A stretch of 64,000 nucleotides of DNA, from positions 34,593 to 98,592 of the forward strand of contig JAJCYM010000046.1 of the NCBI GenBank assembly GCA_029262895.1, written 5' to 3'. This document shows, piece by piece, positions 1 through 64,000 of this stretch. This DNA comes from Roseivirga sp. (GTDB lineage: Bacteria > Bacteroidota > Bacteroidia > Cytophagales > Cyclobacteriaceae). The position numbers and the translations under genes are program-made. Every line of letters starts with the position of its first letter. Position 1 is the stretch's first letter. Below the pieces are notes generated by a model. The model searched no databases. It was not told the DNA's origin and was given only the letters and a program-made list of their open reading frames with translations.

Positions 1-12
1 AAAAGTCAACTC

Positions 13-702
13 ATGAACAACATGAATAGAAGCGCTCTGGTCGGACTCATTTTTGTGGGTATAGGCGCAGTTTTACTCCTGGATAACTTGAGGCTCATCC
101 CATGGCAGGTAGCCTATTTCATTTTTCAATGGGAAAACATCTTAATAACCTTGGGTATTGTTTTAATCGCCTCCCGTGAGAATAACAAGCCAGGGTATAT
201 CCTCCTGGGTCTCGGGGTCGTTTTCAGTTTGGAAGAATGGCTCAACGTAAATATTAGCATAGGTGACCTTTGGCCCTTGGTGTTTATCGTTATCGGAGCG
301 TTCATCATTAGCAGAACACGCAAAACCGATCACGATATCAACTTTCAGGATCAAAGTGACGGCAAAGATGTAATTGAAGATACAGCCATCTTTGGCGGTG
401 GCGATAAGGTGATTACCAGTGAAAATTTCAAAGGGGGTACCCTCACTGCTATCTGTGGTGGCTCAAATATAGATTTGACTCAAAGTAAAATGGCAGAGGG
501 CCAAAATGTCATCGATGTATTTTACCTCTTCGGGGGATCGAAAATAAGAGTGCCACAAGATTGGACTATCCACCTCCAAACCACGGGTATATTTGGGGGT
601 ATGAGTGACAAACGAAAATTCGTAGATTCAAGTACTGACCCTAGTAAAGAATTGTATATCAAGGGAATAGCGATATTTGGTGGTAGTGAAATCACCAACT
701 GA
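13..702 (+). CDS. LiaF-like membrane protein (DUF5668 + LiaF C-terminal type)
   Basis: The 229-residue product has an N-terminal membrane half with about four hydrophobic segments (roughly residues 6-22, 31-52, 60-75, 85-102), followed by a soluble half. The soluble half has repeated glycine-rich turns (IFGGGDK, CGGSN, LFGGSKI, IFGGMSD, IFGGSEI), typical of the beta-helix LiaF/VraT-like 'cell wall-active antibiotics response' fold. Family members sense or modulate envelope stress. No sensor kinase lies next to it here, so the role is inferred from fold only. The ATG at 13 is followed by a second ATG at 22 that could be used instead. The gene ends 15 bp before the gamma-glutamyltransferase gene and may be co-transcribed with it. 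Confidence 0.75.
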   Translation: MNNMNRSALVGLIFVGIGAVLLLDNLRLIPWQVAYFIFQWENILITLGIVLIASRENNKPGYILLGLGVVFSLEEWLNVNISIGDLWPLVFIVIGAFIISRTRKTDHDINFQDQSDGKDVIEDTAIFGGGDKVITSENFKGGTLTAICGGSNIDLTQSKMAEGQNVIDVFYLFGGSKIRVPQDWTIHLQTTGIFGGMSDKRKFVDSSTDPSKELYIKGIAIFGGSEITN

Positions 703-717
703 CTTAAACGAAACCAG

Positions 718-2403
718 ATGAAAAAATTGATAGTTGCAGCCTTATGTCTAACTGCTTTTTCGGTTCAAGCTCAGGATAGGGTTACAGGAAAAAAATGGGC
801 CACCAGATCTGAGGTCATCGCTCAACATGGTATGGCTGCCACCAGTCAGCCCCTGGCCACTCAGGTAGCTTTGGACATCCTAAAGAAAGGCGGCAATGCC
901 ATTGATGCTGCTATTGCTGCCAATGCACTTTTAGGCTTGGTAGAACCTACCGGCAATGGGATTGGGGGCGATCTTTTTGCAATCATCTGGGATGCAAAAA
1001 CAGAAAAACTATATGGATTAAATGCCAGTGGAAGATCACCACAAGCACTTACGCTTGAGTATTTTAAAAAGAATGGCTATGAGAAAATTCCCTCTCATGG
1101 TCCCCTACCCGTGTCAGTCCCGGGTGCCGTAGATGGCTGGTTTGAAATGCATGGAAAGTTTGGCACTATGGATATGCAGGAAATCCTTCAACCTGCTATT
1201 GATTATGCTAATAATGGCTTCCCCGTAAGTGAGCTTATTGCCTGGTATATGGAGCAAGGGGCGAAGACCCTTCAACGCTTTCCCGGCTTTAAAGAGACCT
1301 ATATGCCCAATGGCCGTACTCCGGCAAAGGGAGAAATATTCAAAAATCCAGGCCTGGCAGCTACTTTGGACAAGATTGCTAAGGGTGGTAAAGATGCTTT
1401 TTACAAAGGTGAGGTGGCCAAAACTATTGCAGACTATATGCAGCAGTTGGGTGGTTTTTTATCCGAAAAAGACTTGGCAGACCACAAATCGGAATGGGTT
1501 GACCCCGTATCCGTTAACTACAGAGGTTATGATGTTTGGGAGCTACCTCCCAATGGGCAAGGCATTGCGGCTTTGCAAATGCTCACCATCCTGGAAGGCT
1601 ATGATTTAAAGTCAATGGGCTTTGGCAGCAGCGAATATGTTCACACTTTCACTGAAGCCAAGAAACTGGCTTTTGAAGATCGGGCAAAGTTTTATGCCGA
1701 CATGGATTTCTATAAAACTCCTGTCGAAGAATTACTTTCTGAGCAATATGCGGCTGAGAGAAGGCAATTGATCAGCCCCACTGCGGCCGGACGCTCCTAT
1801 CCTGCCGGTGCCTTAAAGGATGGTGACACTATCTATATGACGGTAGCAGATAAAGACGGCAACATGGTTTCTCTGATTCAAAGTAACTACAGGGGTATGG
1901 GAAGTGGTATGACGCCCCCCGGACTTGGGTTCATCTTACAGGATCGTGGCGAACTCTTTTCTCTGGAAGAAGGACATGCGAACGTCTTCGAACCTAACAA
2001 AAGGCCTTTCCATACCATCATCCCGGCATTTGTTACCAAGGATGGCAAACCCTGGATCAGTTTTGGTTTAATGGGAGGTGCCACCCAACCCCAGGGCCAT
2101 GCTCAAATCGTGATCAATATGATCGACTTTGGTATGAACCTTCAAGAGGCCGGTGACGCCCCGAGAATCCTACACAATGGCTCATCACAACCCACCGGGA
2201 GTGTAATGACTGATGGCGGTGTATTGCAACTTGAAACGGGGTTCGACTACGAAGTAATCCGTGAATTGGTGAAAATGGGTCATAAAATCTCATGGAATGT
2301 TGGTGCCTATGGCGGCTATCAGGCTATTATGTGGGATGCCGTAAACAAAGTATACTACGGGGCATCCGAGTCCAGAAAAGACGGACAAGCCGCGGGGTAT
2401 TAA
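718..2403 (+). CDS. ggt: gamma-glutamyltransferase
   Basis: A 561-residue Ntn-hydrolase precursor with a cleavable signal peptide (residues 1-18, ending SVQA before QD), so it is exported. Gamma-glutamyltransferases cleave gamma-glutamyl bonds (glutathione, gamma-Glu peptides) and self-process at a threonine that becomes the N-terminal nucleophile. The best candidate is Thr371 in KDGDTIYMTVADKDGN, giving a ~40 kDa large and ~21 kDa small subunit. Other family marks are the N-terminal GGNAIDAAIAANA and GNGIGGD motifs and the small-subunit segment GLMGGATQPQGHAQ. The small subunit resembles the YwrD-like branch more than E. coli Ggt. Substrate is not determined by sequence; in a bacillithiol-using organism, peptides are at least as likely as glutathione. 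Confidence 0.93.
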   Translation: MKKLIVAALCLTAFSVQAQDRVTGKKWATRSEVIAQHGMAATSQPLATQVALDILKKGGNAIDAAIAANALLGLVEPTGNGIGGDLFAIIWDAKTEKLYGLNASGRSPQALTLEYFKKNGYEKIPSHGPLPVSVPGAVDGWFEMHGKFGTMDMQEILQPAIDYANNGFPVSELIAWYMEQGAKTLQRFPGFKETYMPNGRTPAKGEIFKNPGLAATLDKIAKGGKDAFYKGEVAKTIADYMQQLGGFLSEKDLADHKSEWVDPVSVNYRGYDVWELPPNGQGIAALQMLTILEGYDLKSMGFGSSEYVHTFTEAKKLAFEDRAKFYADMDFYKTPVEELLSEQYAAERRQLISPTAAGRSYPAGALKDGDTIYMTVADKDGNMVSLIQSNYRGMGSGMTPPGLGFILQDRGELFSLEEGHANVFEPNKRPFHTIIPAFVTKDGKPWISFGLMGGATQPQGHAQIVINMIDFGMNLQEAGDAPRILHNGSSQPTGSVMTDGGVLQLETGFDYEVIRELVKMGHKISWNVGAYGGYQAIMWDAVNKVYYGASESRKDGQAAGY

Positions 2404-2603
2404 CATAACCTCAACGTGGTAAAATCACTTTTCGCAAGATTCGCACATTTTGAACGTATCTGAACATTCTATTGCCCTAATTCGATCATAGCTATCGCAA
2501 CATAAATTTTAATTAATTGATTTACAACGTATTACAAGCTTGGCATCAGGATTGTAAGTAAAAGGGCGGATAGAAAACATTTGTACATAAACGCACACAA
2601 TCA

Positions 2604-2867
2604 ATGGCAGCAATAGCGATACAAATCCCTCAGATTACCGGTGAACAGGACATCGAAGTAGAAGTAAAAATCAATGGTGAGAAGAAATCATATAACTACC
2701 GAGTGGAAGTATTCCATTGGGCGGACTGTGACAACCCAAGCGATGACAGAGTAGACTGCATCCGCCAGATTTTAGGTAAGTACGATGCCGAGTGGGAACT
2801 TTATCAAATCGGTATGCCTACCGATGAGGTAGTGCCAATCACCTTTAGAAAGAAGCGTTTCCTATAA
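2604..2867 (+). CDS. small conserved hypothetical protein
   Basis: An 87-residue acidic protein with no signal peptide or membrane segment. It opens with alternating beta-type sequence (IEVEVKINGEKKSYNYRVEVF), followed by an acidic HWADCDNPSDDR patch and a C-terminal basic RKKRFL tail. I do not recognise a named domain. The ATG is preceded by a 200-bp intergenic region, and the gene is followed at once by a strong terminator hairpin, so it is probably a monocistronic transcript. Residue composition and the clean terminator support it as a real gene. Confidence 0.7.
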   Translation: MAAIAIQIPQITGEQDIEVEVKINGEKKSYNYRVEVFHWADCDNPSDDRVDCIRQILGKYDAEWELYQIGMPTDEVVPITFRKKRFL

Positions 2868-2872
2868 ACGAT

Positions 2873-2900
2873 CCCGTACCATTTGTACGGGACTTTTATT
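2873..2900 (+). terminator. rho-independent terminator
   Basis: Perfect 7-bp stem CCCGTAC (2873-2879) / GTACGGG (2885-2891) with a CATTT loop, followed by ACTTTTATTT. It lies 5 bp after the stop of the small hypothetical gene. Confidence 0.85.
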
Positions 2901-2923
2901 TAGCCAACGCCCCATTATTTACC

Positions 2924-2931
2924 TACCTTTG
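2924..2931 (+). promoter_or_regulatory. candidate -7 box (TAnnTTTG) upstream of rimO
   Basis: TACCTTTG matches the Bacteroidota -7 consensus TAnnTTTG, 20 bp before the GTG chosen for rimO. No convincing -33 TTTG was found at the usual distance, so this is tentative. Confidence 0.35.
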
Positions 2932-2951
2932 CCTTCGCAAAATTTGAAGCT

Positions 2952-4262
2952 GTGAAGACGAAGGGAATGAAAAAAGACAAGGTGAATATCGTCACCTTGG
3001 GCTGTTCAAAAAATTTAGTGGACTCGGAAGTTATACTCACCCAACTCAAGGGTAATGGCATAAACACCGACCACGAGTCAAAAAAGGATGACTCCAATAT
3101 CATCATTGTCAATACCTGTGGCTTTATCGATAACGCAAAGCAAGAATCCATTGACACAATTCTGCGTTATGCTGATGCAAAAGCTGACGGTCAAATAGAC
3201 AAACTCTATGTCACAGGCTGCTTATCACAGCGTTATAAGGACGATCTGGAAAAAGAAATTCCACAAGTTGACTCCTTCTTTGGGACAATGGAGTTGCCAG
3301 CACTTCTAAAAAAATTCAAGGCTGATTATAAGCATGAACTGGTTGGTGAGCGAATCACCACCACATCTAATCACTATGCTTATATGAAAATCTCTGAGGG
3401 TTGCGATAGGCCTTGCTCCTTTTGCGCCATCCCTCTCATGAGAGGCAAGCATGTTTCCAGACCAATGGAAGAATTGGTGCAAGAAGCCAAGAATCTGGCT
3501 CGCAATGGGACTAAAGAAATTCTTCTTATAGCTCAGGACTCCACATTTTATGGCCTTGACATCTATAAAAAGAGGAATCTGGCCGAATTGCTCCAACGAC
3601 TATCCGATGTAGAAGGAATTGATTGGCTTCGCCTTCATTATGCATTTCCAACTGGTTTTCCACTTGACGTTCTGGATGTAATGGCCGAACGACAAAATAT
3701 TTGCAATTATTTGGATATCCCTCTACAGCACGGTTCTTCCAAAATGTTAAAGTTGATGAAAAGGGGGACAACGCGCGAAAAGACTGAATCGCTGATTCAG
3801 ACCATGAGGTCAAAGGTGCCTGATATTGCTATACGCACCACGCTCATTGCCGGACACCCAGGTGAAACAGAAGAAGATTTCAATGACATGGTGGATTTTG
3901 TGGAAAAAATGAGGTTTGATCGATTGGGAATTTTCACCTATTCCCATGAAGAAGATACCCATGCACACAGTATGGAAGATGATGTGCCGGACGAGTTGAA
4001 ACAAGAACGGGCCAATCACGTAATGCAGGTACAGGAACAGATTTCACGCGAGTTAAATGAGGCCAAGGTTGGCAAAACATTTAAGACGTTAATCGATAGA
4101 AAAGAAGGTGGGCAGTTCATTGGCAGAACCGAATTTGATTCACCAGAGGTGGACAATGAAGTGCTCATAGATGCGACTAAACATTATCTTAGAATAGGTG
4201 ATTTTGCGGCTATCAAAGTGACAGATGCTACAGAATTTGATCTTTATGGGGAACCCGTTTGA
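2952..4262 (+). CDS. rimO: ribosomal protein S12 methylthiotransferase RimO
   Basis: A radical-SAM methylthiotransferase of 436 residues that modifies an Asp of ribosomal protein S12. Domains in order are the N-terminal UPF0004 domain (VNIVTLGCSKNLVDSE, with conserved Cys), the radical-SAM core with CxxxCxxC in EGCDRPCSFCAIP (Cys151/155/158 counted from the GTG), and a C-terminal TRAM domain (last ~65 residues). The 'GCSKNLVDSE' signature separates RimO from MiaB. GTG at 2952 is used because relatives as I recall them begin with a similar MKTK stretch; an in-frame ATG at 2967 is the alternative. It is monocistronic, between a terminator and bshC. Confidence 0.95.
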   Translation: MKTKGMKKDKVNIVTLGCSKNLVDSEVILTQLKGNGINTDHESKKDDSNIIIVNTCGFIDNAKQESIDTILRYADAKADGQIDKLYVTGCLSQRYKDDLEKEIPQVDSFFGTMELPALLKKFKADYKHELVGERITTTSNHYAYMKISEGCDRPCSFCAIPLMRGKHVSRPMEELVQEAKNLARNGTKEILLIAQDSTFYGLDIYKKRNLAELLQRLSDVEGIDWLRLHYAFPTGFPLDVLDVMAERQNICNYLDIPLQHGSSKMLKLMKRGTTREKTESLIQTMRSKVPDIAIRTTLIAGHPGETEEDFNDMVDFVEKMRFDRLGIFTYSHEEDTHAHSMEDDVPDELKQERANHVMQVQEQISRELNEAKVGKTFKTLIDRKEGGQFIGRTEFDSPEVDNEVLIDATKHYLRIGDFAAIKVTDATEFDLYGEPV

Positions 4263-4344
4263 ATTTGATAGGTCATCCATATGAAATTGTTTTTCTTATC
4301 GTAGGTTATTTAGTTTATTTAGGCAAATCCGATCACGGCAATAA

Positions 4345-5931
4345 ATGGATATGACAATAGAAAAGCGCAGTGCGCAACTGTTAGGCAAAGTTGATTTTGA
4401 TGCTACCAACAGTTTCTCACAGGCCTTTCTCGATTATATCGCCCAAAAGCCAGAGCTCGAGCCTTTTCATGGGTTGCCGCCTGAAATAGCCTCATTCAAA
4501 TCTCAATTAGAAAACAGAACTTTTTCAACGAGTACGCGGTCTATAGTCTCTTCCGCATTGACCCACCAATATGACGGTCTTGAGACATCCGAAGCTACAG
4601 TAGCGAACATTAACCACTTAAAAAGTGCTGACACCTTTACCATTACAACAGGTCATCAGCTAAACATTTTTACCGGCCCACTCTATTTTATATACAAGAT
4701 TGTCACGGTCATCAATGCCTGCAAGAAATTGAAGGAGACTTATCCCGAATACAACTTTGTACCTGTTTACTGGATGGCCTCAGAAGATCACGACTTTGAT
4801 GAAATCGACCATTTCACATATGGTGGAAGAAAATTCTCCTGGGATACCGATCAAACAGGTGCCGTAGGAAGATTTGACCCTGCTTCGATCAAACCCATTT
4901 TTGATGAGATCAGTATGCCTGAATTCTTCAAGGAGGCATATCTCAAACATCAAACTTTGGCGGAGGCTGCCAGGTACTACGTTAATGCCCTGTTTGGCGA
5001 TGAAGGAATAGTAGTTATAGATGCGGACGATGCAGATTTGAAACGCATTTTCGAGCCAGTCATCAAGGAAGATGTTTTTAAAAACACTCCAAATGTCTTG
5101 GTAAATGAATCCAATACATCTTTAGAAAAGATCGGTTACAAGGCACAGGTCTTTCCCAGGGAAATCAATTTCTTTTACCTGAAAGAGAATATTCGTGCTC
5201 GTATTGTTAAGAATGAATCTCAGTTTTCAGTACTGGATCATGACATTCATTTTTCAGAATCAGAGCTCATGGCTGAAATTGAAGCACACCCCGAACGATT
5301 CAGCCCGAATGTAGTTTTAAGACCACTTTATCAAGAAACTATCCTGCCAAACCTGGCCTATGTTGGTGGCCCTTCAGAGTTAGTATATTGGTTTCAACTG
5401 AAAGAAGTTTTTAGCCATTTCAATACTGATTTTCCAATCTTATTACCTCGAAACTTTGCAGGAGTCCTTACACCCAACCTGCTTAAGAAAATAGAAAAGT
5501 CTTCCCTTTCATTTGAAGAAATCTTCATTGCAGCGGATATGTTGATCAAAGACAAAGTCAAGTCAAATACCGCCCATGACCTGGAATTGACACAGCAACT
5601 TGAGGATATCAAAAACCTTTTTTCTAAAGTATCTGTACAAGCGGAAAAAATCGATCCCACTCTGGAAAAACTCGTGCTGGCAGAACAACGGAGGGCAGAA
5701 AAAGCGATCCAGAAGATCGAAGGCAAACTGCTAAAAGCTGAAAAACGGAATCAGGAAACACTTGTCAACCGCATATATGATATCAAAGAAGCGCTATTCC
5801 CAAATGGAGTACCTCAGGAAAGAAAAGACAACTTCCTGAATTTTTATTTGACCAACCCCAAGTTTGTTGAACTCTGTTTAGAATCTTTCGACCCATTTGA
5901 CCTAAGGTTTCATCTGATCAGCAATGAATAA
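4345..5931 (+). CDS. bshC: bacillithiol biosynthesis cysteine-adding enzyme BshC
   Basis: 528 residues, the normal BshC length. Family features are TTGHQLNIFTGPLYFIYKI (residues ~98-116), PVYWMASEDHDFDEI and VVLRPLYQETILPNLAYVGGPSE, plus a C-terminal helical coiled-coil segment (~residues 400-480). BshC is thought to ligate cysteine to GlcN-malate in the last step of bacillithiol synthesis. A second ATG two codons in (4351) is possible. It overlaps the next gene (folate cyclo-ligase) by 8 bp, so the two are translationally coupled. A YtxJ-type bacilliredoxin gene about 11 kb away supports bacillithiol use. Confidence 0.95.
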   Translation: MDMTIEKRSAQLLGKVDFDATNSFSQAFLDYIAQKPELEPFHGLPPEIASFKSQLENRTFSTSTRSIVSSALTHQYDGLETSEATVANINHLKSADTFTITTGHQLNIFTGPLYFIYKIVTVINACKKLKETYPEYNFVPVYWMASEDHDFDEIDHFTYGGRKFSWDTDQTGAVGRFDPASIKPIFDEISMPEFFKEAYLKHQTLAEAARYYVNALFGDEGIVVIDADDADLKRIFEPVIKEDVFKNTPNVLVNESNTSLEKIGYKAQVFPREINFFYLKENIRARIVKNESQFSVLDHDIHFSESELMAEIEAHPERFSPNVVLRPLYQETILPNLAYVGGPSELVYWFQLKEVFSHFNTDFPILLPRNFAGVLTPNLLKKIEKSSLSFEEIFIAADMLIKDKVKSNTAHDLELTQQLEDIKNLFSKVSVQAEKIDPTLEKLVLAEQRRAEKAIQKIEGKLLKAEKRNQETLVNRIYDIKEALFPNGVPQERKDNFLNFYLTNPKFVELCLESFDPFDLRFHLISNE

Positions 5932-6499
5932 GGAAACGCTTCGCAAGTTGTTTCTTGAAAAACGTCAGACCCTCACGCCAGAAGAGCACAAAATCCGGAG
6001 TGAAAAAATATGTAACCAAGCCATAGAAATAATACAAGCGTCAAAATTTAAGTACATCCACATATTCTTGCCCATTGATAAGTTCTCGGAAGTTGACACT
6101 CAACCCATCTTTGATTTTCTAATACACTCACCTGATCATTTTGCGGCAACCTCAAAATGTGATTTCAATAATGGCTCCTTGGAACACTTTGTATGTGATA
6201 TTTCTACCCGATTTGCAACAAACAAATACGGCATTAAGGAGCCTATAAATGGGCAACCCATCCAGGAAAAAGAGCTTCAGTTGATTTTTGTACCCCTGAT
6301 CAGCTTCGACCGAAAGGGCATGAGAATTGGGTATGGCGGGGGATTCTACGACAAATTTCTTAATAAGTGTCTGTCAAAATGTGTCAAAACCGGTTTGGCT
6401 TTGACGCCTCCACTTGACAATATCGACTACTCCGAATCATATGACATCCCACTGGACAATTGCCTGACACATCATGCACTTTATAATTTTATAAAGTGA
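5924..6499 (+). CDS. 5-formyltetrahydrofolate cyclo-ligase family protein
   Basis: 191 residues. The ATP-dependent cyclo-ligase converts 5-formyl-THF to 5,10-methenyl-THF. Visible motifs are the N-terminal basic segment RKLFLEKRQTLTPEE and the nucleotide/folate loop FDRKGMRIGYGGGFYDKFL (about residues 126-144), the hallmark of the family. It begins inside the last codons of bshC. No terminator was found in the 185 bp that follow. Confidence 0.92.
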   Translation: MNKETLRKLFLEKRQTLTPEEHKIRSEKICNQAIEIIQASKFKYIHIFLPIDKFSEVDTQPIFDFLIHSPDHFAATSKCDFNNGSLEHFVCDISTRFATNKYGIKEPINGQPIQEKELQLIFVPLISFDRKGMRIGYGGGFYDKFLNKCLSKCVKTGLALTPPLDNIDYSESYDIPLDNCLTHHALYNFIK

Positions 6500-6684
6500 T
6501 GGGTACTTTAAGAATTTAGATTATTTTTGATATCTACTCGACTCTGGGTCAGGGCGAAACCAACCATCCGTTGTCTTTCTACTATATAAGCAGAAATTCG
6601 ACTGACGAGTACATTGGAAAATCGGTATGAATTGTGCCTATTCGCTCTTAAAGCAGTTATACCCTTGAACTAAACAGTTATATA

Positions 6685-9600
6685 ATGAAGCAGCGCTTGC
6701 TAGTAATTTTTAGTGTGTTGATTGTCGCAACACTATTATTTTTTCCCACTCCGGAAAAAAAGACCTCCAAAAAAGACAGCAATCTTGTTGGCCCATATGA
6801 AATGCCTCCTATAGAAAAGGTTGAGGTAGAGAGGCAACGAGATCAACCACACCTAGCTCTGCAACAAGAATTTGAGATGTTCAAAGATGACAAGCTTGGG
6901 TTTACCCCAACTCAAAGATTGGTTGAGGCTTACGAGGCCATGAAGGACAAATTTGAATCAGAGGAAAGGGAGCAAAGTGCTATTCCGGGAGTTCAGTGGG
7001 TTGAGAGGGGACCAAACAATGTAGGTGGTAGAACGCGCACCTTGATGTTTGATCCAAATGATCCAGACTCCAAAAAATTATGGGCCGGTGCGGTGACCGG
7101 TGGCCTGTGGTATATTGATGATATCACCAGCGATCAAGATCAATGGCAGTTAGAGGATGGCATTATGACCAACCTTGCCATCAGTTCTATGACTTATGAT
7201 CCTACTAACACACAGGTATTCTATGTTGGTACGGGGATGGGGTTTAGCGGAATAGTCAGAGGAGCCGGGATCTGGAAATCCGCTGATGGTGGAGCCACCT
7301 GGAATCAATTGACCAGTACCGTTAATTCAAATTTCTTCTTTGTTCAAAAAGTTGAAGTAACTCCTACAGGGACTGTTTTGGCTGCTACAACAACTGGTAT
7401 TCATCGCTCGACAGACGGAGGTACGAGTTGGACCAACGTTCAAGCAGCCCGACAGGCTGATATTGAAATCGCCTCTAACGGTACCATATATGCCAGCCGA
7501 GGAGTTAATTCCACTGGTGGGATTGTCAAATCAACCGATGATGGCTTGAATTGGACCAATATCACTCCTCCAAATACTGGTAACGCAGGAAGAACTGAAC
7601 TTGCCGTAGCTCCATCTGATCCCAACATAGTCTATGCTGTTGCTGATGGTGCACAACCTCCGGCAGATGTAGAGTATTTCAAGAAAACCATAGATGGTGG
7701 AGAAACATGGACCGATGTAACCATACCGATTTATACAGAACAGGCCGGCTGTGCTGAGGGTACCAGTCATTTTACAAGAGGACAAGCCTTTTTTGACCTT
7801 ATTCTAAATGTACATCCTGAAGACCCGGATTTAGTATATGCCGGTGGAATAAGCACCCATAGGTCAAAAGATGGGGGAGAAACCTGGGAGTTAATCACTT
7901 ATTGGGCCAACGTTCCATGTGCCGCTTTTGCACATGCCGATGTTCATGATATACAATTTAATCCGAATGATTTTGACATGATCGTTCTGGGCACTGACGG
8001 TGGTATAGATTACTCACCCGATGCCGGAGATGCAACCGTTACCCCAAGTTTTGATCGCAGGGTAAGAGGCTATAATACAGTACTATTTTACTATGGAGCA
8101 ATGGTCAATCAAGCGGGCTCCAATGCCATGCTCGCTGGCGCTCAAGATAATGGTACCCAGCGGTTTACTTCTATAGGAATGAACTCAACTATTTCCGCAC
8201 TAGGTGGTGATGGAACATTTTGTTCCATTGATCCAAACAATGCAAACAACCAATTGGCAAGCTTTGTATTTAATACTTATGACTATTCTACCGATGGCGG
8301 CTTAACATTCACAAGAATAGCTCAAGATCAAAGCAGCGGGCGCTTTATAAATCCAACCGACATAGATTGGGAAGCCGGAATTTTATATTCAGCCGCTGGT
8401 AGCAATGAACTTGGTAGACTTTCAGGTCTTCTTGGTAATCCAGGCAATTTCACTAAAATTCCCGTTTCCATATCCGGTCAAATTTCAGCGGTGAGAGTAT
8501 CCCCATATACTGCAAATAGGATATTTGTCGGCATTCAAGACAATACTAACGGAGGCAAAATTTTCATGATTGATGATGCCAATCTGGCCACTCCAACTGT
8601 TACCGAGATAACCGGTAACCTTGACTCCAACCGTGGTAGTTTTCTAAGAAGTATTGATATAGGGGTTTCTGATGACCAAGTGCTCATTACCTACGGCAAC
8701 TTTGGTAGTACCTCCGTCTACGAAACAACTGATGGTGGTACCAACTGGGTTGATAAAGAGGACAACCTTCCAGACATCCCCGTAATGTGGGGCCTTTACA
8801 ACCCACAGAATAGACAACAGGTTTTGTTGGCAACCCACCTGGGAGTTTGGTCAACAAACGACATTACAGCTGGTTCACCCAACTGGGAACCTTCTAATAA
8901 TGGCTTAGCATCTGTAAGAGTGGATCATTTAGTTTATCGCCCTGCTGATGAAACAGTAGCTGCGGCAACACATGGGCGCGGACTTTTTACGTCTAACGTT
9001 TTTGCCTCCACGGTCAGGGCAGATTTCAAAACCGACCAAATTGTGGGCTATGTTGGAGTACCAGTAAATTTTGAAGATGCCTCTTTGCTGCCAGGTGATT
9101 CCTGGAGTTGGGATTTTGGGGATGGGAACACCTCTACAAATCAAAATGCGAGTAACACCTATGCAACACCGGGCACCTATGATGTGACCTTATCCATTGC
9201 AAATGGCGCAGATGACGAACTTAAAGTAGGTTATGTCACCATTCTTCCAACCCTCCCCACTCCTTATGCAGCGGCAGATGGTGGAGATTTTGAATCAAAC
9301 CCTGAACACTTTACGTCAGCGGCACTTTTAAATGGCATAGATGTATGGGAAAGGGGCGTTCCTGGTAATCATTTGAATCAAACTAATTCTGGCACCAATC
9401 TTTGGAAGACCAACTTGGATGCTGACATAGGGGACTTTGGGTTTAATCACAGTTCTGCCCTATACACCCCGGCATTTGATATGTCCAATATGAACCAGGA
9501 CTATACAATGAGTTTTAACCTTAGCATGGAATCATTCTTTTGCAACGTGCCCTTTGCTCTTAAAGTAGAATACAGCGTCAATGGAGGTAGCCAATGGCAG

Positions 9601-11469
9601 AGACTCGGTTCCTCAGCGGGCGAGTTAGGCGATGTAAATTGGTATAATCGAGGTACGGATCAAGGTTGTGCCATATTACGTTTAATCTTTGAGGATCAGA
9701 TAGGGTGGACAGCATCCTCTAACGCTGGGGATTTTAATGTGTTGACTCAGACCAAGCTCAATTTTCTGGCTGGTGAGTCAAATGTTTCGTTCCGAATTGT
9801 TTTTGGAGCACATACCAATATAAACTCGAACTCAGGGGACCCCTATGCGACTGATGGTTTTGCCATTGATGATTTTGAAATACTGGCAACTGAGCCGACT
9901 GCCGATTTTACATCAGATGAAACGATTGCTTTTCAAGGTGTCCCAATTCAATTTACCTATGCCTCCAATGGAGCGGATTCATTTCTATGGGATTTTGGAG
10001 ACAACACTACATCTACAGATGAAAATCCGGTACATGCTTATAATACATCAGGAGCATTCACGGTCCAATTGACCACGACCACCAATGGTCAGGATGCTGT
10101 AGAAACCAAAACGGATTTTATCAGAATCATCCCGACAAGAGCCCTACCCTATGTGCTTACCGATGGTGGAAATATGGAGGTTAATACGGAAGATTTTACT
10201 GCTTTTAATAATGTAGGTACCCCGTTTGAGTTGGGAGTTTCAGCAATAACAGGTAAAGATGGAACGGCAAGTGGCAGCAATGCCTGGGTCACAGGTTTAG
10301 CAGCAGCTCAGTACGCTGATGATACCAGGGCAGCGCTTGTTTCGCCACTATTTGGCTTATCACAACAAGGCAAATTATATACCTTACAATTCAAGGCCAA
10401 ATATTCCTTTGAAGATACCTGGGATGGTTTTATAGTGAGGTATACTACCGACAAAGGTCTGACATGGATTAAACTAAATGACAATGTGGAAGATGGGTGG
10501 TATAACACAACCAGTAATGCACAGTCTATTTTTGGAGCTTCGGTACCTATGTTCAGTGGGAGTACCAATGGTGAATTTGAAACCTATACGGCTGATGTGA
10601 CTTTCCTGTTTGGAGAAGATGTCGCCTTTCAGCTGCTATTTCTGACTGATCAAAATGCAGTTGATGTCGGTATGGCCGTAGATGATTTCGAGATTACTCT
10701 TGCTGATGCTCCGGCAACAGTGGCGGACTTCACCTTTACTACAGGTACTGGTTGCTCAGGGCAGTTCATTACATTCACTGATGCGTCCACTGGGGGTGTA
10801 GAAAGCTATTCGTGGGACTTCGGTCAAAATGCAACTCCACAAACCGCCACAGGGCCAGGCCCGCATACCGTCACCTATATGGGCACAGGTACTAGCACAG
10901 TGAGCCTTGACATAGTCAGTGTTTTTGGACAACCAGATTCTGAGAGCAAGGCCAATATTATTAGCACTTCTGCAACACATACGCCTAGCTTTACAGAGGA
11001 AGACAATGGGACCAGCAACATAGCGCGATTGGTTGCCTCTGATGGGGATGCCTATCAATGGTATCTATTGGGCGAGGAAGTCGTTGGAGCTACTTCTCAA
11101 ATTCTGTTGACCGAGGAAAGAGGGTCCTATACGGTTGACGTGACCGTTGGTGGTTGTACAGTGAGGACCGGCCCTCAGAGTATTATTGCTGCAACCGAGG
11201 CAGATGATGCATTCCAAAAAGGTGTCACTATTTTCCCTAATCCTGTTCAGGACATTGTGAATGTGAAGGTTTCAAACGCTGATGTGGGTCAGCTACAAAT
11301 TGTCTTCCACAGCATTTCCGGGAAAATGATATCGAATACCTCTGTTCAAAAGTCGTCATTCGATGAGGAATACCAATTCGATTTGGGAACGTTGAAATCG
11401 GGAACTTATCTGGTTGAAATAATCTCAGATAAGGGGCGGGCTGTGAAACGAGTTTTTAAAGAAAAGTAA
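6685..11469 (+). CDS. giant secreted BNR/PKD protein with T9SS sorting domain
   Basis: 1594 residues. An N-terminal hydrophobic signal (residues ~3-20) is followed by a charged stretch, then a sortilin/VPS10-like propeller region (~100-770) with at least seven Asp-box/BNR motifs of the SxDGGxTW type. Three PKD domains are centred on WSWDFGDG (W807), FLWDFGDN (W1102) and YSWDFGQN (W1377). Between them lie two similar jelly-roll-like blocks, each opening with a LPY...DGG motif (~855-1085 and ~1150-1345). The C-terminus (from ~1512, with FPNPV at 1517-1521) is a type A T9SS sorting domain ending VKRVFKEK, so the protein should cross the outer membrane by the type IX system. There is no protease or glycosidase signature, so adhesion or surface binding is inferred. 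Flanked by ~185-bp spacers. Confidence 0.88.
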   Translation: MKQRLLVIFSVLIVATLLFFPTPEKKTSKKDSNLVGPYEMPPIEKVEVERQRDQPHLALQQEFEMFKDDKLGFTPTQRLVEAYEAMKDKFESEEREQSAIPGVQWVERGPNNVGGRTRTLMFDPNDPDSKKLWAGAVTGGLWYIDDITSDQDQWQLEDGIMTNLAISSMTYDPTNTQVFYVGTGMGFSGIVRGAGIWKSADGGATWNQLTSTVNSNFFFVQKVEVTPTGTVLAATTTGIHRSTDGGTSWTNVQAARQADIEIASNGTIYASRGVNSTGGIVKSTDDGLNWTNITPPNTGNAGRTELAVAPSDPNIVYAVADGAQPPADVEYFKKTIDGGETWTDVTIPIYTEQAGCAEGTSHFTRGQAFFDLILNVHPEDPDLVYAGGISTHRSKDGGETWELITYWANVPCAAFAHADVHDIQFNPNDFDMIVLGTDGGIDYSPDAGDATVTPSFDRRVRGYNTVLFYYGAMVNQAGSNAMLAGAQDNGTQRFTSIGMNSTISALGGDGTFCSIDPNNANNQLASFVFNTYDYSTDGGLTFTRIAQDQSSGRFINPTDIDWEAGILYSAAGSNELGRLSGLLGNPGNFTKIPVSISGQISAVRVSPYTANRIFVGIQDNTNGGKIFMIDDANLATPTVTEITGNLDSNRGSFLRSIDIGVSDDQVLITYGNFGSTSVYETTDGGTNWVDKEDNLPDIPVMWGLYNPQNRQQVLLATHLGVWSTNDITAGSPNWEPSNNGLASVRVDHLVYRPADETVAAATHGRGLFTSNVFASTVRADFKTDQIVGYVGVPVNFEDASLLPGDSWSWDFGDGNTSTNQNASNTYATPGTYDVTLSIANGADDELKVGYVTILPTLPTPYAAADGGDFESNPEHFTSAALLNGIDVWERGVPGNHLNQTNSGTNLWKTNLDADIGDFGFNHSSALYTPAFDMSNMNQDYTMSFNLSMESFFCNVPFALKVEYSVNGGSQWQRLGSSAGELGDVNWYNRGTDQGCAILRLIFEDQIGWTASSNAGDFNVLTQTKLNFLAGESNVSFRIVFGAHTNINSNSGDPYATDGFAIDDFEILATEPTADFTSDETIAFQGVPIQFTYASNGADSFLWDFGDNTTSTDENPVHAYNTSGAFTVQLTTTTNGQDAVETKTDFIRIIPTRALPYVLTDGGNMEVNTEDFTAFNNVGTPFELGVSAITGKDGTASGSNAWVTGLAAAQYADDTRAALVSPLFGLSQQGKLYTLQFKAKYSFEDTWDGFIVRYTTDKGLTWIKLNDNVEDGWYNTTSNAQSIFGASVPMFSGSTNGEFETYTADVTFLFGEDVAFQLLFLTDQNAVDVGMAVDDFEITLADAPATVADFTFTTGTGCSGQFITFTDASTGGVESYSWDFGQNATPQTATGPGPHTVTYMGTGTSTVSLDIVSVFGQPDSESKANIISTSATHTPSFTEEDNGTSNIARLVASDGDAYQWYLLGEEVVGATSQILLTEERGSYTVDVTVGGCTVRTGPQSIIAATEADDAFQKGVTIFPNPVQDIVNVKVSNADVGQLQIVFHSISGKMISNTSVQKSSFDEEYQFDLGTLKSGTYLVEIISDKGRAVKRVFKEK

Positions 11470-11687
11470 AGTAGGGTAACCTCAAAACGGAGATATCGAT
11501 AAGCCCCTGCGAATCCAATCGAATTGCTTAATGCACTTCGGCACGACTTGTGCACGTGAATTGCTTGTTGAGAAATGATTAGTCAAGGATTAATTCAATT
11601 AGGCAAACCGTCTAAACGACTCCTGCACATTGGAGGTAGCTATAGAAGGTTCGCAAAGTATCAGTGGAATCATTAAAGAATAATTAC

Positions 11688-12128
11688 ATGAGACAGATGA
11701 TAACCTTTGTACCGAAATATGTGGTTTTTGCAGTTATTTTAAGCCTATTCGCAAGTGCCTGTGCATCCAGTAAAAAGAACTCCGACAATCAATCTGAGGA
11801 CATTTACAAACAGCTGGCCGAGGAAAAATACCAAGACAATATTGAGTATTCTCGAAGCCCAAATGGCGGCTTTATGTTGGTCATAAAGGACATCAAAGGC
11901 ACCTCTCAACAACCAAGAAATGACCTGCGATTTTTTGTCTATGACCTTAAGAATCAAAAAATAACTTTCGAATTGAGGGTAGGCATGGGCGTTGTTAAGT
12001 GGATGGATGAAAACCATTTGGAAGTTTTTCGGACACCAACTGTTGTGCGCGAAGGTTATGAAAGGGATGACTTTATCACAGTCTACAATGCTCTGGATGG
12101 CTCTTCAAGACCTAAAAAAGCCAAATAG
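11688..12128 (+). CDS. putative lipoprotein
   Basis: 146 residues from the ATG at 11688. The reading frame also extends upstream to a GTG at 11664, but the ATG places the hydrophobic signal near the terminus. The lipobox is LFASAC (signal ~8-24), so a lipid-anchored envelope protein is predicted. The mature part has a Ser/Asn/Lys-rich linker and a beta-rich domain (GGFMLVIKDIK, LRFFVYDLKNQKITFELRV). No named family recognised. Its stop lies 5 bp from the convergent stop of mnmD. Confidence 0.7.
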   Translation: MRQMITFVPKYVVFAVILSLFASACASSKKNSDNQSEDIYKQLAEEKYQDNIEYSRSPNGGFMLVIKDIKGTSQQPRNDLRFFVYDLKNQKITFELRVGMGVVKWMDENHLEVFRTPTVVREGYERDDFITVYNALDGSSRPKKAK

Positions 12129-12133
12129 TCGGA

Positions 12134-12814
12134 TCAGACCTTCATAGCTCTGACCATTTCTTTCTTCCCAGGAGGCCCGTCAAGTGTTTCTACTTTAAAA
12201 CCCAGCGCACTCAGGTCCCTTTTGAATTGACCTCTGGCACAATAGGTCACCAGAATAGCATTGGAGTTCATCATGTCTCTCACTTTGCCTAGAACCTCAG
12301 GCTCCCACATTTCAGCCTGTTTACTCGGGGCAAATGCATCAAAGTAAATCAGGTCATAACCATTTAAGGAATCAAAATCTTGCAATGCAACTTTAGATTT
12401 GTGCAGGGAAAACCTGTTGGTCATTTCCACACTTTCTTCCCAGAGTGAATTGTGCATCTCGGCAAACATATTCTCAAAACCAGCCAAAATCGGATTATCG
12501 CAAAAGTTAAGTTCAGAAAAAATCTCAGTCGTCAAAGGAAAAGGTTCGAGCGTAGTATAATGAATTGTAACATTAAGATCAGAAGCCTCTTTCAAACTCA
12601 GCAGGGCATTCAGGCCAGTACCAAAGCCTACCTCAAGAATTCTGACATCTACAGGTTTGTGTAACCCACAATAGTGCTGAAGACCTTCTTTGATAAATAC
12701 ATGCTGAGACTCAGTAATCGCGCCATGGGTGGAGTGATAAGTTTCGTTCATGGATGGAACGAACAAGGAGTTTGATCCATCCTCTGTGGTAATGATTCTA
12801 ATCTCGTGGTCCAC
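12134..12814 (-). CDS. mnmD: MnmD-like tRNA mnm5s2U methyltransferase (MnmC methylase-domain homologue)
   Basis: 226 residues. The stand-alone SAM-dependent methyltransferase is related to the N-terminal domain of MnmC (DUF752) and would complete mnm5s2U at tRNA wobble positions. Marks are SLFVPSMNETYHSTHGAI (residues ~16-33), the SAM-binding ILEVGFGTGLNALLSL, and YFDAFAPSKQAEMW plus TYCARGQFKRDL in the catalytic half. There is no FAD oxidoreductase domain, as in Gram-positive MnmD and many Bacteroidota proteins. It overlaps ispF by 1 bp, third in a minus-strand operon after the M16 peptidase and ispF. Confidence 0.88.
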   Translation of the reverse strand: MDHEIRIITTEDGSNSLFVPSMNETYHSTHGAITESQHVFIKEGLQHYCGLHKPVDVRILEVGFGTGLNALLSLKEASDLNVTIHYTTLEPFPLTTEIFSELNFCDNPILAGFENMFAEMHNSLWEESVEMTNRFSLHKSKVALQDFDSLNGYDLIYFDAFAPSKQAEMWEPEVLGKVRDMMNSNAILVTYCARGQFKRDLSALGFKVETLDGPPGKKEMVRAMKV

Positions 12815-13293
12815 TATACTTTCTGGATCAAAACGGTGGCATAGGCGGCAACGCCTTCTTCCTTACCCACAAAACCTAAACGCTCAGTCGTTGTGGCCTT
12901 AATAGATATGTCATCTTCTTCTATGCCCATTACCTGAGAAAGGCAAGCTTTCATTTGGGGTATATATGGGTTTACCTTTGGCTGCTGCAAGCAAATGGTT
13001 GAATCAATATTGCCAATTTCATAGCCCTTGTCCTTAACCAACCCAAGAACACGCTCCAACAAAATCTTGCTGTCAATTCCTTTGAACGCAGGGTCTGTGT
13101 CTGAAAAATGGAAGCCTATATCACGAAGGTTGGCAGCTCCAAGCAAGGCATCGCAGATGACATGGATTAGTACATCCGCATCTGAATGACCCACCGCCCC
13201 AGCACTGTGTTCAATTTTAATTCCGCCAAGCCAAAACTCAGCGTCTTGCTCCAATTTGTGAACATCATATCCAAATCCTACTCTGATCTTCAT
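12814..13293 (-). CDS. ispF: 2-C-methyl-D-erythritol 2,4-cyclodiphosphate synthase
   Basis: 159 residues, full length. IspF forms the cyclic diphosphate in the MEP isoprenoid pathway as a trimer with Zn. Visible metal and substrate motifs are GFGYDVHKL (Asp10, His12), GHSDADVLIHVICDALLGAA, RDIGFHFSDTDPAFKG and ATTTERLGFVGKEEG near the C-terminus. It shares 4 bp with the upstream M16 peptidase gene (ATGA-type overlap) and 1 bp with mnmD, so the three genes form one operon. Confidence 0.97.
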   Translation of the reverse strand: MKIRVGFGYDVHKLEQDAEFWLGGIKIEHSAGAVGHSDADVLIHVICDALLGAANLRDIGFHFSDTDPAFKGIDSKILLERVLGLVKDKGYEIGNIDSTICLQQPKVNPYIPQMKACLSQVMGIEEDDISIKATTTERLGFVGKEEGVAAYATVLIQKV

Positions 13294-14531
13294 GCCGATT
13301 CTGATTTATAATAAAGTACTGAAGCATTATCTCTTGACAAAATTCGTTTTGACATTTCACTTACCTGACTTGCAGTCACCTTCTGAATTAATTCAGGTTC
13401 TTTGTTTATATAATCCGGGTCTCCGTTCACTGCTGCATAGGCCAAATTCATGGCTCTGCTCAATACTTCGGTCTCCGAGAAAACCAGCGTTGATTCAGCC
13501 TTGTTTTTCACCTTGGTCAATTCTTCCACTTCAAATCCATTCCGGATAAAATTATCAATCACAGACCAAACCCGTTCTTCTGCCGATTCCAAACTAACTC
13601 CCTGTACCAATTTCGCACTGATCACTAGCAATCCCGGATCAGTTGAGCCTAAAACATAGGCGTCTATAGTATTAAAAATACGCTCTTTATTTACCAATTG
13701 CTCGTACAGTCTGGACGATTTACCCCTTCCCAACATGTCACCCATCAAATCTACAGCAAGATAGTTCTTATCAAACCGACCAGGCATATGAAAAGCCATA
13801 TAGAGCGCATCGACCGGTACTTTGGCTGATGTTTCCAGAAACCTTCTTTGGTTTTGTTTTGGCTCTTTAGGCAGGTCACGCAGATAAGGTTCACCTGCAG
13901 GGATTGGTGCAAACCACTTCTCCGATAGCTCCTTTACCTGATCCAATGTAACATCACCGGCCACCACCATCACGGCATTATTGGGGGTATAGAATTTTTT
14001 AAAGAACGCTTTAACATCAGACATCTGGGCATCTTCTATATGAGCTATCTCTTTGCCGATGGTTGGCCACAGATACGGATGTTGTTCATAGGCTAAAGGC
14101 CTCAACTTCATCCACACATCCCCGTAAGGTTGATCAAGATAACGCTGCTTAAACTCTTCTATAACTACTTTTTGCTGCACGTCCAGCACCTTTGGGTCAA
14201 ACGACAGACTCAGCATCCGATCAGATTCCAACCAGAAAGCGGTTTCTATATTCACCGAAGGCACTGTGATATAATAGTTGGTAATATCCGGGCTTGTAAA
14301 TGCATTGTTATCACCACCCACTTGTTGAAGCGGCTCGTCATAGCTGGGAATGTTAACAGAGCCTCCAAACATCAGATGCTCAAACAAGTGAGCAAACCCA
14401 GTTTGATCAGGCGTTTCATCTCTCGAGCCGACATCATAAAGAATATTCATTACGGCAGTGGGTGCCGAATGGTCCTCATGCACATATACCCTTAGACCAT
14501 TATTGAGAGTGAAGCTTTGATAGTTTATCAT
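13290..14531 (-). CDS. M16 family zinc peptidase
   Basis: 413 residues. The inverted zinc motif HxxEH is present as HLFEHLMFGG (His48, Glu51, His52), with the downstream zinc-ligand helix KVVIEEFKQR. The chain corresponds to one complete M16 (PqqL/processing-peptidase-like) unit of active plus inactive lobes. Paired inactive subunits are common in this family, but no second M16 gene is adjacent. No signal peptide is visible at this start, so location is uncertain. First gene of the operon with ispF and mnmD. Confidence 0.92.
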   Translation of the reverse strand: MINYQSFTLNNGLRVYVHEDHSAPTAVMNILYDVGSRDETPDQTGFAHLFEHLMFGGSVNIPSYDEPLQQVGGDNNAFTSPDITNYYITVPSVNIETAFWLESDRMLSLSFDPKVLDVQQKVVIEEFKQRYLDQPYGDVWMKLRPLAYEQHPYLWPTIGKEIAHIEDAQMSDVKAFFKKFYTPNNAVMVVAGDVTLDQVKELSEKWFAPIPAGEPYLRDLPKEPKQNQRRFLETSAKVPVDALYMAFHMPGRFDKNYLAVDLMGDMLGRGKSSRLYEQLVNKERIFNTIDAYVLGSTDPGLLVISAKLVQGVSLESAEERVWSVIDNFIRNGFEVEELTKVKNKAESTLVFSETEVLSRAMNLAYAAVNGDPDYINKEPELIQKVTASQVSEMSKRILSRDNASVLYYKSESA

Positions 14532-14576
14532 TCAGTAGTTGTAGGGAGGCAAAAATAAAAATTATGCCCATTAATT

Positions 14577-14605
14577 TTTGCAGTTTGCCCATTACATTAA
14601 TTTTG
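14577..14605 (+). promoter_or_regulatory. candidate promoter of the E1 fusion gene
   Basis: TTTG (14577-14580) and TAATTTTG (14598-14605), separated by 17 bp, resemble the Bacteroidota -33/-7 elements (TTTG, TAnnTTTG). The start codon lies 21 bp downstream at 14627. It shares the short intergenic region with the divergent M16 gene. Confidence 0.4.
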
Positions 14606-14626
14606 TGGCCTTTACATTGAAGACAT

Positions 14627-16606
14627 ATGCGATTTAAGCGAGATTCTTATTCTGATCAACAGTTGGTTGATTTGTATCAGCAAATTTTGAAGCCAAGGCT
14701 GATAGAAGAAAAAATGTTGATCCTACTACGACAGGGCAAAATCAGCAAATGGTTTTCAGGAATAGGGCAAGAAGGCATTTCGGTCGGAGCCGTTGAAGCG
14801 TTGGCTTCAGACGAATACATTCTCCCAATGCACAGAAATCTCGGGGTTTTTACAGGAAGAAACGTTCCCTTTGAGAGGCTCTTCGCACAGTTTCAAGGTA
14901 AACTTAGTGGTTTCACAAAGGGCCGAGATCGCTCGTTTCACTTCGGAACGAAAGAACATCACATTGTTGGGATGATCTCTCACCTAGGTCCGCAAATGGC
15001 CTTGGCCGATGGCATAGCACTGGCCAATAAGCTTCGTGAAGACAAAAAAGCTACACTGGTTTTTACAGGTGACGGAGCAAGTTCTCAAGGAGATTTTCAT
15101 GAGGCCTTGAACGTAGCAGCAGTCTGGGGTTTACCCGTAATCTTTGTCATAGAGAACAATGGCTATGGCTTATCGACTCCAAGTAACGAGCAATTCAAAT
15201 TCAAAAACTTCACTGACAAAGGACCAGGATACGGCATTAAGGCGGTGCGTGTTGATGGTAACAACCTGCTGGAGGTGCACAGTACCATTTCCGACTTGGC
15301 TAAAGAAATTCGAAAGAAGCCAGAACCTGTGATTGTTGAGGCGATGACCTTTAGAATGAGAGGGCATGAAGAAGCCAGTGGAACAAAATATGTGCCGCAG
15401 GAGCTTTTTGAAAAATGGGGTAAGAAAGACCCGGTAGACAACTATGAAAAGTTTCTGCTCAAGGAAAAAGTACTGGATAAGGCCAAGATAGATTCGATTA
15501 AAAATGGCATCAAGGCCGATATAGATGCAGGGCTTAAAATCGCTTTTGCTGAAGAGAAGCCAGGAGCCTCTACTACTCAGGAACTTGCCGACCTTTTTAA
15601 GCCTTATGAGCAAAAGATACACCAGCCCAAAACAGACAGTCTTTCCGAAAAGAGACTCGTAGATGCCATTTCGGATTCTCTAAGACAGAGTATGGAAGAA
15701 TACGCCAACCTGGTAATCATGGGGCAGGACGTGGCAGAATATGGTGGTGTTTTTAAGATTACTGAAGGTTTCATTGAGCTATTCGGGAAAGAAAGAGTGA
15801 GAAACACACCCCTCTGTGAATCTGCAATTATTGGCACTGGGATGGGACTCTCTATCAACAATTACAAAGCCGTAATAGAAATGCAATTTGCGGATTTTGT
15901 GACCTGCGGCTTCAATCAAATAGTAAATAACCTGGCCAAAAGCCATTATCGCTGGGGACAAAATGCTGATGTGGTCGTAAGGATGCCAACAGGTGCAGGT
16001 GTAGGAGCCGGACCGTTCCACTCCCAATCAAACGAAGCCTGGTTTTTCCATACCCCAGGCTTAAAAATTCTTTACCCTTCCAACCCAAGAGATGCCAAGG
16101 GTCTATTGAATGCAGCCATTGAAGACCCAAATCCTTATCTCTTCTTTGAACATAAATATTTGTACCGCTCGCTGTCTGAAGTGATCCCTGATGATTACTA
16201 TACGACCGAAGTAGGAAAGGCTGCTTTGGTAAGCGAGGGAGAGGACATTTCCATCATTACCTATGGCATGGGTGTACATTGGGCCAAAGAGATAATGGCT
16301 GAACATGATCATATTCAAGCCGACATCCTGGACCTCAGAACACTGCTCCCTTGGGACAAGGAGGCTGTAGAAGCAACGGTTAAAAAAACCAATAAGGTTA
16401 TTGTACTACATGAGGACACTATGACCGGAGGTATTGGTGCCGAAATTGCCGCATGGATAAGTGAACATTGTTTTGAATTCCTGGATGCACCTGTAATTAG
16501 AGAAGCCAGCCTGGATACTCCCGTCCCATTCAGCACTGCTTTGGAGGAGAACTTTCTTCCGAAAAAGCGTCTTGCCGACAAAGTCCGTGAACTTTTGGCC
16601 TACTAA
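14627..16606 (+). CDS. 2-oxoacid dehydrogenase E1, fused alpha and beta subunits
   Basis: 659 residues joining two usually separate polypeptides. The alpha half (~1-325) has the TPP-binding GDGASSQGDFHEALN...ENNGYGLST motif. The beta half (~335-659) has GQDVAEYGGVFKITEGF, GVGAGPFHSQSNEAWF and LLPWDKEAVEATVKKTNKV. It decarboxylates a 2-oxoacid and passes the acyl group to a lipoyl E2; the fused form in Bacteroidota is usually assigned to branched-chain 2-oxoacids, but pyruvate cannot be excluded. No E2 or E3 gene is nearby. The ytxJ gene follows after 29 bp. Confidence 0.9.
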   Translation: MRFKRDSYSDQQLVDLYQQILKPRLIEEKMLILLRQGKISKWFSGIGQEGISVGAVEALASDEYILPMHRNLGVFTGRNVPFERLFAQFQGKLSGFTKGRDRSFHFGTKEHHIVGMISHLGPQMALADGIALANKLREDKKATLVFTGDGASSQGDFHEALNVAAVWGLPVIFVIENNGYGLSTPSNEQFKFKNFTDKGPGYGIKAVRVDGNNLLEVHSTISDLAKEIRKKPEPVIVEAMTFRMRGHEEASGTKYVPQELFEKWGKKDPVDNYEKFLLKEKVLDKAKIDSIKNGIKADIDAGLKIAFAEEKPGASTTQELADLFKPYEQKIHQPKTDSLSEKRLVDAISDSLRQSMEEYANLVIMGQDVAEYGGVFKITEGFIELFGKERVRNTPLCESAIIGTGMGLSINNYKAVIEMQFADFVTCGFNQIVNNLAKSHYRWGQNADVVVRMPTGAGVGAGPFHSQSNEAWFFHTPGLKILYPSNPRDAKGLLNAAIEDPNPYLFFEHKYLYRSLSEVIPDDYYTTEVGKAALVSEGEDISIITYGMGVHWAKEIMAEHDHIQADILDLRTLLPWDKEAVEATVKKTNKVIVLHEDTMTGGIGAEIAAWISEHCFEFLDAPVIREASLDTPVPFSTALEENFLPKKRLADKVRELLAY

Positions 16607-16635
16607 AGCACTTAATGTAGCTTATTGTTAAACTC

Positions 16636-17004
16636 ATGTTCTGGAAAAATAAGAAAGAAGTTGCTGAGGTTGAATGGTTTAAGCTGACAGATGTTGCCCA
16701 GCTTGATGAGATCGTAGCAGAAAGTCGTTCCAAGACCGTCCTGATATACAAGCATAGTACGAGATGCGGTATTAGCAGCATGGCCTTTGATAGACTTACA
16801 AGAGGTTGGGAGGCAGAATATGAAGACCGGATTAAGCCATATTATCTGGATCTTATTGCCTATCGAGAATTGTCAAATGAAGTTGCAAAACGCTTCGGTG
16901 TTTATCATCAATCACCTCAGGTCATCTTGGTTAAAAACGGAATGGCCATATATGATAATTCACACATGGCCATTTCCTTTGGTATATTAAAAGAGCAACT
17001 CTAG
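16636..17004 (+). CDS. ytxJ: YtxJ-type monothiol bacilliredoxin
   Basis: 122 residues with a thioredoxin-like fold. The motif HSTRCGISSMAFDRL has a single active cysteine in the TRCGISS position characteristic of YtxJ, and the cis-Pro loop is seen in HQSPQVILVKNG. YtxJ is proposed to remove bacillithiol from mixed disulfides, which fits bshC in this window. Its stop codon overlaps by 4 bp the stop of the convergent WxxGxW protein gene, an unusually tight convergent junction. Confidence 0.88.
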   Translation: MFWKNKKEVAEVEWFKLTDVAQLDEIVAESRSKTVLIYKHSTRCGISSMAFDRLTRGWEAEYEDRIKPYYLDLIAYRELSNEVAKRFGVYHQSPQVILVKNGMAIYDNSHMAISFGILKEQL

Positions 17005-17522
17005 AAAACTACCCAGCATCCCGGAATCCAAATCCTTATTCCACCTCTTCTGGAATAATGCCCCTGAACCCAGCGATGGTGGTTTTGGCGAGCTTGCCAA
17101 GAGCCATCTATCCAGACCTCTCTGTCAAGTCTTCTACTGTACTTCCAATGTCCTGCAACCCAAATATGTCGCAGGCTTGGTCTGTACGGCTTTCCATAGC
17201 GCTGATATCTTTGAAAGTCCCTTGAAGAGCCATATCTGTAATATGATCCTCCACGATAACCGTCATAACTTACGTAGCTGCGATTAACGACCTTCACTTT
17301 TCTATTACCGTTCTGTCCCCGATTATATCCGCTCTTTCCACGGTCGCTTCCACTCCGGCCCCTGTCATATCTACTCTTCCCACGATTGGGTTTATCCCTT
17401 GTCTCCTTGCGATAATCACCCCTATCATTCCTTTGCCCCTGTCTTCCCCGCTGAGCCATCAAAGCATCCGTGCTCAACATCAGGATTGACAGTATTCCTA
17501 TGATTAGTATATTTCTTTTCAT
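17001..17522 (-). CDS. secreted Arg/Gly-rich protein with WxxGxW-type repeats
   Basis: 173 residues. A signal peptide (~1-23, ending ALMA before QRGR) is followed by a low-complexity Arg/Gly/Asp/Asn-rich region (24-85, repeated DRGKSGYNRG-like units). The C-terminal part has four aromatic repeats (HIWVAGHWKY, EVWIDGSWQA, HRWVQGHYSR, RIWIPGCWVV) that match the YXWXGXW/WXXGXW repeat family. These proteins are periplasmic or surface proteins of unknown role. The RG-rich linker may bind nucleic acid or polyanions, but that is a guess. Confidence 0.72.
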   Translation of the reverse strand: MKRNILIIGILSILMLSTDALMAQRGRQGQRNDRGDYRKETRDKPNRGKSRYDRGRSGSDRGKSGYNRGQNGNRKVKVVNRSYVSYDGYRGGSYYRYGSSRDFQRYQRYGKPYRPSLRHIWVAGHWKYSRRLDREVWIDGSWQARQNHHRWVQGHYSRRGGIRIWIPGCWVVF

Positions 17523-17630
17523 AACCCTGATATTTAAGTTTAAAATTTGTTCAAGGTCCGGACCATTTAATCAATGCATTGACACTCCACTTTCCATTAC
17601 CGTGCCAGAAATAAAATGCTCTACATAGAA

Positions 17631-17652
17631 AAAGGCATCTTACGATGCCTTT
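17631..17652 (-). terminator. terminator hairpin, probably bidirectional
   Basis: Perfect 9-bp stem AAAGGCATC (17631-17639) / GATGCCTTT (17644-17652) with a TTAC loop and T-rich flanks on both strands. It lies 38 bp downstream of the end of the interrupted gene at 17690-18418, on the strand of that gene. Confidence 0.75.
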
Positions 17653-17689
17653 TTCCTTTTTACTTAATTGGTTTTGAATGAGTTAGAAA

Positions 17690-18418
17690 TTAATTCTGCC
17701 TGGTCCAAATTTCTCGAATTGGATTACCCGTGGAGCTAAGTCCTGAATGGTCCCATTTGTTGCCATCAATTTTGTAATCAAAAGTCAACTTTGCACCAAC
17801 TCTATCCGCATTTCTTGAAAAGAACTCTATATGCTCAGTATACTTCCCATCCTTCTTGGTTTAAGTACCACCTCCTGTTCCCGAGAAGCTCTTAGTTTCG
17901 GGGTCAAAGGCCGCCCATTGGAAGCGCGTTCCGGTCAACATCTTAATTGTCTTTCTAGAACCCTGTCTCATAGCGCTCATCTCGCCATTTCGCATACGGT
18001 CAGTTATTCTCCAAGCACCAAACATTTCGCTATTGCCATTATCAATTCGTTCATAGGTCGCAGTTTCATTGGTCGAAACTATTGTGGATTTCATCTGAGA
18101 CCCGGTAATGGAAACACTCAATTCCATTTTGGTACCCACCAAATTTTTGTCCATAGAGCTAAATTCCATCGTGAAATCATATTGACCATTTCCCTTATCA
18201 GTTAGAATGCCGCCCTGTGAACCAATGAACTTCTTATTCTGAATATCATATAATGAGAAAAAAGAGTATCCATCTGCAATGGTCATAACGGCTGAAGTGG
18301 TGCCTCCCTGACCTTTAGGCAGCGTTGTTTTCCATGCACCTTCAATTTCAAGTTTCGCTTGTGCAAAACTGACGGACACCAAAAAACATAATAGTGATGT
18401 ACATATTAACTTTTTCAT
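17690..18418 (-). pseudogene. secreted hypothetical protein interrupted by an in-frame TAA
   Basis: The frame opens at 18418 with a signal peptide (MKKLICTSLLCFLVSVSFAQ) and runs 185 codons to TAA at 17861-17863. It then continues in the same frame for 56 more codons (TKKDGKYTEHIEFFSR... to ...REIWTRQN) to a second TAA at 17690-17692, followed by a terminator. The text across the stop, SFSGTGGGT-stop-TKKDGKYTEH, reads as one domain in which Tyr (TAT/TAC) would fit the stop position. Family: Bacteroidota secreted proteins of unknown function. It may be a recent nonsense mutation, a sequencing error, or a truncated but functional protein; the first two are more likely because the tail keeps coding character. 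Confidence 0.75.
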
Positions 18419-18494
18419 TTTCTTCGCTGGTTGTTCAGCATCAATTTACGCAATACACTACAAAAAGGCCAAGTAGAATATTTATTTCCAATTG

Positions 18495-18525
18495 TTTGGG
18501 ATTAAAATAATTAGACCTATTTTTG
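18495..18525 (+). promoter_or_regulatory. Bacteroidota-type promoter of rpsT
   Basis: TTTG (18495-18498), a 19-bp spacer, then TATTTTTG (18518-18525) match the -33/-7 consensus TTTG...TAnnTTTG closely. The rpsT start codon follows at 18564, leaving a leader of about 35 nt that contains AGAAAGAGA. Confidence 0.65.
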
Positions 18526-18563
18526 CATCCCGAAATCGGGGAATTAAGAAAGAGATTTAAGGA

Positions 18564-18815
18564 ATGGCAAATCATAAGTCAGCATTAAAGAGAATCAGAT
18601 CTAACGAGGCTAAGCGCGTGAGAAACCGCTATCAGCACAAAACAACGCGTACTTTCGTGAAGAGATTGCGTGAAACATCTGACAAAACTGAAGCACAAGA
18701 GTTGTTGAAGAAGGTAATCAGTATGTTGGATCGATTAGCTAAAAGAAATATAATCCACAAAAATAAGGCAGCCAACAACAAGTCAAAATTGACTAAGGTT
18801 GTGAACAGCCTTTAA
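18564..18815 (+). CDS. rpsT: 30S ribosomal protein S20
   Basis: 83 residues, Lys/Arg-rich and helical. It opens MANHKSALKRIRSNEAKRVR, typical S20, and contains the LDRLAKRNIIHKNKAANNKSKL C-terminal signature. It binds the 5' domain of 16S rRNA. It has its own promoter and a strong terminator, so it is a monocistronic unit. Confidence 0.98.
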   Translation: MANHKSALKRIRSNEAKRVRNRYQHKTTRTFVKRLRETSDKTEAQELLKKVISMLDRLAKRNIIHKNKAANNKSKLTKVVNSL

Positions 18816-18840
18816 TCAAAGAAATTAATTGACCCAAAAA

Positions 18841-18867
18841 CCCTGACTGAATAGTCAGGGTTTTTTT
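18841..18867 (+). terminator. rho-independent terminator of rpsT
   Basis: Perfect 8-bp stem CCCTGACT (18841-18848) / AGTCAGGG (18853-18860), GAAT loop, followed by seven T. Confidence 0.93.
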
Positions 18868-18925
18868 GTGTGCTTACTTTATTAAATGTATCTTATAGTT
18901 ACGCACTTTCACTGCATAATTATAA

Positions 18926-19615
18926 ATGAAAAATGAGCTGAATATACCCAGTTGGGCGGAAGAAGACCGCCCAAGAGAGAAACTACTACTCAAGGGCAAA
19001 TCAACCTTATCAGATGCTGAACTTATAGCAATTCTTATCGGATCCGGGACTCCTGCCATGAGTGCAGTGGCACTCTCTCAACTAATCCTTGCCAGTATAA
19101 ACAACGACCTTAATGCCCTTGCCAAACTCAGTGTGAAGGAGCTACAAGAATTTAAGGGGATCGGAGAAGCCAAGGCTATCAGTATAATCAGTGCGCTTGA
19201 GCTAGGGAGAAGAAGAAAGGCCAGTGCCACACAAACGAAACCCCAAATCAAATGTTCAGAGGATGCCTACAAGCTCATGATGTCTGAGCTCTTAGATCAA
19301 CCTGTTGAGCAATTTTGGGTAATTATGCTCAGTAGAAGTAATAAGGTAATTCAGAAAAGGGCTATCAGCCTTGGAGGTATCTCTGGCACCACTGCCGATC
19401 CTAAGGTCATTTTCAAAAAAGCTCTGGATGATTCAGCCAGCGGAATAATTCTCGTTCATAACCACCCTTCAGGAAATTTGAAACCAAGCCATGCCGATAT
19501 AAAACTGACTCAAAGAATGCAGCAGTCAGGTAAGCTTTTGGAGATACCTGTGCTCGACCATATTATTTTTACCGATGATGGCTACTTCAGCTTTGCTGAC
19601 GAAAGTCTTCTTTAA
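18926..19615 (+). CDS. radC: RadC family JAB/MPN-domain protein
   Basis: 229 residues. The N-terminal helix-hairpin-helix region (LSVKELQEFKGIGEAKAISIISALELGRR) is followed by a JAB metalloprotease-like domain with VHNHPSGNLKPSHADIKLTQRM, i.e. the HxHPSG...SxxD metal site. RadC is named for DNA repair, but its activity is unproven; the fold is that of a zinc isopeptidase. Length and both domains are normal. The ATG at 18926 has no clear Shine-Dalgarno. Confidence 0.95.
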   Translation: MKNELNIPSWAEEDRPREKLLLKGKSTLSDAELIAILIGSGTPAMSAVALSQLILASINNDLNALAKLSVKELQEFKGIGEAKAISIISALELGRRRKASATQTKPQIKCSEDAYKLMMSELLDQPVEQFWVIMLSRSNKVIQKRAISLGGISGTTADPKVIFKKALDDSASGIILVHNHPSGNLKPSHADIKLTQRMQQSGKLLEIPVLDHIIFTDDGYFSFADESLL

Positions 19616-19673
19616 CCCGATTTAACTATTCATTAGAACGTTCTTTGTGTTAATTTTACAAAAAGGTTGATCC

Positions 19674-20291
19674 ATGAAGAGAAATACGATTTTCGGGATT
19701 TTAGCAGTAGCTATAGTGGGTATCACTATTTATAATTTTGCCACCACAGGAGAGAGCGGGGCGGAATATCAGGCTCGAGTGGAAGAAGACCGAGAGATCA
19801 AGAATCGCTATATGCGCTCGGGTAGTTCTCCAATGCTTGAGGAAGACAAAGCAGAATTTACAGGACTTAATTTTTTCCCCATAAATTCCGATTATAAGAT
19901 CCGGGCCAAATTGGACATCCTAAAGCGCAAGCAACCTATTTTTATTGCTACAACCACCGGAGAGCAACGGGAGTATTTGCGTTTTGGCTATGCCGAATTT
20001 GAATTAAACGGGCAGTCTCATAAGTTGATTCTTTATAAAGACCTGGAAGAAAACAATCCGAGGAAACTTTCATTGATGTTTGCAGATGAAACAAGTGGCC
20101 TGACTACCTATGGAGGTGGCAGATATTTGGATGTTTATAAAGACTCAGATATGGCCATCACTATCGACTTTAATTTTTCCTACAATCCATATTGCCATTT
20201 CAATGAGGAGTATAGTTGTCCACTTCCACCCCGAGAAAACTTGATGACCGTGGCCGTTGAAGCAGGAGAAAAACTCTACAAAGCCTTATAA
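19674..20291 (+). CDS. DUF1684 family protein
   Basis: 205 residues. A single N-terminal hydrophobic segment (~4-22) acts as anchor or uncleaved signal. The DUF1684 domain follows, with diagnostic GGGRYLDVYK and IDFNFSYNPYCHFNEEYSCPLPPRENL near the C-terminus, including the paired cysteines of YNPYC...SCPLPP. Function of DUF1684 is unknown. AAAAAGG lies 7-13 bp before the start. It is followed by a 247-bp gap containing a palindromic repeat. Confidence 0.85.
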   Translation: MKRNTIFGILAVAIVGITIYNFATTGESGAEYQARVEEDREIKNRYMRSGSSPMLEEDKAEFTGLNFFPINSDYKIRAKLDILKRKQPIFIATTTGEQREYLRFGYAEFELNGQSHKLILYKDLEENNPRKLSLMFADETSGLTTYGGGRYLDVYKDSDMAITIDFNFSYNPYCHFNEEYSCPLPPRENLMTVAVEAGEKLYKAL

Positions 20292-20392
20292 TCGCATTGT
20301 TCCTTTTCTTAAATGATTAATTTTGCTGCTTGATCAGAATCAGGTGATTATACCAATTCAATTATGAAATGGCGTGAATAGAAATTAGATTA

Positions 20393-20468
20393 TTATCGCT
20401 TGATCGAGGCGAGAAATGAGGGCATAGCATCGCTATGGCTGATTTTTTCAACAAAGAACAAGCGGTAA
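20393..20468. repeat. 76-nt palindromic intergenic element
   Basis: Outer arms TTATCGCTTG (20393-20402) and CAAGCGGTAA (20459-20468) pair with one G-U. An inner perfect hairpin CATAGC-ATC-GCTATG lies at 20423-20437. It sits between the DUF1684 gene and pheT. The layout resembles REP-like mobile palindromes; only one copy is seen in this window, so its repeated nature is inferred. Confidence 0.45.
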
Positions 20469-20538
20469 GAAATCATTTATAGTCGTCATGTTATATTTGA
20501 TTTGGTATTGCCTCGCGCATAACAGACAATTCAAAAAA

Positions 20539-22944
20539 ATGAAGATTTCCCTCAGTTGGCTTAAGGAATATATAGAGATAGATAAATCACCAGAAGAAAT
20601 CTCAGCTATGCTCACCGCCACCGGATTGGAAGTGGAAGGCCTGGAGGAAATTGAATCTATTCCTGGTGGAATGAGGGGATTGGTCATTGGTGAGGTACTC
20701 ACTTGCGAGAAGCATCCCAACGCAGACAAGTTAAGCAAGACAACAGTTGATATCGGAGCTACTGAGCCTTCCCCTATTGTTTGTGGTGCTCCAAATGTAT
20801 CCGTTGGCCAAAAGGTTGTTGTGGCCACTGTTAATTCCACCCTATACCCTAAGGGGCATGAACCTTTCAAAATTAAGAAAGCCAAAATCAGAGGCGAAGT
20901 GTCAGCTGGTATGATTTGTGCAGAAGATGAAATTGGTCTGGGCGATGAGCATGATGGCATCATGGTGCTGGACACATCCTTACCCAACGGTACAGCGGCA
21001 GCTGAGTATTTTAGCATTGAGTCTGATTGGGTTTTCGAAATTGGGCTGACACCCAATCGTGCAGATGGTGCTTCTCATCTGGGTGTGGCTAGAGACTTAA
21101 AGGCACTGTTCAATCGGGACATTGCCAAAAAATCCATAGCAGATTTTTCAATAGACAATACAAACCGAGAGATCAAGGTCACGGTTGAAAACACAGAGGC
21201 TTGCCCAAGGTATTCGGCATTGACCATGACAGATGTCACGGTTAAACAATCACCAGATTGGCTGCAAAACAAGCTCAGGGCCATCGGGATCAATCCAACC
21301 AATAATGTGGTAGATATCACCAATTATGTACTTCACGGTCTTGGGCAGCCCATGCATGCCTTTGACGCTGACGCCATTACAGGGGATGAAGTGATTGTCA
21401 AAACCTTACCAGAGGGGAGCAAGTTTACCACTTTAGACGAAAAAGAGCGCAAGCTGGCAGCCACTGACCTTATGATTTGCAATAAGGAGGGGGGCATGTG
21501 CATCGCAGGTGTTTTTGGTGGAACCAAGTCCGGAGTAACCGAATCAACCAAGAATATATTCCTTGAGAGTGCCTACTTCTCGCCCGAATATATTCGCAGG
21601 TCAGCCCAAAAACATCAGCTTAAAACGGATGCTTCCTTTAGGTACGAAAGGGGCACCGACCCAAACATCACGGTATACGCACTTAAGGTCGCGGCTCTAC
21701 TGATCAAAGAAATTGCCGGAGGCAAGATCTCCTCCGAAATTACCGACATCTACCCTTCTCCTATTGCGGATTTTGAGGTTTCAGTGAAATACTCCAATGT
21801 CACACGCCTGATTGGTAAAGACCTTGGCAAAGAGCGCATTCACAAGATTTTGAATGATCTGGATATTGAAATCACCAAAGAAACAGAAACAGGGTTTGTA
21901 GCTATTGTGCCACCCTATCGCGTGGATGTTCAGCGCGAAGCTGACATCATCGAGGAAGTGCTTAGGATTTATGGCTATGACAATATTGAGGTTCAGGATC
22001 ATCTAAGCAGTACTTTCCTTTCAGAATTCCCAGTGAATGATCAGGACGGAATTCAGAAAGACGTCAGCCGACTGTTGGCCGGTGACGGTTATCATGAGAT
22101 CATCACCAACTCACAGACCAAAGCCGAATACTCTGAAAGGGTTGAGAGCATCAATTCGCAAGAAAATGTAAACATCCTCAATTACTTGAGTGAGGATTTG
22201 ACGGTGATGCGCCAATCTCTGATGTTTCAGGGGCTTGAAGTAATAGCCAGAAACGTCAACCGAAAGCAGGAGGACATGAGCCTCTATGAGTTTGGTACAA
22301 CCTACCATCTCATTAACGACAAATATGTGGAGCGAAAGCGGCTGGCACTTTTTGTTACCGGTCATAACATTTCTGAAAGCTGGCTGGAAAAAAACAGGCC
22401 ATCACATTTCCACGATATTTTGAGCATCGTCAAAAAAGTCCTCGGCCATTTTGGCCACAGCAACTTGGATTCTGTGGATACCCAAAATGATCACTTTAGT
22501 TACGGATTAACCATCTCACTCAACAATAAGGCAATTGTTGAAGTAGGTAAGGTCAACCCAAAAGTATCAGATGTAAAGCAGGAAGTTTTCTATGCTGACT
22601 TTGACTGGGCCTACTTAAGCAAACAATACAACACCGATTTTAGCTTCAAACCATTGTCAAAATTCCCTGAAGTCCGAAGGGATTTGTCATTAGTTATTGA
22701 CAAAGCCGTGAAATTTGAAGACATTAGGAAGCTGTCAACAAAACTCGAGCGAAAACTGATTAATAGAATCAATGTTTTTGACGTTTACGAAGGGGATAAA
22801 ATTGATGCGGGTAAGAAGGCCTATGCCATCAGCTTTTTTCTTCAGGATCAGGACAGTACTTTGACAGACAAGGTTATTGATAAAACAATGAACCGTCTAA
22901 TACAAGGTTTCGAAAGAGACCTGGGAGCATTAATCAGAAAATAA
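20539..22944 (+). CDS. pheT: phenylalanyl-tRNA synthetase beta subunit
   Basis: 801 residues from the ATG at 20539 (MKISLSWLKEYIEI, the normal PheT N-terminus; an upstream in-frame ATG at 20488 would add an unrelated tail). Domains in order: EMAP/OB tRNA-binding domain (~40-150, ending CAEDEIGLGDEHDGI), B3/B4 editing domain with HAFDAD, the B5 domain, the catalytic-like core, and the C-terminal ferredoxin-fold anticodon-binding domain (FPEVRRDLSLVID...). A TAnnTTTG box (TATATTTG, 20492-20499) precedes it. pheS is not adjacent. It overlaps the next gene by 1 bp (TAATG). Confidence 0.97.
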   Translation: MKISLSWLKEYIEIDKSPEEISAMLTATGLEVEGLEEIESIPGGMRGLVIGEVLTCEKHPNADKLSKTTVDIGATEPSPIVCGAPNVSVGQKVVVATVNSTLYPKGHEPFKIKKAKIRGEVSAGMICAEDEIGLGDEHDGIMVLDTSLPNGTAAAEYFSIESDWVFEIGLTPNRADGASHLGVARDLKALFNRDIAKKSIADFSIDNTNREIKVTVENTEACPRYSALTMTDVTVKQSPDWLQNKLRAIGINPTNNVVDITNYVLHGLGQPMHAFDADAITGDEVIVKTLPEGSKFTTLDEKERKLAATDLMICNKEGGMCIAGVFGGTKSGVTESTKNIFLESAYFSPEYIRRSAQKHQLKTDASFRYERGTDPNITVYALKVAALLIKEIAGGKISSEITDIYPSPIADFEVSVKYSNVTRLIGKDLGKERIHKILNDLDIEITKETETGFVAIVPPYRVDVQREADIIEEVLRIYGYDNIEVQDHLSSTFLSEFPVNDQDGIQKDVSRLLAGDGYHEIITNSQTKAEYSERVESINSQENVNILNYLSEDLTVMRQSLMFQGLEVIARNVNRKQEDMSLYEFGTTYHLINDKYVERKRLALFVTGHNISESWLEKNRPSHFHDILSIVKKVLGHFGHSNLDSVDTQNDHFSYGLTISLNNKAIVEVGKVNPKVSDVKQEVFYADFDWAYLSKQYNTDFSFKPLSKFPEVRRDLSLVIDKAVKFEDIRKLSTKLERKLINRINVFDVYEGDKIDAGKKAYAISFFLQDQDSTLTDKVIDKTMNRLIQGFERDLGALIRK

Positions 22945-23240
22945 TGGAAGAAAACTCTCTGCCCGGCAAACTGGAAAATCTGGAAAACAAATTGAGATTG
23001 TTGCTGGATTCACACCAGTCGATTAAGGACCAGCGAGATGCGCTCAATGAAGAGAATAATGGCCTTAAAAGCCAAATTGAGGTGCTTTCAGGTCAAGTGA
23101 GTGACTTTCAAAACCAAGATAAAATAACTAAAATTGTATCAAGTACCACAGTAGAGAAGGAAGAAGCTACTGAGTTGAAATATAAGTTAAACGAGTACAT
23201 TAGGGAAATAGATAGATGCATTGCTCATTTGAGTCAATGA
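22944..23240 (+). CDS. small coiled-coil protein between pheT and zapA
   Basis: 98 residues. The central part (~5-60) is a continuous heptad-type coiled coil rich in Leu/Glu/Lys/Gln, followed by a short C-terminal helix (LKYKLNEYIREIDRCIAHLSQ). No signal or membrane segment. It is translationally coupled to pheT (TAATG) and lies 11 bp before zapA, suggesting a partner role in division such as a ZapB-like cross-linker; that role is inference from context and coiled-coil character only. Confidence 0.75.
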   Translation: MEENSLPGKLENLENKLRLLLDSHQSIKDQRDALNEENNGLKSQIEVLSGQVSDFQNQDKITKIVSSTTVEKEEATELKYKLNEYIREIDRCIAHLSQ

Positions 23241-23251
23241 CCAATAAATAA

Positions 23252-23539
23252 ATGGATATACTATCAATAAAAATAAAAATAGGGGATCGGGAATACCCCA
23301 TGAAGGTTAAGCCTGCTGATGAAGAGCGGGTTAGAAAAGCAAGTAAATCAATAAATGAGAAATTAAAATCTTACAAAGACCAATTCGGTATAGATGATAA
23401 ACAGGACTTGATGGCCATGGTGGCCTTTGACTGTCTTGTGGAGAAGATGACCACCGAAGAAAATGTCACAGAATTTGATGTTGTGTCAGATGAAAAGATT
23501 TCTCAGATGGAAAACCTGATAACAAAAGCCCTCTCCTAG
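23252..23539 (+). CDS. zapA: cell division protein ZapA
   Basis: 95 residues. The N-terminal ZapA domain (LSIKIKIGDREYPMKVKPADEERVRKAS) is followed by a helical dimerisation segment (DKQDLMAMVAFDCLVEKM). ZapA binds and bundles FtsZ filaments at the division ring. The length is typical of the short ZapA form. The coiled-coil gene precedes it and rny follows after 52 bp, an arrangement I know from other Bacteroidota. Confidence 0.9.
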   Translation: MDILSIKIKIGDREYPMKVKPADEERVRKASKSINEKLKSYKDQFGIDDKQDLMAMVAFDCLVEKMTTEENVTEFDVVSDEKISQMENLITKALS

Positions 23540-23591
23540 CCTACTCAATTTCATACTCCGCTTCCTCCTGTCTACATAGATATATAAATGT

Positions 23592-25157
23592 ATGGGAGAT
23601 ACCACCACAATCTTAATTGTAGCCATTGTTGCATTGGCTGTAGGAGTGATTATAGGCAGACTACTGCTCCAAAAATTCAATAAGAAACAGACTGAACAAC
23701 TCGAGGAGAAAGGGCTTCAAATTGTCAAAGAAGCTGAGTTAAGAGCTGAGAATATCAAAAAAGATAAGATGCACGAGGCCAAGGAAAAATTTCTAAGGCT
23801 TAAATCGGAGTTTGAGGAGGAAAGCAATCGCAAGAAAAATCAGATTATTTCCAATGAAAATAAACTCAGACAAAGAGAGTCTCAGCTCAACAAAGAGGGA
23901 GAACACATAAAACGCAAAGAAGATGAACTAGACAGCGTTCGTGAGAACCTTGAAGCACAGTTAGAAATTGTCAAAAAGCGTAAAGAAGATCTCGAAAAGA
24001 AAAAAGATGAGAAAGTAAAAGCCCTTGAAAAAGTGGCTCAACTCTCTGCCGATGAAGCGCGTGAAGAGCTCATTGAGGCCCTTAAGGACGAGGCTGACTC
24101 CAAAGCTTCGGCATTGATCAAGGACATTATTGATGAAGCCAAACTCTCAGGGGCAAAAGAAGCTAAGAAGATCGTAATCCAGTCTATTCAAAGAACGGCT
24201 ACGGAGCACGCCATTGAAAACTGTGTGTCTATTTTCAATATTGAAAGTGATGACATCAAGGGTAAAATAATCGGTCGAGAAGGCCGAAATATTCGCGCCC
24301 TGGAAGGAGCCACCGGGGTTGAGATCATTGTGGATGATACACCTGAGGCCATTATCATTTCAGGCTTTGACCCGGTCCGCAGAGAAATCACAAGGTTGTC
24401 TCTGCACAGACTCGTAACGGATGGTAGAATCCACCCCGCCAGAATTGAAGAGGTAGTGGCCAAAACTACCAAGAACATTGAAGAAGAAATTGTTGAGATC
24501 GGTGAAAGAACGGTAATTGATATGGGCATCCATGGCCTTCATCCCGAGCTAATCAAGATGGTCGGTAGAATGCGTTTCCGCTCGTCATATGGACAAAACT
24601 TATTACAGCATTCACGAGAGGTTTCCAACCTATGTGCGACAATGGCTTCCGAATTGGGGCTAAATGCCAAACAGGCCAAAAGGGCTGGTCTACTGCATGA
24701 TATCGGTAAAGTTTGGCATGAAGAACCAGAGATGCCCCACGCCTTACTTGGAATGGAACTGGCCAAGAAATACAAGGAACACCCTGTAGTTTGCAATGCC
24801 ATTGGTGCTCACCACGATGAGATAGAGATGACTTCAATGATCTCACCTTTGGTGCAGGCCTGTGATGCAATATCAGGGTCACGTCCGGGTGCAAGACGTG
24901 AGATCATGGAATCTTATATCAAACGATTGAAAGAGTTGGAAGCGCTTGCACTTGAGTTTGACGGTGTGAATAAATGCTATGCCATACAGGCAGGCCGCGA
25001 ATTGCGTGTGATGGTAGATTCCGAATCCGTCACCGATACACAAGCAGGCCAACTGTCTTTTGATATCTCACAGAAAATTGAAAAGGACATGCAATACCCC
25101 GGGCAGATCAAGGTAACCGTGATCAGGGAAATGCGGGCTGTTAACTTTGCGAAGTAA
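23592..25157 (+). CDS. rny: ribonuclease Y
   Basis: 521 residues. An N-terminal membrane anchor (~7-27) is followed by a long charged coiled coil (~30-190), a KH RNA-binding domain with [26 protein letters not shown], and an HD metal-dependent phosphodiesterase domain ([12 protein letters not shown], then GAHHDEIE). RNase Y is the membrane-attached endonuclease that initiates mRNA decay. Domain order and length match the family. The LysE gene begins 2 bp after its stop. Confidence 0.97.
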
Positions 25158-25159
25158 AA

Positions 25160-25819
25160 ATGATTGTAATTCCAGAGCTGGAGAGCATTCTACTTTTTCT
25201 AACGGCCGCCACAATCCTTGTGATCATTCCCGGCCCTGCCGTACTCTACATTATGTCCAAGAGTATTGAACATGGCCGCAAAGCAGGAATTGTCTCCGTT
25301 TTAGGCATTTCAATTGGAGGATTGGTACATGTTATTGCAGCGGCCATCGGAATTTCCGCCATCATTCTGGCCTCAACCTTAGCCTTTTCAATCTTGAAGT
25401 ACCTGGGTGCTTTATACCTTATCTATTTAGGAATCAAAAAAATATTGAAGAAAACTCCTACACCCGAGCAACAAGAAATCGGCACCAAACAGCGACTGTC
25501 AAAAATATTTTATGAAGGGGTTTTAGTAAACGCCCTCAACCCAAAAACTGCAATCTTCTTCCTGGCTTTTCTGCCGCAGTTCATCAGCCCTGCTAACGGT
25601 GGAGTAACCTCACAAATCATTTTCCTCGGTCTGCTATTCATTGTAGTGGCTCTCCTGGGCGACCTGCTATATGTAATTCTCTCTTCAAAAATTGCCTCCT
25701 GGATTAAAAGCAGCAAAGCCTCTGGCCGAGTACAGAGATATATAATTGGAGCTATTTACATTGTACTCGGACTACTGACATTAGCGGTCAATGACCCGCA
25801 AGGTCATCGAGCAAAATAA
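25160..25819 (+). CDS. LysE/RhtB family amino-acid exporter
   Basis: 219 residues with about six hydrophobic segments. The N-terminal signature TAATILVIIPGPAVLYIMSKSIEHGRKAGI and the mid-chain GALYLIYLGIKKI and NALNPKTAIFFLAFLPQFI mark the LysE/RhtB/CadD superfamily. Substrate is not predictable (homoserine, threonine and leucine efflux are all known). It starts 2 bp after rny, so is probably read through from it. Confidence 0.9.
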   Translation: MIVIPELESILLFLTAATILVIIPGPAVLYIMSKSIEHGRKAGIVSVLGISIGGLVHVIAAAIGISAIILASTLAFSILKYLGALYLIYLGIKKILKKTPTPEQQEIGTKQRLSKIFYEGVLVNALNPKTAIFFLAFLPQFISPANGGVTSQIIFLGLLFIVVALLGDLLYVILSSKIASWIKSSKASGRVQRYIIGAIYIVLGLLTLAVNDPQGHRAK

Positions 25820-25946
25820 GTACTTTTGTCAAGTGAAATGTTTGCCGGTTTTAAGTGAGCTGGCACAGCTAATTAAGAAACTTAAATGGGCAAAGTCATC
25901 GTGATTCGTGAAATGAGTCGCATTTAGCCAATCATAAAAACCGCAT

Positions 25947-25977
25947 AGTTTGTCAACTTTTAAAAAGTTGACAAACT
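25947..25977. promoter_or_regulatory. perfect 31-nt operator palindrome of the ars operon
   Basis: Fifteen base pairs on each side of a central A (25962), with arms beginning AGTTTGTCAACTT. It ends 13 bp before the arsR start codon, the expected place for an autoregulatory ArsR site. An arsenite-responsive repressor dimer binding here would block transcription of all four genes. Confidence 0.85.
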
Positions 25978-25990
25978 TGCAAAACAAACC

Positions 25991-26320
25991 ATGGGTCTAA
26001 CCAAAACAGAAAAATTCACGCAAAACCAAAACGAAATGGCCGCCATGGCCAAGGCGCTGGCCCATCCTGCCCGAGTAGCCATCATCCAGCATTTAATCAA
26101 AGCCAATGCCTGCATTAATGGAGATTTGGTAAGTGAACTTGGTCTTGCCCAAGCTACTATCTCGCAGCATCTAAGAGAGTTAAAGGAAGTGGGATTGATT
26201 CAGGGCACCATCGAAGGAACAAGCATCTCCTATTGCATCAACCCCGGAAAATGGACAGAAGTGAGAGATGCCTTCAATAACTTATTTCAGGGATTTGATA
26301 CTGATTTAACCTGTTGCTAA
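25991..26320 (+). CDS. arsR: ArsR/SmtB family metalloregulator
   Basis: 109 residues with a winged helix-turn-helix. Recognition-helix region LGLAQATISQHLRELKEVGLIQG; the upstream segment AMAKALAHPARVAIIQHL is typical of ArsR. Possible As(III)-binding cysteines are Cys36 (NACING) and the C-terminal pair in DLTCC; the canonical ELCVCDL alpha-3 motif is absent, so metal sensing probably uses these others. First gene of the ars operon, under a perfect palindrome. Confidence 0.92.
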   Translation: MGLTKTEKFTQNQNEMAAMAKALAHPARVAIIQHLIKANACINGDLVSELGLAQATISQHLRELKEVGLIQGTIEGTSISYCINPGKWTEVRDAFNNLFQGFDTDLTCC

Positions 26321-26350
26321 AAATTATAATTCTTTTATCGTAATATTGCA

Positions 26351-26875
26351 ATGAAGCAAATGAATGCGATGTCCAACTTACCAAGAATGCACGTCAGTCT
26401 CTATGTGAGCAACCTGACAGATACAGTGGCTTTTTATGATCAATTTTTCGGCCAACAATCCGAAAAAACCATGCCTGGCTATGCGAAGTATATACTTGAA
26501 AAGCCGGCCTTAATTATAAGTTTCGTTGAAAATGCTGAAAGGGTACGCTCAAACTTCGGGCATCTTGGTTTTCAGGTGGAAAGTGCAGAAAGACTCGAGT
26601 CGCTCTTAAATGTGGCCAGAGAAAAGCAATTAGTTGAAAAAGAAGAGATTGGCACCAACTGTTGTTATGCTAATCAAGACAAATTTTGGGTAAGTGATCC
26701 TGATGGACACCAATGGGAGGTCTATTATTTCAATCACGATACTACTTTCAACGATCCCCATTTTGAAAATGCTTCAGCAGACGCTTGCTGCATGCCACCA
26801 AAAGCAGAGAAGAAAAGAATCAAACTTTCAGACTTAAACACAGCTACTTGTGAGCCAAACAGCGGTTGCTGCTAG
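26351..26875 (+). CDS. ArsI/CadI family metalloenzyme (VOC fold)
   Basis: 174 residues. The vicinal-oxygen-chelate fold carries the ArsI-type residues: candidate metal ligands His14, His71 and Glu123, and the vicinal pair Cys104-Cys105 in GTNCCYANQDKFWV that binds trivalent arsenic in ArsI. ArsI is a dioxygenase that breaks the C-As bond of methylarsenite; the CadI branch is only known as metal-induced. A Cys-rich tail (ADACCMPP, CEPNSGCC) may bind thiophilic metal. Two later Met codons (26360, 26369) are possible starts. Its end overlaps the aquaporin gene by 26 bp. Confidence 0.88.
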   Translation: MKQMNAMSNLPRMHVSLYVSNLTDTVAFYDQFFGQQSEKTMPGYAKYILEKPALIISFVENAERVRSNFGHLGFQVESAERLESLLNVAREKQLVEKEEIGTNCCYANQDKFWVSDPDGHQWEVYYFNHDTTFNDPHFENASADACCMPPKAEKKRIKLSDLNTATCEPNSGCC

Positions 26876-27530
26876 ACTTTCCAAGCCTCTAGCCGAATTT
26901 ATCGGAACATTTGCCTTAGTTTTTTGTGGCACAGGTGCCATGACTATCAATGAGGTGACTCAGGGTGCGGTTACTCATGTGGGTGTTGGACTAGTATGGG
27001 GTGCCATAGTATTGGTCATGATCTATGCTTTGGGTGATGTTTCCGGTTGTCATATTAACCCGGCAGTGACAATAGCCTTTTGGGCTGCCGGGAAATTTGA
27101 AGGCAAGCTGGTTCCTATTTATCTGATTGCTCAGGTGGTTGGCGCCATTGCAGCCAGCCTGACCTTGCAATTCTTGTTTCCTGAAAGTCTGGAACTTGGC
27201 ATGACGCTCTTTTCGGGGTCGGCCACACAGGCCTTTGTAATGGAAGTCATCATTACATTTTTCCTGATGTTCGTGATTTTGAATGTGGCCACCGGATCAA
27301 AAGAACAAGGCTTAATGGCCGGTCTTACGATTGGGTTTTACATCATGCTGGCTGCACTTTTTGCAGGACCTATTACCAGAGCCTCTCTAAATCCCGCCCG
27401 ATCCATTGGTCCTGCGTTAGTCTCAGGAAATATGGAGGAGCTTTGGCTGTATATCCTCGCGCCAATTGTAGGTGCGCTTCTCAGCATCCCATTTTGGAAA
27501 GTGATCAATTCTAATAAAACTAACCCATGA
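26850..27530 (+). CDS. MIP family channel (aquaglyceroporin of the ars operon)
   Basis: 226 residues with six membrane segments and two half-helices carrying NPA boxes, GCHINPAVTIAF and SLNPARSIGPA. GTG at 26850 gives MSQTAVAARLSKPLAEFIGTF and overlaps the ArsI gene by 26 bp. Situated between the arsI-like gene and arsC, it is best read as an arsenite efflux channel in the manner of AqpS of Sinorhizobium, replacing ArsB/Acr3, which are absent. Overlaps arsC by 4 bp (ATGA). Confidence 0.92.
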   Translation: MSQTAVAARLSKPLAEFIGTFALVFCGTGAMTINEVTQGAVTHVGVGLVWGAIVLVMIYALGDVSGCHINPAVTIAFWAAGKFEGKLVPIYLIAQVVGAIAASLTLQFLFPESLELGMTLFSGSATQAFVMEVIITFFLMFVILNVATGSKEQGLMAGLTIGFYIMLAALFAGPITRASLNPARSIGPALVSGNMEELWLYILAPIVGALLSIPFWKVINSNKTNP

Positions 27531-27940
27531 AGAAAGTACTTGTGCTCTGTACGGGTAACTCTTGTCGCTCACAACTTGCAGAAGGTTATCTCAGGCACTT
27601 TGCCGGCACCAAAGCTCAAGTGTACAGCGCTGGGGTGGAAACCCACGGGGTTAACCCTAAGGCCATTGCTACGATGGCTGAGGATGGTATAAGCATCAGC
27701 AATCACACGTCCAATCATATTGATGAGTACCAGGCCATTCGGTTTGACAAGGTGATTACAGTTTGTGACCATGCGCAAGAGAGATGTCCCGTCTTTCCAA
27801 CTACAGCCGAAAAATTCCACCACAATTTCCCTGACCCCGCCAAGGCCAAGGGAACCGAAGAGGAAATTCTTTCAGAATTCAGAAAAGTGAGAGATATGAT
27901 TAAGGCGTATAGCAAGGAGTTTGTCAAGAATCACCTCTAG
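27527..27940 (+). CDS. arsC: thioredoxin-coupled arsenate reductase
   Basis: 137 residues of the low-molecular-weight phosphatase fold. The P-loop CTGNSCRS (Cys8, Arg14) and the redox pair Cys80/Cys87 in VCDHAQERCPVF sit two positions before Cys10/82/89 of Staphylococcus ArsC, so this is the thioredoxin-linked class. It reduces arsenate to arsenite, which the adjacent channel could release. Last gene of the ars operon; no clear hairpin terminator follows. Confidence 0.95.
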   Translation: MKKVLVLCTGNSCRSQLAEGYLRHFAGTKAQVYSAGVETHGVNPKAIATMAEDGISISNHTSNHIDEYQAIRFDKVITVCDHAQERCPVFPTTAEKFHHNFPDPAKAKGTEEEILSEFRKVRDMIKAYSKEFVKNHL

Positions 27941-28018
27941 TCGCAAGCCCCAAGTCCAAGATTAAGACCCATAACGGCTGAGAGATCACTTTAATGTCCG
28001 TAATTTAGGCCTGCAACC

Positions 28019-28744
28019 ATGGTCAAATTGTTCGAGAATACAGAGGTCTTTGCACTCAAAATCAATAGAGAAGTTGATCAGAAGCACTTTACCAGACTTC
28101 TGGAGTTTCTCAATCCTGAGTTACAGGAAAAAGCCAAGGCATTTAAGTATGCGGATAGGCGCCAAACTGCACTTTTTTCAAATTTACTGGTCAGGTGGTT
28201 ATTTCAAAAATTTGGCCTCATTCAAACCGTACAGCTGGTGTATTTCTATGGAGAACACGGCAAACCAGTAATACTCACTGCACAGGACATAAAATTTAAT
28301 GTGTCGCATTCCGGGCACTGGATCGTCTGTGCTATAAGCCCAGACGAGGTTGGGATTGATATAGAAGAAAGGAAAACCCGTAACATAGACATGATAGACA
28401 ACGTTTTGTCTGACGAGGAAAAGCGCTCTTTGAAAGCAACCAATAGTCTATTCCGAACATCCTTATTCTACAATATATGGACCGTTAAGGAAAGTTATTT
28501 GAAAGCGCTTGGAGGGGGCTTGTACGAGCCAATCGAATTATCAAAACTGGTAACAAGTTTTTCAGGAGGTCAACCTGAGTTGTCGCTAGAACAAGAAAAA
28601 ATACCATCATGGAAATTCCATGAATTTAAGATAGACCCGAACTACAGCATGACGGTCTGTCACAGGTCAAAAAACATTAAACAAGAGGTAACCTTTGTGA
28701 AAATTGATGATATTATAAGGGATACCCTAAGCTCAAAATATTAA
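28019..28744 (+). CDS. Sfp-type 4'-phosphopantetheinyl transferase
   Basis: 241 residues, two-lobed Sfp/Gsp family. Motifs: FNVSHSGHWIVCAI (substrate and CoA site), EVGIDIEE (Mg-binding Asp/Glu) and FYNIWTVKESYLKALGGGL (the WxxKESxxK core). It transfers phosphopantetheine from CoA to carrier-protein serines. The polyketide synthase gene starts at the very next base after its stop, so its in-operon target is almost certainly the ACP of that enzyme. Confidence 0.93.
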   Translation: MVKLFENTEVFALKINREVDQKHFTRLLEFLNPELQEKAKAFKYADRRQTALFSNLLVRWLFQKFGLIQTVQLVYFYGEHGKPVILTAQDIKFNVSHSGHWIVCAISPDEVGIDIEERKTRNIDMIDNVLSDEEKRSLKATNSLFRTSLFYNIWTVKESYLKALGGGLYEPIELSKLVTSFSGGQPELSLEQEKIPSWKFHEFKIDPNYSMTVCHRSKNIKQEVTFVKIDDIIRDTLSSKY

Positions 28745-31700
28745 ATGGAGAAGCAAGATAGGTCGCAAGAAATAGCCATTATTGGCATGTCGTGCAGGTT
28801 TCCTGGCGCCAATGACATTGATACATTTTGGTCGAATCTGGTCAATGGCGTGGAATCTATTTCGAAATTCACCAAAAAGGAGTTATTGGAACAAGGAATT
28901 CCATTGGCTGACTTACAATCTGACAAATACGTAAGAGCCAAAGGTTATATAGAAGATTGTGATCATTTTGATGCCGACTTCTTTGGCTATCCTCCCCGCG
29001 ATGCCATGAAAATGGATCCGCAAATAAGACTTCTACACGAATGTTCCTACGAAGCTTTTGAAAGGGCGGCTTATGATCTGGATCGTACCGAGGCCAAGGT
29101 CGGTGCCTTTTTTGGTGCTAACGAAAACCAGGCCTGGCTAAGAATGGTAGGCTCAGAGATTACCAATGACCCCTCAGAACAATACGACACTTTCATACTT
29201 AATTTCAGGGAATACACCGCCACCAGGGTTTCTCACAACTTGAATCTGAAAGGCCCTTCATTCACCGTACTTACCGCCTGTTCAACCTCTTTGGTTGCCG
29301 TTCATTTGGCTTGCCAATCACTGATGAGAGGCGAAAGCGAGATGGCACTGGCCGGTGGAGCTTCTCTGACATTCCCAATGAAATCGGGTTATGATTATCG
29401 AGATGGACTTATGGTCTCAAAAGACGGACATTGTAAAACCTTTGATAAAAATGCAGATGGCACAGTCTTCGGAGATGGTGTTGGCGTGGTTTTATTAAAA
29501 CCCCTGGAAAAGGCAATCAGAGACAAAGATCACATCCATGCCATAATCAAAGGTTCAGCAGTCAACAACGATGGCAATGACAAAATCGGTTATACTGCAC
29601 CAAGCCAGAATGGACAAGAGGCTGTAATTAATGAAGCCTTAAAAAGTGCTAAGGTTGATCCTCGGACTGTGGGCTATCTTGAGGCACATGGTACAGCCAC
29701 AAAGGTTGGAGACCCTATCGAAGCCAACGCACTGATCAATAGTTATGGCCCTACAGAACCAGGCTTTAGAAAAATAGGCTCGGTAAAAACCAATATCGGG
29801 CATGTCAATGTAGCTGCAGGTGCGGCAGCATTAATTAAGGTGGCACTTTCACTGGAAAACGAGCAAATCCCTCCTCACCTTAACTTTAAGGAAATCAATC
29901 CTTCCATCAAGCAGAAAGATGAGTTTTTCACTATTCCTACAGAGGCTGTTGCCTTTTCAAAATTAGATGCACCTCAACGAGCAGGGGTTAGTGCTTTTGG
30001 TTTTGGTGGCACTAATGCCCATATGATATTAGAAGCGGCTCCTAAGAAGTCAAGGAAAAAGAAGATTGAAAATCATCGCCTCGTTACCATTTCAGCACGC
30101 ACCGTCAATGCGCTTAAGGAAAGAAGAAAAAATCTGGCGTCACATTTAAAAAAGAATCCTTCAGTCAACCTTAACGATGTGGCTTTCTCATTGAATATGG
30201 GTAGAAGACAGTTTAAATATAGAAGCCACATTGTCGCCAAAAATAGCCATGATGCAATAGACAAGCTCAAAAAGCACACCCCTTTCCAAACTTTCGAAGC
30301 GAAAAAGCCCGTTGCATTTATGTTCCCTGGCCAGGGGTCCCAATACATACATATGGGTAAAGAGCTCTACGAAACTGAGACCATTTTCAAGGCTACCATA
30401 GATGATTGTGATAAAATATTGGAACCCATTCTTGGCATCTCACTCATCGAATTAATCTACTCCAATGGGGATCTGGAAGAGGCAGAATCGCGACTAATGG
30501 AAACGCAGTATGCGCAACCCGCCATTTTTGCCATTTCCTTGGCAACAGCCCGTTTGATAAAGCATTGGGGAGTGAAGCCCGATTTGCTTTTAGGGCATAG
30601 TGTTGGTGAATATGTGGCCGCCTGTTTGTCAGGTGTCTTTACTTTAGAAGAAGCACTGAAGCTGATCACAAAACGTGGCCAGTTGATCCAACAACAACCC
30701 GAAGGAGATATGCTGGCAGTGGCTTTGTCCAAAACCGCTGTCCGCTCCTATCTCTCGCCCGAACTGTCCTTAGCGGCAGTAAATGCGCCTACGCTGTCAG
30801 TAATCTCGGGATCGAAAAAAGTTGTTGGTGATTTACAAAACACCCTAAAAAAGCAAGGCATAGTTACGCAGCCACTTCGCACATCACACCCTTTTCACTC
30901 GCACTTAATGGAACCTGTGCTCGATGAATTTGAGGAAATATTCAAGGAAGTGGTTAAACCAAAATCGCCTAGCATACCTATTATTTCTACGGTAACAGGT
31001 GAAATCGTGCTTAACGGAATTCTAAGCTCAGCTGACTATTGGAAAAAGAACATAAGACAGCCCGTGCTTTTTTCTCAGGCGGTCAAAAGATTGATCCATG
31101 ACAACTCACATCTGCTTGTGGAAATTGGTCCAGGCACTACATTGGGCGGATTGATCAGAATGAATCAAAATGGAGGGACAAGTCCAAAAGTTGTTGCCAC
31201 ACTACCAAGTAGTTTAGAAGCCCAGCGTTCTTCACAAGAATTCATTTTAAATGCGCTTGGCGAACTATGGCAGAATGGTGTTGATCTTAATTGGAACTTA
31301 CTTCAGGATGGTGATGCGAGGAAAACCCCCTTGCCTACCTACCCCTTTGAACGACAAAAATTTGCCCCAAGCATAAACAAGGCACCGAAAGTTTCAAACA
31401 GAGACGCCTTCCAAAAGAACCCTGACTTAACACAGTGGTTTTATGCTCCGACCTGGAAAAGGAGTGTTAAGACTGGTACTGCCTTAAAGCTGAGGAAAAA
31501 GGAAAACTGGCTTGTCTTTGCAGATGACTCAAAGACTTCAAAACAGGTCATTGCTTCCTTAAAGGAACAGGGAACACATTGTTTTGTCATTAAAAAAGCC
31601 AGGCAATTCAAGAAGGTTTCAACATTTGAATATGAGGTAAACCCGATAGAGCTTGCCGATTACGACACATTGTTTTCCCATCTTGAAAAGCTAAAAAAGT

Positions 31701-33232
31701 TACCTCATAAGGTCGTTCATCTTTGGAATTTTGAAAGTACTGATTCGGCTGAAGGTCAGAGGTATTCTGGTTTTTACAGTCTATTGTATTTTGCAAAGAC
31801 CATTGGCAAACACAACTTTACGCGTGATTTAAGCCTATCCGTGATTACCGACCGCGCTTATCAGGTCATTGGTAATGAAACCGTCAATCATCAGGCTTCT
31901 GAATTGGTGGGGCCAACCAAAGTCATTCCACAAGAATTCACAAATGTGAAAAGCATCCATCTGGATTTTTCTTCGAGCGATTCAGATTCCAAACAAAGAG
32001 CGTCTCAAATTTTGGTGGAAACCAACGGGACTATGGATGAGCAAATTCTGGCTTATAGAAATGACCTGAGGTGGGTACAGCAATTTGAAAAATCACCAGT
32101 ACCTATTTCCAAAGCTAACCCAATCCGTGAAAATGGTGTTTTCCTTTTGACAGGTGGATTAGGTGGTCTGGGTCTGGTTTTGGCCGATTTTCTTGGCAAA
32201 AAATCTCAACCTACCCTCATTTTCACTAGTCGTTCCAAATTTCCTAAGGAAAGCGAATGGCTTGACTGGTTGAAAGACAACAAAAGAGACAATCCCATTT
32301 CACTGAAAATCAAAAGACTTCAAGCGCTTACAAAGAAAGGAGTCAAAGTCCGTTTTATTCAAGGTGATATCGCTGATTTACCTACAATGCAAAAGGAAGT
32401 TCGCAGGATAGAAAAGGAGATTGGAAAAGTAAATGGAATTATTCATGCGGCTGGGATTCCTGGAGAAGGAATTATGCAGCTTAGAGAGCCTCACGAAGTA
32501 GAAAAAGTAATGCTGCCAAAAATTGAGGGCACTCAAAATCTGCTTGAGATTTTCAAGGCTCACGAATTGGATTTTATGGTGCTGTGCTCTTCCATTGCCT
32601 CTATCATAGGAGGTGTAGGCCTGGTGGATTATTGCTCAGCCAATCATTATCTTGATTCTGTGGCTAGCACCACCAAGCTCAAAGGTGGCGGTCAAATTGT
32701 CTCTGTAGGATGGGACATGTGGGGAGAAACCGGTATGGGCCTCAAGACTTATGTGCCCAATGAATTAAAAGAATGGTTTGACAATGAACTCAAGAATGGC
32801 ATCACTTCTAAAGAGGGCCAAAAGATTTTAAACAGTATCTTGAACTGGCAGGGAAGCTCCAATATTGTGGTTTCTACCAGAGATCTCCAAAGGCGCATTG
32901 ACCTTTGGATAAAAAGGGAGTTTTTCAAGGAGAGAGACTCCAACCAGGAAGCCGAAGAAAAGAAACCAAAGTTCTCCAGACCGGAATTGAGCAACAGCTA
33001 TGTAAAGCCTAAAACAAAAACTGAGCAGAGAGTGGCCAAGAACTGGGAAAACCTCTTTGGTATTAAAAATATTGGCCGATTCGACAACTTTTTCGAGATT
33101 GGAGGACATTCATTGTTGGCTACAATTTTGGTAAACAAGCTCAGAAAAGAATTTAGTAAGAACCTGTCCATTCGAGATGTAATGGACCATCCTACGGTTG
33201 CAGAAATTGCTACTGTGGTGGACGACAAATAA
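28745..33232 (+). CDS. type I polyketide synthase, KS-AT-KR-ACP
   Basis: 1495 residues. KS domain ~8-435 with active Cys179 (LTACSTSLVAV), His315 (EAHGTATKVGDP) and His353 (NIGHVNVAAGA). AT ~510-815 with GQGSQ and Ser619 (GHSVGEY). A structural KR half is followed by the catalytic KR ~1130-1320, with GGLGGLG at 1137 and the VDYCSANHYLD Tyr/Asn pair. The C-terminal ACP carries Ser1456 (GGHSLLA). There is no DH, ER, thioesterase or docking domain, so one extension and ketoreduction is predicted, with release by another enzyme. Product unknown. Directly preceded by its own Sfp-type activator; a membrane protein follows after 5 bp. Confidence 0.95.
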   Translation: MEKQDRSQEIAIIGMSCRFPGANDIDTFWSNLVNGVESISKFTKKELLEQGIPLADLQSDKYVRAKGYIEDCDHFDADFFGYPPRDAMKMDPQIRLLHECSYEAFERAAYDLDRTEAKVGAFFGANENQAWLRMVGSEITNDPSEQYDTFILNFREYTATRVSHNLNLKGPSFTVLTACSTSLVAVHLACQSLMRGESEMALAGGASLTFPMKSGYDYRDGLMVSKDGHCKTFDKNADGTVFGDGVGVVLLKPLEKAIRDKDHIHAIIKGSAVNNDGNDKIGYTAPSQNGQEAVINEALKSAKVDPRTVGYLEAHGTATKVGDPIEANALINSYGPTEPGFRKIGSVKTNIGHVNVAAGAAALIKVALSLENEQIPPHLNFKEINPSIKQKDEFFTIPTEAVAFSKLDAPQRAGVSAFGFGGTNAHMILEAAPKKSRKKKIENHRLVTISARTVNALKERRKNLASHLKKNPSVNLNDVAFSLNMGRRQFKYRSHIVAKNSHDAIDKLKKHTPFQTFEAKKPVAFMFPGQGSQYIHMGKELYETETIFKATIDDCDKILEPILGISLIELIYSNGDLEEAESRLMETQYAQPAIFAISLATARLIKHWGVKPDLLLGHSVGEYVAACLSGVFTLEEALKLITKRGQLIQQQPEGDMLAVALSKTAVRSYLSPELSLAAVNAPTLSVISGSKKVVGDLQNTLKKQGIVTQPLRTSHPFHSHLMEPVLDEFEEIFKEVVKPKSPSIPIISTVTGEIVLNGILSSADYWKKNIRQPVLFSQAVKRLIHDNSHLLVEIGPGTTLGGLIRMNQNGGTSPKVVATLPSSLEAQRSSQEFILNALGELWQNGVDLNWNLLQDGDARKTPLPTYPFERQKFAPSINKAPKVSNRDAFQKNPDLTQWFYAPTWKRSVKTGTALKLRKKENWLVFADDSKTSKQVIASLKEQGTHCFVIKKARQFKKVSTFEYEVNPIELADYDTLFSHLEKLKKLPHKVVHLWNFESTDSAEGQRYSGFYSLLYFAKTIGKHNFTRDLSLSVITDRAYQVIGNETVNHQASELVGPTKVIPQEFTNVKSIHLDFSSSDSDSKQRASQILVETNGTMDEQILAYRNDLRWVQQFEKSPVPISKANPIRENGVFLLTGGLGGLGLVLADFLGKKSQPTLIFTSRSKFPKESEWLDWLKDNKRDNPISLKIKRLQALTKKGVKVRFIQGDIADLPTMQKEVRRIEKEIGKVNGIIHAAGIPGEGIMQLREPHEVEKVMLPKIEGTQNLLEIFKAHELDFMVLCSSIASIIGGVGLVDYCSANHYLDSVASTTKLKGGGQIVSVGWDMWGETGMGLKTYVPNELKEWFDNELKNGITSKEGQKILNSILNWQGSSNIVVSTRDLQRRIDLWIKREFFKERDSNQEAEEKKPKFSRPELSNSYVKPKTKTEQRVAKNWENLFGIKNIGRFDNFFEIGGHSLLATILVNKLRKEFSKNLSIRDVMDHPTVAEIATVVDDK

Positions 33233-33237
33233 GCTCC

Positions 33238-34122
33238 TTGGAATTTTCAGACATCACTTATCTTATTCTCGCCTTTGCAGGAGGCATTATTGGCGCTAGT
33301 CTTGGAGGATTGAATGCCTTTGTGCTCTGTGGGATTTCCTGTGTAGTTGGCACGGTATACGGCATGATTACCGGTGACCAGAGTTTTAATGAGGCCATTA
33401 CCTGGGGGCCATTTTTAAGCCCTCATATTACTTTTAGCGGTGCCGTGGCAGCCGCAGCATTCGCTACTAAGAAAAACAGATTGGACAGCGGTCGGAACAT
33501 TACCACTCCCCTTATTAGCCACAGCGACTTATCCATTATACTGGTGGCCGGAAGTTTTGGCCTTCTGGGTGAATTACTCCTTCGTGGCATTGACTTCATC
33601 CCGATGATTGGGGAATACCCTGCTACCAATTCCATTTCATTGGCGCTAATCATTTCTGCCTTTATAGTCCGTTTGACTTTTGGAAAAACAGGCTTGACAG
33701 GCCCTGTTCAAGGAAATAGATGGGAGACAGATCCCAACACAGAATGGAGTCCGTGGAGTCTTCCGCTCTGGCAAGTGATCGTTCTTGGCCTTGCTTTCGC
33801 CTTGCCGGCTGCCTATATCAATCAGGCCCTGCCTGGTTCCACAGGAATCGTTTTTGGGTTCGCAGCCGTCTCTTTAATTCTTTTCCAAACCGGAGCTAAA
33901 ATTCCTGTGTCTCACCATATTGTTCTGGCTGCAGAATACGGCACAGTAATGACGGGTAACCTTTGGTGGGGAGTCTGCTTTGGTCTGATAGCAGCACTAT
34001 TTGCAGAAATCAGTGCCCGCCTTTTTCTGAATCATGGCGATACCCATATTGATCCTCCGGCTATGGCCTTGGTGGCTGTGTATACGATCATACCAATACT
34101 CGGTCTCACCGGACTTTTTTAA
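33238..34122 (+). CDS. polytopic membrane protein of unknown function
   Basis: 294 residues with about 8 hydrophobic segments rich in Gly/Ala (AGGIIGASLGGLNAFVL at the start, PILGLTGLF at the end). No transporter family motif recognised. TTG at 33238 is the chosen start because there is no in-frame ATG until codon 43, which would remove the first membrane helix. It begins 5 bp after the polyketide synthase stop, so is likely in the same operon; an export role for the product is possible but not shown. Confidence 0.7.
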   Translation: MEFSDITYLILAFAGGIIGASLGGLNAFVLCGISCVVGTVYGMITGDQSFNEAITWGPFLSPHITFSGAVAAAAFATKKNRLDSGRNITTPLISHSDLSIILVAGSFGLLGELLLRGIDFIPMIGEYPATNSISLALIISAFIVRLTFGKTGLTGPVQGNRWETDPNTEWSPWSLPLWQVIVLGLAFALPAAYINQALPGSTGIVFGFAAVSLILFQTGAKIPVSHHIVLAAEYGTVMTGNLWWGVCFGLIAALFAEISARLFLNHGDTHIDPPAMALVAVYTIIPILGLTGLF

Positions 34123-34158
34123 CCCGGTTTAACTTTCTTTTTTAAATATTCATTCGAC

Positions 34159-34166
34159 TATCTTTG
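34159..34166 (+). promoter_or_regulatory. candidate -7 box directly before rlmD
   Basis: TATCTTTG fits TAnnTTTG and lies only 5 bp before the ATG at 34172, which would give a nearly leaderless mRNA. No good -33 element was found, so weak evidence. Confidence 0.3.
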
Positions 34167-34171
34167 CGGCC

Positions 34172-35575
34172 ATGGGCAAATACAGGGGAAAGCAGAAGAT
34201 ACTTGAAAGAGTAAAAATCGATGGCATAGCTGCTGAGGGCAAGTGTATAGCACGTGTTGATGAGCAAGTGGTATTTGTCGAGAAAGTCGCTCCTGGAGAC
34301 GTTGTTGATATTCAGATCACCCGTAAGAAAAAGAACTTTCTGGAGGGCAGGCCTGTCCATTTTCATGAGTATTCAAAAGACCGAGTCGACCCATTCTGTC
34401 AGCATTTCGGACTTTGTGGTGGTTGCAAATGGCAGCATATCCCTTACGATATTCAATTGAAATACAAACACCAGCAAGTAGTTGATTGTCTGGAAAGAAT
34501 TGCGAAAGTAGAGCTGCCCGAAATCAATCAAATCCTTCCCTCTGCGCAAACCCAATTCTACCGCAACAAGTTGGAATACACCTTCTCCAATTGGAAATGG
34601 CTTACAAATGAAGAAATCAATTCAGGAGAAGAGCTGGATCGCAATGGGCTGGGCTTTCATATTCCCGGCCGTTTTGATAAAATATTAGATATCGAAAAAT
34701 GCTATCACCAACCAGATCCCTCCAACGCAATTCGAATTGCCACCAGAGACTTTTGCAAAGAAAATGAAATCCCCTTTTATGATTTGGTGAAGCAAACAGG
34801 AGTGATGAGAAATCTGATCATCCGGACCTCAAGTACAGGTGATTTAATGGTCATTGTACAATTTGCTAAGGAGCATGAAAAGAATGAGAACCTCCTTTCC
34901 TTCCTCAAATCAACCTTTCAGGAAATCACCTCATTACAATACGTCATTAATGGCAAAGGCAATGACACCTATAATGATTTGGAAGTAATCACCTTTCATG
35001 GTGAAGCCTACATCACCGAAAAAATGGAGGAAGTGCAATTTAGAATAGGGCCTAAATCCTTCTACCAAACCAACTCCGATCAAGCCTATGAACTTTATAA
35101 GGTGGCCAGGGATTTTGCCAAATTAAGCGGAACTGAAGTAGTTTATGACCTCTATACAGGTACAGGCACCATTGCCAATTTTATAGCAAAGGATGCTAAA
35201 CAGGTCGTAGGAATCGATTATATCGAGTCAGCCATTGAAGATGCCAGGGTTAACAGTCAAACCAATGGTCTGGATAACACGCTGTTTTATGCAGGTGATA
35301 TGAAAGACGTTTTGACAGAAGAGTTTATGGCCAAAAACACGCGGCCAGATTTAATCATTACCGATCCGCCAAGGGCTGGAATGCATGTTTCCGTTGTGGA
35401 TATGCTGCTGAGCATAACGGCTCCAAAAATTGTTTATATCAGTTGTAATCCGGCTACTCAGGCCAGGGATATCGCCATCTTGGATCAAAAATATAAAGTG
35501 ACCAGAGTTCAACCTGTTGATATGTTCCCTCAGACTCATCATGTGGAGAATGTGGTCTTGTTGGAGTTGAGATAG
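34172..35575 (+). CDS. rlmD: 23S rRNA (uracil-5-)-methyltransferase RlmD
   Basis: 467 residues of the TrmA/RlmCD superfamily. N-terminal TRAM domain (~8-65), an Fe-S cysteine cluster CQHFGLCGGCKWQH (~73-86), a SAM-binding core (VYDLYTGTGTIANF) and the catalytic TDPPRAGMH and YISCNPATQARD motifs with the nucleophilic Cys. It would make m5U in 23S rRNA (RlmD or RlmCD type). Its last 15 codons (35531-35575, QTHHVENVVLLELR) are echoed in three downstream intergenic repeats, marking this 3' end as a probable integration site. Confidence 0.93.
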   Translation: MGKYRGKQKILERVKIDGIAAEGKCIARVDEQVVFVEKVAPGDVVDIQITRKKKNFLEGRPVHFHEYSKDRVDPFCQHFGLCGGCKWQHIPYDIQLKYKHQQVVDCLERIAKVELPEINQILPSAQTQFYRNKLEYTFSNWKWLTNEEINSGEELDRNGLGFHIPGRFDKILDIEKCYHQPDPSNAIRIATRDFCKENEIPFYDLVKQTGVMRNLIIRTSSTGDLMVIVQFAKEHEKNENLLSFLKSTFQEITSLQYVINGKGNDTYNDLEVITFHGEAYITEKMEEVQFRIGPKSFYQTNSDQAYELYKVARDFAKLSGTEVVYDLYTGTGTIANFIAKDAKQVVGIDYIESAIEDARVNSQTNGLDNTLFYAGDMKDVLTEEFMAKNTRPDLIITDPPRAGMHVSVVDMLLSITAPKIVYISCNPATQARDIAILDQKYKVTRVQPVDMFPQTHHVENVVLLELR

Positions 35576-35739
35576 GAAAACGAACAAGAACGGGGACTTG
35601 AATACTGACCCATGGGCACTTGACAACATAAAATTCATCAAAGCCGAACCAGAGGGTTAAAGGACTTCGAGAGTCAACTTTAAACTCAGAAAGGCGTCCG
35701 GTTCTTTTGATGGGAAATACGTATACTATCAAAAGCCCA

Positions 35740-36300
35740 ATGAAACTCTATATCAAGTATATGGTTAGCCTGCGTTGCAAAATCCTTGTAAAGCAAGAAT
35801 TGGATAAGCTGAGCTTGAAACATGCCATTGTGGAATTGGGCACTGTGGAAATCCTTGGCAAATTTTCCAATGAACAACGCTCGTTGTTGAGAGCTAATTT
35901 GCTCAAATCCGGGCTGGAACTTCTGGATGATAAAAAGAGTATTCTCGTGGATAGAATCAAGAATGTAATCATTGAAATGATTCATTACTCTGAAGAAATA
36001 CCAAAGGTGAACTATTCAGATTACATCAGCGAGAAGTTGGATTACGACTACACCTATTTGGCAAACACCTTTTCAGATGTAAAGGGCATAACGATTCAAC
36101 AATTCATTATTCTGAATAAAATCGAAAAAGTAAAAGAGCTGATCTTGTATGATGAACTCAGCCTGTCTGAAATTTCTTATAAGCTTCACTATAGCAGTGC
36201 TGCTCATATGTCTAACCAGTTTAAGAAAATAACAGGCCTCACTCCCTCCTTCTATAAAAAGCTAAAGGAAAAAAGAAATTCCAATCTTGAGAATCTTTGA
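35740..36300 (+). CDS. AraC-type helix-turn-helix regulator
   Basis: 186 residues from ATG 35740 (MKLYIKYMVSLRCK, a start I recall in relatives; the frame is open to TTG 35707 and ATG 35710). The N-terminal ~75 residues form a small domain without a known name. The C-terminal ~100 are a two-HTH AraC DNA-binding domain (LSEISYKLHYSSAAHMSNQFKKITGLTPSFYKKLK). The target is unknown; it is the first gene behind rlmD in the proposed island. Confidence 0.85.
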   Translation: MKLYIKYMVSLRCKILVKQELDKLSLKHAIVELGTVEILGKFSNEQRSLLRANLLKSGLELLDDKKSILVDRIKNVIIEMIHYSEEIPKVNYSDYISEKLDYDYTYLANTFSDVKGITIQQFIILNKIEKVKELILYDELSLSEISYKLHYSSAAHMSNQFKKITGLTPSFYKKLKEKRNSNLENL

Positions 36301-36866
36301 TTAGCACCTCGTTTGTTGGTCTTTTTAACATATTAAAGGTCATTACGATGTTACTCAGATGTGGTCAAACTTGACCGATATAACACGAATCTGAGATAAA
36401 TCCAATGGCCAAAGTATGGGATATGTGTAAGTCTTAATGATGACGATATAAGTCATTTTGTACTCTAAAACTCACCTTGTTAGTTAATCCATGGAGCAGT
36501 TCAAACTCTAAAATCGAAGATATGTCAAAAGAAAAAAGCGGAAAGCCTAAATCAGGAAAGACTCCGCCAGCAAGAACCTTGAAAGAGAAGCGTGCTGCGA
36601 AAGCTGAAAAACGCAAAGAGAAATCAAGAGGATCTGAGATCTAATATTATTTGGTTAATTCTAAGGCCCATTGATTTCAGTGAATACGAAAGTTGAAGAT
36701 ATGTTTTGAGGTTGAAACGAATTCTTTGGGCTTATTTTTTTCTAAGATTAATTCATTAGCAATGAACCATTCTCAAACCCATGTACTTGGTCATTATCTA
36801 TGATTTATGTAAGACTTACTTACTGATGTGTAACACACCCTCAGCCCATAATAACCAGCTTTGAAG
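36301..36866. other. intergenic region, one possible small ORF
   Basis: 566 bp between the AraC gene and the next hypothetical gene. Apart from the candidate Lys-rich small ORF at 36522-36608, I see no RNA gene, strong hairpin or repeat. Confidence 0.5.
36522..36608 (+). CDS. candidate Lys-rich small protein, possibly frameshifted
   Basis: A 28-codon ORF (MSKEKSGKPKSGKTPPARTL then KEKRAAKS). It ends at TGA 36606-36608, right after an AAAA run at 36600-36603. Dropping one A from that run would continue the frame as KAEKRKEKSRGSEI to a stop at 36643-36645, keeping the same Lys/Arg/Glu-rich composition. It may be a small basic protein with a recent frameshift, or chance. Confidence 0.35.
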
Positions 36867-37211
36867 ATGGTCAAAAAACTCAGAATCATGAATACCCGAC
36901 AACACAAAATAGTGCACATCGAACAGAAAGAGCGTAATCCGATTTCGGCTAGACCGGAAACCAGCAAATCCCACCTCTTCGACAGACTAAACACAATCCT
37001 AGGCAATTATCACGAAGTTTTCGATGCCTGGAACCCTGCGGAGTCCAGAATTTTCACTTATCTGAAGACAGTATCTAATCGTTTAACGAAGCTGTTAAAA
37101 ATAAATAGGAAAGAGCTTTTGTTACTTCAATTGATTCCGATCGATGCAAATCAGGAAAGTGAGTTGATTGGTATCAGAGAATTGGAAGAGCATAGGGATG
37201 AACAGATTTAA
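36867..37211 (+). CDS. hypothetical protein
   Basis: 114 residues from ATG 36867 (TTG 36861 and ATG 36888 are alternatives). Soluble, mixed charge, with a helical C-terminal half (YLKTVSNRLTKLLKINRKELLLLQLIPI). No family recognised. It overlaps the following small gene by 14 bp, suggesting a coupled pair. Confidence 0.55.
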   Translation: MVKKLRIMNTRQHKIVHIEQKERNPISARPETSKSHLFDRLNTILGNYHEVFDAWNPAESRIFTYLKTVSNRLTKLLKINRKELLLLQLIPIDANQESELIGIRELEEHRDEQI

Positions 37212-37395
37212 ACCTAGTCTGGACAATAAGTTCAAGGAAGGAGAAATAGTTTATGCCAAAGAATGCCCTGCCATTCCCTTAATCATCAGGCGATATGTGC
37301 ACAGAATATATTATTGTAGAATCATAGATGATCCAGAAGATGACGAATTGGTCTATTATGAAAGAGAGCTCGTACAAGGGCTTAAAAAATCATAG
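37198..37395 (+). CDS. small conserved hypothetical protein
   Basis: 65 residues from ATG 37198 (MNRFKPSLDNKF). The sequence GEIVYAKECPAIPLIIRRYVHRIYYCRI looks like a small beta-barrel (SH3/KOW-like), followed by an acidic DDPEDDELVYYEREL tail. I recall similar short proteins in other Bacteroidota but no function. Its start lies within the end of the preceding gene. Confidence 0.6.
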   Translation: MNRFKPSLDNKFKEGEIVYAKECPAIPLIIRRYVHRIYYCRIIDDPEDDELVYYERELVQGLKKS

Positions 37396-37467
37396 CGGCT
37401 CTGCCAAAATCACCCTTTAGACCCAATATGGCCTAATTTTATGTGAGGTCATTAAAACAATTCAATT

Positions 37468-38538
37468 ATGGAATCAGAAGCATTAGTATATAGTGAAAAC
37501 GAGTTCGGGAAACTGGACGGGAAGGTGGCCAATGGGCTGATCAGACATTCGGAAAAATTCAAAATTGTTGGCGTAATAGATAGTACCAAAGCAGGCTTGG
37601 ATGCCGGAAAGTATTTGGATGGAGTCAAAAACGGGATTCCTGTTTTTCAGAACATATATGCGGCCATCGCCAATCTCAGAAGAGCTCCTGAGTATTTCAT
37701 TTATGGAATCGCTCCCCTAACACCCACTATTGGGGAAGAAGACAGGGAGGTGCTTTTTACTGCCATGAAAATGGGTATGCATTTAGTGAACGGACTTCCT
37801 GAGTTTTTGTCAGACGATCCTGAATTTGCAAAAATTGCCAAAGAGTTTGGTGTCAAAATCTACGATGTAAGAAAACCTCCGGCAAGAAAAAATTTACACT
37901 CCTTTTCAGGGAAAATCAGACAAGTGAAGACACCTGTTATTGCTGTTCTAGGAACAGACTGCGCTGTGGGGAAGAGAACCACGGCAGTGAAATTGGTAGA
38001 TGCTCTTCGAGCCGAAGGAATGAAAGTAGAATTTATAGCCACAGGTCAAACTGGCTTGCTGCAGGGAGCAAAATATGGGTTTGCCATAGATGTCCTCAGT
38101 TCGGGCTTTGCTACTGGTGCAGTTGAGAATGCCATTTTCTCAGCTTACGAACAAGAAGATCCGGACATAATTATTGTTGAAGGACAAGGTGCGCTCAGTC
38201 ATCCTGCATTTACTTCTTCTAGTGCTATCATCAGAGGAGCCATGCCCGATGCCATTATTTTGCAACATCCTCCAAAAAGAAAAACTCGTTGTGATTTCCC
38301 TGATTTCAAAATGCCAACGATCGCAAGTGAAATAGAGCTTTTAGAACTATTCTCGAAATCCAAAGTAATTGCCATTACGCTTAATCATGAAGACATGACA
38401 GATGCTGAATTGGATCTTGAGATTTTGCAATGTGAAGAGAACCACAAAATCCCAGTCACTGATGTACTGAAACAAGGCTGTGATAAGTTGGTTGCTGAAT
38501 TGTTACTCCTATTCCCACGCCCTTTGAGTGTAAAGTGA
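37468..38538 (+). CDS. DUF1611 family P-loop protein (DgcN-like)
   Basis: 356 residues. An N-terminal Rossmann-like domain (~1-135) is followed by a P-loop domain with Walker A-type GTDCAVGKRTT (162-172) and VEGQGALSHPAF. DUF1611 proteins include DgcN, described as an N-acetyltransferase of D-glutamate catabolism; others in the family are uncharacterised. Here it is the first gene of a tight operon with a PLP racemase (4-bp overlap) and a D-Ala-D-Ala dipeptidase, which points to D-amino acid metabolism. The exact reaction is not fixed by sequence. Confidence 0.85.
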   Translation: MESEALVYSENEFGKLDGKVANGLIRHSEKFKIVGVIDSTKAGLDAGKYLDGVKNGIPVFQNIYAAIANLRRAPEYFIYGIAPLTPTIGEEDREVLFTAMKMGMHLVNGLPEFLSDDPEFAKIAKEFGVKIYDVRKPPARKNLHSFSGKIRQVKTPVIAVLGTDCAVGKRTTAVKLVDALRAEGMKVEFIATGQTGLLQGAKYGFAIDVLSSGFATGAVENAIFSAYEQEDPDIIIVEGQGALSHPAFTSSSAIIRGAMPDAIILQHPPKRKTRCDFPDFKMPTIASEIELLELFSKSKVIAITLNHEDMTDAELDLEILQCEENHKIPVTDVLKQGCDKLVAELLLLFPRPLSVK

Positions 38539-39596
38539 CGAACCCAAGGATAGAAATCAATCTTAAAAAGATAGCCCATAATACAAAAACACTCGTGGAG
38601 CTCTATGGCTCAAAAGGCATTGCTGTTGTTGGTGTAACCAAAGCAGTCTGTGGTTATCCTGAAATTGCTTCAGTGTTAGTCGAAAACGGCATAACAACAC
38701 TTGGAGACTCCAGACTAAGCAACATCAGTCGCATGCAAAAAGCTGGAGTAAAGGCGCGATTCCTTTTACTAAGAAGTCCAATGCTAAGTCAAGCAGAGGA
38801 AGTAATCAATACCGCAGATTGCAGTCTTAATTCAGAGATCTCAGTGCTCAAATCACTTTCAAAATTTGCCTTGCAACTTGGTGTGATTCATTGTGTAATT
38901 CTGATGGTGGAATTGGGTGATTTAAGAGAGGGCCTTATGCCGGATAACCTGCATAAGACCATCGCTCAAATATTGGAATTAAAAGGGTTGGAACTTGTGG
39001 GGTTGGGAACCAATCTGGCTTGTATGGGAGGAATTATACCCGATGAAAGTAAGATGAACCAACTCTCCTCCATTGCCACCACCATTGAAGAGAAATTCGG
39101 AATAGTATTGAAAATTATTTCTGGTGGCAATTCTGCGAACTATCGCTGGTTTATGCATAATGCTGGTATTGGTCGGGTTAATAGTCTTAGGCTAGGTGAA
39201 TCTCTCCTGTTAGGTAGAGAAACCTTACATAGAAAACCCATTCCGGGCCTTTTTACTGATGCATTCACGCTTATCACCGAAGTTATAGAAGCCCAAATCA
39301 AACCTAGCCTTCCCTTTGGCGACACTGGTCAAAATGCCTTTGGAAATAAGCCTCTATTCGAGGACAAGGGCTTCATGAGAAGAGCACTTGTAGGAATTGG
39401 CCAGCAAGATGTTATGACCTCAGATCTAAAACCCCTATCAAATGTCGAGATTCTTTCCGCAAGCAGTGATCATGTGGCACTGAATGCCCGAGCGACAAAA
39501 TTAAAAGTAGGACAAGAAGTTAGGTTTGGCATAAACTACAGTGCCTTGCTTTCTCTTATGACCTCCCCATATGTTTCCAAATCAATAATAGAATAA
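38535..39596 (+). CDS. alanine/ornithine racemase-type PLP enzyme
   Basis: 353 residues, fold-type III PLP enzyme with N-terminal alanine-racemase barrel. The likely PLP lysine is Lys36 in VVGVTKAVCG, and ISGGNSANYRW is the phosphate-binding loop. It resembles the YhfX/ornithine-racemase branch rather than biosynthetic Alr. GTG at 38535 overlaps the DUF1611 stop (GTGA). Substrate uncertain: alanine, ornithine, glutamate or another amino acid. Confidence 0.87.
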   Translation: MTNPRIEINLKKIAHNTKTLVELYGSKGIAVVGVTKAVCGYPEIASVLVENGITTLGDSRLSNISRMQKAGVKARFLLLRSPMLSQAEEVINTADCSLNSEISVLKSLSKFALQLGVIHCVILMVELGDLREGLMPDNLHKTIAQILELKGLELVGLGTNLACMGGIIPDESKMNQLSSIATTIEEKFGIVLKIISGGNSANYRWFMHNAGIGRVNSLRLGESLLLGRETLHRKPIPGLFTDAFTLITEVIEAQIKPSLPFGDTGQNAFGNKPLFEDKGFMRRALVGIGQQDVMTSDLKPLSNVEILSASSDHVALNARATKLKVGQEVRFGINYSALLSLMTSPYVSKSIIE

Positions 39597-39600
39597 ACTG

Positions 39601-40278
39601 ATGAATGTAAAGGAATACTGTAACCATGTAGAAAGGCAAGACCTATTACACAAGCAATTAGAGTCAACCTTTCCCATTAGGGAAAATAACGAACGATTGG
39701 TTAGTCTGTTAGACTCAGGGTTCAACCTGATCTTCGAGCCTTCTGTGATGAAAGACTACAAATACCTGATTCGCAAGGCCTTGGTGGAAAGAATTGGTAG
39801 AATAAGCCAATCACTGGACAAACAAGGCAAGGCTTTGATTATTCGGTCGGCCTGGAGGTCTTTTGAGCATCAGCAGATATTGTGGAATAATAAGGTCCAA
39901 TTCCTTCAAATGGAGCATCCTGGGAAAACGCTCGAAGAAATACATGAGTTGGTGGCCTATTTCATTGCTCCTGAACAAAAGTCTACACACGCTACCGGAG
40001 GGGCTGTTGATGCACTGATTTACGATTTAAAAACAGAAAGTGTATTAGACTTCGGTACCAACAAAGGATATGACATAGACCTGACCGAGCGCTGTTATCC
40101 TCACCACCCAGATATCTCAGCTAAGGCCAGGGAAAACAGGAGATTGCTCATGGGGCTTTTTGAAAAAGAGGACTTCATGTGCGACCTCAAAGAGTATTGG
40201 CATTTTGATTATGGCAATGTTGGATGGGCGATTGAAAAGGGAAGACTTCATGCAATCTATGGTGTTGTTGGGCAGTAG
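39601..40278 (+). CDS. D-Ala-D-Ala dipeptidase (VanX-like, peptidase M15)
   Basis: 225 residues. The zinc site SxHxxGxAxD is seen as STHATGGAVD (His130, Asp137), with EYWH (Glu198, His201) supplying the base and third ligand; SAWRS (Arg86) matches the VanX/DdpX arginine. No signal peptide, so cytoplasmic, as for DdpX. It hydrolyses D-Ala-D-Ala-type dipeptides. Located 4 bp after the racemase, no vanA/vanH-like genes are present, so salvage rather than vancomycin resistance is inferred. Confidence 0.88.
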   Translation: MNVKEYCNHVERQDLLHKQLESTFPIRENNERLVSLLDSGFNLIFEPSVMKDYKYLIRKALVERIGRISQSLDKQGKALIIRSAWRSFEHQQILWNNKVQFLQMEHPGKTLEEIHELVAYFIAPEQKSTHATGGAVDALIYDLKTESVLDFGTNKGYDIDLTERCYPHHPDISAKARENRRLLMGLFEKEDFMCDLKEYWHFDYGNVGWAIEKGRLHAIYGVVGQ

Positions 40279-40907
40279 TAAAGAGGTATTCATATCCTAT
40301 GGCATTGCCATCTCTTGTATTAGCTGTAGAACTGGGAAAATACTTCTTAGAATTCAGATCTTTAAAACACCCTAGTATGATCGATTGTGCATAACCTTAC
40401 TTTTTCTCATTCATTTCATAGGTTTTTGAGATGAGAGATGGGAAGCATTTCCTATCTATTTCCAATTTGAGATGAGAAAACACTGAGAAGCTGACATGGT
40501 TTTGTCCGTTCTTTGTCCGCGCATAACCTGAAGTAGAAAAAAGCAGTCCATAAGCCACCTAATGAGAGTTTTTTAGCCAAACAAACATATCATGTGGAAT
40601 GCGTGATTTTGTTGGAGCTCAGAAGACAAATTTAATAACTTCTTAAAAATACTCTAACACCGGTATAGTATCAGCCCAAATATTATGGCTATACCTTTTC
40701 AGCTCTGGCATACGCCTGGTTTTAAGAAACTAACCATCGAATATGGTTATCACGGAACCATTAATTTGCTCTGTGATAACTGGAGATTAGAGCAGTATCA
40801 CCTAGCATTTTCAGGAAGCCTGTATATTGAACTGTTAGATTCAATTCACTATCCATAGTAGTATACAATGTTTAGCATATTTGCAAAACTACCCGATGTG
40901 GAAGATT
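40279..40907. other. intergenic region containing repeat R1
   Basis: 629 bp with no gene. Most is occupied by repeat R1 (40401-40850). The first 120 bp and last 55 bp show nothing recognisable. Confidence 0.6.
40401..40850 (+). repeat. repeat R1, with rlmD-like 3' tail
   Basis: About 450 bp, clearly similar along its whole length to R2 (42449-42890) and in its first ~190 bp to R3. It starts with the arm TTTTCTCAT (40402-40410), pairs with ATGAGAAAA (40472-40480), and has an inner hairpin at 40437-40456 (GATGGGAA-GCAT-TTCCTATC). At 40582-40635 it reads as coding relic QTYHVECVILLELRRQI-stop, the C-terminus of a TrmA/RlmD-type enzyme. Direct repeat orientation relative to rlmD. Confidence 0.75.
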
Positions 40908-41774
40908 TTATTTCTTCGTTTCTAATGCAACCTCATGATATGTTTTACCTTGATACATGCCCAATAAGTTAGAAATTGATTTCCTAGAAATAACCCGGAC
41001 AAACCAATCTCCCAGTCTAGGAGATATTGCATCTAGTAAAAGCAAAAATTTTGGTTGAAATGGAACAATGATCCTAGATTTATTTCTAAGTATGCCGCTT
41101 AATGCAGCTTCTGCTACCTTTTCAGGCGATATGGGGGTCATGGCCTTAAAAGCAGCTGGCATATCATCGGGATTGACGTGATTTAATAGAGCCGTTTGAG
41201 TCAGTGCAGGATGGATAATAGATATTCGGATGCCCGTATTCTTTAGTTCTTGTCTGAGGCTATCTGAAAAACCGGAAATCGCATGCATTACAGCGGAATA
41301 CGCACCAAAGCCAGCGAACGCTTTTCTACCTACTACGGAAGACATATTCAGAATATTTCCATATGCCTGCCGCTTCATTACCTTCAGCACCTCCTGGGTC
41401 ACATGGATCGTTCCCATTAGATCAAGATCAATCATTTCCTTTAAGTGCTCTTCATACCCAGAATCCATAAACTCACCCACATATGAAGCTCCGGCATTAT
41501 TAAATAGTATATCTATTTGCTGATGAGCTTGTATTACCTGATCGACCATAGCCTTAACCTGACTATTTGATTTGACATCCGCAGTGATCACCAGGGGTTT
41601 CAAACCTCCTTCATCTATGATTCTTGAGGCGACTTGTTGGAGTTTCTCTAATCTTCGTGCCACGAGTACTACTTTAGCTCCTTCTTTTGCGAAAGCCAAG
41701 GCAGAAGCTCTACCAATGCCACTTGAAGCACCGGTAACAATAATTACCTTCTGATTGAATTTTTTCGTTTTCAT
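40908..41774 (-). CDS. short-chain dehydrogenase/reductase lacking the catalytic lysine
   Basis: 288 residues. The NAD(P)-binding TGASSGIG is at ~14-21, NNAG at ~92-95 and Ser146 in NMSS. The active-site YxxxK reads Tyr159-S-A-V-Met163, i.e. Lys is replaced by Met (codon ATG), although the flanking HAISGFSDSLRQEL is normal. Thus catalysis may be lost or altered. A C-terminal extension (~225-288) suggests the DHRS7/YqjQ-like group. A 20-nt palindrome identical in core to that before the MarR gene lies 17 bp upstream of its start. Confidence 0.88.
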   Translation of the reverse strand: MKTKKFNQKVIIVTGASSGIGRASALAFAKEGAKVVLVARRLEKLQQVASRIIDEGGLKPLVITADVKSNSQVKAMVDQVIQAHQQIDILFNNAGASYVGEFMDSGYEEHLKEMIDLDLMGTIHVTQEVLKVMKRQAYGNILNMSSVVGRKAFAGFGAYSAVMHAISGFSDSLRQELKNTGIRISIIHPALTQTALLNHVNPDDMPAAFKAMTPISPEKVAEAALSGILRNKSRIIVPFQPKFLLLLDAISPRLGDWFVRVISRKSISNLLGMYQGKTYHEVALETKK

Positions 41775-41790
41775 AATTTCAAATGTTTCT

Positions 41791-41810
41791 CATGTTGTAT
41801 ATACAACATG
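41791..41810. promoter_or_regulatory. MarR-type operator upstream of the SDR gene
   Basis: Perfect 20-nt palindrome CATGTTGTATATACAACATG. Its 16-nt core TGTTGTATATACAACA is repeated exactly before the MarR gene at 42260-42275, so one regulator probably controls both. Confidence 0.88.
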
Positions 41811-41823
41811 ATATTAAAAATGA

Positions 41824-42249
41824 TTAAATGTCCAATAATCGTTTGTTAAGCATATAAACAGCTTTTTCACCATCCCTCCCAAGAAGCTCTTTTGTCCTTT
41901 TTTGTGCTTGTATCCACTTGGGGATTAATGCATTTAAAAAGGTTTTTCCAGTTTCAGTAACACCTACTTGTGGACTTACACCATCTTGGTCTTTGGCAAT
42001 GAAACCCTTCCTGATGAGACCATTCAACTCTCTGGTTACAGTAGATCTTTCCAATTGCAAACTTTTTCCTATCTGGCTTTGTCTTACCATCCCGTGCTTA
42101 CCAACAAATAGCAAAATAGATTGCTGACCAAATGAAATACCCAACTCTTTTGTATGCGCATTATACAACTGATTAAGCTTCCTGGTTGCCATCCTTAATC
42201 GAGAATTAAGGCATTCATCAGGATTTATTTCATCAATTAAATATTTCAT
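41824..42249 (-). CDS. MarR family transcriptional regulator
   Basis: 141 residues from ATG 42249 (MKYLIDEINPDE); the open frame extends to a TTG inside the operator, which is unlikely to be used. The winged HTH is QSQIGKSLQLERSTVTRELNGLIRKGFIAKDQD. Upstream palindrome 42260-42275 overlaps its promoter, indicating autoregulation, and the same core stands before the SDR gene. The ligand is unknown. Lies between repeats R1 and R2 with the SDR gene. Confidence 0.9.
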   Translation of the reverse strand: MKYLIDEINPDECLNSRLRMATRKLNQLYNAHTKELGISFGQQSILLFVGKHGMVRQSQIGKSLQLERSTVTRELNGLIRKGFIAKDQDGVSPQVGVTETGKTFLNALIPKWIQAQKRTKELLGRDGEKAVYMLNKRLLDI

Positions 42250-42259
42250 ATTCTTTTCA

Positions 42260-42275
42260 TGTTGTATATACAACA
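42260..42275. promoter_or_regulatory. MarR autoregulatory operator
   Basis: Perfect 16-nt palindrome TGTTGTATATACAACA, 10 bp before the marR-type start codon, identical to the core of the palindrome before the SDR gene. Confidence 0.88.
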
Positions 42276-42448
42276 AAAGAATACAAAAAAAGTTTCATCC
42301 TTGTCTGAAGAATTTTCAGTTTATAAAAAATCTAACAAATGATTTGAACGCATGCCTCAGGCTGCCAATTTGAAACTGAGGTGCAAACCCGCTATTTTAG
42401 AAGCTATTAAATTGGTCCAGAGGCACAGCGTCATATCTGACGTCACAG

Positions 42449-42890
42449 TTTTTTCTCATCCATTTCATAGTTCTTCAGAAGATTGGAAGCATTTCCCATC
42501 TATTTCCTTATTGAGATGAGAAAATAATGAGAAGCTAACATATTTGTGTTCGAATCTTGTTCGCGCATAAGCTCAGACAGAAAAAAGCAGCCTCTAAATT
42601 GTCTAGGGAAGTATTTTAATACCAAACAAACATGTCATGTGGAATGCGTGATTTTGCTGGAACTCAGAAGACAAATTTAATAACTTATTAAAAATGCTCT
42701 CACACCGTTATAGTTCCTCCCGATAGTATCGGGACTATAGCTTTTCAGCCCTGCAAAAGAAGGGTTTTAAGAAACTAACCATTGAATCTGATTATCACGG
42801 AGCCATTAATTTGCTCCAACCTCCGGTTATCAGAGTATAGCAAAATATTTTCCAGAAGACTGTATATTCAACTGTTGTCCGCCATTAAGA
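42449..42890 (+). repeat. repeat R2, with rlmD-like 3' tail
   Basis: About 440 bp, roughly four-fifths identical to R1 by eye. Outer arms TTTTCTCAT (42451-42459) / ATGAGAAAA (42516-42524); inner hairpin 42481-42500 (GATTGGAA-GCAT-TTCCCATC). The relic at 42627-42680 reads QTCHVECVILLELRRQI-stop, nearly the same as in R1. Unlike R1 it contains TCCCGATAGTATCGGGA (42719-42735), a small perfect hairpin. It ends 9 bp before the propeller lipoprotein gene. Confidence 0.75.
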
Positions 42891-42899
42891 AAGCCTAGA

Positions 42900-43973
42900 A
42901 TGAAGATAAAGTCAATTTGGTTTTACCCGCTATTGGTAGTTATAACTCTGAACTACTCATGTAGTAACCCAGGTTACAAAACTTCTAATTCTGCGTCCGA
43001 GACTAATAACATAGAAACCAAAATAGATACAAATCTTTGGTTAAAAGAAACTCGTGGAATTCGTGATATTTTAGAGGACAGCAAGGGAAATATTTGGTTT
43101 TCAAGTCCCGACTTTACAGCCAAGTTTGATGGAAAAACAATACATTATTTTTCCAAAGATAATGGGCCAAACATTGTCGCTAATATTCATGAAGATATAA
43201 ATGGAATAATTTGGATAGAAGACGGTTTCAAAATTTTTCGATACAATGGCAAGCATTTTATTGAAGATAAATTGAACAACAATTCAGTTTCAAAAGGGAA
43301 TCAAAATAGTCTTTGGGTTCAAAGAGGATTAAGCCCAACAGATACTTCGTATGTAGAGCCAGGCATTTATGAATTTAATCAGACAAGCGGGAAATTCTAT
43401 CGGTATCCCGTGAATAGAGATGACAACAATAAATATCTATATTTTCCTACCACCAAAGCTTATGTGGGCAAGGATAGTACTATCTGGGCTGGAACAATGG
43501 AGAAGGTTTTTGGATTAAGGAAAAACGCTTTCATTTCAATTGGTCGTGAAGAGATGCAACGTCAGAATGACTCTATACAAATGGGGATTCGTGGAATCTT
43601 TGTAGATAGCAAAGGTAAATTGTGGATTGCGGATAATGGAGCAGGAATCTTTGTCTATGATGGAGTAGAGGTTGAAAATTTCACCAAAAAACACAAATTA
43701 AATAAAAGTGATACTGAAGGAAATTCACTTCATAAAGCATTTTCGATTGCAGAAGATTCTTTGGGAAATATGTGGTTTGGCACGGTGTATTCCGGTATTT
43801 GGAGGTACAACCCCAAAACAGCCGAATTCAAGAATTACACGAAGGATGACGGTGTAAAGAGTGATAATATTTGGACTATTTACAGAACCAGCAAAGGTGA
43901 GTTGCTTTTTGGAGGTGAATCTCCAGCCGCAGTTTATAAGTTTAATGGAAAAGCATTTGACAGAATCCACTGA
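42900..43973 (+). CDS. lipoprotein with two-component-regulator-type propeller repeats
   Basis: 357 residues. Signal peptide with lipobox LNYSC (Cys21), then an Asn/Ser/Thr linker. Repeats of the Reg_prop type follow, e.g. GIRDILEDSKGNIWFSS, DINGIIWIED, GIFVDSKGKLWIADNGAG, SIAEDSLGNMWFGTVYSG and TIYRTSKGELLFGGES. These build a beta-propeller like the periplasmic sensor part of hybrid two-component systems, but no kinase domain is attached. Function unknown; surface or periplasmic ligand binding is inferred. Confidence 0.82.
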   Translation: MKIKSIWFYPLLVVITLNYSCSNPGYKTSNSASETNNIETKIDTNLWLKETRGIRDILEDSKGNIWFSSPDFTAKFDGKTIHYFSKDNGPNIVANIHEDINGIIWIEDGFKIFRYNGKHFIEDKLNNNSVSKGNQNSLWVQRGLSPTDTSYVEPGIYEFNQTSGKFYRYPVNRDDNNKYLYFPTTKAYVGKDSTIWAGTMEKVFGLRKNAFISIGREEMQRQNDSIQMGIRGIFVDSKGKLWIADNGAGIFVYDGVEVENFTKKHKLNKSDTEGNSLHKAFSIAEDSLGNMWFGTVYSGIWRYNPKTAEFKNYTKDDGVKSDNIWTIYRTSKGELLFGGESPAAVYKFNGKAFDRIH

Positions 43974-44017
43974 AATAAACGCACAACAATGTGCATTATA
44001 CATGAAGGATTTCAGGT

Positions 44018-44235
44018 TTTTCTCATTCATTTCCTAGTTTTTCAAAAGATGAGAAGCATTTCCCATCTTTTCCAGTTTGAGGTGAGAAAATGCTGAGAAA
44101 CGGACAGGCTCTTGTCTGTTCTTTATCCGAGACCTTGGGAAGATATCTAAAATTGCCTCCAGACACCACAAAAGCAGGTTTTATAGCTAACAAACATATC
44201 ATGTGGAGAATGTAGTTTTGTTGGAATTGAGGTGA
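44018..44235 (+). repeat. repeat R3, with intact rlmD-like 3' tail
   Basis: About 218 bp, matching the first half of R1/R2. Arms TTTTCTCAT (44019-44027) / GTGAGAAAA (44082-44090); inner hairpin 44048-44067 (GATGAGAA-GCAT-TTCCCATC). The tail 44191-44235 encodes QTYHVENVVLLELR-stop: 13 of 14 residues equal those of the rlmD end at 35531-35575, with 36 of 45 bases identical and most differences at third codon positions. Confidence 0.8.
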
Positions 44236-44256
44236 GGCATTTTTGACAACAACTGA

Positions 44257-44293
44257 AAGAGTCCTTATAAACAGTTGATTTATAAGGACTCTT
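44257..44293. repeat. perfect 15-bp inverted repeat
   Basis: AAGAGTCCTTATAAA (44257-44271) / TTTATAAGGACTCTT (44279-44293) with a 7-nt loop. No T-tract follows on either strand, so it is not a typical terminator. It lies 21 bp after the end of R3, at the proposed outer edge of the island. Confidence 0.7.
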
Positions 44294-44448
44294 GACAGAC
44301 CAAAATCCTAGGCTTTTTTTGTTCTAAGCCTCCAAAATTTCGAAAACGCCTGTTGAGGTCTTCAAAAATTGATATCCCAGGTATCCTTGCATGACTTTAA
44401 GACAGTAGATTCAAATTAACAGTGGTGATAGCTTATTTATAAAACTGA

Positions 44449-45252
44449 CTACTTATTTTTTCCGAGTAAAAATGTTTCAAAATTAGCCCTGTAGTTGCGG
44501 CTTCCTTTGAGTTCAGTCCCGTTAATCAATACCGCAGTAAAATCACCGCTAAACCCTGAGTTCATTTTTTCAATAGCGTTGATATTAATAATAAATGACC
44601 TGTGTATTCGCACAAAAAACGAAGGCTCACCTAATTGTTCCAAGGCCTTTAAACTATTATTCACAACATATACTTGTCCATTAGCCAGATGAATTTTTAC
44701 ATACGCATCGTAAGCCTCAAAATACAAGACATCGAAGAGGTTAAAAAAATGAACAGTCCCATTAGAACGGACAGCCACTCGACTCGATTTTTGAAAGCTT
44801 GTAATACCACTGCCTATAATCGAATTGTGCCCTTTCTCTCTTATTGACTCCAACAGTTCCTTTACCCGAGCACCACCAGACTGCTCAAAATATCGACTTT
44901 TAGCAAGTGAAATAGACTCTTGTAAGCGCTCATCTGTATAAGGTTTTAATAGATAGTCCAATGCATGGCAGTTGAACGCTTTAATAGCATACTCATCAAA
45001 TGCCGTAATGAAAATGACTAATGGCATTTTATCAGGGTCAATATTCAATAACACCTCAAATCCATCGATTTCAGGCATTTGAATATCCAGTAGAAGTAGG
45101 TCTACTTCATCATTTTGAATGTGCTCAATCGCCTCTAGGCCATTAGCGCAAACACTCACAATATCTAATTCAGCATCAGATTTTAGAGAATATTCGAGAC
45201 CATTTCTCGCCTCAATCTCATCATCTACAATAACTGTTCTAAGTCTCCTCAT
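44449..45252 (-). CDS. LytTR-type response regulator
   Basis: 267 residues. Receiver domain (~4-120) with Asp56 (LLLLDIQMPEIDGFEVL), acidic pocket VIVDDE and the Lys in YLLKPYTDERL. C-terminal LytTR DNA-binding domain (~165-262) with VLYFEAYDAYVKIHL and FVRIHRSFIININAIEKM. It overlaps the histidine kinase gene by 14 bp, its evident partner. Confidence 0.94.
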   Translation of the reverse strand: MRRLRTVIVDDEIEARNGLEYSLKSDAELDIVSVCANGLEAIEHIQNDEVDLLLLDIQMPEIDGFEVLLNIDPDKMPLVIFITAFDEYAIKAFNCHALDYLLKPYTDERLQESISLAKSRYFEQSGGARVKELLESIREKGHNSIIGSGITSFQKSSRVAVRSNGTVHFFNLFDVLYFEAYDAYVKIHLANGQVYVVNNSLKALEQLGEPSFFVRIHRSFIININAIEKMNSGFSGDFTAVLINGTELKGSRNYRANFETFLLGKNK

Positions 45253-46291
45253 AAATCAAGGGGATTTCTAATCTCAGTGATACATCTTCCAGGTCCTGGT
45301 TCATTTCCAGCTTAGCCTTGGCCCCATATATCTTAACCAATCGCTCACGCACATTTACCAGCCCTATTCCACCTTCATTAGATTGGGAATTTTGGTTTGC
45401 AAGTGGCAAACTATTACAAATTTCGATAACAAGGCTACTTTCTTCAATTGCCGTGTTGACCCTTATATACCCTTTTCCCAGGAATTTGGATATCCCATGC
45501 TTAACCGCATTTTCGACCAAAGGTTGAAGGATAAGACTAGGAAGCATTCGCTTTTTGCTGCCTTCGGAAATATTAAACTCAACTGTCAGCCTATCTTGAA
45601 ATCGGATCGTTTCTATTTCCAGATATTGCTTAACCAAGCTTAGCTCCTGTTCCAATGATATCATTTGTTTTTTTTCATTGAGCACATTGCGTAATAAAGA
45701 ACTCAGACCATGCAATGCCGCGATTGCCTGATCATTCTTGTGACGCCTCACCAATACAGTTATTGTATTGAGCGTATTGAACAAAAAATGTGGTTCTAAT
45801 TGAGCTCTTAAGGTTCTTAATTGAGCATTAGAAAGCTCCGCTTCCAATTCTGCGGCTAGTTTGGATTTATTGATATAACGTCTGTAGAAATCAAAAATCA
45901 GTAAGTAGCCAATAAAAACCCAGACGATAATAATGCTTTCAATAAAATATAGAGGCCGACTTCCAGTGATAAAGGTCAACCAGCCACCCTCCACTTGAGG
46001 GTCTGTGTACCATTGAAATGACAAGGCCCCGATGGTTCTGATTAAGCCTATACCGAGGCCCCAGAGTGCTAGGATTATTAAACCATTCTTTATTTTAAGA
46101 TCGAAGACTTTCTCGGAGATCCTGATCATGGGAAATGTGAAAATCAGCCACAATACTATCCCAGGGATATAGAAGTATAAAATCAGGTTTTCATCCTTCT
46201 CCCAAATAGACTTCTTGAAGAGATCCAGTACTATAAAAAGTATCCAGAAGGCAAAAGCTAGTCTTATTTTTGATCTCACTTGGTCCGTCAA
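45239..46291 (-). CDS. LytS/YehU-family sensor histidine kinase
   Basis: 350 residues. Four membrane segments in the first ~135 residues. The His_kinase domain has the phospho-acceptor LRAQLEPHFLFNTLNTI, and the ATPase has ENAVKHGI (N-box) and GGIGLVNVRERL. It autophosphorylates and passes phosphate to the downstream LytTR regulator. Its start overlaps the DUF2911 gene by 4 bp, so all three form one operon. Confidence 0.93.
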   Translation of the reverse strand: MTDQVRSKIRLAFAFWILFIVLDLFKKSIWEKDENLILYFYIPGIVLWLIFTFPMIRISEKVFDLKIKNGLIILALWGLGIGLIRTIGALSFQWYTDPQVEGGWLTFITGSRPLYFIESIIIVWVFIGYLLIFDFYRRYINKSKLAAELEAELSNAQLRTLRAQLEPHFLFNTLNTITVLVRRHKNDQAIAALHGLSSLLRNVLNEKKQMISLEQELSLVKQYLEIETIRFQDRLTVEFNISEGSKKRMLPSLILQPLVENAVKHGISKFLGKGYIRVNTAIEESSLVIEICNSLPLANQNSQSNEGGIGLVNVRERLVKIYGAKAKLEMNQDLEDVSLRLEIPLIYEET

Positions 46292-47421
46292 TTATACTCT
46301 TTTTCCAAAAGTGCAATTCGTTGATTCATGCTTCGTTTCAAACCCTCCACTCCGGTATTGTCCCGAGCCATTCCATAATACTTGATTGCCAATTTAATAT
46401 CATCTTTGGAGCGATTTGGTTGAGATTCATAAAACTGACCGATCGCAAACATCGGAAAGGCCGCATCTGGATCAATTTCTCTTGCCTTCTCAAGGGCAGC
46501 CAATCCTCCCTTGCGGTTTACATTGAGTTTTGGCCCCATCAGCTCAAATCCATAATTTACTAAATCACCTGCCTTCGCGTTGTCGAATGCTTCTTTTTTT
46601 AAATTATCTGCCTCTATTACTTGCCCTAATTTTCTCTGAATACCAGACTCCGTCATTAAGTGAGTGAAAGATCGGTCATTCCTTCTTGCTCTTTGGCTCC
46701 AGGTCAATGCTTCATCCAAATTAACTTCATGCAACAGGCAAAACTGGGCAGCTTGGTTATAGGCTACTATATTACGCATTGATTGTCCCTTAAGTTCTTT
46801 CCTTAAAGTTTCCACTACTGTTGAACTCACATCAACTTCAATGGGAATTTGAATTTTGGTAGTACCCCAAACCAATGTCAAATTCACGCTATCATATCTC
46901 GGAGTTTCAAAAGAATAATTAAGCCAATTTTCGGCTTGAGGCACCTCAGAAGATCGAACTTCCGTGCGTAGCAGATCATTGTTTTGATCATAAAAGAAGG
47001 CTCCCCAATCAGAATTCGATTTGGATAAAATTATGGTCCAATATTCCTCCTGAGGAATCATGAATACTCCATAGACCCCAGCCGGCACTAATTTTCCATT
47101 TAGTTTGACTGAATGAGAGAAGGATATTGTGGTATTTTCATTGGCACCTGCCCGCCAAACCTGACCATAAGGAGATAGAGAACTGGCTCCCGAGAACTGG
47201 TCACGTCCATATATTCCAGGCCGATGATATTTAAGTCTTATCTCCGTAACCCCTATCGTTTGACTGACTGAGGCTGCTTGACTAATTCTAGGTAAGGTCA
47301 GACTTGAATTAGATGGTGCAACTAGGTTAGCTGGAACATTTGGAAGCTCATCTTTCTCTTGTCCGGTTGAGTTAAAATAGATGAGAAACAGGAAGAGTGG
47401 CAGTAGAATTTTTTTCATCAC
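46288..47421 (-). CDS. secreted DUF2911 protein with C-terminal TPR-like region
   Basis: 377 residues with a signal peptide (~1-20, FNSTGQ). The DUF2911 domain (~40-200) shows PRISQAASVSQTIGVTEIRL, YGQVWRAGANENT and GVYGVFMIPQEEYWTIILSK. The C-terminal ~150 residues are helical with tetratricopeptide character (AAFPMFAIGQFYESQPN, AIKYYGMARDN). Function unknown. It leads the LytS-LytTR operon, so it may be a periplasmic partner of the sensor. Confidence 0.85.
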   Translation of the reverse strand: MMKKILLPLFLFLIYFNSTGQEKDELPNVPANLVAPSNSSLTLPRISQAASVSQTIGVTEIRLKYHRPGIYGRDQFSGASSLSPYGQVWRAGANENTTISFSHSVKLNGKLVPAGVYGVFMIPQEEYWTIILSKSNSDWGAFFYDQNNDLLRTEVRSSEVPQAENWLNYSFETPRYDSVNLTLVWGTTKIQIPIEVDVSSTVVETLRKELKGQSMRNIVAYNQAAQFCLLHEVNLDEALTWSQRARRNDRSFTHLMTESGIQRKLGQVIEADNLKKEAFDNAKAGDLVNYGFELMGPKLNVNRKGGLAALEKAREIDPDAAFPMFAIGQFYESQPNRSKDDIKLAIKYYGMARDNTGVEGLKRSMNQRIALLEKEYN

Positions 47422-47748
47422 TTAGTTTTTTTCCATTTCACGACCTACACACCCTCATGTTCTAAATATTGCGTAACCCGTTTTTAAATGTCATTGAAAT
47501 GTTTCTCCACGATCTCAAATGGCTAACCTTCAACAAGAGATGAGCAGGACATGAACCCATAGAAGCAATTAAAAAACATTGATGAATTCATAAAAACCAT
47601 CCATAGTCCCGAAGGGTCGATCTAGGTCTCGAACACAAAGTATTGCGCAGTACTACAACTACTTAGTCAACAGAATCAAAAATCGCTTAACACTATTCCA
47701 TTAATTAAATGCTTCGATTTTGGCCCGAACATCAATTTAGTTTGAGGC
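47422..47748. other. intergenic region, nothing recognised
   Basis: 327 bp between the divergent DUF2911 operon and the next plus-strand gene. I see no gene, repeat or clear operator; both promoters must lie here. Confidence 0.5.
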
Positions 47749-48306
47749 ATGAGGTATTTACTATTTACATTTTGTTTTGGGTTGATTTCATTCATGTGTT
47801 CGGCCCAAAGTACTGAGGATTTGTTTTTTCTTATCGGCAAATGGGACTTAGAGCACACCTATTTTCCCGGAACACCTGAAGCTAAGACATATAAAGGAAG
47901 CCTAACTTGTCACAAAGCCATGGATGGACAATACATCAGGTGCGAATACCTGATTGGGAGAATGAATACAAGTGAAGGCAGGACCATAACTTACTTCAAC
48001 TATAATTCAATCTATAAAACATATGAGGCGCTTTCGCTTAGCTCGACATGGCCCATAAAGGTCACATCCCGAGGCTCAATGAAAGAAGTCTCAGAAAAAA
48101 AAGTAATGAACCTGTCTTCTGAGTTTCTTATCGCCAATAATGTTACTGAGTATGTTAGGAGTGAAGTGACTTTTGATTCAGCAAAAATGACGATGATAAA
48201 AAGTACCCACATCAAAACTTCGGAAAAGCCTCAGTGGTGGCAGCATATGCAGGAATCGGCTGTTAGAAGCGATACAATCATCATAAAACAGAACAAATAC
48301 CCTTAG
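47749..48306 (+). CDS. secreted DUF1579-like protein
   Basis: 185 residues, signal peptide 1-19 (MCSAQ). The mature part begins DLFFLIGKWDLEHTYFPGTPEAKTYKG, in the manner of DUF1579 and lipocalin-like single-barrel proteins, with DGQYIRCEYLIGRM. Role unknown. Its stop is 16 bp before the SRPBCC relic. Confidence 0.72.
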   Translation: MRYLLFTFCFGLISFMCSAQSTEDLFFLIGKWDLEHTYFPGTPEAKTYKGSLTCHKAMDGQYIRCEYLIGRMNTSEGRTITYFNYNSIYKTYEALSLSSTWPIKVTSRGSMKEVSEKKVMNLSSEFLIANNVTEYVRSEVTFDSAKMTMIKSTHIKTSEKPQWWQHMQESAVRSDTIIIKQNKYP

Positions 48307-48322
48307 AGTCGAGATAAGACCA

Positions 48323-48544
48323 TTGGAAAATGGCATTTTAAATCAATTGGAAGAACCCAGGTTCACCATCGTAATCACCTTGTCCAGCAAAGGCAGTCAA
48401 ACAAAGGTAGAGTGGCAAACTATATTTAATTCTGTGCGAACCATGGAAGAAGCTGTTCGAGCAGTCAAAGCAGATGAAGCACTCAAGCAAAATATGCATA
48501 AGCTTGCCATTCACCTCGAGTCTCATAAAAAAGGAGTACCCTAA
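48323..48544 (+). pseudogene. SRPBCC/AHSA1-domain relic (C-terminal part only)
   Basis: A 73-codon open stretch (TTG start, LENGILNQLEEPRFTIVITL...). It matches the last part of the Hsp90 activator homologue (START-like) domain: strand-strand-long C-terminal helix, with VEWQTIFNS and NMHKLAIHLESHKKG. About half of the usual domain is absent upstream, where another gene's stop stands 16 bp away. Such SRPBCC genes often accompany the VOC and helix-turn-helix genes seen next. Confidence 0.6.
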
Positions 48545-48568
48545 TTAAAGAACTTGTATATTCAGCGG

Positions 48569-48970
48569 ATGCCTAAATCGAAAACCTACTTCGAACAGCA
48601 AGTGGATAAAATTTCCAAAGAGGTCTTTCAGCCTAAGTATTATTATATACAGGCAAGACAGTCGAAGGCATTCATGGAGGAGAACCTATCGGAGAAGATC
48701 GAACTGAACCGGATTGCTGCTGCAGCCTTTATGTCGCGTTTTCATTATATCCGGATTTTTAAACAAGTATATGGAGTTACTCCCAGGGAATACTTAAAGG
48801 GTCTTCGAATCAATAAGGCCAAAGAACTTCTCAAACAAGGGTTGTCGGTCACCCAAGTCTGCTTTGATGTTGGTTATGAAAGCCTGCCTACCTTCTCCAA
48901 TGCCTTCAAGAAAGGAACGGGCCATTCGCCAAGCGCCTATCAGGAATTAAACAAAAGCAATCAAGAATAA
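48569..48970 (+). CDS. AraC-family regulator, DNA-binding domain only
   Basis: 133 residues from ATG 48569 (a TTG at 48554 is in frame). It consists of a short N-terminal segment and a double-HTH AraC domain (~35-125): LNRIAAAAFMSRFHYIRIFKQVYGVTPREYL and SVTQVCFDVGYESLPTFSNAFKKGTGHSP. No sensing domain. Lies 53 bp before a VOC gene that it may control. Confidence 0.88.
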   Translation: MPKSKTYFEQQVDKISKEVFQPKYYYIQARQSKAFMEENLSEKIELNRIAAAAFMSRFHYIRIFKQVYGVTPREYLKGLRINKAKELLKQGLSVTQVCFDVGYESLPTFSNAFKKGTGHSPSAYQELNKSNQE

Positions 48971-49023
48971 GTAAGGTGACGAATAAACAGAGAGGTTTGG
49001 TCTAAACAAAAACTTTTAGAAAA

Positions 49024-49413
49024 ATGATAAGGATTAGCGTAACCAGTGTGATGGTGGATGATCAAGACAAAGCATTGCAATTTTACACCGAAAAATTGGG
49101 TTTCATCGAAAAAACCAACATACCCATGGGAGAGCACAAGTGGCTCACGGTTGTTTCTCCCAAAGAACAAAATGGCGTGGAGCTCCTGCTCGAACCGCTG
49201 GGTTTCGAACCGGCAAAGGTGTTTCAAAAGGCATGTAAAGATGCAGGTATGCCCTATACCATGTTTGAAGTAGAGGATGTTGAAAAAGAGTACGATCGCC
49301 TTAAGGGACTTGGTGTAGAATTTTCTGTTGAGCCCAAAGAAGCCGGAACGGTGATGTTTGCAGTATTAGACGATACCTGCGGCAACAATATCCAACTCGT
49401 GCAAACATTGTAG
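49024..49413 (+). CDS. VOC family (glyoxalase/bleomycin-resistance fold) protein
   Basis: 129 residues forming one VOC unit pair: SVMVDDQDKALQFYTEKLGF and VFAVLDDTCGNNIQL-type end (MFAVLDDTCGNNIQLVQTL). Metal ligands are not clear, the usual first His being absent, so enzymatic activity is uncertain. Context with AraC and an SRPBCC relic is that of small-molecule detoxification clusters. Confidence 0.85.
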   Translation: MIRISVTSVMVDDQDKALQFYTEKLGFIEKTNIPMGEHKWLTVVSPKEQNGVELLLEPLGFEPAKVFQKACKDAGMPYTMFEVEDVEKEYDRLKGLGVEFSVEPKEAGTVMFAVLDDTCGNNIQLVQTL

Positions 49414-49429
49414 ACTGATAGATCGTTTA

Positions 49430-49454
49430 TGTCTATATTTGCTAAATATAGACA
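49430..49454. promoter_or_regulatory. operator palindrome of the parDE operon
   Basis: Perfect 11-bp arms TGTCTATATTT (49430-49440) and AAATATAGACA (49444-49454) around GCT. It stands 34 bp before the antitoxin start, the normal place for ParD-ParE autoregulation. Confidence 0.82.
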
Positions 49455-49488
49455 TATTTGTTATATTAATTATTTAAGGAAGAAAGCT

Positions 49489-49722
49489 ATGAATGTCAGT
49501 TTGACCAATAAACAAGAGAATTATATAGCATCCCAAATTGAGGCGGGGGACTACCAAAATGCGAGTGAGCTTGTGCGTGATGCCCTGCGCCTTCATCAGG
49601 TTTACCGCGACAAGGTGCTCAATGAGCTTCGCATGGAGATTGAGAAAGGCTGGGAAGCGCCAGCCAGTGGCCGAAGTGTTCAGGATATTGTCAAAGCCAA
49701 AACGGAAGAAAGAAAGCATTAA
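49489..49722 (+). CDS. parD: ParD-type antitoxin
   Basis: 77 residues from ATG 49489, preceded by AGGAAGAAA. The open frame reaches back to an ATG at 49429, but that lies in the operator palindrome. N-terminal ribbon-helix-helix (MNVSLTNKQENYIASQIEAGDYQNASELVRDALR, split here only for reading) binds DNA; the C-terminal tail should wrap the toxin. Stop TAA and toxin ATG share one base (TAATG). Confidence 0.92.
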   Translation: MNVSLTNKQENYIASQIEAGDYQNASELVRDALRLHQVYRDKVLNELRMEIEKGWEAPASGRSVQDIVKAKTEERKH

Positions 49723-50024
49723 TGACCGTTGATTGCTATAAGCTCTCTAAGCCTGCCGATCAGGACTTAGAGGATATCCTCGATTATACGGAAGCAGAGT
49801 TCGGCATAGATCAGGCCATAAGCTACTTGAATGACCTCGAAATTGTTTTTAACCAATTGGTCGTAAATCCTGAGTTGGGTAGAGAGCGTAACGAAATCAA
49901 ATCAGGGCTTCGCAGTATGCCCAAAACTTCACATGTTATTTTTTACAGGATTAGGCCTGATCATATCAGGATTATCCGCGTGCTTCATGGGAGTAAGGAC
50001 TTGATCAAGTTTTTAGATAAATAA
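49722..50024 (+). CDS. parE: ParE/RelE-family toxin
   Basis: 100 residues. Features of the ParE group: YKLSKPADQDLEDILDYTEAEFG at the N-terminus, NPELGRERNEIKSGLRSM, then HVIFYRIRPDHIRIIRVLHG at the end. ParE inhibits gyrase, whereas RelE cleaves mRNA; the sequence is closer to ParE. Coupled to the ParD gene. The system is complete and looks functional. Confidence 0.92.
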   Translation: MTVDCYKLSKPADQDLEDILDYTEAEFGIDQAISYLNDLEIVFNQLVVNPELGRERNEIKSGLRSMPKTSHVIFYRIRPDHIRIIRVLHGSKDLIKFLDK

Positions 50025-50102
50025 AGTGATTGGCAGAGGAGTTATAGAGGATTGCCCAAAAAGTTAGACCCCAGCGACATAGATTTAGAAAGTCGTTAGG
50101 AC

Positions 50103-50166
50103 TTTGTTGGCGTTTTTTTACCAACAAACCAAAGGTTGGTTATTGCAGAGCTTTTTGGCAACTTCC
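50103..50166 (+). repeat. direct repeat A of a lipoprotein cassette
   Basis: 64 nt, opening with a perfect hairpin TTTGTTGG/CCAACAAA (50103-50110, 50121-50128) and ending GAGCTTTTTGGCAACTTCC. About three-quarters identical by eye to repeat B at 50653-50714, same orientation. Confidence 0.65.
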
Positions 50167-50204
50167 TTTTATAAACAAGTTGACAGTTATTAAATGAAGA
50201 CAAA

Positions 50205-50645
50205 GTGAAACTCAAATCAACAACTTTAATCATCTTGATTTTAATCTTTCTAATTGGCTGTAAAACCTATTACATTCCTCTTGAGTCATTTAAAAATCAG
50301 TTATCTGAAATTGACTCAACCCAGTTGAAAATTGTCAAAACTCGTGGGCCTGCAGGAGATATTGCAGAATATCCAGCAAATCCCATTGACCAAATTCAAT
50401 GTGTGGATAATAAGGGGAATGAAACTGAGCTACAAAACAGCCCTTCAGTTGAAACTCGAATTACTACAGCAGATAGAAAAAGAACGATTTTTTATTTCGA
50501 CAGAATCTTTCTACAGAATGATACTTTGATTGGTTATCGCTCTCGATTTCTTGGACTTCCAAAAAGAATTCCTTTATCCGAAATAGTCAAAGTTGAAATT
50601 CAAGACGGACATAAGGACTTTCACTACGTGGAAAAGAAAAAATAA
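50205..50645 (+). CDS. putative lipoprotein between direct repeats
   Basis: 146 residues from GTG 50205 (no in-frame ATG nearby). Signal with lipobox FLIGC (Cys19). Mature part is short, beta-rich, with PLSEIVKVEIQDG near the end, a pattern of small stress or envelope lipoproteins. No family name assigned. The gene is the sole content of a segment bounded by repeats A and B. Confidence 0.65.
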   Translation: MKLKSTTLIILILIFLIGCKTYYIPLESFKNQLSEIDSTQLKIVKTRGPAGDIAEYPANPIDQIQCVDNKGNETELQNSPSVETRITTADRKRTIFYFDRIFLQNDTLIGYRSRFLGLPKRIPLSEIVKVEIQDGHKDFHYVEKKK

Positions 50646-50652
50646 CGCTCCC

Positions 50653-50714
50653 TTTATTGGTGTTTTTCACGAACAAACCTAAGATTGATTATGGTCGAGC
50701 TTTTCCTAACTTCC
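50653..50714 (+). repeat. direct repeat B of a lipoprotein cassette
   Basis: 62 nt, starting 8 bp after the lipoprotein stop; shares with repeat A the segments GTTTTT, AACAAACC, GAGCTTTT and AACTTCC in order. The kptA relic begins 25 bp later. Confidence 0.65.
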
Positions 50715-50738
50715 AGATGATATAGGCCATTTGAAAAC

Positions 50739-50917
50739 ATGACCGAAAAGCAGTTAAAAAAACAAGTAAGTTTTTAAGTCTTGTCTTAAGACATAAGCCT
50801 GAAACGATCGGACTAACCTTGGATGAGAACGGTTGGGTCTCAGTGGATAATTTGTTAGAAAGTATCAACCAAAGTGGATTCCAGAAGAGTGAATCACAAG
50901 AACTTATGAGGGTTTAA
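50739..50917 (+). pseudogene. kptA: kptA (RNA 2'-phosphotransferase) relic, frameshifted and truncated
   Basis: Translation gives MTEKQLKK, then, after adding one base to the A-run at 50756-50762 (seven A, eight needed), TSKFLSLVLRHKPETIGLTL DENGWVSVDNLLESINQ. This is the N-terminal domain of KptA/Tpt1, including the conserved LSLVLRHKP. KptA removes a 2'-phosphate from RNA using NAD. Only ~58 of ~180 residues remain; the frame stops at 50915-50917, one base before the 3' end of mgtE on the other strand. Confidence 0.82.
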
Positions 50918-52270
50918 CTACAAACGTTCCAACATCCAACCTGCAAAAGTCAAGGTCAAAAAGAACCCAAGCATGTCCGTGACGGTGGTAAGGATTGGCC
51001 CCGAAGCCAAGGCAGGGTCTACTTTCAATCTTTTAAGGAAAAGCGGTATGGTTCCTCCTAATGATACGGCTACTATTGTATTGAGCATCAAGGCCACCCC
51101 TACAACCAAGCCCAAGTAGATATTACCCTGCCATAACCATGCAGCGGCACCAATTAGTGTACCCAAAACCACTCCATTGATCAGCCCCACAGAGACCTCC
51201 TGAACCCACACTCTAGCCATTTCAAATGGCCGGACAACGCCAAGTGAAAGCTCTCTCAAACTCACGGCTACAGCTTGGTTTCCTGAACAGCCGCTCATAT
51301 CCGATATAATTGGAAGAAACACGGCCAGTGCTATCACAGCCGCTAAAGTGTCCTGATAAACGGCTATCACGGAGGCTGCCGCAATGTTGAGTAAGATATT
51401 GACACTCAACCACGACAAGCGCCTTTTGGCCCGTAACCAAACCGGCATAGTTCTGAGCTCTTCACCACCCACAATTCCTTGTGTTTCCAAGTGTTCTGTA
51501 GTCACTTGTTCGTTTTGGGCCTCCCGAAGATCCTTTCTTAAAACCACTCCTTTAAGCTCCTGGAAGTCATTGATGACTGGCACGCCATAAAAGTCGTGGG
51601 TGTCAAAAAAACCAATCAACCCTTCCAACGGCATATGATCTTTAACCGTCAAAGCATCTTTGAGTACAATGGAGGACAGTTTTGTGTTAGGTTTAGAAAG
51701 CAAGAGGTTTCTCATATTGAGTACTCCTTCAAACAGATCGTTTTTGGTGACGTAGATATATTGAAGATTGTACTTCTTGTATTCTTCTGCGTTTTCCCCT
51801 AGGTTTTTTACGACATTACCTACCGTTTGAGAATCTTCAAAGGCTAAAAATTCTGTAATCATTAAACCTCCAGCGGTATTGGCGTCATATTCGATTAACT
51901 GCCTTACAACTTCCGCTTCTTCCGCTTCCAGCTCATCGATGATTGCCTTGGCATCGACCTCATCCATTTCTGAAAGAAAATCAGCCTTCTCATCACTGCG
52001 CATTTCATGAATAATGGCTGCGGCATCTTGAGCATTTACATCTTCTAGAATATGTAATGCCCGAAGCCAAGGAATATCTTCAATCAATTCCGCGGCATCT
52101 TCAGGCGTAAGAAGTGAAAGCAATTTAGATCGTTCATCACTATCCAAGTGACTAATGGCAGCAGCTACATCATTAGCCTCCAGTTCATCCAAATAATGCT
52201 TGATGCTGTCAGCGTTTTCCAGTTCAATCTGATCTTTGATATATTTCCAAGGATGTAATGTCTCACTCAT
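50918..52270 (-). CDS. mgtE: magnesium transporter MgtE
   Basis: 450 residues from ATG 52270 (MSETLHPWKYIK; a TTG 8 codons upstream is in frame). Domain order: helical N domain (~25-125, LLTPEDAAELIEDIP, MRSDEKADFLSEMD), CBS pair (~130-255, with FFDTHDFYGVPVINDF), then five membrane segments (~285-450) with SDMSGCSGNQAVAVSLRELSLG, the pore region. Cytosolic Mg closes the channel through the N and CBS domains. A terminator-like hairpin lies 31 bp upstream of the start. Confidence 0.96.
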   Translation of the reverse strand: MSETLHPWKYIKDQIELENADSIKHYLDELEANDVAAAISHLDSDERSKLLSLLTPEDAAELIEDIPWLRALHILEDVNAQDAAAIIHEMRSDEKADFLSEMDEVDAKAIIDELEAEEAEVVRQLIEYDANTAGGLMITEFLAFEDSQTVGNVVKNLGENAEEYKKYNLQYIYVTKNDLFEGVLNMRNLLLSKPNTKLSSIVLKDALTVKDHMPLEGLIGFFDTHDFYGVPVINDFQELKGVVLRKDLREAQNEQVTTEHLETQGIVGGEELRTMPVWLRAKRRLSWLSVNILLNIAAASVIAVYQDTLAAVIALAVFLPIISDMSGCSGNQAVAVSLRELSLGVVRPFEMARVWVQEVSVGLINGVVLGTLIGAAAWLWQGNIYLGLVVGVALMLNTIVAVSLGGTIPLFLKRLKVDPALASGPILTTVTDMLGFFLTLTFAGWMLERL

Positions 52271-52300
52271 GGTCTTTTGGTTTAATAAGTGCAAGTAAAA

Positions 52301-52318
52301 ACCTCCTATAAAGGAGGT
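52301..52318 (-). terminator. terminator-like hairpin between hipA and mgtE
   Basis: On the minus strand ACCTCCT-TTAT-AGGAGGT (7 bp) is followed by five T. It may end the hipBA transcript (hipA stops 250 bp upstream) or act as an attenuator in the mgtE leader, since it stands 31 bp before mgtE. Confidence 0.6.
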
Positions 52319-52567
52319 CTAATTCTTTGACCTTTGAAAAGATTCTCCAATGAAAAGAACCCTCTTTGGCTAATGGCTCAAATTCAGTATTGAATACTAA
52401 AATTTACCAGAAGGCGCTTCCAATTCAAGAGGTGTTATCGATTATCTGATCTTCGAGATTAATCACTTTCTAAGGTTCCGGTGGATTGGTTCAGTGATCT
52501 CCTGATAAACTCAGGAACAAATTCAATTGAACTTGCGATTCTCATTATGCCACAAAATATGAATCAG

Positions 52568-53800
52568 TTAAGTAAGTAATCGGCTTTTGATAAGCTTGAT
52601 ATTGGCTTTGCTCACACCGTGATTTTTCGAGAGCGTTTCCCACTGACCCAGAGCGTGTTTGGTCTGTTCAATAATCTTGTCAATCTGAGAACGGATAAGA
52701 TTGGTTTCTGTTCCTAGCTTAATCAAATGTTCGATTGAAGGGTTTTGCCCTTCACCCATAATCAGTGTGCTTTGGTGTCCACGCGGTCCTGATGAGAAGG
52801 TCAAATCATAGGCTGGTGCAAGTTTCCATTGACCAGAGCTATCCATGAGGAAAGAGAAGTTTTTTCCATGATCGTCTCGATTATGTGAGAGCATATTAAA
52901 GACCGCGAGGTGAAACATTTTTTCCACTTCCCTGACATCCTTTGTAAGCACTCCAGTTAAGGCTATTAAATCCTCATAATCCAAAGTGGGAGTTCTGAAA
53001 TCGGAATGCAACAGGCCACTTGCCGTGTGCATATGAAGTCTTCTATTCTTACTTCTGTCAAAGCGTTGAGTGGCGAAATATCCGGCACCCATTGAAGCCG
53101 GAAATAGGTGGGCTTCTGTCATTTCAAGGCCAGCCTCTTTGGCCATTAATGAATATACATATTCGATAGCTCCTGCATCGACTCCGTCAGTTGTGTTAGC
53201 AAACTTGACAATCCAGTGTTCATAATCCTTGGGTAGGTCATGCTTGCCGTGAATAATGTGCTGCTTGTTTTCTTCAACACCAATTAAAGCTTTTGGTCTG
53301 GCTCCGGCAGATGACCCGTTCAAATCAACTAGTTCAGCCAGAACATTTTCGGCTTCTCCATCCATCACTTCCTGCGTTTGATTGGCAAGAGTGTCAAGGT
53401 TTATGATCTCCTTAGATTTCTCGCCACTATAATCAGGCTCATAAACCAAAGCGCCAAGGCCAGTGAAGCCAATATAAGCAAGCCGATCTAAAGGACTGAA
53501 TTCATTAGGTAGAAGGTTACGGCTTCTGACCAGGCGATCAAAGAGCAAGCGTCCCCACCCATCTGGTAGGCTGTCATTGAAAACACCTGGCAAGCCTTCA
53601 AAGAGACTTGGATTGAAAGTTTGAACACCAAATTCCGAGGGGAGCCTTAAAGGAGATATGTCTAGCCCGAGATCAATAAAGGCCTGATCATATTCAAAAT
53701 AAATCCTGTTATTCCGAGTCGCCAGTCTACCCACCGCAATAGTGTTTTTTCCAAAGTTAAGACCGACTTTGACTTCGTTCAGAGAGATATTATTACTCAT
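52568..53800 (-). CDS. hipA: HipA-family serine/threonine kinase toxin
   Basis: 410 residues from ATG 53800, which overlaps the hipB stop as ATGA (an ATG at 53809 is also in frame). With this start the NxDxHxKN catalytic motif in HNRDDHGKN gives Asp309, and YDLTFS gives Asp332, the same numbers as the catalytic and Mg-binding Asp of E. coli HipA. Gly-rich loop GSSAGARPK (~162-170) holds the candidate autophosphorylated serine. HipA kinases phosphorylate tRNA synthetases or similar targets and cause dormancy. Confidence 0.92.
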   Translation of the reverse strand: MSNNISLNEVKVGLNFGKNTIAVGRLATRNNRIYFEYDQAFIDLGLDISPLRLPSEFGVQTFNPSLFEGLPGVFNDSLPDGWGRLLFDRLVRSRNLLPNEFSPLDRLAYIGFTGLGALVYEPDYSGEKSKEIINLDTLANQTQEVMDGEAENVLAELVDLNGSSAGARPKALIGVEENKQHIIHGKHDLPKDYEHWIVKFANTTDGVDAGAIEYVYSLMAKEAGLEMTEAHLFPASMGAGYFATQRFDRSKNRRLHMHTASGLLHSDFRTPTLDYEDLIALTGVLTKDVREVEKMFHLAVFNMLSHNRDDHGKNFSFLMDSSGQWKLAPAYDLTFSSGPRGHQSTLIMGEGQNPSIEHLIKLGTETNLIRSQIDKIIEQTKHALGQWETLSKNHGVSKANIKLIKSRLLT

Positions 53801-54105
53801 TTTCGCCATCCTCTCTGTCGTTTTTTGTCCTCTTTATTTTTCAGCACATCATCAATGGATGAGAAACTTTCATTCAAAGGTTTTATGGCTTCAACCAAAT
53901 TTTCAAGGCATCCAAGAGCCATAGCAAGCTTGAAAAATGACTCCAACGAGATTAGCCCTTTTTGCTCGAACTTGCGCAATGAGGCTAGGCTAACACCTGA
54001 GCGTTTAGCCAGTCCTGCCTGTGTCAATTCTTTTTCAAGGCGCAGCGCGCGCATGTTCTCGGCAGTTTTTCGCAATGCCTTAGATGTAGTTATAAGTGAT
54101 TCCAT
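53797..54105 (-). CDS. hipB: HipB-like XRE antitoxin/repressor
   Basis: 102 residues with one Cro/CI-type HTH (LTQAGLAKRSGVSLASLRKFEQKGLISLES). Basic C-terminal tail KNKEDKKRQRGWRK. It should neutralise HipA and repress the operon. The start codon lies directly beside the operator-like inverted repeats at 54107-54150, so its mRNA is probably leader-poor. Confidence 0.9.
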   Translation of the reverse strand: MESLITTSKALRKTAENMRALRLEKELTQAGLAKRSGVSLASLRKFEQKGLISLESFFKLAMALGCLENLVEAIKPLNESFSSIDDVLKNKEDKKRQRGWRK

Positions 54106-54412
54106 AATAGTACTTACACTATAAATATAGACATTATTAATACTATAGTAGCAATAATACTACAATTAAGGCCTCAGAGTTCAGGTAGAATAGAAGTCAA
54201 GGTTGAAAACCAAGTTTTGCCCATACTAAAAAATCAAGCTCGAAACCTTATTCCATTCCCTTTAATACCTATTTAGAGTACTCCTGGTTATAAATCCACA
54301 GGCCGCAATAGCTCACTTTTGTCTGTGCGTAAAGCCAACAAACTAAAAAACGGCTCCAATTGACTTAAGAATAAACAAACGCTTCATATGGTTTCGCACG
54401 AGCGTGATAGAC
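54106..54412. other. intergenic region with hipBA operators
   Basis: 307 bp. The first ~60 bp hold the hipBA operator candidates; the rest (54175-54412) shows nothing recognisable. Confidence 0.5.
54107..54150. promoter_or_regulatory. candidate hipBA operators
   Basis: ATAGT-ACTTAC-ACTAT (54107-54122) and the perfect palindrome TACTATAGTA (54141-54150) share the half-site ACTAT/ATAGT and stand 34 bp apart from start to start, immediately upstream of hipB. Confidence 0.6.
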
Positions 54413-55585
54413 CTATAGATAATCTCTTAACTTAATTGATCTTTTAATCTGACCATCCTTGGTTTTAAGCAATAATTCCACACTTGTGTCTAAGGCCTTA
54501 AAAACATCTCGAATTTGTTCAATTTCAAGGGCATTTACATCAATTCCGTTAATGTGTGTGATCACATCATCTATTTGAAAGCCAGCCTTGTCAGCATCGG
54601 TGTTATCATATACTCCGGTAATCAATAAACCCGAAACAGTATCCCTCCTATCCGCATAGGAGAAACCCGTTAGGGTTGAATGGAATGATGTTTTCCTATT
54701 TTTTGCTTTTAGCAAGACTCTGGAATTTTTGAGGTCGAATAGAACTGAAAATTGTTCGAGTATTTCATTGCCCAAAAGACCTCCGAACTCTTTTTTTGAC
54801 AGGGCGCCAGCCGAATCTTCTGAATAATCGATAACTGGGAGATCAATTTTATAATTACCAATTTTGACCGATCGAGCCCTAAATTGATTTCCCTTTATTT
54901 CACCTCCCACTCCACCATAGGCATTGCGGTAGTGTAGCTTTGCAGTAACATTACTTTCGAGGTTGTATTTAACTGCGGTCGGGGAGGTGATATCCAGTGA
55001 TCCACCATTGCCTAAATCAATTTGAAACTTTTCTTTAATGACAAGGCCTTCCTTTATGGTCACTTCCAATGGAACATACATCCTATTGTTTATTATTTCT
55101 ACATCAATTGGTTGATAGTCTGTCGGAATGGTGTAATTATTGGGCTCATGAAGTACTAGAGTTCCCTTATCGTAATCTAGTTCACTCAAATACTCTCTAA
55201 GAAAACTCAGACCTATTATACCATCCACATCCTTTCCGAGAATAGGCCTTAAATGTAAGAGTGGTGTATACCTGGGAATGTATTGAGCTTCCTCAAAACT
55301 CACAGTGAGTGTATCCAGAATAACCATTACTCTTTGTGCTTCCCCACCCGCGCCTGGCAGTGAAGCCAATTGTCTTCGATGAGCCGGAAGACTCGTTGAG
55401 GCAAAGTATGCACTGTCCAGATAAAGACCATCGGCACCTGAATCCAGTACCAACCTCGCTTTCCATTCATCATTTACTTGACCATCTAAAACTATATGAT
55501 TGGTGTATTTAATCTTAAGACTGATCTGGCATAAAACCGCAGCGGGAAAAGCAAAAAGCAAAAATAAACAGGCAAAAAATCTCAT
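54413..55585 (-). CDS. retropepsin-like aspartyl protease with PDZ domain
   Basis: 390 residues from ATG 55585, which starts the signal peptide (MRFFACLFLLFAFPAAVLCQ); ATG 55594 is an alternative. First active-site motif LVLDSGADGLYLD (Asp48), with a second half around KFQIDLGNGGSLDI, giving two pepsin-like lobes in one chain. The C-terminal PDZ domain (~305-390) has GLLITGVYDNTDADKAGFQIDDVI and GID. Periplasmic or surface peptidase; targets unknown. Divergent from the PadR gene with an 85-bp shared upstream region. Confidence 0.85.
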   Translation of the reverse strand: MRFFACLFLLFAFPAAVLCQISLKIKYTNHIVLDGQVNDEWKARLVLDSGADGLYLDSAYFASTSLPAHRRQLASLPGAGGEAQRVMVILDTLTVSFEEAQYIPRYTPLLHLRPILGKDVDGIIGLSFLREYLSELDYDKGTLVLHEPNNYTIPTDYQPIDVEIINNRMYVPLEVTIKEGLVIKEKFQIDLGNGGSLDITSPTAVKYNLESNVTAKLHYRNAYGGVGGEIKGNQFRARSVKIGNYKIDLPVIDYSEDSAGALSKKEFGGLLGNEILEQFSVLFDLKNSRVLLKAKNRKTSFHSTLTGFSYADRRDTVSGLLITGVYDNTDADKAGFQIDDVITHINGIDVNALEIEQIRDVFKALDTSVELLLKTKDGQIKRSIKLRDYL

Positions 55586-55670
55586 AATTAACATCTTAGT
55601 TGAACAGTCTAACGTAATACGCAGTAGTTTTTCATTTGTTTTGTGAATGAAAAACAAATAGCTTAACACT

Positions 55671-56006
55671 ATGAATCATGAACCTATTAGCAGTCAGGAA
55701 GAGACTGTCTTGCTGGCTGTTGGCAGCTTGCAACCAGATGCCTACGCCTATGGCATCATAAAGGAAATCAGTGATGAAACCAACCAAAGTTGGTCTCTGG
55801 GCACTGTGCATACTATTCTTTATCGCCTTGAAAATAAAGGGCTTTTGAAGTCAGAAATGGGTGGAAGCAGCAGCAAAAGGGGCGGTAGAAGCAAAAGGCT
55901 TTATATGCTCAGCAATAAGGGCTACAAAGTGATGGAGGAATTGATGGCCATCCGCCAGTCTATGTGGACAAAGGTGGCTACCAACCGATTGTCCTTTAAT
56001 TCATGA
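55671..56006 (+). CDS. PadR family transcriptional regulator
   Basis: 111 residues, winged HTH: EETVLLAVGSLQPDAYAYGIIKEI and SLGTVHTILYRLENKGLLKSEMG. Its stop overlaps the permease start by 4 bp (ATGA). PadR plus FtsX-type permease pairs are frequent in Bacteroidota and the regulator presumably controls the permease. Confidence 0.92.
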   Translation: MNHEPISSQEETVLLAVGSLQPDAYAYGIIKEISDETNQSWSLGTVHTILYRLENKGLLKSEMGGSSSKRGGRSKRLYMLSNKGYKVMEELMAIRQSMWTKVATNRLSFNS

Positions 56007-58660
56007 ATGAAATCCGTGAATATCGCCCACCCAGACTGGCTCAGCGACTCCTCTCCTTCTTTTGTTCGGACGAGTGGATTGATGAAGTCCTGGGAGACCT
56101 GGACGAGCAATTTGCCGATAATCTCGAAACAAAAACCAAATCTACTGCCAAGCTACTTTACTGGTGGCAAGTGCTTAGGCTGATGAGGCCACATATTTTT
56201 AAAAAAGGAAAACGAAATTCACGAGTTATGATGACCCGCAACCACATTAAAATCTCCTATCGCAATTTGCGCAAAAACAAGATTTATGCATTTATCAATA
56301 TTCTGGGCTTGTCCGTAGGTATCGCAAGCGTCATGCTAATTGCTATTTATGTGAACTATGAGACGTCATATGATAAATTCTTTGATGATAGTGACCGAAT
56401 TCACAGGATAGCGTTGCAAAGGGTATACCCTGGTAGGGTAAAACTCTTTGGTACTTCCTCCATTATGCTGGCTCCAACGCTAAAAGAAAATTATCCGCAG
56501 GTTGAGGAAGTAACAAGGCATCATCGGCTTTTCTTCAATAACGAATTATCGGTTACTGTGGAAGATAACAATCAGGCCTTTGCAGAGACAAGATTCCATT
56601 TTGCTGATTCGGCTTTCTTTAAGGTTTTCTCTCACCAGTTCATACAAGGAAATCCCCAGACTGCGCTGGATGATGTAAACGCTGTGGTTCTTACCGAAAG
56701 CACAGCAATAAAGTATTTTGGAACCTCGGATGTACTCAATAAAACCATAAATGCGAATGGCAGCCCACTTCAGGTCAGCGGTGTAATTAAGGACGTGCCG
56801 GATAATTCACATATCCATTTCGATCTTTTGGGTTCCATCTTCAGTCTGCCATTTTTGAATAATGCCATCACTAATGGTAGTTGGATCAATCCCTGGGTCT
56901 ATACTTATGTGAAACTTCGTGAGAATATTGATTCGGATGAATTTGAAAAAGAATTTCCAAACCTCTCCGAGACCTATGGAGGGGCCAACTATGTACAGGC
57001 CCAGGGAGTCGACTGGAAGGAACAAGGTCATTCCTTCAATTACTTTCTTCAGCCTATCGAATCTATTCACCTGGAATCCAAACTCGATGTAGAGGTAGAA
57101 CCCAATAGTGATATAGCTTATGTCTACATCATCACGATCATCGCAATTATTATTCTCTCCATATCAAGCATCAATTTTGTGAATCTATCGATCGCCCGAT
57201 CTACCGAGCGCGCCAAAGAGGTAGGTATAAGAAAGGTAATGGGATCACAGAGATCGGCATTGATTTCTCAGTTTTTGACCGAGTCTATATTTATCTGCTT
57301 TTTATCTGCCATAATCTCCATTGGATTGGTCTTTCTAATCATACCCAAATTCAACGAGATACTAGGAACCAGCTTAAACTTTAGCACAGTAATCCAACCC
57401 GTTGCGTTGGTAGGCCTTTTGATCTTTATTGTTTTAATCGGCATCATGTCAGGCTTCTATCCAGCCATGGTCATATCGAAGTTGCAACCCTCTAAGGTGC
57501 TCAAGGGATCTTATAAAAGTAGTGGTAAGGGAGTATGGCTTAGAAATGGATTGATTGTGCTTCAATTTGTTATTTCGATCTTCATGATTGCGGGTTCGAT
57601 TATCGTAAGCCAACAAATGGACTACATGGTCAACAAAAATCTAGGGTTCAACAAATCTGACCTCATGGTGATCAGGGGTGCAGCATCTACAGGAGCCAAT
57701 TACAATGCCTTTTATAATGAACTCAACCAGTTGAGTGAAGTCGAATCGGTGGGGAAAACCTTTGGAGTTCCTGGTGACTTTCTGGGCAGCGGTGTTTTCG
57801 AAGTGAATAATCCTGAAATCGAGGACGTCCGCGTAAACACACTCACTGTCGACCGGGAATATATTTCTACCATGCAGTTCAAAATGGCTATGGGCCGGAG
57901 TTTCGATCCCGATTTCAACGATTCACTAAGTATCTTGGTTAATGAGGCAACGGTGCAGGCAATGGGCGTTGAAGACCCAATCGGATTGAAGTTCTTCGGA
58001 AATAATAATGCCAATGGGCCTAACCCCGAATTTACAATTGTTGGGGTAATTGAAGACTACCATTTTTATTCTCTCCATTCCGAAATCAGCCCATTAGTAA
58101 TGTTCTACGGTGGAAATAATTTCAACGCCAATGTTCTGGCATTGCGAATCAATTCAACAAATCTGTCGGAAACCATCAATAAAATAGAAGCTAAATGGAC
58201 GGATTTCTCCCAACAACCTATCCGGTATTCATTTCTGGAATCAAGCCTGGAAGAACAATATGAAGCGGATAGAGCCTCCACTTCAATATTCGACATTTTT
58301 ACCTATATAGCGATTATTATGTCTTGTACTGGTTTGTTTGGCCTTGCCACCTATGTGGTTAATCAGAGAAGCAAGGAGATGAGCATCAGAAAGGTACTTG
58401 GTGCCTCGCTTCCCAATATTATAACCGTCTTTTCAAAGGAGTTTCTAATTCTAATTGCCCTGGCATTTTTGTTAGGTACACCAGCCGCTTATTTTGCCTT
58501 AGACACCTGGCTCAGTGATTTCGCCTATCATGTTAATATTGGAGCACTTGCATTTATTATGGCAGGAGCGATAACATTAGGCCTGGTATTTATCACCGTA
58601 AGCTACCAGGGAATCAAGATAGCCCTGGTCAACCCAACCAAAATCCTCAGGAACGATTAA
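56003..58660 (+). CDS. FtsX/MacB-type ABC transporter permease with prefix domain
   Basis: 885 residues. An N-terminal 'permease prefix' domain (~1-75, PPRLAQRLLSFFCSDEWIDEVLGDLDEQF) precedes two FtsX/MacB units, each with MacB-PCD periplasmic domain and FtsX membrane segments: TM ~95-115, then ~372-480, TM ~520-540 and ~765-880. Signatures include ERAKEVGIRKVMGSQRSALISQFLTES and SKEMSIRKVLGASLPNI. No ATPase gene is adjacent, so it must use one encoded elsewhere. Confidence 0.92.
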   Translation: MNEIREYRPPRLAQRLLSFFCSDEWIDEVLGDLDEQFADNLETKTKSTAKLLYWWQVLRLMRPHIFKKGKRNSRVMMTRNHIKISYRNLRKNKIYAFINILGLSVGIASVMLIAIYVNYETSYDKFFDDSDRIHRIALQRVYPGRVKLFGTSSIMLAPTLKENYPQVEEVTRHHRLFFNNELSVTVEDNNQAFAETRFHFADSAFFKVFSHQFIQGNPQTALDDVNAVVLTESTAIKYFGTSDVLNKTINANGSPLQVSGVIKDVPDNSHIHFDLLGSIFSLPFLNNAITNGSWINPWVYTYVKLRENIDSDEFEKEFPNLSETYGGANYVQAQGVDWKEQGHSFNYFLQPIESIHLESKLDVEVEPNSDIAYVYIITIIAIIILSISSINFVNLSIARSTERAKEVGIRKVMGSQRSALISQFLTESIFICFLSAIISIGLVFLIIPKFNEILGTSLNFSTVIQPVALVGLLIFIVLIGIMSGFYPAMVISKLQPSKVLKGSYKSSGKGVWLRNGLIVLQFVISIFMIAGSIIVSQQMDYMVNKNLGFNKSDLMVIRGAASTGANYNAFYNELNQLSEVESVGKTFGVPGDFLGSGVFEVNNPEIEDVRVNTLTVDREYISTMQFKMAMGRSFDPDFNDSLSILVNEATVQAMGVEDPIGLKFFGNNNANGPNPEFTIVGVIEDYHFYSLHSEISPLVMFYGGNNFNANVLALRINSTNLSETINKIEAKWTDFSQQPIRYSFLESSLEEQYEADRASTSIFDIFTYIAIIMSCTGLFGLATYVVNQRSKEMSIRKVLGASLPNIITVFSKEFLILIALAFLLGTPAAYFALDTWLSDFAYHVNIGALAFIMAGAITLGLVFITVSYQGIKIALVNPTKILRND

Positions 58661-58718
58661 GGGCATTGCTTAGTGCATTAATTCTTGGTAGCTTAACTGA
58701 ATAAGCAAATTCTTTAGA

Positions 58719-59672
58719 ATGAACAAGTTGAAATTCGCCAATGGCGATGAGTTGGATGCCATTGGTTTGGGTACCTGGAAATCAGAACCAGGAGAGGTTT
58801 ATCAAGCCATTAGAGATGCGATCCAGATTGGTTATCGCCATATTGATTGTGCATGGATTTATCAGAATGAAGCTGAAATCGGGCAAGCATTAAAGGATGC
58901 CATTTCTGCAGGCGATGTCACCAGAAAGGAACTATGGATTACCTCAAAATTGTGGAATACATTCCATGCACCTGAAGATGTAGAAGAGGGATTAAAGCAG
59001 AGCCTGGATGCGCTTCAATTGGAATATTTGGATTTGTATCTGATGCACTGGCCCATAGCGCATAAGAAAGACGAGCCTTTCCCCAAAACAGCTTCGGGGT
59101 TTATCCCAATAACAGAGTTACCTATTAAAAACACCTGGAAGGCGCTTGAAACATGTAAGGAAAAAGGGCTTGTCAGCCATATTGGGGTCTCCAATTTCAA
59201 TGTACCCAAACTAAAAAAATTACTCGGTCTTAGCTGGATCAAACCTGAGATGAACCAGGTAGAATTGCACCCTCTTCTAGCTCAAAATGAGCTGTTGGCG
59301 TTTTGCCAGGAAAATAATATTCACGTCACCGCTTATTCACCTTTGGGCTCGAGAGACAGGGCACCAGCCATGAAGGGTGCTGAAGAACCTGATTTGTTTG
59401 AAAATCCGACTATAAAAAGAATGGCCACAGAACATGGCGTTCATCCTGCTCAAATATTGATCAAGTGGGCTGAGAACAGAGGTACAGCTGTTATTCCAAA
59501 ATCGGTAAACAAGGAGAGGTTGGCTCAGAACCTTGAAGCAGGCAATATATCGCTGAGTGACGAGAATATCGTGGCCCTTGCCCGACTGGACATGGACTAT
59601 AGATACGTCCATGGTAAATTTTGGGAGAGAGAGGGTGGTTTTTATACGGTAGACTGGCTTTGGAACCAATAA
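58719..59672 (+). CDS. aldo/keto reductase
   Basis: 317 residues, AKR fold. Catalytic tetrad visible: Asp and Tyr in HIDCAWIYQNEAEIG, Lys in WITSKLWNTFH and His in DLYLMHWPI. NADP-binding part: AYSPLGSRDR and IPKSVNKERLAQN. Reduces aldehydes or ketones; substrate not determined. Followed by a terminator shared with cspA. Confidence 0.94.
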   Translation: MNKLKFANGDELDAIGLGTWKSEPGEVYQAIRDAIQIGYRHIDCAWIYQNEAEIGQALKDAISAGDVTRKELWITSKLWNTFHAPEDVEEGLKQSLDALQLEYLDLYLMHWPIAHKKDEPFPKTASGFIPITELPIKNTWKALETCKEKGLVSHIGVSNFNVPKLKKLLGLSWIKPEMNQVELHPLLAQNELLAFCQENNIHVTAYSPLGSRDRAPAMKGAEEPDLFENPTIKRMATEHGVHPAQILIKWAENRGTAVIPKSVNKERLAQNLEAGNISLSDENIVALARLDMDYRYVHGKFWEREGGFYTVDWLWNQ

Positions 59673-59677
59673 AAAAA

Positions 59678-59697
59678 CCCTGACATAAATGTCAGGG
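59678..59697. terminator. bidirectional terminator
   Basis: Perfect 8-bp stem CCCTGACA (59678-59685) / TGTCAGGG (59690-59697), loop TAAA, with A7 before it. It serves the convergent aldo/keto reductase and cold-shock genes; the A-run is a T-run for the minus strand. Confidence 0.85.
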
Positions 59698-59729
59698 TTG
59701 ATAAATGTAGAAGTTTATAATTCTTTTAA

Positions 59730-59921
59730 TTAAGCTTTTCTAACATCGACAGCATTGATGCCTTTTCTACCTTCTTCTGTTGTGAAAGTAACTTTGTCCT
59801 CTTTTCTGATTTCATCCACTGTGCCTGACACGTGAACAAAGAATTCCTCCCCAGTTTCATCATCGATAACAAAGCCGAAGCCTTTATCCTCCAGGAAGAA
59901 TTTTACAGTACCTGTTTTCAT
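59730..59921 (-). CDS. cspA: cold-shock domain protein
   Basis: 63 residues, a single CSD. RNP1 is KGFGFV (residues 13-18) and RNP2 is FFVHVS. It binds single-stranded RNA/DNA and melts structure. Slightly acidic, somewhat diverged from E. coli CspA (FFLEDKGFGFVIDDETG instead of FNxxKGFGFI). Shares a terminator with the reductase gene. Confidence 0.95.
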   Translation of the reverse strand: MKTGTVKFFLEDKGFGFVIDDETGEEFFVHVSGTVDEIRKEDKVTFTTEEGRKGINAVDVRKA

Positions 59922-60013
59922 TGTAAATTGTTATTAGTAATAAATTAAACCGCAATTTAGGTGTTTCTAACGGTTGATACAGCAAATTTGTTCACAATAT
60001 TAATTAAAACTCT

Positions 60014-60511
60014 GTGAAGACTCTTTACATCGTAAGGCACGCTAAGTCCAGTTGGGATTATCCTCACCTATCTGACTTTGACCGACCTTTGAATAAACGA
60101 GGAAAGCGTGATGTACCAGACATGGGCGAAAGACTATCAAAAGCCGGCATTTTGCCCTCCTTGATTGTGAGTTCTCCTGCCAATCGCGCGATCAATGCGG
60201 CCAAAGGGATTGCGGAGAAGATAGGCTACCCCTTAAACAAAATTATCGAAGACCAGAACATCTACCATGCCGGCACAGGAAACCTGAAAAGGATAATTGC
60301 CGGTACTCCGAATCAATATGATTCATTGATGATTTTTGGCCATAACCCCGGATTCACCTGGCTTATCAACGACCTCTGTGATTTTTACCTGGACAACTTG
60401 CCCACCTGTGCCATCTGCGGAATTGAATTCGACATCAGTTCCTGGTCCGATATCAAAAACCAAAAAGGAAGGAAGGTCTTTTATGACTATCCTAAGTCAA
60501 GAGTGCTGTGA
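60014..60511 (+). CDS. SixA-like histidine phosphatase
   Basis: 165 residues from GTG 60014. Phosphohistidine motif LYIVRHAKSSWDYPHLSDFD (His8) with the second His in MIFGHNPGFTWL. SixA dephosphorylates phosphohistidine in relay proteins; other members act on small phosphates. Length (~160) matches SixA. No neighbours in the same operon. Confidence 0.9.
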   Translation: MKTLYIVRHAKSSWDYPHLSDFDRPLNKRGKRDVPDMGERLSKAGILPSLIVSSPANRAINAAKGIAEKIGYPLNKIIEDQNIYHAGTGNLKRIIAGTPNQYDSLMIFGHNPGFTWLINDLCDFYLDNLPTCAICGIEFDISSWSDIKNQKGRKVFYDYPKSRVL

Positions 60512-60596
60512 ATTCAGGATAGGGTTTAACTGGTAGTTGAGATCAATACCCTTTGAGGGGCAATCAGTTTGCAAGATGGTTGACTTGAGTCAAATA

Positions 60597-61718
60597 TTAA
60601 GCTGAGAGAATGTTGTGAAGGTCAATGTTTTGGTAGTAGTGATGACCATCGATATGCTTCTTTTCCAAAATACGCATGTCCGACAGCCTATTAAGGTACA
60701 TTCTTGCAGTTTTTTCTGCATACATTCCTGAATCAACTAAGTGCTTAACCTTGGTGAAAGGTTGAGTAAAGATCATATTAATCAAATCCTCTTCATTTTT
60801 AAAATTCTGAGAATCTTTCTTGACAAAAGCCAGAATCGTGTCTTTTGATCTCATTATTCCATTGATTTTGTCAAAAGTGATGTTTGAGGTGTGCTCGATG
60901 GCTCTCAGCATAAAAAGTATCCAAGCTTTCCATGATCCTCTTTGAGAAACACCCATGAGCCCGGAGTAATAATCATCCTTATTGTCGTTGATATACCTAC
61001 TAAGAAATAGTATTGGAATATCAAGAAGACCTTTTGAAACCAAATAGTTTATATTGAACACACGGCCCGTCCTACCATTGCCATCTCTAAATGGATGTAT
61101 TAACTCCAACTGACAATGGGCTATAGCCATTTTTAACAGATAATCTAATTTGAATTGTTCATCGTCATTAACGAATTCAATCAAATTCTCCATTTTTTCT
61201 TCAAGGATTCCTTCACCTCGCGGAGGGGTGTAGATCACCTCTCCAGCATTTAACCCAGACCTGCCCCTTCTAATAACTGTTTCAGTAAACACGGGTCGAA
61301 CTATATCACTTGTCCTTTTGATTTGTTGAAAAACTTCAATGAAATATTGTAGATCAAATTGATCATTGGCCTTTAAATAATTGTATCCTGACCAAAGTGC
61401 TTCACGATACCTTAATACTTCTTTGGGTGCCCCATCTTCTTCAGGACGCTGATCGCTGTAAGCTTTGTATAGTTCATCATCTGTAGTGAAGATATTCTCT
61501 ATCGCACTGGACATTTTTGCTTCTTGCAAACTGATTGTATTAACCAATAAGCCTTGATTTGGAATGATCACACTCCTTCCATGGAGCCGAGCTAGAGCCG
61601 CCTTCGCCTCTCCTAATGTTTCTAAAACTTCGGTATCATAAAACTCAGCTTTATCAATTGGCAAAAGTGGAAGGTCATTCCATGGAACGTTTCTATCAGG
61701 ATTAATCAAATAGGGCAT
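60597..61718 (-). CDS. Fic family protein (AMP-transferase type)
   Basis: 373 residues. An N-terminal Fic_N segment with inhibitory motif SSAIEN (S70...E74-N75, the (S/T)xxxE(G/N) pattern) is followed by the Fic core HPFRDGNGRTGR (His208) and a C-terminal winged-helix (~300-373). Having the inhibitory helix N-terminal in the same chain makes it class II. Fic enzymes transfer AMP to protein hydroxyls. Its upstream region carries three phased inverted repeats. Confidence 0.93.
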   Translation of the reverse strand: MPYLINPDRNVPWNDLPLLPIDKAEFYDTEVLETLGEAKAALARLHGRSVIIPNQGLLVNTISLQEAKMSSAIENIFTTDDELYKAYSDQRPEEDGAPKEVLRYREALWSGYNYLKANDQFDLQYFIEVFQQIKRTSDIVRPVFTETVIRRGRSGLNAGEVIYTPPRGEGILEEKMENLIEFVNDDEQFKLDYLLKMAIAHCQLELIHPFRDGNGRTGRVFNINYLVSKGLLDIPILFLSRYINDNKDDYYSGLMGVSQRGSWKAWILFMLRAIEHTSNITFDKINGIMRSKDTILAFVKKDSQNFKNEEDLINMIFTQPFTKVKHLVDSGMYAEKTARMYLNRLSDMRILEKKHIDGHHYYQNIDLHNILSA

Positions 61719-61737
61719 TACTGTAAATCTACATAAT

Positions 61738-61911
61738 CAAACGGTATTATAATAATATTTTACCGTTTGATATCCTTCGGAACGGTAGAATCAAACACAA
61801 ATTCAATGCAAACGGTATAATTTTAATATTTTACTGTTTGAATAAAAATCAGGCGGTATTAAATACGTCCATTTCTAATCAAACATTATTAACGTTCCAT
61901 TTTACCGTTTA
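61738..61911. promoter_or_regulatory. three operator-like inverted repeats with 71-bp period
   Basis: CAAACGGTA...TACCGTTTG (61738-61769), CAAACGGTA...TACTGTTTG (61809-61840) and the weaker CAAACATTA...TACCGTTTA (61880-61911). Every unit has 9-nt arms and a 14-bp spacer, and left edges are exactly 71 bp apart. Extra CGGTA half-sites at 61783 and 61854 keep the same period. Just upstream of fic, they look like a multi-site binding array. Confidence 0.75.
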
Positions 61912-61993
61912 CTCTTTATTTTTGCTTCTAGTTGCCAGCAACATCATTTGAGATCGCAATAGAAGTGACAAAAGTTCCATCTGGTAGAATAAC

Positions 61994-62098
61994 ATGGCCA
62001 TAACAAACACTATCATCCATAAGCTTACTGAGCTACTTACTAAGGATGATGTGCCAGGACACTTTTATGGATATTTGAAAAGTCCAGCTTACGGATAA
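61994..62098 (+). CDS. weak small ORF
   Basis: 34 codons (MAITNTIIHKLTELLTKDDV...). No recognised family and no Shine-Dalgarno; could be a relic or chance. Listed only because the region is otherwise empty. Confidence 0.2.
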   Translation: MAITNTIIHKLTELLTKDDVPGHFYGYLKSPAYG

Positions 62099-62108
62099 TA
62101 GTTGAAAA

Positions 62109-63503
62109 TCAAAGAATAAACTCGCTCAAATCCTTATTCTTCACCAGATTTGACAACCTCTCAGCAACCAGCTCCCTGGTAATCATAATTTTTGCATTGG
62201 CAGATATCTCATCCGGAATATCAAAAAGAATATCGTTGAGCAAATGGCTCATCACCGTATGAAGCCTTCTCGCCCCAATGTTTTCGACTTCTTCATTGAT
62301 ATGAAAAGCCAATTCCGCCAGTTCATGCAATGCCTCATCCGCAAACTCTAAAGAGACTGATTCAGCACCTAACAAAGCCTCATATTGCTTGGTCAGGGCG
62401 TTCTTTGGTTCTTTTAAGATCAGGTAAAAGTCGTCTTTGGTTAGATTCTCTAATTCCACTCTAATCGGGAATCGCCCTTGTAGTTCGGGAATCAAATCAG
62501 AGGGCTTAGCTACATGAAAAGCACCTGCAGCCACAAAGAGAATGTGATCAGTATTAATCACACCATGCTTTGTGCTCACTGCACTGCCTTCAACAATTGG
62601 AAGTAGGTCTCTTTGAACACCTTCCCTACTCACATCAGGTCCACCACCTCCACCTTTTTTACTGCTGACCGCAATCTTGTCTATTTCATCAATAAATATA
62701 ATCCCGGTATTCTCAGCTTTTGAAATGGCTTCGTCTTTAACCTCATCCATATCAATGAGTTTGGCACTTTCTTCTTCGAGCAATAGTTTTTTGGCTTCGC
62801 CAATAGTCACCTTTCGTTTCTTCGTCTTTTTGGGAATTACATTGCTCAGCATGTCTTGAAGATTCATCATGGATACTTCATCCATTCCACCGCCAACCAT
62901 GCCCATGTTGCCGCCTCCTCCAGACTGAATACTAATCTCAATCTTTCGCTCGTCAATTTCACCGGACTTGATCTTCTGTCTGAAGCGTTCACGGGTCTTC
63001 TCATTCAACTCGGCATCAGACATTTTCTCAGCATCACCATTTTCAACAACTGCTGAAGGTGACTTGGGGGCGGTTCTGACTGGAGGGATTAAAGCATCAA
63101 GAATTACGCTTTCAACCGCTTCTTCGGCACGTTCTCTGACAGCCTCTTTTTTGGACAGCCTTACCAGATTCACAGACTGTTCTACCAAGTCCCTTACCAT
63201 ACTCTCCACATCCCGGCCCACATAGCCGACTTCTGTGAATTTTGAGGCCTCAACTTTGGTAAAAGGAGCATCGGCAATATTGGCCAACCTCCGGGCTATT
63301 TCGGTTTTACCCACCCCGGTAGCTCCAATCATAAGGATATTATTGGGTACAATCTCTTTTTGCATGTCAGACTGCACATGCATTCTACGCCATCTGTTTC
63401 TCAAGGCAATCGCCACATTCTTCTTGGCATCCTTTTGACCGATGATGTATTTATCAAGTTCCGAAACAATCTGTCGCGGGGTTAAATATTTCTTTTCTAA
63501 CAT
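62109..63503 (-). CDS. hslU: HslU ATPase of the HslUV protease
   Basis: 464 residues, AAA+ unfoldase. Walker A GATGVGKTEIARRLA (~57-71), Walker B GIIFIDEIDKIA, the I-domain insertion (~110-240, with a Gly/Met-rich GGGGNMGMVGGGMDE stretch) and the C-terminal DEISANAKIMITRELVAERL to FIL end that docks in HslV. It unfolds substrates for the HslV peptidase; hslV is not in the window. It starts 1 bp after the porQ-like gene stop. Confidence 0.97.
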   Translation of the reverse strand: MLEKKYLTPRQIVSELDKYIIGQKDAKKNVAIALRNRWRRMHVQSDMQKEIVPNNILMIGATGVGKTEIARRLANIADAPFTKVEASKFTEVGYVGRDVESMVRDLVEQSVNLVRLSKKEAVRERAEEAVESVILDALIPPVRTAPKSPSAVVENGDAEKMSDAELNEKTRERFRQKIKSGEIDERKIEISIQSGGGGNMGMVGGGMDEVSMMNLQDMLSNVIPKKTKKRKVTIGEAKKLLLEEESAKLIDMDEVKDEAISKAENTGIIFIDEIDKIAVSSKKGGGGGPDVSREGVQRDLLPIVEGSAVSTKHGVINTDHILFVAAGAFHVAKPSDLIPELQGRFPIRVELENLTKDDFYLILKEPKNALTKQYEALLGAESVSLEFADEALHELAELAFHINEEVENIGARRLHTVMSHLLNDILFDIPDEISANAKIMITRELVAERLSNLVKNKDLSEFIL

Positions 63504-63504
63504 T

Positions 63505-64000
63505 TCAATTCTTTTTCTTTACCAGTCCTGTTAAATCAGTATTCAGCTGAATAATATTGCTCCCTCCGGCTGTGTGATAGAGTGCTCGTCCGTAGGAAAA
63601 CTCAAATCTCTTGATTTTCAGCATAAATCCGAATGAAAAGCCCGCTCCTCCAGAAGCGTTTTCCAATTTCAATTCCTGCCTCAACAAATGATTGTATCCA
63701 AATCGTAATTGAAAACTATCATGAATAAGCAATTCCGTACCAATGACCAATCTTCTAAATATCTCTTCTCCAAATCCCGGTTTCACATCCTGCCCAATAA
63801 GCGAATTTCCAGAGGGATCGAAAAAGACCACATTGTCTCTATTCAAATTTCTTGCTGTTACAGAAAACCTAAAAGGCATAAACTCCGGCTTATAAGTAAC
63901 GCCCAATTGTACATCCAAGGGCAGTTGACTATTGCTTTCCTCTGTATAATCCGAAACAAGCACACCCAGATTTTTAATGGTCATACCCACCGTCAAATCC
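63505..64000 (-). CDS. PorQ-like T9SS-associated outer-membrane barrel, C-terminal part
   Basis: Incomplete at the window edge: the frame is open to 64000 and only the last ~165 residues are seen. They show beta-barrel strands with alternating residues (LDVQLGVTYKPEFMPFRFSVTARNL, LRFGYNHLLRQEL, GFSFGFMLKIKRFEFSYGRALY), as in the C-terminal part of PorQ (PorP/SprF and PorV-like family). PorQ is needed for T9SS-dependent anchoring in Porphyromonas. Adjacent to hslU. Confidence 0.75.
   Translation of the reverse strand, partial: DLTVGMTIKNLGVLVSDYTEESNSQLPLDVQLGVTYKPEFMPFRFSVTARNLNRDNVVFFDPSGNSLIGQDVKPGFGEEIFRRLVIGTELLIHDSFQLRFGYNHLLRQELKLENASGGAGFSFGFMLKIKRFEFSYGRALYHTAGGSNIIQLNTDLTGLVKKKN

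Follow-up and report, generated by a model that had tools for sequence, protein, structure and literature searches.

Gene modules stacked behind rlmD in Roseivirga sp. point to a docking site for a cassette family at the 3' end of the gene

Organization of the rlmD locus

The window, that is, the whole 64,000-nucleotide stretch of Roseivirga sp. DNA analysed here, carries the rRNA methylase gene rlmD, recognized by Pfam and by alignment to the solved relatives SP_1029 and RumA, and immediately behind it three small gene modules, each closed by a conserved right block followed by a copy of the rlmD tail. Over this region the following features were assigned:

34172-35575, + strand: rlmD
final 11 codons of rlmD: insertion core, HVENVVLLELR
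35531-35575, + strand: tail 0, the present rlmD 3' end
35576-40398, + strand: cargo region of module A
35707-36300, + strand: AraC-type regulator, module A
36861-37211, + strand: 116-aa ORF, module A
37468-38538, + strand: DUF1611 protein, module A
38535-39596, + strand: Ala_racemase_N protein, module A
39601-40278, + strand: M15/VanY-like peptidase, module A
40399-40581, + strand: right block of module A (profile match, 193 bits)
40582-40635, + strand: displaced tail 1, opening module B
40636-40876, + strand: left leader of module B
40908-41774, - strand: short-chain dehydrogenase, module B (Pfam)
41824-42276, - strand: MarR-type regulator, module B (Pfam)
42448-42626, + strand: right block of module B (profile match, 174 bits)
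42627-42680, + strand: displaced tail 2, opening module C
42681-42876, + strand: left leader of module C
42900-43973, + strand: Reg_prop propeller protein, module C (Pfam; lipoprotein-like start judged from the N-terminal letters)
44015-44190, + strand: right block of module C (profile match, 169 bits)
44191-44235, + strand: displaced tail 3
48554-49413, + strand: AraC2 and VOC genes, ancestral flank (directly after rlmD in two same-genus genomes)

The original prediction, made by reading the same DNA, held that four rlmD tails lie at 35531-35575, 40582-40635, 42627-42680 and 44191-44235, and all four are present. That they are not chance resemblances was also borne out: a degenerate core pattern allowing up to three mismatches matched four times in the window, while 100 shuffles averaged 0.00 matches; across all 5.79 Mb of the genome it matched at these four places and nowhere else, and the reversed pattern did not match at all. 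The cores are thus restricted to the rlmD region rather than spread genome-wide. The further claim that nearly all changes among the tails are synonymous holds for the last tail (QTYHVENVVLLELR) and fails for the two middle tails, in which HVECVI replaces HVENVV and the end is longer. In the alignment to solved relatives, fpqthhvenv of RlmD pairs with fpqthhvetv of SP_1029.

The modules had been described as devoid of a visible integrase, and Pfam scans agree: none of the eight module ORFs scanned contains an integrase or relaxase domain, and the contig of the window gives no match to PF00589. Nor did the window show a remnant of an int gene. Every module ends in an attR-like structure of the kind found at the right end of two integrase-bearing elements discussed below (genomes G141 and G196), and in none of them was a left arm detected beside the core. 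The leaders of modules B and C, which occupy some 200 nt after the tails, are 75% alike over 204 nt; elsewhere in the genus this leader returned a single 30-nt match, in G281.

A conserved site of about 235 nt

The repeat proved to be far longer than the tail on which the original prediction had focused, as conservation extends about 190 nt to the 5' side of every displaced tail. The site that terminates each of the three modules is therefore about 235 nt long and comprises a right block of about 190 nt and the rlmD core, the two being conserved jointly in 25 aligned sites. Block and tail of module A are 80% identical to those of module B over 242 nt and 75% identical to those of module C over 222 nt, and repeats within one array are about 75-82% alike where compared. 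In module A the right block contains TTTCTCAT/GATGAGAAA-type motifs, followed by TTTGTCCG at 40501-40508 and 40512-40519, with an 11-bp spacing.

Folding of the site as a single strand, in the manner of integron attC sites, was considered and rejected: the consensus fold of the 25 sites contains 0 pairs, and among 10 sites folded singly the z-scores ranged from -2.6 to 0.1 except for one (locus L127, -6.1) that folded far better than its shuffles. Sigma-70 promoter-like sites were scarcer than in shuffled sequence (20 vs 25.0), and terminator-like sites occurred at about the shuffle level (8 vs 6.4).

Empty sites and distribution among relatives

Empty rlmD sites, which the original prediction proposed to seek in relatives, exist within the same genus and carry no copy of the 235-nt repeat. 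In G209 and G236, the AraC2 and VOC genes that lie 13 kb away in the window directly follow rlmD (AraC2/VOC amino-acid identity in loci L198 and L199, 73-75% and 86%), and in G057 AKR-SixA-HslU genes begin about 60 nt after rlmD, the same genes lying beyond a displaced tail in locus L005.

A profile built from the site (R1; strong match, 75 bits or more; up to five candidates scored per genome) gave strong matches in 26 of 390 genomes of the family, that of the window included, and in 11 of its 84 genera, as well as in one genome of another family, likewise behind rlmD. At least 55 matches among those listed reach 75 bits, some of them covering the model incompletely. Where a strong match shares a contig with an identified rlmD, it lies downstream of the gene and on its strand in 31 of 32 cases. 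The exception, a G042 site on the strand opposite to rlmD, counts against the explanation we favour, as do strong sites on contigs that lack rlmD in genomes that carry the gene elsewhere (contig C30 of G016 and C138 of G243). Comparison of the region downstream of rlmD revealed that other genera possess different modules bounded by the same sites, and stretches beside the sites are shared between genera at 84% identity over 2,622 nt and 91% over 1,121 nt. Most of the tests laid down in the original prediction thus support its central proposal of an island at the rlmD 3' end, built of modules bounded by rlmD tails. One might still regard the repeats as ordinary regulatory or intergenic repeats that fell between genes by chance, and their intergenic position agrees with that notion, nothing further; we consider it refuted, as the repeats terminate in the rlmD 3' end, lie mostly behind rlmD on its strand (31 of 32), are missing from empty sites and are common to an integrase-bearing element.

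Site conservation also declines with distance from rlmD (37 concordant vs 13 discordant pairs in nine arrays; permutation p = 0.005). This test compared R1 bit scores in arrays with at least two sites on the rlmD contig, weak and partial sites included, and left out G072, which has no rlmD at E <= 1e-60, and arrays on contigs lacking rlmD. Among plasmids, one right block and the integrase protein found no match, and IMG/VR held no match to two exact site patterns.

Elements carrying an integrase, and the left arm

A tyrosine recombinase beside the same core, which the original prediction proposed to look for, was found at rlmD in four genomes (G252, G141, G196 and G042), where one recombinase type directly follows the rlmD tail and a left arm. 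The same right block recurs 24 kb (G141) and 45 kb (G196) further on and gives elements of these sizes; the G196 right end scored 155 bits and lay outside the profile's training set. Behind rlmD, G196 encodes the tyrosine recombinase, a TraG/TraD-like coupling protein and a TrwC relaxase (Pfam), and G141 has the integrase with ORFs of the same size in the same order, including one that equals the TrwC relaxase gene in size. With integrase, relaxase and a specific site, both elements fit the definition of an integrative mobilizable element (IME) and, judged by gene content, are predicted to be mobilizable. Their right blocks nest among cassette blocks in a tree. Two findings weigh against our favoured explanation: the rlmD-type integrase was not found in the window's own genome (E <= 1e-20), and at the same threshold it occurred in only 5 of 390 family genomes, with up to four candidates scored per genome.

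The idea of a universal left arm was considered and rejected. Among 64 cores, 13 have a clear arm (12 of these were training members of the arm model; L178 was not), six a weak or partial one and 45 none; by the array map at least 20 of the 45 stand at the head of a module closed by another site, and among the rest are distal cores with plain chromosome behind them.

These counts bear on an alternative that we judge somewhat unlikely, namely, that the modules are CIMEs, decayed remains of full rlmD-targeting elements from which deletions stripped the left arm along with the integrase and transfer genes while cargo and right end stayed, so that the small modules do not themselves move. It is the standard account of tandem islands in the portions of PMC5704250 and PMC7563491 that bear on them, and it draws support from partial left arms that persist in loci L132 and L134 and from a weak, stop-interrupted integrase-like fragment that scores under the family cut-off and lies beside a site on contig C15 of G252. 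Against it stand the preponderance of armless cores, many of which open closed modules, and a tblastn search with the G252 integrase over a subset of array loci, which returned no remnant except a 32% match at the Dysgonomonas locus L045. Additionally, an armless, integrase-less 1.2-kb module with its boundary at the core is common to two species, for which decay alone is insufficient. A split integrase in G242 was discarded as a sign of decay, its halves lying on two contigs, as an assembly break explains.

A cassette shared by two species

The module in question is an epimerase cassette, with neither left arm nor integrase, shared by two species of the same genus (G192 and G270). Their rlmD genes are 69-83% identical per 100-nt bin, identity is 98-100% from just after the start of the core through the 1.2-kb cassette, and the modules that follow are unrelated. 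The left boundary at the core implies that each arrival overwrites the last 11-12 rlmD codons and displaces the old end downstream. By the same boundary, tail 0 of the window, from CATGTGG onward, probably arrived together with module A. On the right, the shared stretch stops inside the right block, about 130 nt short of the displaced core, which fits recombination between blocks and not a clean core exchange, and so counts against the favoured explanation.

That right boundary within the repeat, together with the 75-82% likeness of repeats in one array, is what commends a further alternative, in which site-specific recombination only founded the array and shuffling proceeded mainly by RecA-dependent homologous recombination that exchanges the 235-nt direct repeats among arrays after DNA uptake. 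We think this improbable, since the left boundary falls at the rlmD core, a place with no block in an otherwise divergent rlmD, and since conservation declines away from rlmD as growth at rlmD predicts.

The operon of module A fits less well. G270 has it, in the same gene order, 1.2 kb beyond its third site, and no further site follows; in G192 the DUF1611 gene belonging to it sits on a different contig. Both observations count against the favoured explanation. For this operon alone the G270 arrangement leans toward what the original prediction named as refuting, that is, the same gene order without rlmD tails. The idea that module A is a cassette merely swapped between the window and G270 was not upheld by the comparison.

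Proposed mechanism

We propose that a gene cassette family docks at the 3' end of rlmD, with serial insertion by a tyrosine recombinase acting in trans the probable route. Accretion at rlmD is well supported; action of the recombinase in trans and present mobility of the integrase-less cassettes are what we infer. The unit would be a short cargo closed by a single site of right block and core. Such units, presumably as circular intermediates, would be inserted one by one at rlmD by a recombinase that an IME using the same site supplies and that may act on cassettes lacking a left arm. Crossover is predicted within CATGTGGA, and the TTTGTCCG and TTTCYCATC repeats are putative arm-type binding sites. 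The newest unit would adjoin rlmD, and displaced tail 3 would be the oldest rlmD end kept in the window, as the polarity test among other evidence suggests.

Relation to known systems

On our best reading, the nearest kind is the tandem CIME/IME accretion island, from which the rlmD arrays differ in their one-armed cassettes, integrase-free stacks and spread over genera. As portions of PMC5704250 and PMC7563491 describe them, CIME/IME/ICE islands, mostly of Streptococcus, line up integrase-less and transfer-less modules behind a single housekeeping gene, at its 3' end, and grow by serial insertion there; the classical CIMEs carry cargo and span 1.2-13 kb, and in an S. salivarius survey composites had two or three elements and CIMEs were detectable only beside an ICE or IME. 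To the extent of these descriptions, the window modules are alike in lacking integrase and transfer genes and in their tandem position at a housekeeping gene 3' end, with serial insertion beside it as the proposed origin, whereas rlmD arrays of three to six modules exist in genomes without a detected rlmD-type integrase. The rlmD modules also mostly lack a left arm, and one site family covers 11 genera and a genome of another family.

Two other systems share part of the pattern. Streptococcal ICEs in rumA, according to part of PMC4701971, use serine integrases and, on insertion, alter the frame in which the gene end is read; the kind of target gene is the same, but the rlmD arrays are linked to a tyrosine recombinase and the rlmD reading frame is kept. 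SGI1-type islands, in the sections of PMC5704250 and PMC8409611 concerned, insert at the 3' end of thdF/trmE, also an RNA-modification gene, and form tandem arrays of up to six copies in transconjugants; the rlmD arrays likewise stand in tandem at such a gene end, yet consist of different small cargoes rather than copies of one large island.

A comparison with integrons is also instructive. Their cassettes are small one- or two-gene units with a single downstream recombination site, stacked at an anchor, and integrase-less arrays exist. The rlmD units are likewise small, with one downstream site each, in an anchored stack, and the array lacks an integrase. Unlike attC, their site has no conserved fold; the anchor is an rRNA methylase gene end that is rewritten, without intI or attI and on a contig where PF00589 finds no match; and the recombinase linked to the site is that of an element which also carries a gene for a TrwC-type relaxase. 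A more far-reaching reading, possible but in our estimate doubtful, is an integron-unrelated system of free small cassettes with a single double-stranded, one-armed site, which would be captured at rlmD, rewrite its last dozen codons and, through a recombinase that a passing mobilizable element provides in trans, be shared among genera of the family and beyond it.

Implications

Literature searches of open-licence PMC papers surfaced no rlmD arrays of this kind. If the proposal is true, they represent a second route to tidy anchored gene arrays, beside integrons, and they permit a direct test of integrase-less module movement. The docking site falls in codons of the conserved HVE stretch of RlmD, whose glutamate acts catalytically in RumA; a broad host range would be explained because a site in these codons cannot easily mutate away. 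The cargo of elements with the site includes an AbiE toxin-antitoxin pair, a Fic protein, an EcoRII-type restriction system, a TOTE-type primase-helicase, regulators and enzymes, and rlmD arrays are therefore a place to seek defence genes.

Gene modules at the 3' end of rlmD

Accretion at the 3' end of rlmD is established: the island behind the gene is built of units that share one common site. In the window, three modules succeed rlmD, and a copy of the rlmD end (a displaced tail) terminates each of them:

34172-35575, plus strand: rlmD
35576-40635: module A; AraC regulator, small ORF, DUF1611 protein, Ala_racemase_N protein, M15 peptidase
40636-42680: module B; SDR and MarR genes, both on the minus strand
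42681-44235: module C; propeller protein

The pattern of the core, i.e. the last 11-12 codons of rlmD, occurs four times in the window against 0.00 expected (100 shuffles), and a search for genome-wide spread (5.79 Mb, up to three mismatches allowed) confined it to these four copies. The original prediction of modules delimited by rlmD 3'-end copies, in an island built up at rlmD, was supported.

Several features of the modules are recorded separately. Within module B, two near-identical palindromic 25-mers with a TTGTATATACAA core (41787-41811, 42257-42281) precede the genes for SDR and MarR and are likely MarR operators. Modules B and C share a leader of about 200 nt (40636-40876, 42681-42876), matched elsewhere in the 19 genus genomes searched only by 30 nt of genome G281. 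The AraC/DUF1611/Ala_racemase_N/M15 operon of module A also lies past the array in G270 (locus L184, 101-5280), and its DUF1611 gene is found in G192 (contig C11) away from the array of that genome.

Architecture of the repeated site

The first relative with the same arrangement was a Cytophagia MAG (L005; rlmD 76% identical), whose alignment with the window revealed about 190 nt common to the displaced tails on their upstream side. The tail copies first described are real, and the repeat exceeds the tail by this conserved right block. Across further genomes, the block begins with motifs of the TTTCTCATC and GATGAGAAA types, each orientation being represented, and continues with two TTTGTCCG repeats at 11-bp spacing, a variable stretch and then AGCCAAACAAACATAT, followed by the core, CATGTGGAATGCGTG... 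As no conserved fold of the site (right block plus core, ~235 nt) was found, we infer that the right block is a set of putative protein-binding sites.

Distribution among genomes

The core pattern (at most two mismatches) is present in 56 of 390 family genomes, with two to four copies in several. A sequence-only site profile built from 25 sites (R1) matched 76 of the 390 at E <= 0.001, many of these matches being bare rlmD ends; at 75 bits or more, where matches comprise the full site or large parts of it, the count was at least 55, from 11 genera and 26 genomes (the window's own among them), larger arrays being undercounted because at most five candidates were scored per genome. At the order level, 5 of 380 genomes (same-family genomes among them) matched at E <= 1e-10, including one outside the family (G416) with its site 6 kb behind rlmD.

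On contigs where rlmD was identified, either by tblastn or as a long frame that terminates in the tail, 31 of 32 strong matches lie downstream of rlmD on the same strand, the exception being G042:C32. The remaining 24 are on contigs without identified rlmD, one of them 487 kb long (G016:C30), and reflect either assembly breaks or a truly different location. Strong sites on three such contigs, L126 (G016:C30), G243:C138 and L195 (G281:C77), possibly represent secondary locations or moved arrays; in G281, a search at E <= 1e-60 found no rlmD on any contig. In G290:C155 (L124, 10990), a core with left arm (the stretch following the core in some units) lies within a short frame other than rlmD; a right block follows 10 kb further along, and this core is a possible secondary insertion site. 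G042 carries, on a different contig from its rlmD and shortly ahead of a partial right block, a stretch of ~450 nt that shares 92% identity with part of that gene (L128, 12714-13164).

A tree of 48 right blocks requires 24 genus-label changes (minimum 11; shuffles, mean 32 and least 27), suggesting partly inheritance within genera and partly exchange.

Integrase-bearing elements and a possible mechanism

The tyrosine recombinase gene sought by the original prediction was found directly behind rlmD in four relatives (G252, G141, G196, G042), with frames of 459-498 aa and PF00589 plus PF13102 in the G252 copy; a copy split across two contigs in G242 brings the total to 5 of 390 family genomes. 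At least 14 relatives of this recombinase were obtained at E <= 1e-30 among 7,998 database candidates scored, 13 at 78-100% identity and one at 46%, the three named ones coming from Reichenbachiella and Cyclobacteriaceae. The left arm lies between rlmD and the integrase and contains the same TTTGTCCG repeat as the right block, which itself recurs 24 kb (G141) and 45 kb (G196) downstream. In the G196 element, a TrwC relaxase is encoded alongside a TraG/TraD-like coupling protein. The G141 element has equally sized ORFs and, deeper inside, also carries SSB, Toprim, EcoRII-type restriction with a C5 methylase, and a second integrase. On a Dysgonomonas contig (L045, 13657-14127), 2.3 kb behind rlmD, lies a distant integrase-like match (32% over 177 aa) that perhaps marks another family of rlmD-linked elements.

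A PF00589 scan of the array contigs in the window's own genome and in G192, G118, G299, G185, G243, G275, G060, G059 and G239 gave no match. The simplest mechanism would be that the rlmD-type integrase carries out site-specific recombination in trans during passage of an integrase-bearing element.

Kinds of units and the origin of one-armed modules

Among 64 cores, the left arm is clear behind 13 (12 of which trained the arm model, L178 being independent), weak or partial behind 6 and missing behind 45; of this last group, at least 20 cores open a module and others are distal. The window modules are one-armed, i.e. have the site without left arm. Behind nine of the clear left arms we found the integrase (four) or an AbiEi gene (five: G243, G275, G154, G090, G060). 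Pfam identifies AbiEii next to it in G243, G154 and G090; G275 has a 300-aa ORF in its place, and no ORF of AbiEii size was seen after AbiEi in G060. G016 has an AbiEi/AbiEii pair behind a core with no left arm detected. AbiEi recurs at the left end of rlmD-site elements in six genomes of five genera (L120, L121, L127, L178, L191, L115), four with AbiEii by Pfam (L120, L127, L178, L191), in the manner of stabilising modules. Cargo in the sampled one-armed units includes regulators as well as a UvrA-like ABC protein, a Gln_deamidase_2 protein and a member of the Beta-lactamase family.

As the main alternative to recombination in trans, the units would be decayed elements (cis-mobilizable elements, CIMEs). 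Accretion of CIMEs and integrative mobilizable elements is the nearest known kind (PMC5704250, PMC7563491); the window modules, which lack the left arm of an attL, are possible members. A cassette common to G192 and G270, two genomes from the same genus as the window, counts against decay as a full account, albeit as a single pair. Both genomes have the same first cassette, an NAD-dependent epimerase (285 aa), 98-100% identical throughout, whereas their rlmD genes are 69-83% identical per 100 nt (95% in the junction bin) and their next modules are unrelated. The left boundary is exactly CATGTGG, and therefore the last 12 rlmD codons, now reading HVECSILLQLRK, arrived with the cassette. The right boundary falls within the right block, ahead of the TTTGTCCG repeats, and may reflect later exchange between blocks or a property of the reaction. 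Single-site cassettes laid out behind an anchor also recall integrons, but membership in that class fails on fold and integrase, there being no conserved site fold and no PF00589 on the window contig.

Empty sites and order of insertion

Empty rlmD sites, whose existence was to be checked, occur in two genomes of the same genus (G209, G236), where the AraC2-VOC pair found at 48554-49413 in the window directly follows rlmD, and also in G057, where AKR-SixA-HslU directly follows rlmD; in L005 these genes come after the displaced tail. About 13 kb separate rlmD from AraC2 in the window, of which modules A-C make up 8.7 kb. Between module C and AraC2, 44449-47421 encodes a LytTR regulator, a histidine kinase and, by eye, DUF2911/TPR-like genes; neither the G209 nor the G236 stretch (13.5 kb each) contains a match to these, no recognisable site or right block bounds them, and they are perhaps an older insert. 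Just beyond the ancestral flank lies a ParD/ParE-like gene pair, recognised by eye (49429-50024).

Across nine arrays, site conservation is higher nearer rlmD (37 concordant vs 13 discordant pairs, p = 0.005; p 0.0016-0.024 with any one array omitted), a gradient consistent with growth at rlmD.
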